Shown: piece by piece, positions 1 through 20,109 of the stretch
How positions within the stretch are numbered: position 1 is the stretch's first letter
Layout of the letters: the number at the start of each line of letters is the position of its first letter
Source of the DNA: a virus
Length of the DNA: 20,109 bases
Strand: one strand, 5' to 3'
Virus record (IMG/VR): IMGVR_UViG_3300029286_002537
Span: 1 to 20,109 of that record
Translations under genes and position numbers: made by a program
The notes under the pieces: generated by a model
The model's input: the letters and a program-made list of their open reading frames with translations, nothing else
Databases searched by the model: none
What the model was told of the DNA's origin: nothing

Positions 1-312
1 CTTGCGGGTGCTTCCGGAATGCACTACGGCAGTTCGACAATTCAGGTGTTATCAGGCGAAGTATCACGAAGCGCAAATGCCTACAAACTAACAGCGGCAG
101 GTTTGCCAATGGCGGCAAATTCATTCTCTGCGGGTGGTTCTAATACATTCGGTACGAATTATTATTATCAAAATTTGATAGCGGGTCTCTGTCCGATTCG
201 CGGTGGGAATTGGGACGACACGACGGGTGCAGGTGTCTGGAATCTGAGTTTGAGCAGTGCGTTCAACAACAGCTACAGCGGTGTGTCGTCGCGGTCGTGC
301 CTGTATGTATAA
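1..312 (+). CDS. DGR target (variable) protein, C-terminal part, 5' truncated by window edge
   Basis: The frame is open from base 1, so the gene starts before the window; the first ATG inside it (19) need not be the real start. About 103 C-terminal residues are visible, ending at TAA 310-312. The last third is the variable region of the neighbouring DGR. It encodes a GLCPIRGGNW stretch, then a G-V-W-N-L segment and a final S-S-R-S, a pattern typical of the C-type-lectin-like fold of DGR variable proteins. Such proteins are usually receptor-binding tips or surface adhesins, and the scattered variable residues form the ligand-binding face. The upstream part is rich in Ser, Gly, Ala and Asn, as in phage fibre proteins. 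The target role is supported by the TR match; the tail-fibre role is inference. avd follows 43 bases downstream. Confidence 0.9.
   Translation, partial: LAGASGMHYGSSTIQVLSGEVSRSANAYKLTAAGLPMAANSFSAGGSNTFGTNYYYQNLIAGLCPIRGGNWDDTTGAGVWNLSLSSAFNNSYSGVSSRSCLYV
181..299 (+). repeat. DGR variable region (VR)
   Basis: This 119-base segment aligns without gaps to 781-899. It differs at 214, 217, 226, 227, 237, 248, 254, 257, 274, 278, 280 and 281, and every one of these is an A in the template copy. Ten changes are A to G, one A to C (237) and one A to T (274). The 87 non-adenine positions are all identical. The last 18 bases (282-299) are unchanged and GC-rich, as expected for the initiation-of-mutagenic-homology end. 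Position 300 (C here, A in the template) and 301-302 also fit, so the repeat could extend to 302. Confidence 0.96.
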
Positions 313-355
313 GATGTATGAGCGAACGATAGTGAAGCGGAAAGGTAAGTAATAT

Positions 356-760
356 TTGGAATATTTATTAATAGAAAAGAAAATAAGAGATATGATAGTT
401 TATAATAACATAATGCTAAGACAATTTCCGAAATTCGAGAAATATTTATTAGCGAATAAAATAAGGGAGCTTGGGTATGAGATATTATCTTTGGTAATTA
501 CAATCAATAAAAAGTTTCACAAGAAAACAACACTAACGGAGCTTAATATTAAGCACGAAATATTAAGACAGTTAATCAACCTATCAGCGGAGCTAAGATA
601 TATAGACGTAACAAAACACCGGGTTTCATTGACACACGTTGATGAGGTAGGAAAAATGATTGGCGGATGGATAAAGCGCGAGTTATTTAGTAACACAGAA
701 AAGAAAGAAGAAACAAAGCAAGAAGCAGTAAAGCAAGAAGAAAGAAGAGGTAATGCTTGA
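356..760 (+). CDS. avd: DGR accessory variability determinant Avd
   Basis: This 134-residue, strongly helical and basic protein matches the Avd four-helix-bundle family. Avd forms a positively charged pentameric barrel that binds the DGR reverse transcriptase and template RNA and is needed for mutagenic homing. Family landmarks are visible: an N-terminal E-K-K-I-R-D helix, F-P-K at residues 24-26, an L-A-N-K-I-R helix, a paired-helix core with I-L-R-Q-L at 69-73, and the terminal V-G-K-M-I-G-G-W-I-K around 98-107. The tail after residue 112 is a low-complexity Lys/Glu/Gln stretch. I use the TTG start at 356 because AAAGG lies ten bases upstream and the family's first helix begins there; ATG codons at 392 and 413 would remove that helix. 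It sits between VR and TR, the usual place for avd. Confidence 0.9.
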   Translation: MEYLLIEKKIRDMIVYNNIMLRQFPKFEKYLLANKIRELGYEILSLVITINKKFHKKTTLTELNIKHEILRQLINLSAELRYIDVTKHRVSLTHVDEVGKMIGGWIKRELFSNTEKKEETKQEAVKQEERRGNA

Positions 761-780
761 TTATGTGTCCGAAAATCAGC

Positions 781-899
781 GCGGGTCTCTGTCCGATTCG
801 CGGTGGGAATTGGAACAACACGACGAATGCAGGTGTATGGAATCTGAATTTGAACAATGCGTTCAACAACAGCAACAACAATGTGTCGTCGCGGTCGTG
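781..899 (+). repeat. DGR template repeat (TR)
   Basis: This is the non-coding master copy of the VR, between avd and the reverse transcriptase. It holds 32 adenines, 12 of which differ in the VR. Read in the VR frame, it has many AAY (Asn) codons at the variable sites, the usual design that lets adenine mutagenesis reach many residues without making stop codons. In that frame it ends in TGA at 898-900, where the target gene has TGC. The RNA of this segment and its flanks would be copied by the reverse transcriptase and would replace the VR. Confidence 0.96.
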
Positions 900-940
900 A
901 CTTTGAAATATTAGAAAACTTTACTCTCAAGGGAGGAAAG

Positions 941-1084
941 ATGATAAATATCACAGGGAGCATTATCCACGATTATAAAAAATCGGAAATAAGAAATAAA
1001 CAAGGTCATCTTAGTAGAAATATTCGAAAACCTGACCTTCAATTTAAAGAACAAAATGAAAAGACACGGAAATTTAAAAAGTAA
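941..1084 (+). CDS. Small ORF between TR and reverse transcriptase (47 residues), unknown
   Basis: An ATG at 941 follows GGGAGG at 931-936, one of the strongest SD matches in the window. It opens a basic, Lys/Asn/Arg-rich 47-residue frame. The frame overlaps the start of the reverse transcriptase by 29 bases in a different frame, so its translation could feed the reverse transcriptase start at 1056. The same frame is open upstream to 857, inside the TR, but the SD argues for 941. I recognise no family. It may be a leader peptide, a real small protein, or chance ORF sequence inside the part of the DGR transcript that flanks the template. Confidence 0.4.
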   Translation: MINITGSIIHDYKKSEIRNKQGHLSRNIRKPDLQFKEQNEKTRKFKK

Positions 1085-2087
1085 ATGGTGTAACTACGAG
1101 AACTTGCTTGCGGCGTTTAACGAAGTGCGCAAACATAAGAACTATCACTATGACTTTTTAAGATACGAAAGAAACTTAGCAAGCAACCTAAACACATTAC
1201 TTGTAAAACTCGAAAACGATAATTATGAAGTAAAACCGTCGAGAAAATTTTACGTGTATGATCCAAAAATAAGGTTAATAGAAGCTCCGCACTTAGAAGA
1301 CAGGATAGTACAGCATGCAATACTCCGTGTAATAAGGGATTTCATAGAAAGTAGATTTATCGCTCAAACCTTTGCATGTATAAAAGACAGAGGAACACAC
1401 GAGGCAAGCAATAAATTACAGGAATATATAAGAAAAATTAAAGACGGATACTGCCTTAAAATTGATATAAAAAAATATTTCTACACAATCAACCACAAAG
1501 TCTTATTGGGACAAATATCGCGTATAATAAAATGCAAACCTACAATTAACCTGCTTTACAAATTCTTCCGAAATGAAACAGGAATAGGATTACCGCTGGG
1601 CAGTGTAACCTCACAGATACTGGCAAACTTGAATTTAAACAGTTTAGACCATTACATTAAAAGAGCCTTGAAATGCCGTTCATATATGCGGTATATGGAC
1701 GACATGATAATACTGCACGGATGCAAAGTATTCCTTAAAAAAGTTTTAGTTTTAATCGTAAATTTTGTATTAGGAATAAAATTAGAACTTAACAGTAAAA
1801 CAAAAATAACAAGGATAAAAGAAGGCATAGACTTTGTAGGATACAGAACATGGGCTTATTTTAAATTAATAAGAAAAAGAAGTTTATACAAGATAAAAAG
1901 AATATTACGTAAATATCCTGATAAACAAAGGGCATCAAGCTATTTAGCTCACGCAAAAGAAACAAACTCACTTAAATATGTAGTACGGCAGATATTAACA
2001 GTAATGCCAGAGGCAAAAACATTTATCAAAACATGGTTAATAAAAAACAGAAAGGCGAACGGGAATGAAATATTACACTGGGTGTAA
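1056..2087 (+). CDS. DGR reverse transcriptase
   Basis: This 343-residue reverse transcriptase copies the TR transcript with adenine-specific infidelity to make the cDNA that overwrites the VR. The ATG start gives M-K-R-H-G-N-L, a common opening for DGR reverse transcriptases. Visible motifs are the catalytic Asp in L-K-I-D-I-K-K-Y-F (D137), the DGR-type motif G-L-P-L-G-S-V-T-S-Q at 178-187 in place of the group II intron form, the Y-M-D-D box at 213-216, and G-I-D-F-V-G-Y-R at 257-264. No endonuclease or maturase domain is present, and the length is normal for the family. The catalytic residues look intact, so it should be active. Its 3' end overlaps the next gene by 23 bases. Confidence 0.95.
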   Translation: MKRHGNLKSKWCNYENLLAAFNEVRKHKNYHYDFLRYERNLASNLNTLLVKLENDNYEVKPSRKFYVYDPKIRLIEAPHLEDRIVQHAILRVIRDFIESRFIAQTFACIKDRGTHEASNKLQEYIRKIKDGYCLKIDIKKYFYTINHKVLLGQISRIIKCKPTINLLYKFFRNETGIGLPLGSVTSQILANLNLNSLDHYIKRALKCRSYMRYMDDMIILHGCKVFLKKVLVLIVNFVLGIKLELNSKTKITRIKEGIDFVGYRTWAYFKLIRKRSLYKIKRILRKYPDKQRASSYLAHAKETNSLKYVVRQILTVMPEAKTFIKTWLIKNRKANGNEILHWV

Positions 2088-2475
2088 AGTACAGGAAGAT
2101 TACACAACAAAAGCTATACGTGGTATTGATATATCGGATAAAGTAATATATTACGAAGTCTTTATTGGCGAGAAAGGTGTGTATGGTGTAACCTCCGAAG
2201 ATTACACAAAATTCATAAACGAACAATATCCTGCATGCGATGCATCTGAAGTACAGTTTTCGGAAATATCAGGGTTGCTAAAAACGTGCAGGATGTACCG
2301 CGATATAAATGGGCAGGTCGCAATACTCGTTGCAACAAAATATAAACTTGCAGAAGAAATTGGACTAACAAACTCCGAGCATACATCTACGGGCTATATA
2401 GCATACAGGGCATTCGTGGATGAATGTAAGACGTGGGGAAGAGTTTTAAAAAGAGAAATAGGACTAATAGAGTAG
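2065..2475 (+). CDS. Hypothetical protein, 136 residues, overlapping the reverse transcriptase
   Basis: The ATG lies inside the last codons of the reverse transcriptase, with AAAGGCG about eight bases upstream, so the two are probably co-transcribed and translationally coupled. The product is a mixed, soluble-looking protein with three Cys residues that form no obvious metal site, many Tyr and Glu, and no signal peptide or membrane segment. I do not recognise the family. Coupling to the reverse transcriptase raises the possibility of a DGR accessory role, but it could equally be the first gene of the next block. Confidence 0.7.
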   Translation: MKYYTGCKVQEDYTTKAIRGIDISDKVIYYEVFIGEKGVYGVTSEDYTKFINEQYPACDASEVQFSEISGLLKTCRMYRDINGQVAILVATKYKLAEEIGLTNSEHTSTGYIAYRAFVDECKTWGRVLKREIGLIE

Positions 2476-2506
2476 TTCTAAAAACAATAAACTAAAAAAC
2501 AAAAAC

Positions 2507-2743
2507 ATGACAAAGAAAAAAGCAACAAAAAAGGTAAGACCAGAAATGCACCCTAATATTCAAGATATTAGGAATGACCCAAACAGAAAAATTGCAGACT
2601 TAAACCAAAGAGCGCAAGATTGCTTAAAAGAAATACTTGCAATACTAAGCAAATATAATTGCAGATTTGAGGCTTCGGTTACAGTTAGTTCTGAAGGGAA
2701 TAAGCCTTTTGTTAATATAGTTGCAAATGAAATCGCTAAGTAA
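2507..2743 (+). CDS. Small hypothetical phage protein, 78 residues
   Basis: This short frame starts after an A-rich leader with no SD. The first dozen residues are very basic (K-K-K-A-T-K-K-V-R). A helix rich in Ala, Leu and Lys follows (about 30-50), then a beta-like end with V-T-V and V-N-I-V. The basic N-terminus might contact nucleic acid, but that is only a guess. It lies 31 bases after the previous gene and 21 bases before the receiver-domain gene, so it is probably in the same operon. Confidence 0.6.
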   Translation: MTKKKATKKVRPEMHPNIQDIRNDPNRKIADLNQRAQDCLKEILAILSKYNCRFEASVTVSSEGNKPFVNIVANEIAK

Positions 2744-2764
2744 GTATTAAAAAGCAAGGTTTCA

Positions 2765-3682
2765 ATGAAAAGAATCTTAATAGTCGAGGACACAGCATTA
2801 ATAGTCGTATTGGTTAAGGCAATATCGCAAAAAAACAATAATATCATTTGCGATATTGCAACCAATCTAAATGAAGCGGAGCAATTTATCGGGAAAAACG
2901 TCTATGATTACGTTCTTCTTGATTTATTTTTAGGCGGAGAATGGGGATTAAATATCGTCTCGAAATATAAAAATTTAAAGATAATTATAACAACTGCTAC
3001 CTCTAATCCCTCGCTTGAGAAAGAAATTCGTAGTTATAATAATATTATTGACTACATAATCAAACCTCTTGACTATAGAAAGTTATTGATGGATATAGTA
3101 GAAGAGAAATACGATAACATTCTAATAGAAAGGGATGAAGATATGGACAGAAATTCTAAACAATCGCAGAATGAATCATCATGTGCGGGACATAACAGCT
3201 TCGTTACGAGTATTAATAACTTTCACGAAGAGATGACAAAAAAAGTCAATGAGCTATGTGCCTGTGTTGAGGGTTTACAAAGAATGAAGATTACAAACGG
3301 TACGGAGCACGAATACACATTGCCTGAAGCAATATCTACATTAATGGAAGCGACAGCTGAGACGCGGGCGATACGCAATCTAGAAATAGTACAGAAAAAT
3401 AAACCGGGTTCAAGGTTAAGAGGATTCGCTCGCAGGTGGCTATATCCGCTTATTTCTTTTATTATTGCGTCTGTAGCCATTGGGTATTTAATGGATATAG
3501 TAAATGCTCAGGACGAGTTTAGAAATACCTTTACCGAGGTACGCAAGGAGATAGGCGGGGTTAAGGAAGTCATAGCGGTAGTCGTAGCAAAACAAGCGAT
3601 AGTATTCACATGGAAAGAACAGATTGATAAGAAAGTGGACAACCATTTAATCAACAATGATAAACAGAAAGAATTAAAATAA
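2765..3682 (+). CDS. Response-regulator receiver (REC) domain protein with C-terminal membrane helix
   Basis: Residues 1-115 form a receiver domain with the full phosphorylation site: acidic pair E8-D9, phospho-acceptor D53 in Y-V-L-L-D-L, T76/T77 at the end of strand 4, and K100-P101. Residues 120-220 are a polar, partly helical linker with no DNA-binding domain. A basic patch (R-R-W) leads into a hydrophobic helix at about 227-246, and a helical tail of about 60 residues follows. The layout suggests a cytoplasmic receiver tethered to the membrane by its C-terminus, which is unlike standard response regulators. An in-frame ATG at 3143 (residue 127), with AAAGG about ten bases upstream, could give a separate membrane protein without the receiver. 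The gene ends eight bases before portal. The receiver call is firm; the role, such as host signalling interference or a lysis/holin-like function, is unknown. Confidence 0.85.
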   Translation: MKRILIVEDTALIVVLVKAISQKNNNIICDIATNLNEAEQFIGKNVYDYVLLDLFLGGEWGLNIVSKYKNLKIIITTATSNPSLEKEIRSYNNIIDYIIKPLDYRKLLMDIVEEKYDNILIERDEDMDRNSKQSQNESSCAGHNSFVTSINNFHEEMTKKVNELCACVEGLQRMKITNGTEHEYTLPEAISTLMEATAETRAIRNLEIVQKNKPGSRLRGFARRWLYPLISFIIASVAIGYLMDIVNAQDEFRNTFTEVRKEIGGVKEVIAVVVAKQAIVFTWKEQIDKKVDNHLINNDKQKELK

Positions 3683-3690
3683 CAAATAAG

Positions 3691-5433
3691 ATGTCTGATA
3701 CACAAGGAAATAACACAAACCCAACACCTTTTATGGAGGAAATTGTTAATAATAACAAGGAACTCCTTAAAGAATTGGATGAAAGTAAGGATTTCAAGTC
3801 ATGGTATGAGACTATACAAAAGAGCGAGAAAGCTAACGCTTCCTTGAATCAAGATTTACTTTCTTTCTTGGTAGGTGATGAATGGATCCCGGGTGAACAA
3901 TCCGACGCTGATTTCACTTACTTGAATAACAGGTACCAAATGCCTTTTTCCAGTAAGATGTTAAGAAACGCAGGGAGAACGGAATCTGCAAGGTTAATTA
4001 AGAATACAAGGAGTTTACAATTTACTTCTTTTGGTAAACCCTCAAGCAAGAAATCCGAACCTGGATTAGTGGTTGAATTTGCCGATCCAAATTATAAACC
4101 AACGCAGATTGAGAAAGAGAATATAAGGCAGTTTACCTATCAAATGGTTGATAAATTCTTCTTTTGCCCATTTGAAGATGAAGGTAATTTAACAAAATGG
4201 CTTGGCGTAGCATATAATGATTTCTTCGACCTTGACGATATAACATTCGAGATTAGACGCACATTATCCGGGAAGCCCCTTGGATTCCATTTAACAGACC
4301 CTACGATTGTATATCATGTTATTCCAAAGGGCAGGAAATATCAAAGATGGGATTATAATGCTGATTCTTACTCAGAAAAAAGACCAAGAGATATAAGCAA
4401 AGAGATAAAATATGTACTTGAAAAAAACAACATAAGGGCGGCAGGCTTCACAAGAGATAAGATGATAAAATCACACTTCTTTATATCAAGTGACTTTATG
4501 ACGGCTTATCGAGGATATTCGATAGTTGAGCAAGGTATTCGGATGATATTAAATATTATGAACTCTATTACATACAACAGCTCGAATTTCAATAACAACC
4601 GTACACCAATGGGTATTTTCGCATTCACCGGCGGATTTACAAACAGAGTATTAACTGAACAGTTCAAGAAAGTGCTTTATTCATACTTATCAGGTGCAAA
4701 CAACAGATACAGACTACCGGTTATAGGGCTTCCTGAGAGAGGTGACGCGAAGTTTATACCGTTCAATATGAACTCAAGGGAAATGGAGTTCCACTTATGG
4801 ATGACATTACTCTTTACCATACTTTGTCAGCTCTCAGGTACAAACCCGGAAGAAATAAGTATGAGCTCGCATGAATCAGCCATGGTTGGAAAGAAATTAT
4901 TTGATACTTCGCCTGATGGTATATTACAAGTTTCAAAGGATAAAGGTTTAAACACATTTTTACGATATACAGAGACTATCATAAATAAAAGCGGCGTCTT
5001 GAAGCAAATGACAGGATATAATGTGGTCTGTAAATTCAACGGTCTTGAAGTCGAGGATGAAAGAGTAAAAGTTGAAGTAAAGAAGTCACTATTAGCTACT
5101 ACCAGAAGTTACAATGATATAATAGTAGAAGAAGGCGGAGAGCCGCAGAAAATAATGTTTGGCGATGTCAACATATATGACGTTAAAGGCGTTGATTCTC
5201 AGCAGATATTTGGCGCCTTGCAAGCAAGGATTCAGGCAATAGACGCCGAGAAACAGCAACTAATGGCTCAGCAACAACAGGGTATGGCTCCAGACGCTCA
5301 AGGTGGAGCTCAGGGCGGTTCACAAGCACAGCAAGGCAGTATGACAAAAAACGATAATAAACTTACAAGTAAATACGGGCAGCCGGAAAACAGTGGCACA
5401 AACAATAACGAAAGCAAGACTAATCAACAATAA
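3691..5433 (+). CDS. Phage portal protein
   Basis: At 580 residues this has the size and pattern of a portal, the dodecameric ring at the head vertex through which DNA passes. Portal-like signatures include a long alpha/beta body, the Y-R-G-Y-S-I-V-E-Q segment leading into the I-L-N-I-M-N helix (about 274-292), G-I-F-A-F-T-G-G-F (308-316), a conserved core near F-I-P-F-N-M (355-360), and T-N-P-E-E-I-S (384-390). The last 60 residues are Gln/Gly/Ser-rich and probably disordered. The ATG has no SD. It comes just before HNH and the large head genes, as expected for a head module. No terminase large subunit is next to it in this window. Confidence 0.87.
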   Translation: MSDTQGNNTNPTPFMEEIVNNNKELLKELDESKDFKSWYETIQKSEKANASLNQDLLSFLVGDEWIPGEQSDADFTYLNNRYQMPFSSKMLRNAGRTESARLIKNTRSLQFTSFGKPSSKKSEPGLVVEFADPNYKPTQIEKENIRQFTYQMVDKFFFCPFEDEGNLTKWLGVAYNDFFDLDDITFEIRRTLSGKPLGFHLTDPTIVYHVIPKGRKYQRWDYNADSYSEKRPRDISKEIKYVLEKNNIRAAGFTRDKMIKSHFFISSDFMTAYRGYSIVEQGIRMILNIMNSITYNSSNFNNNRTPMGIFAFTGGFTNRVLTEQFKKVLYSYLSGANNRYRLPVIGLPERGDAKFIPFNMNSREMEFHLWMTLLFTILCQLSGTNPEEISMSSHESAMVGKKLFDTSPDGILQVSKDKGLNTFLRYTETIINKSGVLKQMTGYNVVCKFNGLEVEDERVKVEVKKSLLATTRSYNDIIVEEGGEPQKIMFGDVNIYDVKGVDSQQIFGALQARIQAIDAEKQQLMAQQQQGMAPDAQGGAQGGSQAQQGSMTKNDNKLTSKYGQPENSGTNNNESKTNQQ

Positions 5434-5599
5434 GATTGCCGATCTTGAAAAGAAAATTGCTGATGACCTGAATATAATATCACAGAAACAGCAAAATGTA
5501 ATTTATTATAAAAGACTACTCAATAACTGGGGGATTAAATTATCAGTACTGTTAAAAAAGAAACATTTTCTCGCGAAGCCCGAGAAGAAATTTGGATAA
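5393..5599 (+). CDS. Small coiled-coil ORF, probable 5' half of a frameshifted HNH protein
   Basis: The frame starts at GTG 5393, 41 bases inside the end of portal, with GGA seven bases upstream. Its 68 residues are mainly one helix with heptad-like spacing (I-A-D-L-E-K-K-I-A-D-D-L) and a basic end. No family is recognised. Its codons read L-L-K-K across the heptamer A-AAA-AAG at 5554-5560, and the HNH frame lies at -1 relative to it. Without a shift it ends at TAA 5597-5599. With a -1 shift it would join the HNH domain to give a 145-residue protein. Confidence 0.6.
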   Translation: MAQTITKARLINNKIADLEKKIADDLNIISQKQQNVIYYKRLLNNWGIKLSVLLKKKHFLAKPEKKFG

Positions 5600-5829
5600 G
5601 AGATGAAAGGAAATGCACAAGGTGCGGAAGTAAAAGTTCTTTATCAATACATCATATAGTTAATAATACAAAAATGAACAGAAAATTATATGGGAACGAA
5701 AGAGTACAGGATTTGAGCAATTCCTGTTTAGTATGCCAAGGATGCCACGATAAACATTCTTCCTGGGATCAGGATTTAAGGAAAAACTTAATTAAAAAAT
5801 GGAAAATTGAGATTAGCAGTCAGGGATAA
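5539..5829 (+). CDS. HNH endonuclease domain, no standard start codon
   Basis: The frame is open from 5539 (after TAA 5536-5538) to TAA 5827-5829 and encodes an HNH nuclease. It shows R-E-E-I-W-I-R-D, a C-x-x-C pair (C26, C29 counting from 5539), the H-H-I-V core (H38-H39), D-L-S-N, and a second C-x-x-C followed at once by His (C-Q-G-C-H). HNH proteins near portal and terminase genes are common and either assist packaging or are homing nucleases. There is no ATG, GTG, TTG or CTG before the core motif, so it needs a -1 frameshift from the upstream ORF, an unusual ATT/ATC start at 5539 or 5542 (GGGGG lies at 5529-5533), or it is a frameshift mutant. The last 23 bases overlap the next gene. Confidence 0.82.
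   Translation: MISTVKKETFSREAREEIWIRDERKCTRCGSKSSLSIHHIVNNTKMNRKLYGNERVQDLSNSCLVCQGCHDKHSSWDQDLRKNLIKKWKIEISSQG
5554..5588 (+). promoter_or_regulatory. Candidate -1 programmed ribosomal frameshift site
   Basis: The heptamer A-AAA-AAG (5554-5560) is read in the zero frame as TTA AAA AAG, the same slippery sequence and phase as in E. coli dnaX. Five bases later an 8-bp stem (5566-5573 with 5581-5588, one G-U pair) closes a 7-base loop. Slipping back one base continues with GAA ACA TTT, which is the HNH frame. Slippery site, spacing, hairpin and a downstream domain with no start codon all agree. Confidence 0.6.
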
Positions 5830-8800
5830 AGTTGAAACGCCAAGAGGTTTCGGCGAAATAAAAGAAACCGCGGATACTATAGCTCTCGTTCAGTTAGGAG
5901 ACGAAGAGAAAGTTTTCTATTTAACTGATTTAAAACCAGTTTCCGAACTTGAATATGTTATGAAGTCACTTGATAACTTAGGAATAGAGCTTGAGGGAAA
6001 AAGAACTCAAAATACAGAGTTAGCCAAATCTTTTTTTGAAAGGATTGAGAAATCATTAGGCGATGAAGAAGAGATTAAAAAGCTCAAAACATCTTTTTAT
6101 AAGAAGGAAACACCTAAAGCATCAGTCCCGCAAACTCCGAGTGCAGTAACAACCCCTAAAAGTCCGGGCGAGATAGAAGTAAACAAGGTAAAGATATCGC
6201 CAAACAAACCACCGGTAGTATCCACAAGTATTATTCCTCCGGGCAGTAAACCGCCAGTTGCTCCAACAGTAACTAAAGAGCCAACGGGGACACCAGCCCC
6301 TCAACCGCCGACGGGGACTATTTCTATAAATAAACCACAAAAAACCGAGCCAATCAATAAACCCGAAGCAAGTCCTTATGGACTCAAGCCATTTCAGGTG
6401 CCAAAAACAGGGAATAGCGATATTAAGGATTTTGATAAAGAGGCATTTGATATGACAAAAAATGTGCCGGATAAACCCGTTAGTAAACCCGGCGCCTTGA
6501 GAAAGATATGGAATAACCTCAAGGGTTCAGGTTCGGAAGATGTAAAGAAGAAACCGGTAAATAATAATGTATTGGATTTAGACACTGGGAAAGTAAGTCG
6601 TCTTGACCAATCGAGGGAAGTACCTTCTACAGCTCACACACTAACTCATATTTCCTTAAACCAAAATGCAAGGTCAGACGATGAGAAATTAAACTATCAC
6701 TATAAGATAGGAAACAAGGCTAATGCTAAAGTTAGTACATATCCTCTTGACGCAAAAGGTAAACCGACATTCGATAAACACCCTGCTATGCAAGGCAAAA
6801 CATTCCTTCCCGGAGAGAAAATAAAACATCAGGGCAAACCATATACAGTGCATTCTCATATTAATCCAATGCCTGATGCAAATGGACAGGTAGATTACAA
6901 TAAAATGTTAATACAAGACGAAAACGGGAATAAATTTTCGGTTAATAGGGCAAATGTTGAGCATATAGGCACAGATTTTAGCACAGCAAAACAAGTACAA
7001 CTTGAAGACGGCACAAAGAAATATCATCATCAATTAAAAAAAGGCGATAAGATTGTACATAAAGGTACCGCACACGAAGTAGTCGGACCTGGCGATAAAG
7101 GATATTTAACCGAAAGCGATAAGGGAGAGTTGCACTATACCTTCGCTAAAGATTATGATAAGAACTTCAAGCATAACGAATATGACAGAAACAAAAAAGC
7201 GGTAAAAGATGATATTGTAGAATTTGAGCATTTAGGTACAAAGAAACAACGCAGAGTAACAAACGACCACCCTGATGGCGCCATAGTACAGATTAATAAA
7301 TCAGACGATCCAATACTCGTTCCTCACGGACAATACAGCTTTACAGGGAAAAGAGGCTTTATGGAACACCCTGATTTAAAAGACAAGAAAAAAGGTAAAG
7401 AGATTGATACGAGTCAGGGACCAATGCCGGCAGAGAGCATTAGCGAAAAAATGGCAGCCTCGGATGAATTTAAAACAGGCAATACGCTTGATAAGTTCAC
7501 AGGAGCCGATAAGAAATCTCATAGGAAACAACAGATTAATGATAATCATTTTGTCCATTCTTTAGGTATGAAAGGCGAGGATGGCGAGGTAAAAATCCAC
7601 AGTGATAAGAACGGTTCAATATCTCATATAGAGAATCCGTTTATCAAAATACATGGAGAACTGCATAAAATCTTAGGTGTTAGCCCGGAAAAAGGCACAA
7701 TAACAATGGTACCTTATAAAAAGGGTAAAACTCCCGCAGTAAACGAGAAAACAGGGATGCACAAAGGTCAAGAGACATATAACCTTACCGACTTGAGGGA
7801 AAGTCAAAATATGCAACCGATTATAAAAGAAAACGTGCAAAAAACCGGGGAAGGGAACTTAAAAGGCAAACTCTTGAGTGATGTTGCTAAGGCACATAAA
7901 GACAGCGGAGTAACAGACTCTAATGATATAGGTAATGAAACAAATGCTACGGCTAATAACCATATAGCATTATCAAAGAAATTACTTGAAGGCGATGAAG
8001 CTATTTTGAAGAAGCATCAGGATAGTAAAAACAAAATAACACGCGGCGATAATCTTTTCGAAAGGGACGATTACGAGCCGTCGAGCCTTAATAAAAACAA
8101 GAAATACACGGATATCTTGAAAGAAGAATTAGGCGATGACTGGAAGAATCAAGTTAGTGGTAAAGTCAAGGAAAATATAGCCCATGAAGAGGGAACCAAA
8201 AAAATTGAAGAAAATAATGCTAAGAATGCTAAAAGCCTTGCGGACAGATACCAAAAACAAAACACGAACCAACTATCCGAAAAATCTGCTAATTACGTAG
8301 AATATACTAAGAAAAACAAGCCCCTTGAAATGCACTTGGGCAAAGAGGGCAAAGCTGCCGCTTCGTGGTCTAAACACCATAATCTACCATTTAATTTTAC
8401 TGTAGTGGACGCTTCCGATCTAACAGCTTCCCATCGTCCAAAGTTTGACGAAAAAGGGGTGCCCAAAATGCAAGAACCTTACGAATGGAATAAAGACTAT
8501 CCCCCCGAGATGCAGAATAGAAACTATCATGGAAAGGACGAGAAGGCTTATGCCGACAGAAAAATAATAGAAGAGAGAGTAAAAGATTTCAGACCGAGTA
8601 TGGTTATTAATGGAACGGAAGATGCTTCAACTGGGGCTCCTTTTGTTGATCCTCACGGCAGAGCAATCAATAATAGTCGTGTATTAGCTTCGATGCTTTT
8701 GCCGCAGGAAAAAGTAGAAGAAATGAGAACCGAGCTGCTAAAACAGTTACCCCAGTATTACGATAACCCGGAGAACTTAAAAAAAGCTGAAGATATAGTT

Positions 8801-9682
8801 AAAGTTCCAATACTTGTTAGGAGAACCAAACAGGCATATCACGAGAATCCGGATATGTATAATGCGCTCGCGGGAGACTTTAACAAAAGCAGTCTAACTA
8901 ATGAGAGCGCAAAGGAAAAAGCAAGCGGTATAGTAAATAGTGCAGGGCAGAAAGCAACAAACGAAGCATTCAATATCATAGGCGCGACTCCGATCAATAC
9001 AAACATGGCTGCCGAAAAGGTTGCCCTACTCAAAAAATGGTCGGAGAAAAACAACCCTAAAGATGTGACAACTCATTATGAGGGTGGGAAACTAACAGAC
9101 GAAGCTGTGGGCTTCTGGAAAAAATTTATGGCACATTCATATTTTAGAGACGAAAAAGCATCGGACACAATAAAAACACTTGGAGAAGAAGGTAAAAATA
9201 TAATGTCGAAAATTGGGAATTTGCACCAGCATCTTAATCCTTTAAAAACCTCACTAAGTGGAGATTTACATGACGATATAGTAAAATATCTTGCAGATAA
9301 AGCGTCCGAGAAAAAAAACCTGCCAGGTCAGCAAAATTTTGTACATAAAGAGACAAATGTATCGAAGGCTCTCGACAAGATATTCTTTGACGACTCAATA
9401 TCAAATAACGACTTAGACGAGCATTTAAAGAAATATGCCGATAGGATGAGGGGCTACGACGATACTAAAAACCAAGCTTCTATCTTTGCAACCAACACGC
9501 CAGAACAAGAGAAAGAATTAGTAATGGGGAAAATGTTAAGCGAGATAAAGAAGGAAGTTGCTGACGAGGAATCAAGGCAAAAAATTGAAGCAAGAAAACT
9601 AAAGAAATCCTTCTTTCATATTGGTCAATATAAACTTGAATATCCGGAAAAACCAAAAATCATCTTATTAAAGGCTAAATGA
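5807..9682 (+). CDS. Giant (1291 aa) polyvalent-type protein with SH3-like barrels and a DdrB-type ParB domain
   Basis: The TTG start at 5807 is the only one that keeps the first domain; the frame is closed by TAA just upstream and the first ATG is at 5960. Residues 3-45 look like a small SH3/KOW-like barrel. Residues 105-200 are a Pro/Lys/Thr-rich linker. Three more barrel-like segments follow at about 330-387, 408-450 and 465-514. Residues about 863-1050 resemble the DdrB-like ParB domain: V-D-A-S-D-L-T-A-S-H-R-P, Y-P-P-E-M-Q-N-R, G-A-P-F-V-D-P-H-G-R and I-N-N-S-R-V-L-A. DdrB is a phage P1 defence (Dar) protein packaged in the head, and this domain recurs in polyvalent proteins injected with DNA. 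A 22-residue tail follows the last K-S-F-F at 1267-1270. Packaging and ejection are inference. Its TGA overlaps the next ATG by four bases. Confidence 0.8.
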   Translation: MRLAVRDKVETPRGFGEIKETADTIALVQLGDEEKVFYLTDLKPVSELEYVMKSLDNLGIELEGKRTQNTELAKSFFERIEKSLGDEEEIKKLKTSFYKKETPKASVPQTPSAVTTPKSPGEIEVNKVKISPNKPPVVSTSIIPPGSKPPVAPTVTKEPTGTPAPQPPTGTISINKPQKTEPINKPEASPYGLKPFQVPKTGNSDIKDFDKEAFDMTKNVPDKPVSKPGALRKIWNNLKGSGSEDVKKKPVNNNVLDLDTGKVSRLDQSREVPSTAHTLTHISLNQNARSDDEKLNYHYKIGNKANAKVSTYPLDAKGKPTFDKHPAMQGKTFLPGEKIKHQGKPYTVHSHINPMPDANGQVDYNKMLIQDENGNKFSVNRANVEHIGTDFSTAKQVQLEDGTKKYHHQLKKGDKIVHKGTAHEVVGPGDKGYLTESDKGELHYTFAKDYDKNFKHNEYDRNKKAVKDDIVEFEHLGTKKQRRVTNDHPDGAIVQINKSDDPILVPHGQYSFTGKRGFMEHPDLKDKKKGKEIDTSQGPMPAESISEKMAASDEFKTGNTLDKFTGADKKSHRKQQINDNHFVHSLGMKGEDGEVKIHSDKNGSISHIENPFIKIHGELHKILGVSPEKGTITMVPYKKGKTPAVNEKTGMHKGQETYNLTDLRESQNMQPIIKENVQKTGEGNLKGKLLSDVAKAHKDSGVTDSNDIGNETNATANNHIALSKKLLEGDEAILKKHQDSKNKITRGDNLFERDDYEPSSLNKNKKYTDILKEELGDDWKNQVSGKVKENIAHEEGTKKIEENNAKNAKSLADRYQKQNTNQLSEKSANYVEYTKKNKPLEMHLGKEGKAAASWSKHHNLPFNFTVVDASDLTASHRPKFDEKGVPKMQEPYEWNKDYPPEMQNRNYHGKDEKAYADRKIIEERVKDFRPSMVINGTEDASTGAPFVDPHGRAINNSRVLASMLLPQEKVEEMRTELLKQLPQYYDNPENLKKAEDIVKVPILVRRTKQAYHENPDMYNALAGDFNKSSLTNESAKEKASGIVNSAGQKATNEAFNIIGATPINTNMAAEKVALLKKWSEKNNPKDVTTHYEGGKLTDEAVGFWKKFMAHSYFRDEKASDTIKTLGEEGKNIMSKIGNLHQHLNPLKTSLSGDLHDDIVKYLADKASEKKNLPGQQNFVHKETNVSKALDKIFFDDSISNNDLDEHLKKYADRMRGYDDTKNQASIFATNTPEQEKELVMGKMLSEIKKEVADEESRQKIEARKLKKSFFHIGQYKLEYPEKPKIILLKAK

Positions 9683-10746
9683 AGACACTGAAATTAATCA
9701 AGAGTTATTATAGCGATGAAGCGGCTAAGGAGTTTCAGGCAAAAAAAGTTAATAAACTATCAAAGACTCTTGAAAAAACTATTAACCTTGGCAAACCAGC
9801 CGCCCAGAGTAAATTATTCTCGCATCCCGCTGATGAATTATACGAGAAATATCCAAATCTTTTTAAACAGGCTATAAAGCCGAAGCACAAGACTTCATTC
9901 GCGTTATTATTTAGTACATTAGGCAGAAAAGATTTAAATGGCATGGAAAATCCGGATGCTTTACACAAGGAAATGCTTGAGGTCGGCGGCGGTGAAGGAG
10001 CGCCCTTCCTGCAAAAAGCGGATGGTTTACACCGGTTTCAAACAAAAGCATATAAACACCCCGCGGTAGAGTCTCAAGGCATTGTTTTGCCCTCGGATCA
10101 TAATATAAACGAATATAGCGATAGGGCTGATAAAAATAAAAACTGGCAAGACAAATACAGCACATTAGGAAAATCAATCAGTGATGAAGATAATGAAGAT
10201 ATGATTGCATCTATAGCTGTAATGACAGGCGGAGAGATACTTATCGGTAAGCGCATAGATTGCGGTCTCTATACTCTTCCAGGAGGTCACGCGAAACAAG
10301 GCGAAAATATTATCGAAGCCGCCTTGAGAGAATTGCGAGAGGAAACAGGAATAAAAGCTAGACAGGAAGATTTAGTCTATCTTGGGCACGAGAGAGTAAC
10401 TCCGAGAGAAGGCGGTAAAATCACAGTACACTCATTCCTCTTGAACGAAAAAGAGAAAACCAATACTTCGCATGATCCTGACGAAGAAGTTGATAGATGG
10501 GAATGGATTGACGTAAAAAACGGATTACCAAAGCATATACTTAACAACTTACATGCAAAGAAGAATATAACACTTCGCATGTTGGATTTACAGCCATTTG
10601 AAGATGAGATAAAAAAGAGCTTTTTCAACCCCCTTGAGCTTACAGGCGATATGGAAGAATTTGATTTACCTTCAGCAAGCGAAGGTTTAACAGAAGCATT
10701 TAATAAGATAAAGAAAATTTTCGATAAACTGAAAACAGCGGTATAA
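9679..10746 (+). CDS. Nudix hydrolase-domain protein in the head module
   Basis: The ATG overlaps the previous stop (ATGA), so translation is coupled. The first 170 residues are basic and lack a recognised fold. A Nudix domain follows at about 174-300, with a perfect box (G-x5-E-x7-REUxEExGU) from G203 to I225, including E209, R217-E218 and E221-E222 for metal binding and catalysis. Nudix enzymes cleave nucleoside diphosphates linked to another group, such as dNTPs, ADP-ribose, NAD or capped RNA; the substrate cannot be read here. After the domain comes E-I-K-K-S-F-F at 310-316 and a 40-residue acidic tail. A Nudix fused to flanking segments that share a motif with its giant neighbours suggests a virion-packaged enzyme acting early in infection, which is inference. 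Confidence 0.88.
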   Translation: MKTLKLIKSYYSDEAAKEFQAKKVNKLSKTLEKTINLGKPAAQSKLFSHPADELYEKYPNLFKQAIKPKHKTSFALLFSTLGRKDLNGMENPDALHKEMLEVGGGEGAPFLQKADGLHRFQTKAYKHPAVESQGIVLPSDHNINEYSDRADKNKNWQDKYSTLGKSISDEDNEDMIASIAVMTGGEILIGKRIDCGLYTLPGGHAKQGENIIEAALRELREETGIKARQEDLVYLGHERVTPREGGKITVHSFLLNEKEKTNTSHDPDEEVDRWEWIDVKNGLPKHILNNLHAKKNITLRMLDLQPFEDEIKKSFFNPLELTGDMEEFDLPSASEGLTEAFNKIKKIFDKLKTAV

Positions 10747-10747
10747 A

Positions 10748-13700
10748 ATGAAAACATTAACAGAACTATTTAAGTCGGTAGAAGGCGAAGCCGGCGGCAA
10801 TGAAGTTGACTTAATGAAAAAGTTCGGAGACTTACATCATTCCGTTAAAAGCGAATACTCCGCACTCTACAAAAAGATGAGTAATCAAGGCATGGATAAA
10901 CTACCGCCTGAACATCAAGCGAAGATTAAAAAGGTCAATGAATACCTTCAGGGAAAAGCCGATTTAGAGTCTGTACATGACCATTACGGGGTAAAGCAAG
11001 AACCAGATGTCGCTCATATAAAGACCGGCACTTATGGTAAAAACTACGTATTTACTCCACAAGTAGAGAAAGGTAAAGTCTCTCTAATTGGCACGAAGAA
11101 AAACGATAAAGAGGGGATTGCCTCGAAAAGAGGAATGGACAGTTTATTCGGAGATATTGGCAGTTCAGTGGAGCACGAGCCAAAAGAAAAAAGATTAGGC
11201 AAGGACTTCGATGCAGTTAAGAAGTATCTAACAAATAACCCTGACGTCCAAAATAATCTGACCTCAAGCAGAACAGGAAAGGCGAACTTAAAAAAAGTAT
11301 ATGGCGAAGAAGGATTAAACGCGCTTATACCTCCCGAAGAAGTAAAGAAAAAACAGGGATTACCGCCGTCTCGCATAGACGAAGCCCAAAAGAAAATCGA
11401 CCAGATGAATAAATTCTCAAACATACAGATGGTTGATCCAAAAATTAATCCTCCTGCGGGAATAAAACCAAAGATTACGATAGAACAATTAAAAGGTGAT
11501 AAACCCGAGGATAGATTGAGTATGAAAAGATGGAGTAAAATAAAAGACTCGACTAAAGAAGTAAGAGACCATTATAGTCATTTAACGAACCTTGCGAGAG
11601 ACGGGACATTAAGAGAAGAACACAAAGAAACACTCGGAAAATATCACGACTACGCTGATGGTAAAATCAGTTCCGAGGATTTACGGAACCACTTAAATAT
11701 AAAAACAGTCTCTAATAAAGAGGAAGAGCAAGCGAAATTAGACAAGCAATATAAAATGCAGAATCTTACCAAACCTGCAAAAGAACTTCATCAAAGGTTA
11801 ATAGGTCTTGAAAAGTATGGGATTGCAGGCGAAGGTAACAGAAATACATTAGCAAAATTCGACGATTATGCCGACGGTAAAATAGGGCATGATGAGTTAA
11901 AACAACACTTGAACGAAACTCACTTCAAGGATAATCCGTTAAATGCAATCCACGAAAGCGAGATAAAAAAATCTTTTTTCTCCTTATCCCCGCTGTCCAA
12001 ATCCGTTGATTCCGGGGGAAGCCAATTAAGTATATTTGAACAACCGAAGAAAGCAGCTAAACTTATTTCGAACAAAACCCCGAGTATAGACACGGGCAGT
12101 AAACCCAAACAGATGACAATAATGGATATGCCGGGTATGAAAAGGGCGGAAAATATGGCAATATTGCATCCTGATATAAAGAGTCGCCATAAGGCATTAA
12201 CTTCGAAGGTAAAGAGCGGGGAACCCCTTGAAAAACACGAGCAAGAGTCCCTTGATAACATAAACGGTTATCTTGACGGCAATGGTAAGATAACAAAGCA
12301 TTCGGACCTTAAAAAACATTTCGGTATTCAAGACTCCGCAGCCGACAGTAACAAATTAGCTGCTGAGATTAAAGACGGTAAATATCATTACAAAGGCGGT
12401 AGTACAGACTTATTCGGTCAGGAACATATGGGTAAAATGCTTGCGCCTTATGTTACACACAGAGAGTTCCTTGACAATCCTAAACCAGAGCACAAAGAAC
12501 TTGCAGACCAAATAAAGGAAATGCACAATGGAGACGAAACTGCAATACGAGAACATTTCAATAATACGATTGGCAGATATAAACATCATACCGAAAAACC
12601 TAATGGACTACCGGATGAGCGACATACACTTATGAATCATGAAAAGTTCAAAGATTCTCCGGAACATGGGTTAGTTGACGGTTTAGAGGAAAAGCACAGG
12701 AGAGAAATGGATGAGTTAGGTACAGGTGATAAATTCGCGGATGCGGTTATTAACTCGGACAGTACTTACTTGAAACCGGGCGAACATGATCCTGGTAAAC
12801 CTACAGTATCGAATGGACTCTTGAGCTATTTAAGAAAATACAAAGCCGACCACATGAATCCCGAGGAAAAAGCAAATAGACAAAAAAGGACATGGTCTAT
12901 GTTCAAGGATAACAGTTGGGATAAGGATAATCTTAAACGATTTTACGAATTTCCGACAACATCTAACAGACAAGAAGCAAGTACAGAGGTATCTGACAAC
13001 GAAAAAACATATTCAAGTAAAGCACAAAAACAACTATTTGATAATAGGAAAAAATATATCGACAATAAAATAAGCCGTCCGCTTTATGAGTCAAAGCGTG
13101 ACTACATAAAAACGAAAGCAAGTGGTGAAGCCACCGAAGAACAAGAACAATTAAAGCATAGAAAAGACCCTATTAAACATAGAGACTATGATACAGAAGT
13201 AAAGGGGAATTATAAACAAGGGGATACTATCAATTACGCGGGACAAAATCACCAAATTGATAATGTTACGGGCAATATAGCGTTTGCGACGGGTGATGAC
13301 AGCAGACAGCGTCGGATAAAACTTGCCGATATTGAGAACCTAAAACACGAAGATTATACACCTGATATTCACAGCACAGCGTTTAAGAAGTTACTTCATG
13401 GCGGCACGGAAGAGAAGGATCTCGATAAATACTTAACCGAACCGAAAGCCTCGCTTGTAAAGCACCTTGAAAGTCTTGGATTTAATGAAGAAGAAAGACA
13501 GAAAATCCACAATTACTTAAACGGGACTAAACCTAACGAATTTAGACACGAAAAAGGGCAGAAAGCTAAAAAAAGACTTACTGCCAAAGACGAAGCAGAT
13601 ACATCTGAGGCTAAAAACCAAGCCATAAAAGACTCGCTTAGGGTTGATGAAGGGACACTCGGTTCAGGCAATACCAACGATGACGACGAGGAAAGAAATA

Positions 13701-14719
13701 CGCTTTCGTTAGATGAGTTAGATGCTATAAATAACTCAGACGACCCGAATATACTTAAAGAGAAAGATATTCTCGATATGTTAGGCAAACACGATACAGA
13801 CCGGTCCAAAGAAGTTCACGCTAATGCCGTTAATGAACACAATAAGAACCGTAAAGAGTACGAAGAGGTAATACAAAATCACGCAGACCACCTCAATAAG
13901 GTATTCCACCCTCATGCGAATAAAGACTATAAAAACCAAATGGAGGAAGCTACGAATAAACTGAATAGTTTACCAGAACATTTAAGAAACAAATTCCAGC
14001 ATATTTACGACGATATTCATCCAATGAAAACAATTTCAGAGAAAACTGTGCTCGACCATTTAGACCAAGGTGATACAAACGCACTAACCCCTGAGCATAT
14101 AGCTAAAAGGATAGGTATTAAACTTGATCCGCCGGAAAAGAAGAAAGGTAAAGAGACTCTAAATGCACATGCTGAAAAAGAGATTATGAATCATTTAATG
14201 TCTTTATATGGTAAAGGAATTGCGGTATTAGGTCGGGATAAGACAGGTAAAGCCAGAGCTTCTTTAAGTTCAAATGTTTTACGAGAGGCTCTCAAAAAAT
14301 CATTTGGCGTACTTACACAGACCGGTGATTATATTAAGGGCAAACTTAAAAATATTATGAGCCTTAAACTAATTAAAGCACAAGAAATGACATTCCAGAA
14401 AGAAATCGAGATGCTCGTGAAGTCTTTCGGACCGAGAGACCTCTGGGATGAAGTAGATAGCACAAGAGCGCGAGCGCGGAGAGAACTCAACCAAATCCTC
14501 GAACTTTCGGAAGAAAAAGTAGAAGATTCAGCTTATACTAAGATTATAAAGTCATTTGAAGTTGACACATATATATTCGGAGAGCTTCTTTTACAGAAAG
14601 ACCGCATAATGAAAAGCGCAGAATTTGCGGAATATGAAAAAATACTACCGGAGCCGGCTTTATCATTTGATGATGACGGAAAACCAATGCTTGTGTATAT
14701 TGACCCTTTGGAAACTTAA
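10748..14719 (+). CDS. Giant (1323 aa) repeat protein, probable internal head or ejected protein
   Basis: It begins one base after the previous stop and has no catalytic domain I can recognise. It is very rich in Lys, Asp, Glu, His and Asn. Four copies of a helical module lie at about 25-85, 263-320, 338-392 and 470-530, each with a hydrophobic helix, E-H or similar, then Y-x-D/x-G-K and H-L or H-F-G. Residues 821-867 resemble the SH3-like barrels of the 1291-residue protein. Residues 975-1010 are very acidic. The C-terminal 150 residues are helical with three K-S-F motifs (1184-1186, 1225-1227, 1268-1270); another K-S-F-F at 408-411 ends the third module and looks like an old fusion joint. 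Position between portal and capsid genes, composition and motifs point to a capsid-internal or ejected protein. That role is inference. Confidence 0.75.
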   Translation: MKTLTELFKSVEGEAGGNEVDLMKKFGDLHHSVKSEYSALYKKMSNQGMDKLPPEHQAKIKKVNEYLQGKADLESVHDHYGVKQEPDVAHIKTGTYGKNYVFTPQVEKGKVSLIGTKKNDKEGIASKRGMDSLFGDIGSSVEHEPKEKRLGKDFDAVKKYLTNNPDVQNNLTSSRTGKANLKKVYGEEGLNALIPPEEVKKKQGLPPSRIDEAQKKIDQMNKFSNIQMVDPKINPPAGIKPKITIEQLKGDKPEDRLSMKRWSKIKDSTKEVRDHYSHLTNLARDGTLREEHKETLGKYHDYADGKISSEDLRNHLNIKTVSNKEEEQAKLDKQYKMQNLTKPAKELHQRLIGLEKYGIAGEGNRNTLAKFDDYADGKIGHDELKQHLNETHFKDNPLNAIHESEIKKSFFSLSPLSKSVDSGGSQLSIFEQPKKAAKLISNKTPSIDTGSKPKQMTIMDMPGMKRAENMAILHPDIKSRHKALTSKVKSGEPLEKHEQESLDNINGYLDGNGKITKHSDLKKHFGIQDSAADSNKLAAEIKDGKYHYKGGSTDLFGQEHMGKMLAPYVTHREFLDNPKPEHKELADQIKEMHNGDETAIREHFNNTIGRYKHHTEKPNGLPDERHTLMNHEKFKDSPEHGLVDGLEEKHRREMDELGTGDKFADAVINSDSTYLKPGEHDPGKPTVSNGLLSYLRKYKADHMNPEEKANRQKRTWSMFKDNSWDKDNLKRFYEFPTTSNRQEASTEVSDNEKTYSSKAQKQLFDNRKKYIDNKISRPLYESKRDYIKTKASGEATEEQEQLKHRKDPIKHRDYDTEVKGNYKQGDTINYAGQNHQIDNVTGNIAFATGDDSRQRRIKLADIENLKHEDYTPDIHSTAFKKLLHGGTEEKDLDKYLTEPKASLVKHLESLGFNEEERQKIHNYLNGTKPNEFRHEKGQKAKKRLTAKDEADTSEAKNQAIKDSLRVDEGTLGSGNTNDDDEERNTLSLDELDAINNSDDPNILKEKDILDMLGKHDTDRSKEVHANAVNEHNKNRKEYEEVIQNHADHLNKVFHPHANKDYKNQMEEATNKLNSLPEHLRNKFQHIYDDIHPMKTISEKTVLDHLDQGDTNALTPEHIAKRIGIKLDPPEKKKGKETLNAHAEKEIMNHLMSLYGKGIAVLGRDKTGKARASLSSNVLREALKKSFGVLTQTGDYIKGKLKNIMSLKLIKAQEMTFQKEIEMLVKSFGPRDLWDEVDSTRARARRELNQILELSEEKVEDSAYTKIIKSFEVDTYIFGELLLQKDRIMKSAEFAEYEKILPEPALSFDDDGKPMLVYIDPLET
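10820..12337 (+). repeat. Four-copy protein repeat within the 1323-residue protein
   Basis: The span encodes four diverged copies of a 55-60 residue helical module at residues about 25-85, 263-320, 338-392 and 470-530. Copies 2 and 3 are closest and share D-Y-A-D-G-K-I and a following L-x-x-H-L. Copies 1 and 4 keep Y-L-Q-G-K and Y-L-D-G-N-G-K-I with a terminal H-Y-G or H-F-G. The similarity is at protein level; the DNA has diverged, so this is an old duplication. Confidence 0.65.
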
Positions 14720-14730
14720 TTAACAAAACA

Positions 14731-15105
14731 ATGACAAAAATACTTAAAATTCAGCAACCGAAAAGAATGGATTACGAAGAACTTGCAAAATCATTTGCTA
14801 CAGAAGACCGAATGAGTTTCCAGATGGGAAAGAACACTGATGAAGTCATAGGTCGAATAAACAAGTTTACGTCTTTCATTAAGGAACTTAATAACGAAGA
14901 ACTCTTGAAAAAGGGGAAACAGTTACAAACGGCTATTAAAGCAATTAACACCGGCATATCCAATCAGATGAAATCGTTTTTAGCCGCAAAGCAACCGCAT
15001 AAACTATTCAGTGACCCCTTGATGAGCAGGGTAGTAATGGCAAAAGGGTTACTGTCAGTCCAGCTTGAAGAAATAACTAACGAATTAGCGAGCCGTGGAG
15101 TATAA
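14731..15105 (+). CDS. Small helical head-module protein, unknown, 124 residues
   Basis: The ATG at 14731 follows an A-rich leader without SD, 11 bases after the giant gene. The protein is predicted helical, with E-L-A-K-S-F at 17-22 (the motif shared by its neighbours), a long helix at about 35-75 and a final amphipathic helix. No membrane segment or enzyme motif is visible and I recognise no family. Its stop lies inside the start of the next gene (11-base overlap). Placement before the protease suggests a minor head or scaffold-associated part. Confidence 0.7.
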   Translation: MTKILKIQQPKRMDYEELAKSFATEDRMSFQMGKNTDEVIGRINKFTSFIKELNNEELLKKGKQLQTAIKAINTGISNQMKSFLAAKQPHKLFSDPLMSRVVMAKGLLSVQLEEITNELASRGV

Positions 15106-15355
15106 GAACGGCTCACATATAACCCCTGAGCACCTAGAGCTACTTAACCTTCTCGGGAAAGAGAAAGTTGAAGAAGTAATCAAAATTATGGGGGCGCGGA
15201 AGTTTACACTAAAACCCCTTCTATATCACATAAAATGCTTTGAAATAAAGAAAGCAATAGAAACCACAAATAAGACCTTTGAAGAAATTGCAAGGGAAAA
15301 CTCCGTTTCAACAAAAACCATCCAACGAATAATTAAACTCAAAAACAAGATTTAA
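15095..15355 (+). CDS. Helix-turn-helix protein (Mor-like), 86 residues
   Basis: A GTG start at 15095 overlaps the previous gene by 11 bases. The protein has two helical parts: residues 10-50, and a helix-turn-helix at about 60-80 (T-F-E-E-I-A-R-E-N-S-V-S-T-K-T-I-Q-R-I-I). The second half resembles the C-terminal part of Mor/C-type phage late activators or simple recombinase-type HTHs. It probably binds DNA. Lying just before the 90-base intergenic region and the protease-capsid genes, it could control them. The first methionine is uncertain, since no SD is clear. Confidence 0.7.
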   Translation: MEYKNGSHITPEHLELLNLLGKEKVEEVIKIMGARKFTLKPLLYHIKCFEIKKAIETTNKTFEEIARENSVSTKTIQRIIKLKNKI

Positions 15356-15445
15356 GCAACCCTTTCACTTTTGGACTGACCCCTATTGTTTTGTCCACCT
15401 GCACTCTGGTATTTTTGTAACATAGAAAACCAGACAAAAATATAA
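15356..15445 (+). promoter_or_regulatory. Intergenic region with overlapping inverted repeats before the protease gene
   Basis: Three inverted repeats are visible. TGGAC 15372-15376 pairs with GTCCA 15393-15397. TCTGGT 15405-15410 pairs with ACCAGA 15429-15434. TATTTTTGT 15410-15418 pairs with ACAAAAATA 15434-15442. The last two share bases and cannot form together, so they could switch or serve as an operator. I found no convincing -35/-10 pair at proper spacing and no SD before ATG 15446. A role in controlling capsid genes, perhaps by the upstream HTH protein, is only inference. Confidence 0.35.
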
Positions 15446-16834
15446 ATGCCAGAATCTTTTTCATTTTATGCTCCAATAATAGACTTTGAGAAAAGCCATG
15501 CACATAATCCGGCGGCTGGCGTAGTTGACGTTAAACTTAGTTGTTTAATCTCAAGCGATAGGGAAGATTTTGATAAAGACGTTATAAGTCAAGACGGTTT
15601 AATCTTCGATTTATGGAAGCAAGGTTACGGCAGGGTAAAATACGAGCATAATAAAGATCCTAAATATTTTATAGGGTATCCAGTATCCGTTATGAGAAAA
15701 GGACATTCAACACATGCAGAAGCCCGAATCTTCGCTAAACAGGGTACACCACAATACGAAATAGCCACTCAATGTATCGGCGATCTTGAAAACATGAAAG
15801 CATTCAACGAAGCACATCCGGAAAGTCCTAAAAGGATGGGAATAAGCGTCGAGGGTGGCATTTTAGCCAGAAAAGGAAAACACGTATCAAGTTCGGTAAT
15901 AACCAACATAGTAATCACAGCCAACCCCCGGAATCCGGATACTTATGCCAATTTAGTAAAGTCATTCGAGGCTGGAGCATCGGTTAATGGTTGCGATATG
16001 ACAGGCGGCGAATCCGGAAGAAAACAATATCTATCAGGAAGTCACAAAAATCAAACAATAGGAGTAAAATTAATGGGTAAATTCAATTCCAAGGAAGAAG
16101 TAGCAAAATACTTCGCCACTCAAGGATATTCCGAAGCTGATGCAAAGGCAAAAGCTGAAGAATGGGAATCCGCGAGAAACAAAACGACAGCAAGAGACAA
16201 AAGTCTTGAAAAGTCGTTTGAAATCATTGACTCAGCAATGGAGAACATATCCGCACTTGTAGAGTCTCTTGAAAAGAATAAAAGTATCGTAGCTCTTGAA
16301 AAGTCCTTCGAAACAAACGTAAATGCGGTATCGAGTCACGAGAATGTTGACGTTGTACCATTTATGAAAGCCATTGGCGGCAGTTCTCTTGAACTACAGA
16401 AGTCAATGACAGCGCAAAATACCGAAATATCCAAAATGTTCGGTATAACCCTCGGTATGATAAAGGCAAGCATGGAATTAACAAAGTCCGTATCAGAGGA
16501 TCTCTCGAAAGTCACAGAATATGCCGAAACCCTCATCGAGGAAAACGAATCATTAAAAAAGTCCCTTGAAAACATTGATACCGGGATAATTACAGACGGT
16601 ACCAAATTAGCAGCGGCTAAACTTGCAGGGAAACAGCCGGGCGAAGGTGATGCACCGCCAGCACTCAGTAAAAAGCAAGCAAAGAACTATCTGAGAAAAA
16701 GTTTCGAAGACGCCGGTGACGATGCAACAAAAAGACAGTACTACAGCACGGCTTTAACAATGGTCGAAACTCACGGTATTGAAACACTTAATAAGTCATT
16801 AATTGACGAAATCACCGATTCAATCAAGAAATAA
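15446..16834 (+). CDS. Prohead serine protease with C-terminal scaffold domain
   Basis: Residues 20-170 match the HK97-type prohead protease fold: the catalytic His in V-K-Y-E-H-N-K-D-P (H68), the catalytic Ser in M-G-I-S-V-E-G-G (S134), and a terminal strand with V-I-T-A-N-P that usually closes the domain. The enzyme matures the shell by cleaving scaffold and capsid N-termini, then itself. From about 210 on the protein is helical, charged and coiled-coil-like, as expected of a scaffold, with K-S-F-E at 172-175, 256-259, 286-289 and 418-421. Residues 172-198 align without gaps with capsid residues 29-55. An in-frame ATG at 16073 with its own SD probably gives the scaffold alone. The capsid gene follows 56 bases downstream. 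Confidence 0.9.
   Translation: MPESFSFYAPIIDFEKSHAHNPAAGVVDVKLSCLISSDREDFDKDVISQDGLIFDLWKQGYGRVKYEHNKDPKYFIGYPVSVMRKGHSTHAEARIFAKQGTPQYEIATQCIGDLENMKAFNEAHPESPKRMGISVEGGILARKGKHVSSSVITNIVITANPRNPDTYANLVKSFEAGASVNGCDMTGGESGRKQYLSGSHKNQTIGVKLMGKFNSKEEVAKYFATQGYSEADAKAKAEEWESARNKTTARDKSLEKSFEIIDSAMENISALVESLEKNKSIVALEKSFETNVNAVSSHENVDVVPFMKAIGGSSLELQKSMTAQNTEISKMFGITLGMIKASMELTKSVSEDLSKVTEYAETLIEENESLKKSLENIDTGIITDGTKLAAAKLAGKQPGEGDAPPALSKKQAKNYLRKSFEDAGDDATKRQYYSTALTMVETHGIETLNKSLIDEITDSIKK
16060..16075 (+). promoter_or_regulatory. Internal ribosome binding site for a separate scaffold
   Basis: AGGAG at 16060-16064 lies eight bases before ATG 16073, inside the protease-scaffold frame. It is as good an SD as that of the capsid gene (AGGAG 16880-16884), while most genes here have none. 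The ATG falls just after the protease domain and the 27-residue segment shared with the capsid protein. Confidence 0.65.
16073..16834 (+). CDS. Nested in-frame scaffolding protein (253 residues)
   Basis: An in-frame start at residue 210 of the protease gene would yield the scaffold domain alone. Lambda does the same (Nu3 inside C), and several related phages have such nested scaffolds. Evidence: AGGAG at the right distance, the ATG at the domain boundary, and a C-terminal part that is almost entirely helical and charged, as scaffolds are. The product begins M-G-K-F-N-S-K-E-E-V and holds three of the four K-S-F-E motifs of the gene. It would be made in excess over the protease and removed during maturation; the excess is inferred from SD strength. 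Confidence 0.6.
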   Translation: MGKFNSKEEVAKYFATQGYSEADAKAKAEEWESARNKTTARDKSLEKSFEIIDSAMENISALVESLEKNKSIVALEKSFETNVNAVSSHENVDVVPFMKAIGGSSLELQKSMTAQNTEISKMFGITLGMIKASMELTKSVSEDLSKVTEYAETLIEENESLKKSLENIDTGIITDGTKLAAAKLAGKQPGEGDAPPALSKKQAKNYLRKSFEDAGDDATKRQYYSTALTMVETHGIETLNKSLIDEITDSIKK

Positions 16835-16890
16835 GCTATAAAAAGACAAAAAACAAACAAATTTTAAACTAATAATCACAGGAGCAATTA

Positions 16891-18312
16891 ATGGAAGTAT
16901 TAAATCCCGGTTCATTAACCGATCATGATGGACTTAGCAGTTCTGATAGCTTAAGTCTAATCATGGAAATCCAGAAGGCTTTTGAAGCTGGTCATGATTA
17001 CGACATGGCATCATTGACAGGCGGTCAAGCGGGCAGAGTCCAGTCCCTTGAAGGCACATTCAAAGTCATCACTTTCGAGGAAAGAGCAGCGTCATTCTGG
17101 CAGAAATGCCCCAAACAAAAAGTCACCAGTACAGTTCTCGAATGGTCGAGAATCAATGAAGTCGCAGGAATGGTATTCTACCCTGAAGGCGGCGATGTTG
17201 ACGAAACAAACGATGTCATGGACAGAAAGTTCGATATCGTGAAATTCGCGGGCGTAAAAGGTTCGGTAACTTTCGGTGCGAAATCAGTAAAAATGATACA
17301 AGCTGCGGAAATAACAGAAACCAAGAATAAAACAAGATCAATGGTCCGGAGTCTCGACCTTGCTTTATGGAATGCAAACTCTGCAATCAATGCTTATGAA
17401 TTTGACGGAGTAATCACGCAGGTAAAAGCAAACATGAAAAACCCGGCACAAGGTATTCTTGATAAACGCGGTTCGAGAATAACAGATGCCGATATCTTGA
17501 ATGCAACAACTTGCATCAAATCAAACTACGGTTACGGCGAATTAAGACTGTGGATGTCACTCGATGCAGTCAACGGTTACGTACAAGAGAAGATTTTAAA
17601 TAAAATGTACTATACAAACGCCGGTGGTACAAAAGACCTGAGCCCAACAGACCAGGACTTCTCGTCTTTCAGGGTTGCTAATGGTTCGGGTAAAGTTGAA
17701 GAAGATGTATTTATGAGAGCGGAAAGCGCCGTCTTGAACAGAATCTTAACTTCAACATACGCCGCATTCCAAAAGAATCACGTTATTGGTCCGGATGCAC
17801 CAACTGCTGTAATAACGGCAGAAACTTCAGACGGTACTTACTCACTTGCTAACGGCTCGTATAAATACGCAGTTGTACCCGAAAATCAATACGGTGAAGG
17901 TTTAGCATACGAATGCTCAATCACACATTCCGGTGGCAGCAAGATGACAAAACTCGTAATAACCAGAGCAGGAACTGGCGATTTAGCAACGGGATATAAA
18001 GTATATCGTTGCGCCGGTACCTCAACAGACAAAAGGGATTTCTATTTAGTCGAGAGATTCGTATCAGGGGGAGCTACAACAACATGGTACGATAAAAACG
18101 ATCACATCCCGGGAACAACGACTGCTGTAATGATGGAATGGAATGCCGACCAAACATTCGTTGTCTCGCAACTTGCAGATATGATGAAACTGCCTTATGG
18201 AATCCGTTCAGATAAGAAAGAATGGTTACAAAAGGTTTATCTCGTACCGCAGGTATTCAATCCTAACAGATTCTATATATTCGAAAATGTAGGAATGTTA
18301 GCAAATTCGTAA
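16891..18312 (+). CDS. Major capsid protein with inserted Ig/Fn3-like domain
   Basis: The AGGAG at 16880-16884 sets the ATG, six bases downstream. The product (473 residues) has the size and layout of an HK97-fold capsid protein: an N-terminal arm, an alpha/beta body at about 60-295, and a C-terminal body strand and helix at about 415-473. Residues about 301-410 form a separate beta-rich insertion with G-S-Y-K-Y-A-V-V and T-G-Y-K-V-Y-R, typical of Ig- or Fn3-like modules that decorate capsids. The N-terminus holds K-A-F-E-A-G (29-34) and T-G-G-Q-A-G-R (43-49), shared with the protease, and may be a processed delta domain. It lies next to the protease-scaffold gene, the classic order. A hairpin just downstream may trim or stabilise its mRNA. 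Confidence 0.88.
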   Translation: MEVLNPGSLTDHDGLSSSDSLSLIMEIQKAFEAGHDYDMASLTGGQAGRVQSLEGTFKVITFEERAASFWQKCPKQKVTSTVLEWSRINEVAGMVFYPEGGDVDETNDVMDRKFDIVKFAGVKGSVTFGAKSVKMIQAAEITETKNKTRSMVRSLDLALWNANSAINAYEFDGVITQVKANMKNPAQGILDKRGSRITDADILNATTCIKSNYGYGELRLWMSLDAVNGYVQEKILNKMYYTNAGGTKDLSPTDQDFSSFRVANGSGKVEEDVFMRAESAVLNRILTSTYAAFQKNHVIGPDAPTAVITAETSDGTYSLANGSYKYAVVPENQYGEGLAYECSITHSGGSKMTKLVITRAGTGDLATGYKVYRCAGTSTDKRDFYLVERFVSGGATTTWYDKNDHIPGTTTAVMMEWNADQTFVVSQLADMMKLPYGIRSDKKEWLQKVYLVPQVFNPNRFYIFENVGMLANS

Positions 18313-18331
18313 AAACACGACAAACAACTAT

Positions 18332-18366
18332 GAGGTTTCCCCGGTGTTAAAAGCCGGGGAGACTTT
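18332..18366 (+). terminator. GC-rich hairpin after the capsid gene
   Basis: TCCCCGG (18338-18344) pairs with CCGGGGA (18354-18360) around a 9-base loop, and pairs outward, including G-U, to 18332-18366. It lacks a clear U-run, so it is a weak terminator or an mRNA-stabilising hairpin rather than a full stop. It lies 20 bases after the capsid stop codon and would let the capsid mRNA outlast the downstream genes. Confidence 0.6.
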
Positions 18367-18421
18367 CTGTAAAATGGTAGCGGGCGCAGTAATTTAAAAA
18401 CAACCTAAAAAAAACGGAAAC

Positions 18422-18808
18422 ATGAAAGCATATCATGCAATTCTTCGAAACCAGAAAAACGCTGGTTTTGCAAACGGGGAAATTACAATCCCTTTCATTA
18501 ACGAAACAGGTCATTTTTTAGTAGGGGATGACGAAGTAACAAAACGTGCATTAAAAGAAGCACATCCGGAAGATATATTTTACGAAGGTGAAGAGGGTTA
18601 TGTTGAAAAAGTAATCCCCGTACAGGAAGACTCGGTATTATATTTGACAAAGCTGAAAATTGAAATTGAAGCCTTACAGAAAGAGAACAAAGAACTCAAA
18701 GCTGAAATAGCTGTGCTTAAAGCTACACCAAAAAAAGCTGATTCAACAATAGGGACTAAACTTCCTCTTGAAACAACTGAAGACACGGAAAAAAAGGTTA
18801 AAAAATAA
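18422..18808 (+). CDS. Small head-module protein with coiled coil, unknown, 128 residues
   Basis: The ATG follows CGGAAAC, a weak SD. The first 65 residues are compact and mixed (F-A-N-G-E-I-T-I-P, F-L-V-G-D-D-E); residues 73-102 form a Leu/Lys/Glu coiled coil, and the last 25 are a Lys-rich tail. No family is recognised. Position right after the capsid gene suggests a capsid-associated or head-completion protein. Confidence 0.7.
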   Translation: MKAYHAILRNQKNAGFANGEITIPFINETGHFLVGDDEVTKRALKEAHPEDIFYEGEEGYVEKVIPVQEDSVLYLTKLKIEIEALQKENKELKAEIAVLKATPKKADSTIGTKLPLETTEDTEKKVKK

Positions 18809-18814
18809 CGCAAA

Positions 18815-19204
18815 ATGAAAGCAGAAATCTCATATTTAATAAAACTAATCGGTGACGATAACCGGACAAAGAGTCTTGAACCGCCTGATGCCTTGATATT
18901 AGGAATGGACAGTATCAATGAGAACGGGAATATTGAATTTGATTTAGCCGTTTCGGCTGATGACGTTGAACAATCATTCTCCCAGGTAAACGATGCAAGA
19001 CTTTTATTTATTTTAACAACCGGGGATATAGAAGTCAAATTAAATGCTGATACAAACCCGGCAATTGATATAACTGCCGATAAACTTACGGGGAGTACAA
19101 AATACGGAATTTTCTTATTGACAACGAAGGATATCTCGAAAGTCTATCTGAGCAATCCCTCAACGTCAGCAATAGTTAAAATAAAAATGATTTTCGTTTC
19201 CTAA
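18815..19204 (+). CDS. Beta-rich hypothetical protein, 129 residues
   Basis: This protein starts six bases after the previous stop with no SD. It is acidic, lacks Cys and signals, and is largely beta with many V-x-L and I-x-I runs (for example D-A-R-L-L-F-I-L). The beta-rich, Cys-free, small size resembles capsid decoration or stabilising proteins, which is a guess. A strong terminator follows 14 bases after its stop, so it is the last gene of the capsid unit. Confidence 0.7.
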   Translation: MKAEISYLIKLIGDDNRTKSLEPPDALILGMDSINENGNIEFDLAVSADDVEQSFSQVNDARLLFILTTGDIEVKLNADTNPAIDITADKLTGSTKYGIFLLTTKDISKVYLSNPSTSAIVKIKMIFVS

Positions 19205-19218
19205 TCATGTCCTCAGTC

Positions 19219-19259
19219 AAAAAGCCCGGTGTTCTACACGTACGCACAGGGCTTTTTTT
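19219..19259. terminator. Strong intrinsic terminator, likely bidirectional
   Basis: AAAAAGCCC (19219-19227) pairs with GGGCTTTTT (19249-19257) around a 21-base loop, within which GTGT and ACAC can also pair. It ends in seven Ts (19253-19259), with As at the other side, so it could act in both directions. It closes the capsid transcription unit; the next gene begins 13 bases later and so is probably reached by readthrough or a promoter I cannot see. Confidence 0.85.
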
Positions 19260-19271
19260 ATATAAAAGACA

Positions 19272-20109
19272 ATGATAAATACATCGTTAAATACTAAGAA
19301 TAAAATATACCTACAAGATCCAAGAGTAAATGAAACCTCATATTCGGTATCATTTTCCGTCTTGAACGAATTAGGAGCCGCCGCTACTGATAACGAAGAA
19401 GTATCAATAGAAGATAACTCTGCCATATTTGATAACGTAACTAAACAATGGTACGCTGAATTTATTTTATCGGCAAGCTCGAAAGGAAAATATTACCGAC
19501 TCGTCTTTGGGATATTAGATAAATCAGGCTCTTATATGGTTTCGGACGCAGCATTAGTTGACTTGATAATACAAAGAACAACATCCAGCATACAATTAGT
19601 ACCACCGGCTTTCTTTCGAGACTATGTAATAAATCAAGAGTTAGACGATGACATAAAAGAAGCGGTTTCGAAATATCCGATGGACGCACTAACAGAATGG
19701 TTACTAAGCGCAAATGGCGAACTTGAGCATGACATTGAGTTATCATTTACACCAAAGACAATTGAGAATGAGCCGCATGACTGGTTTCAGGATAATTTTT
19801 ACGAAACCCACTGGATGATAAACTTATTCCACATGCCAATAATTTCAGTACAGGCATATTATATGTATTATGGTACAGAAAAGGTATGCGAGATCTTACC
19901 GGAATACTTAACATTAGGTAAAGAGATGGGTATTGTAGAATATTTACCTATAAACAGTCAACCGTTCAGTCAAATATTCTTTACTATGGGTATAGAGGCA
20001 ACTCAGTTATCATTAATGGCAAGAGGTTGGGGAGCGTCAAGATTACCAAATGTATTCCGCGTAAGCTATACTCACGGACTTGATTTCCTGAACCTTGAAG
20101 AAACGGAAC
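19272..20109 (+). CDS. Probable head-tail adaptor or structural protein, 3' truncated by window edge
   Basis: The frame stays open from ATG 19272 to the end of the window (279 codons plus one base) with no stop. Residues 1-100 are beta-rich and Ig-like (Y-S-V-S-F-S-V-L, Y-A-E-F-I-L). Residues 105-279 form a mixed domain with Y-P-M-D-A-L, H-D-W-F-Q-D-N-F-Y-E-T-H-W and many aromatics. I do not recognise the family by name. Position after the capsid genes suits a head-completion or neck protein. The start has no SD, like most genes here. Confidence 0.65.
   Translation, partial: MINTSLNTKNKIYLQDPRVNETSYSVSFSVLNELGAAATDNEEVSIEDNSAIFDNVTKQWYAEFILSASSKGKYYRLVFGILDKSGSYMVSDAALVDLIIQRTTSSIQLVPPAFFRDYVINQELDDDIKEAVSKYPMDALTEWLLSANGELEHDIELSFTPKTIENEPHDWFQDNFYETHWMINLFHMPIISVQAYYMYYGTEKVCEILPEYLTLGKEMGIVEYLPINSQPFSQIFFTMGIEATQLSLMARGWGASRLPNVFRVSYTHGLDFLNLEETE

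Follow-up and report, generated by a model that had tools for sequence, protein, structure and literature searches.

The window (the whole stretch of viral DNA that was analysed, 20,109 nucleotides) carries a head-gene module, whose features are given below with position and strand; a slash within a sequence marks a bond that is cut or proposed to be cut.

3691 to 5433, plus strand: portal protein, at the upstream edge of the module and without [LIVM]xKSF (phrog_11117, 4.5e-21)
5807 to 9682, plus strand: gp1291, a polyvalent-type protein whose residues 857-1007 form a DdrB-like ParB domain (PF18763, 5.1e-7, above the gathering score)
9679 to 10746, plus strand: Nudix protein of 355 aa, with its Nudix domain at aa 180-282 (PF00293, 5.2e-17)
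10748 to 14719, plus strand: gp1323, with four helical-type repeats (~60 aa; compared with shuffles)
14731 to 15105, plus strand: gp124, with a candidate 20-aa N-terminal propeptide ending ELAK/SFATED
15446 to 16834, plus strand: prohead protease (aa 1-172) fused to a scaffold (aa 173-462) (phrog_1028, head maturation protease, 6e-14)
15953 to 16048, plus strand: copy of the capsid N-arm within the protease-scaffold (aa 171-201), K172/SFEAGASVNGCDMTGGESGRKQYLSGSHK
16891 to 18312, plus strand: major capsid protein of the SPO1 gp6.1 type (phrog_752, 8e-58; PDB 9vel Gp6.1, 9e-25)
16975 to 16980, plus strand: codon pair of the candidate scissile residues K29/A30 (IQK/AFEAGHD)

We counted the motif [LIVM]-x-K-S-F in the seven proteins of the head module (4,114 aa in total) against shuffled sequences, as proposed in an earlier note on this DNA, and found 12 copies versus 0.21 expected, a count reached by 0/2,000 composition shuffles. 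All 12 KSF copies given in the note, as well as the capsid variant IQKAFE, were recovered at their positions. The looser form [LIVM]xKS[FLMYVI] occurred 22 times in the same proteins versus 1.77 expected from composition shuffles, and the remaining window ORFs, among them those of the portal and RT (2,215 aa in total), held no copy of [LIVM]xKSF, with 0.12 expected. The full motif was broader (L, I, V or M at P3, K at P1, S or A at P1', and F, L, I, V, M or Y at P2') and gave about 27 sites in the head-module proteins, so that the earlier tally, correct in the copies that it listed, was an undercount. The sites that it lacked were LIK/SYY at the N-terminus of the Nudix protein, LFK/SVE at the N-terminus of gp1323, LGK/SIS just ahead of the Nudix domain, and additional scaffold copies of the wider motif. 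Its claim that the copies favour domain borders and termini was borne out, since 0/27 sites fell within recognised domains when 5.3 were expected (P=0.0026). In the copies, serine is written with each of its six codons and lysine with both of its own, alongside TTA, CTN and ATN; because the codons differ between copies, the motif is maintained at the protein level, and a DNA-level repeat was ruled out as its source.

We then compared the window with a 92.8-kb relative (G001), the sole close relative retrieved, through a degenerate KAFEAGH pattern. Single-sequence searches of viral contigs with the capsid protein, the protease and gp1323 found no relatives, gp1323 and gp1291 had no tblastn match among phage records, a KSFEAGY pattern search gave unrelated matches only, and pair-alignment searches of viral and genome contigs found no relatives beyond G001. 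The strict motif occurred 9 times in 4,308 head-module aa of G001 versus 2 times in the 24,542 aa outside the module (Fisher 1.5e-6), and the wider form 22 times versus 10 times (9e-12), the excess falling in the same genes as in the window. Comparison with unrelated genes, also suggested in the earlier note, thus left the head-module excess in place, the non-head genes of G001 being at chance level. The K-S or K-A core was identical in G001 at 17/26 sites versus 16.5% of dipeptides (Fisher 4e-8). It is highly improbable that the motif reflects chance or a helix or coiled-coil composition bias: the proteins are K-rich and the scaffold part is predicted to be helical (in a low-confidence model), but composition-preserving shuffles never attained the observed count, KS and KA pairs outside the motif, tested against the motif sites, were conserved in G001 in only 4/48 cases, and K-rich non-head proteins of G001 showed chance-level motif counts.

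K29 of the capsid protein was invariant among the nine capsid proteins aligned. In A511, the mat_peptide annotation places the start of the mature capsid protein at residue 24 (QEDALK/SFTTGYG), the phage capsid chain of PDB entry 9row begins SFQTGYG, with its first S aligned with A511 residue 24, and the HK97 capsid protein is cut at K103/S104 (TFNK/SLGS). The capsid copy of the motif falls at the point where the mature chains of homologous capsid proteins begin; what A511 and the 812-type phages show applies to the capsid position only, and HK97 is a distant family member. No cut-site data were found in the searched passages of the literature on CKA15, JS1, Bc431v3, AVP and jumbo capsids. A cut at K29/A30 would take a 29-aa propeptide, the N-arm, off the capsid protein. 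The match to mature capsid N-termini known in relatives from sequencing or structures, together with the enrichment, conservation and location of the motif, strongly supports reading the motif as the putative site, h-x-K/[SA]-h, at which the SPO1-type prohead protease would cut between K and S or A. Recognition would involve a hydrophobic P3, any P2, Lys at P1, Ser or Ala at P1', and a hydrophobic P2' (Phe favoured).

The protease part showed homology to SPO1 gp3.2 and to proteases of Lactobacillus and Staphylococcus phages (tblastn), and its gene lies between those of the portal and major capsid proteins. S134 (catalytic-type) and the residue that closes the protease domain, K172, were invariant in the 11 proteases aligned, and a His was present in the matching segment of 11/11 (H68 in the window), with the alignment shifted by a few columns. 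By homology, residues and gene order, the window protein appears to be a member of the tailed-phage prohead maturation proteases (SPO1 gp3.2 / phrog_1028). Its candidate cuts are K172/SF, K256/SF, K286/SF, K308/A (weak), K319/SM, K347/SV, K372/SL, K418/SF and K450/SL. Eight motif copies run through the scaffold with a spacing of about 30 residues, eight of eight K-S sites of the protease-scaffold were retained in G001, and cuts at every site would give scaffold pieces of 11-84 residues. A PDB search with the protease sequence gave no match. AlphaFold2 modelling of the protease-scaffold and of the gp1323 homologue in G001 gave poor confidence (mean pLDDT 43 and 41, pTM 0.26 and 0.21, respectively), and these models were therefore given no weight.

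The earlier note had offered two readings of the motif, a prohead protease site or a capsid-targeting peptide. The first agrees with the cut points of A511, 9row and HK97, matched by the capsid copy, and with the scaffolds of SPO1-type phages, which are full of the motif. The second, taken as a docking or capsid-targeting peptide that is held by the scaffold or shell and itself left uncut, is quite unlikely. Copies do lie near the N-termini of gp124, the Nudix protein and gp1323, and also near C-termini, and T4 internal proteins require N-terminal targeting peptides of ~10 residues (PMC9026906); however, the best-conserved letters, K and S/A, are the very residues that flank the cut in A511, the 9row chain and HK97, and eight scaffold copies ~30 residues apart suit fragmentation better. 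Docking and cutting may both hold, as the T4 targeting peptide includes a cut site; by this analogy the removed terminal peptides may serve in targeting, while a pure targeting peptide is unneeded.

The cut-site reading was followed into the other motif-bearing proteins. As in recognised polyvalent proteins, gp1291 is a big multidomain protein with a DdrB-like ParB domain, close to late genes; Pfam detected no such domain in its G001 homologue. Its candidate cuts are K53/S, K74/SFF, K82/SL, K1187/A and K1267/SFF, with K53, K74 and K1267 retained in G001. The Nudix protein has candidate cuts at K8/SYY, K165/SIS and K313/SFF, and K165 and K313, which bracket the Nudix domain, are present in both phages; cutting there would release a Nudix enzyme of ~148 aa (residues 166-313). 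K8/SYY was scored as non-conserved, MAFFT pairing K8 with another G001 segment and local alignment being indecisive. gp1323, which showed no recognised polyvalent domain and no significant Pfam or PHROG family, has seven candidate cuts (K9, K408, K418, K1184, K1225, K1268 and K1289), of which K9 and K1268 are retained in G001 and the KSF copies at K408 and K1184 lie in segments absent from it. The gp124 homologue of G001 has LMIK/SFASED in the identical column at an overall identity of 27-28%. N-terminal peptides with a CTS-like form were found in both phages (MKTLTELFK/ and MKTLKLIK/ in the window, MESLFK/ and MKLLLIK/ in G001). The two ~1300-aa proteins may be trimmed or split by the protease, and the very large proteins that bear the motif are probably packed in the head.

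In nine SPO1-type phages, 42 motifs were found versus 3.1 expected in the protease, scaffold and capsid genes, and 23 versus 22.4 outside them. The giant proteins of the SPO1-type phages MA9V-3, Mecenats66 and LE1 were not enriched (accessory genes, 7 versus 5.1 expected), and therefore cargo cutting is not general. This lack of enrichment would suit an explanation in which cutting is limited to the capsid protein, protease and scaffold and the motif persists in the large proteins as a remnant or in another role. We consider it unlikely for the window, where gp1291 (2 versus 0.06 expected) and gp1323 (4 versus 0.06) are each enriched alone, and where the large-protein sites are kept in G001 at about 30% identity.

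We put at about 0.83 the probability of the whole explanation, in which the motif is cut by the phage's own prohead protease in itself, the scaffold, the capsid protein and co-packaged cargo, and the cargo is ejected with the DNA; cutting in this phage, cargo packaging and ejection are here deduced from sequence. The protease (aa 1-172, serine/histidine type) would be shut inside the prohead together with scaffold and cargo, would release itself by a cut at K172, and would reduce the fused scaffold to short peptides. The capsid protein would lose 29 N-terminal residues, and gp1291, gp1323, the Nudix protein and gp124, as proteins sharing the prohead, would be trimmed or divided, with the terminal peptides MKTLTELFK/ and MKTLKLIK/ removed like T4 capsid-targeting sequences. 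The processed cargo would then leave the head with the DNA at ejection.

Beyond what the earlier note had found, the protease-scaffold contains a copy of the capsid N-arm. Local alignment of this copy with the capsid protein scored 71 versus a shuffle mean of 30, and 0/1000 shuffles reached that score. Comparison of 11 phages showed that a protease K/S site followed by ~30 residues resembling the phage's own capsid N-arm was present in 7/11, SPO1 and A511 included, and that no copy was found in MA9V-3, LE1 or the gut phage and a weak one in DAC19, so that it is not universal. The arm copy is probably an encapsidation or self-processing element. More tentatively, and with considerable doubt, we propose that the copy, which follows the candidate self-cleavage lysine of the protease, co-evolves with the capsid arm and serves either in entry into the capsid lattice or as a pseudo-substrate that holds the protease off until shell closure, and that in this lineage the same cut code spread to giant polyvalent proteins, which would be polyproteins matured by the capsid clock and not by a built-in metallopeptidase.

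If correct, h-x-K/[SA]-h would be a readable cut code for the heads of SPO1/A511/K-type phages, widely used therapy phages among them, and processed and packaged proteins would be predictable from sequence. Cutting by the head protease could be a second route, alongside built-in peptidases, to dividing giant phage cargo, timed by head maturation. Recruitment of the protease into the prohead has been described as open for T4 and SPN3US (PMC9026906, PMC7411985), and the capsid-arm copy would offer a testable answer.

Comparison with HK97 gp4/gp5 showed a K/S cut with a hydrophobic P2' in the gp5 delta-domain, as proposed for the window, and AAMK/SVDG past the protease domain of gp4. However, HK97 cuts the scaffold domain of its capsid protein and has no large internal cargo, whereas in the window protease and scaffold form one fused protein and the site occurs in cargo genes. 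The portal, protease and capsid protein of the SPO1/A511/K-type phages (Herelleviridae) are homologous to those of the window, the SPO1 scaffold gp3.3 is rich in the motif, and the mature N-terminus of A511 (DALK/SF) resembles it; but the SPO1-type scaffold is a separate gene, and SPO1, A511 and PMS3 lack polyvalent proteins of ~1300 aa in the interval from portal to protease. Polyvalent proteins such as P1 DdrB have a DdrB-like ParB domain beside late genes, as gp1291 does, and P1 DarA is cleaved by the prohead protease Pro (PMC5512222, PMC12810830); splitting of polyvalent proteins by a built-in metallopeptidase (MPTase) self-processing domain has been proposed, whereas Pfam detected no such domain in gp1291 or gp1323. 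In phiKZ (gp175) and SPN3US (gp245), several cargo or ejection proteins are processed, as proposed here, and the C-terminal propeptide of the protease has been proposed as prohead-targeting (PMC5694885, PMC7411985, PMC10052503); these systems differ from the window in their S-x-E or A-x-E cuts, unrelated giant-phage cargo and long propeptides. The T4 logo and the A-x-E of SPN3US are cut after Glu, whereas the window motif would be cut after Lys. In T4, a single protease, gp21, serves the scaffold, the capsid and the packaged ejection proteins (internal proteins, Alt), as we propose for the window, and short N-terminal targeting peptides resembling the terminal peptides of the window are cut off (PMC9026906, PMC5694885).

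The window, a 20,109-base IMG/VR viral record, opened with the end of a retroelement, which was followed by the head module:

181-302, variable repeat of a diversity-generating retroelement (DGR), in the 3'-terminal part of a truncated ORF (1-312)
781-902, DGR template repeat, 89% identical to the variable repeat over 122 nt
1056-2087, DGR reverse transcriptase (RVT_1, 5.4e-22)
2765-3682, protein of 305 aa that has a hydrophobic stretch and a response-regulator receiver domain (PF00072, 1.7e-11)
3691-5433, portal
5807-9682, gp1291 (window proteins are named by length in residues)
9679-10746, Nudix protein
10748-14719, gp1323
14731-15105, gp124
15095-15355, gp86, a small protein with a weak match to a helix-turn-helix, encoded between gp124 and the protease
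15446-16834, prohead protease with a scaffold-like region as fusion partner
16891-18312, major capsid protein

The DGR (1-312, 781-902, 1056-2087) looked complete, with 13 of 13 repeat mismatches at template adenines. The receiver-domain protein just 5' of the portal is unusual for a phage. The capsid protein was of the SPO1 gp6.1 type (PDB 9vel, 9e-25 by phmmer), with tblastn matches in SPO1, Bacteroides DAC phages, Morganella Mecenats66, Pseudomonas Touem01, Leptospira LE1 and others, and the protease was homologous to SPO1 gp3.2. No recognised family was found for gp1323.

The earlier note had suggested that a repeated [LI]-x-K-S-F motif in the head-module proteins could be a prohead protease site or a capsid-targeting peptide, and every copy that it listed was present. 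Per-protein shuffles of the head module showed that [LIVM]xKSF occurred 12 times when 0.21 copies were expected, a count reached in 0 of 2,000 shuffles, and the remaining window ORFs held none. The core of the motif stood, but its definition proved too narrow: the wider form, with L/I/V/M at P3, K at P1, S (23) or A (4) at P1' and F (13) or another hydrophobic residue at P2', gave 27 candidate sites, none of which lay inside a recognised domain (5.3 expected, P=0.0026). Since the copies differed in codon usage, with all six serine codons represented, selection acts on the protein sequence.

We then counted the motif, defined beforehand, in G001 (IMGVR_UViG_3300048803_000071; 92,782 bases, mechanical ORF calls without annotation), the single close relative, located by a degenerate pattern for KAFEAGH. 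Its gene order was that of the window, and its capsid and portal proteins were 61% and 64% identical. Strict copies numbered 9 in the head module (4,308 aa) versus 2 in the other ORFs (24,542 aa; Fisher 1.5e-6), and the wider form 22 versus 10 (9e-12); for both forms the numbers beyond the head module were at chance level. Of the 26 window sites that could be aligned, 17 had an identical K-S or K-A pair, compared with 16.5% of all dipeptides (Fisher 4e-8) and with 4 of 48 such pairs outside the motif. The scaffold part retained each of its eight K-S sites while the residues between them varied, and the gp124 site was retained although that protein is only 27-28% identical. The gp86 homologue carried ILK/SFPN near its N-terminus (a slash marks the proposed cut point).

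Related phages placed the cut. The capsid copy, EIQK/AFEAGHD, has a lysine (K29) that was invariant in nine of nine diverged capsid proteins, always in the N-arm at residues 16-53 and followed by S or A. The GenBank record of Listeria phage A511 starts the mature capsid peptide at residue 24 (QEDALK/SFTTGYG), an annotation reportedly based on N-terminal sequencing by Loessner and Scherer in 1995; the tail-sheath peptide of that record, annotated from residue 2, is consistent with such a basis. PDB chain 9row_B ('Major capsid protein', very similar to that of A511), which we take to be probably the capsid protein of Staphylococcus phage 812, starts SFQTGYG, equivalent to A511 residue 24, and its full-length relative 5lii reads VVKSFQTGYG. 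HK97 gp5 is cleaved at K103/S104 (PMC10275583), and PDB 1ohg begins at 104 (TFNK/SLGS). Because these three mature capsid starts coincide with the motif, h-x-K/S-h is a prohead-protease site in HK97 as well as in the capsid family to which the window's protein belongs. Across nine SPO1-type phages, 42 copies versus 3.1 expected fell in the protease, scaffold and capsid genes, and 23 versus 22.4 in the other genes; SPO1 scaffold gp3.3 by itself has eight. The HK97 gp4 protease (L011 3348-4025) has AAMK/SVDG at residue 159, after the protease domain, in the place of window K172.

K172, where the protease domain ends, and S134 were invariant in 11 proteases, and S134 is likely the catalytic serine given its position in G-[FI]-S-[IV]-E-G. 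By cutting itself at K172 the enzyme would separate from the scaffold, which would be cut at K256, K286, K319, K347, K372, K418 and K450 into a first piece of 84 residues and others of roughly 25-46, small enough, by analogy with T4 and HK97, to exit the shell; cutting at K29 would give the mature capsid protein. Structure predictions of the protease-scaffold and of the G001 gp1323 homologue gave no usable model.

Directly after K172 the protease carries K/SFEAGASVNGCDMTGGESGRKQYLSGSHK (window 15953-16048), a copy of the capsid N-arm K/AFEAGHDYDMASLTGGQAGRVQSLEGTFK. For the window, G001, SPO1, A511, PMS3, Touem01 and Mecenats66 (reference protease genes: L002, L013, L009, L008 and L005), its local alignment outscored 1,000 of 1,000 shuffles; DAC19 showed a weak copy, and this comparison found none in MA9V-3, LE1 or a gut phage. 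The arm of the same phage was the best match for six of seven copies, and the true pairing was the best among 5,040 permutations, uncorrected for kinship. In SPO1, Touem01 and A511 the copy was nearer to its own arm than to any other phage's copy, which suggests that copy and arm co-evolve beyond common descent alone. The C-terminal propeptide of the SPN3US protease is apparently needed for prohead entry (PMC7411985), so a natural guess is that the arm copy recruits the protease into the prohead; alternatively, it may be a built-in pseudo-substrate. The papers searched, largely from outside the subscription literature, gave no description of such a copy.

The positions, enrichment and conservation of the sites are the observations from which we infer cutting in this phage, packaging and ejection. 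K165 and K313 flank the Nudix domain (aa 180-282), as do two matching sites in G001, and cutting at both would release a 148-aa enzyme. The G001 homologue (ORF 39336-41300, 654 aa) is longer at both ends, and its internal MKTLIIKKKEVVKK/SF stretch resembles an earlier start site, a hint that genes may have fused at a cut site. From the putative cargo gp1291, cutting would remove N-terminal pieces and a C-terminal 24-aa tail. Likewise, gp1323 would lose an N-terminal 9-aa peptide and about 140 C-terminal residues, and cuts at 408/418 would divide it between the third and fourth copies of a helical-type repeat of about 60 aa (aa 21-84, 257-324, 336-394, 465-532) that matched no Pfam family and in which five of six pairs lay beyond nearly all shuffles. 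QLSIF (aa 426-430) and QMTIM (455-459) lie just C-terminal of candidate cut K418/SV, and QLSLF (225-229) just C-terminal of K217/AI in the G001 homologue; these peptides resemble QL[SD]LF, the motif for binding to the bacterial sliding clamp. The window peptides MKTLTELFK/ and MKTLKLIK/ are like T4 capsid-targeting sequences in form, which span about 10 residues and are removed by gp21 (PMC9026906).

For polyvalent proteins with DdrB-like ParB domains, such as that of gp1291, it has been proposed that they are packaged and that a metallopeptidase of their own splits them (PMC5512222); Pfam detected no metallopeptidase domain in gp1291 or gp1323. The giant proteins of other SPO1-type phages showed no enrichment of the motif (accessory genes, 7 versus 5.1 expected), which makes the cut code in large proteins a trait of this lineage, represented by two metagenomic phages, the window and its close relative. 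In T4 and phiKZ-like phages, prohead proteases are already known to process packaged ejection proteins as well as capsid and scaffold, cutting, unlike here, after Glu; P1 Pro cuts DarA, and HK97 and A511 cut at K/S. New here is a predicted K/S cut code across two proteins of about 1300 residues, a Nudix enzyme and a small head-module protein.

Follow-up and report, generated by a model that had tools for sequence, protein, structure and literature searches.

A described counterpart of the locus analysed here is that of SPO1 (Herelleviridae), in which the genes for the protease gp3.2 and the capsid protein gp6.1 stand in the same order, protease before capsid, and the capsid protein belongs to the same family and has the same fold. 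For most phages, it is not settled how a limited number of head protease copies comes to be enclosed in the prohead. In SPN3US gp245 and other prohead proteases, a C-terminal propeptide is removed by self-cleavage and has been proposed to be a prohead-targeting element (PMC7411985, PMC10052503). Short capsid targeting sequences also direct proteins into the head, as in the internal proteins of T4 and DarB of P1 (PMC7411985, PMC9024508), and in T4 these peptides are subsequently removed by the protease (PMC7411985). In HK97, the capsid protein gp5 is cut at K103/S104 and its N-arm rebinds the capsid protein; in Prohead II, the arm sits where the scaffold had been bound to the capsid protein before (PMC10275583). 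A similar replacement of the scaffold by the N-arm has been suggested for phage D3 (PMC12749128).

The window, as we call the whole stretch of 20,109 nucleotides analysed here (IMG/VR record IMGVR_UViG_3300029286_002537, positions 1 to 20,109), encodes on its plus strand a head maturation protease of 462 aa with a C-terminal scaffold-like fusion (15446..16834; phrog_1028, E=6e-14, and AlphaFold) and a major capsid protein of 473 aa of the SPO1 type (16891..18312; phrog_752, E=8e-58 over residues 20-469). Pfam and NCBIfam returned no family for either protein. Modelled with AlphaFold, the capsid protein shows an HK97-like fold closest to the capsid proteins of SPO1 (9vel, E=5.9e-29, TM 0.67-0.69) and phi812 (5lii, E about 1e-12) in Foldseek comparisons, and the sequence is ~21-30% identical to the capsid proteins of its relatives. 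For the protease, comparison of the AlphaFold model points to an assemblin-like fold, the best matches being herpesvirus assemblins (E=1.5e-4, probability 1.0) at low TM-scores of just 0.3-0.4. Its catalytic domain spans residues 25-172 (15518..15961, plus strand), with pLDDT >90 over nearly the whole domain. H68, S134 (in GISVEG), G137 and K172 are invariant in 30 protease sequences, and this conservation marks S134 and H68 as putative catalytic residues. K172 is the end of the domain; residues 174-203 are disordered in the model of the free protease (pLDDT <50) and are followed by a small helical domain (residues 210-258, 16073..16219, plus strand; AlphaFold) made of helices 216-225 and 230-258, with mean pLDDT of ~86-94 as far as residue 250, falling to 74 for residues 251-260. 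The scaffold-like C-terminal region (residues 250-462, 16193..16831, plus strand) carries seven hxK|S sites.

The first-pass annotation had drawn attention to a 27-residue segment that the protease and the capsid protein share without gaps, closing the catalytic domain in the former and lying in the N-terminal arm of the latter. The match is real in all these respects: 13 of 27 positions are identical and 18 of 27 similar between protease residues 172-198 (15959..16039, plus strand; KSFEAGASVNGCDMTGGESGRKQYLSG), a disordered linker recognized as a copy of the capsid arm from the sequence, the relatives and the AlphaFold model, and capsid residues 29-55 (16975..17055, plus strand; KAFEAGHDYDMASLTGGQAGRVQSLEG), an arm that is marked by invariant columns and would start the mature protein. 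The alignment is in fact slightly longer than first noted, by ~3 residues (capsid 29-58). When all protein pairs of the window are ordered by raw score, its local score of 71 comes third, after long alignments of charged proteins; this score was reached in 6 of 5000 trials in which the whole capsid protein was shuffled and compared with the protease (p ~0.001) and in none of 300 in which the capsid N-terminus alone was shuffled, and the protease-capsid pair has E=6.6e-4 in the genome search. Given that the ~100 protein pairs of the window form the background for the chance estimate, this pair on its own is merely suggestive. That doubt is removed by the recurrence of the two-gene match in relatives.

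We examined 80 IMG/VR loci, fetched with a capsid alignment, and 18 named phages; scans of viral_contigs with the single capsid or protease sequence of the window had returned no relatives, whereas the alignment succeeded. The first-pass annotation had proposed to check whether the segment recurs in other phages of the family. The protease/capsid match does recur, namely, in SPO1, A511, A9, LysYB2, Touem01 and Cumys, and many IMG/VR contigs carry it as well, with identities up to 26/38 and 25/30. The arm pairs read KSMTTGYNHGGTDQFNGQALRRQSLA / KSMTTGYEHGGTDQTDGSALRRQSLA in A9 and AGDPHALDFKAGLSGVPAIRLESLE / AGDPHALDPKSGLTGVPAIRRESLE in the Thermus phage Cumys, whereas in the metagenomic locus L092 (5278-6018 and 6983-8383) protease and capsid arms are identical at 25 of 30 positions (LRKALYAGNAVTDPGVAPGEGFPLRPQSLE / LAKSLSAGSAVTDPGVAPGEGFPLRRQSLE), an own-genome pair among the strongest in the set. 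The two arms of SPO1 share 15 of 25 residues. In many genomes, the best upstream match of the capsid N-terminus is the protease, with no shuffle reaching the score. A profile built from capsid arms alone, with the window excluded, and run against all six-frame ORFs of 55 genomes (E<=0.01) hit 47 capsid proteins and 28 proteases, and its matches were confined to these two genes; thus, among the ORFs of these genomes, no scaffold carries an arm recognized by the profile. The protease copy of the window itself is weak against this family profile (E=1.7), and several metagenomic proteases retain the C-terminal half of the arm alone. Many copies of the arm escaped a strict regular expression, and curated arms checked against the sequences were used instead.

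The distribution of the arm copy has limits. It is unrecognizable in the proteases of the Bacteroides phages DAC19 and SJC03, of the Chryseobacterium phage MA9V-3 and of MT835500, despite their sharing the capsid family, and the copy thus appears to be dispensable in some phages. The protease of MA9V-3 (L005, 10001-11599) is long and has a scaffold-like C-terminus rich in K|S. A rule for tailed phages in general was rejected, since no match of this kind exists in HK97 or T4: the scores of gp4/gp5 and gp21/gp23 were reached in 36 of 1000 and 349 of 1000 shuffles, respectively.

Relatives with known mature capsid proteins show what the segment is in the capsid. The record of Listeria phage A511 annotates a mature peptide from residue 24 (DALK|SFTTGYGITPDTQTDAGALRREFL), that is, a cut at K23|S24. 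In phi812, the capsid chain of 9row, 9rox and 9roz has 439 residues and begins SFQTGYGITPDTQ, compared to 463 residues in the precursor chain (5lii); the mature chain (9row) starts with SFQTGYG and is 24 residues short of the precursor, which places the cut at K24|S25. The largest chain of SPO1 9vel has 445 modelled of 468 residues, and as this number equals residues 24-468, the SPO1 cut is likely to be at K23|A24. In A511, in phi812 and, by this reasoning, in SPO1, residue two of the shared segment is the first of the mature protein, the cut falling at K|S or K|A. The capsid N-terminus is therefore not intact in the virions of A511 and phi812; an intact N-terminus had been named in the first-pass annotation as the result that would speak against its reading. 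The site is conserved between the window capsid and its relatives, so that homology to A511, phi812 and SPO1 predicts a cut at K29|A30, with residues 1-29 (16891..16977, plus strand) as the capsid propeptide. Across 37 capsid proteins just 11 columns are invariant, and K29, G34, S52 and L53 account for four of these. Comparison with these relatives identifies the shared segment as the N-terminal arm that a mature SPO1-type capsid protein begins with.

The proposal that the segment is a common cleavage signal holds for its first residues, hxK|S or hxK|A, and fails for the remainder. The motif [LIVMF]xKS occurs 242 times in the scaffold ORFs located between the protease and capsid genes (22.4 expected, 10.8x) and 210 times in the proteases (24.7 expected, 8.5x), as opposed to 111 times in downstream genes (105.4 expected, 1.05x); the controls [LIVMF]xRS and [LIVMF]xSK are close to expectation in all three sets. 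This enrichment, together with the cuts in A511 and phi812, makes hxK|S the likely cleavage signal. Scaffolds and proteases carry the motif at ~10 times the chance level in places where the downstream part is absent, so that hxK|S or hxK|A alone would serve as the signal, and because most hxKS sites lack the arm, the arm appears unnecessary for cleavage. The downstream TGGxxGRxQxL corresponds instead to the mature capsid arm, which is kept in the virions of the relatives. A reading of the whole segment as purely a cleavage signal was accordingly rejected, given the abundance of hxKS sites without it.

The two copies evolve in step within each genome. Among 55 representatives, own-genome pairs of capsid N-terminus and protease score 66.7 on average, compared to 41.2 for cross pairs (0 of 20000 permutations), and the two incomplete proteases in this set bias the comparison against the result. 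For 37 hand-curated arm pairs, the corresponding values are 70.8 and 36.5; 23 of these pairs have arms of equal length, against 10.7 expected, and own pairs also exceed cross pairs after labels are permuted within capsid clades (p=0 of 5000 to 0.005). An old duplication followed by independent drift would make own and cross pairs equal, and hence does not account for the pattern. Recent duplication or gene conversion of the neighbouring genes, with no common function of the two copies, would fit their adjacency and the absence of gaps; however, identical residues of the curated pairs share the codon in 146 of 383 cases against 166.5 expected, codon identity at shared residues is at or below chance in 23 genomes, and the window itself shows the same codon at 5 of 12 shared residues (5.1 expected) and a nucleotide identity of 0.49 between its two copies. 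In addition, the match recurs across capsid proteins that share just ~25-30% of their residues with that of the window. Lacking any synonymous-site excess, recent tandem duplication or conversion was rejected, and we regard it as very improbable. Still less credible is the view that the two proteins have nothing but the cleavage motif in common, the remaining identities being chance. The p-value of ~0.001 for the window, before correction for the number of pairs, leaves some room for it, but the downstream half (GGxALRxESL) is recurrent in proteases and is found there by the capsid-only profile. The origin had initially been put down to duplication or convergence; neither recent duplication nor plain convergence fits, because synonymous codons are randomized while residues and spacing co-vary genome by genome. 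As own pairs match while the codons at shared residues are random, the residues of both arms are held together by selection and co-evolution at the protein level.

What the protease arm is matched to was approached through partial rank correlations of the distance matrices of protease arm, protease domain, capsid arm and capsid core. The protease arm correlates with the capsid arm (0.47, 0 of 2000 permutations) and hardly with the catalytic domain of the same protein (0.07, p=0.23); the capsid arm correlates with the capsid core (0.36, 0 of 2000), which is in part ordinary linkage within a gene, and not with the protease domain (-0.05). The protease arm thus follows the capsid arm and not the catalytic domain next to it, which speaks for a binding site on the capsid protein rather than for a protease exosite. 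If the segment were an extended substrate signal, such an exosite would hold the arm of the protease itself as a pseudosubstrate and keep the enzyme inactive until capsid arms compete for it. This would explain why the arm directly follows an hxK|S site in both proteins and why the capsid cleavage site of the relatives coincides with the start of the arm, but it appears unlikely in view of the hxKS sites without an arm, which number in the hundreds across scaffolds and proteases, the disorder of the arm in the AlphaFold model and the failure of either arm to track the catalytic domain. Co-evolution of two proteins can also run through a third, and the scaffold genes located between the protease and capsid genes would be suitable intermediaries if both arms bound a further head protein, such as scaffold or portal. 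Yet the protease of the window has the scaffold-like region as part of its own chain, the arm persists in the mature capsid after the scaffold is lost, and the capsid arm tracks the capsid core, so that we consider this option equally doubtful. Docking on the capsid shell is also more probable than the related suggestion of a scaffold-binding signal, given that no scaffold ORF carries the arm and that the protease arm tracks the capsid arm.

The sequence comparisons thus make it reasonably probable that the protease arm is a docking mimic of the capsid arm within an autocleavable propeptide, which would place the protease on the shell. The N-arm of HK97 and the propeptide of SPN3US serve as precedents for this reading, and the disorder of the arm in the model of the free protease agrees with it; the relatives without an arm copy, the weak profile score of the window copy and the proteases with half an arm count against it. 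Located directly behind the catalytic domain, in a C-terminal propeptide that could be removed by autocleavage, the mimic of the mature capsid N-arm would probably fill the arm-binding site on the inner face of the capsid lattice, and the protease would enter the prohead as a pseudo-subunit of the capsid. After completion of the shell, the enzyme would cut the scaffold and internal head proteins at hxK|S and hxK|A and would cleave the capsid protein before its arm, at K29|A30. Self-cleavage predicted at K172|S173 (between bases 15961 and 15962), before the arm copy, would free the catalytic domain. More broadly, we give about even weight to the proposition that the head proteases of SPO1-type phages and of related tailed phages achieve their own recruitment by passing for capsid subunits, with an arm copy that selection on the binding site of the shell keeps matched to the capsid arm, that anchors the protease on the lattice and that is released by the same cleavage as the capsid arms.

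The same motif points to further candidate substrates in the window. Three genes of the head cluster (5807..14719, plus strand), encoding a ddrB-ParB-like protein, a NUDIX protein and a protein of 1323 aa, contain KSF/KSFF sites (KSF 7 versus ~0.6 expected), and a small protein of 124 aa (14731..15105, plus strand) has two KSF sites (0.03 expected); the products of all four genes are probable substrates of the protease. Gene by gene (5807-9682, 9679-10746, 10748-14719 and 14731-15105), such sites are well above chance and often lie near protein ends, K1267|SFF of the first head-cluster protein being 24 residues before its end. These proteins resemble internal components of the head that the protease would process, and the hxK|S rule would predict which such proteins are processed in SPO1-type phages. 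The 1291-aa product of 5807-9682 contains a ddrB-ParB domain (PF18763, E=5e-7); DdrB of P1 is a head protein of a defence-against-restriction system (PMC9024508). The 1291-aa protein forms the top mutual local alignment of the window with the other giant head-cluster protein (10748-14719; score 104), and the two are perhaps distant paralogues or share composition. The NUDIX hydrolase gene (9679-10746) is located upstream of the protease, and genes that by eye appear NUDIX-like occupy comparable places in the Bacteroides and Chryseobacterium relatives (L004, 12333-13013; L005, 9287-9994). Elsewhere in the window, a diversity-generating retroelement consists of a variable repeat (181-302), a template repeat (781-902) and a reverse transcriptase (1056-2087), with 13 of 13 differences between the repeats falling at template adenines. 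By eye, the product of 2765-3682 looks like a response-regulator receiver domain with a transmembrane segment behind it.

If the arm copy does recruit the protease, a simple conserved peptide would explain the packaging of the enzyme in SPO1, A511 and staphylococcal Kayvirus-type phages, and the test for protein-level co-evolution used here could uncover docking peptides. Since two copies evolve in step and SPO1 is a classical model phage, the docking idea is easily testable.

Protease propeptides and capsid targeting sequences are already known, whereas we found no description of a capsid-arm copy in a protease that co-evolves with the capsid in the literature searched, which covers few subscription journals. 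SPN3US cleaves after A-x-E, compared to the likely hxK signal in the family of the window, and the hxK|S rule also fits HK97, as the HK97 capsid protein is cut between K103 and S104. The targeting sequences of T4 and P1 are N-terminal, and those of T4 contact the prohead core; by contrast, the element of the window is internal (residues 172-198 of the 462-aa protease, behind the catalytic domain) and reproduces the arm of the mature capsid protein. The resemblance to SPO1 is closer. Its capsid protein is ~26% identical to that of the window, the arm copy likewise follows the catalytic domain of the protease, and K|A stands at the probable mature start of the capsid protein. The two systems differ in that SPO1 has an extra K|S site and a linker between domain and arm, and in that its scaffold-like region is encoded by a separate gene, gp3.3, whereas in the window this region is fused behind the helical domain of the protease.
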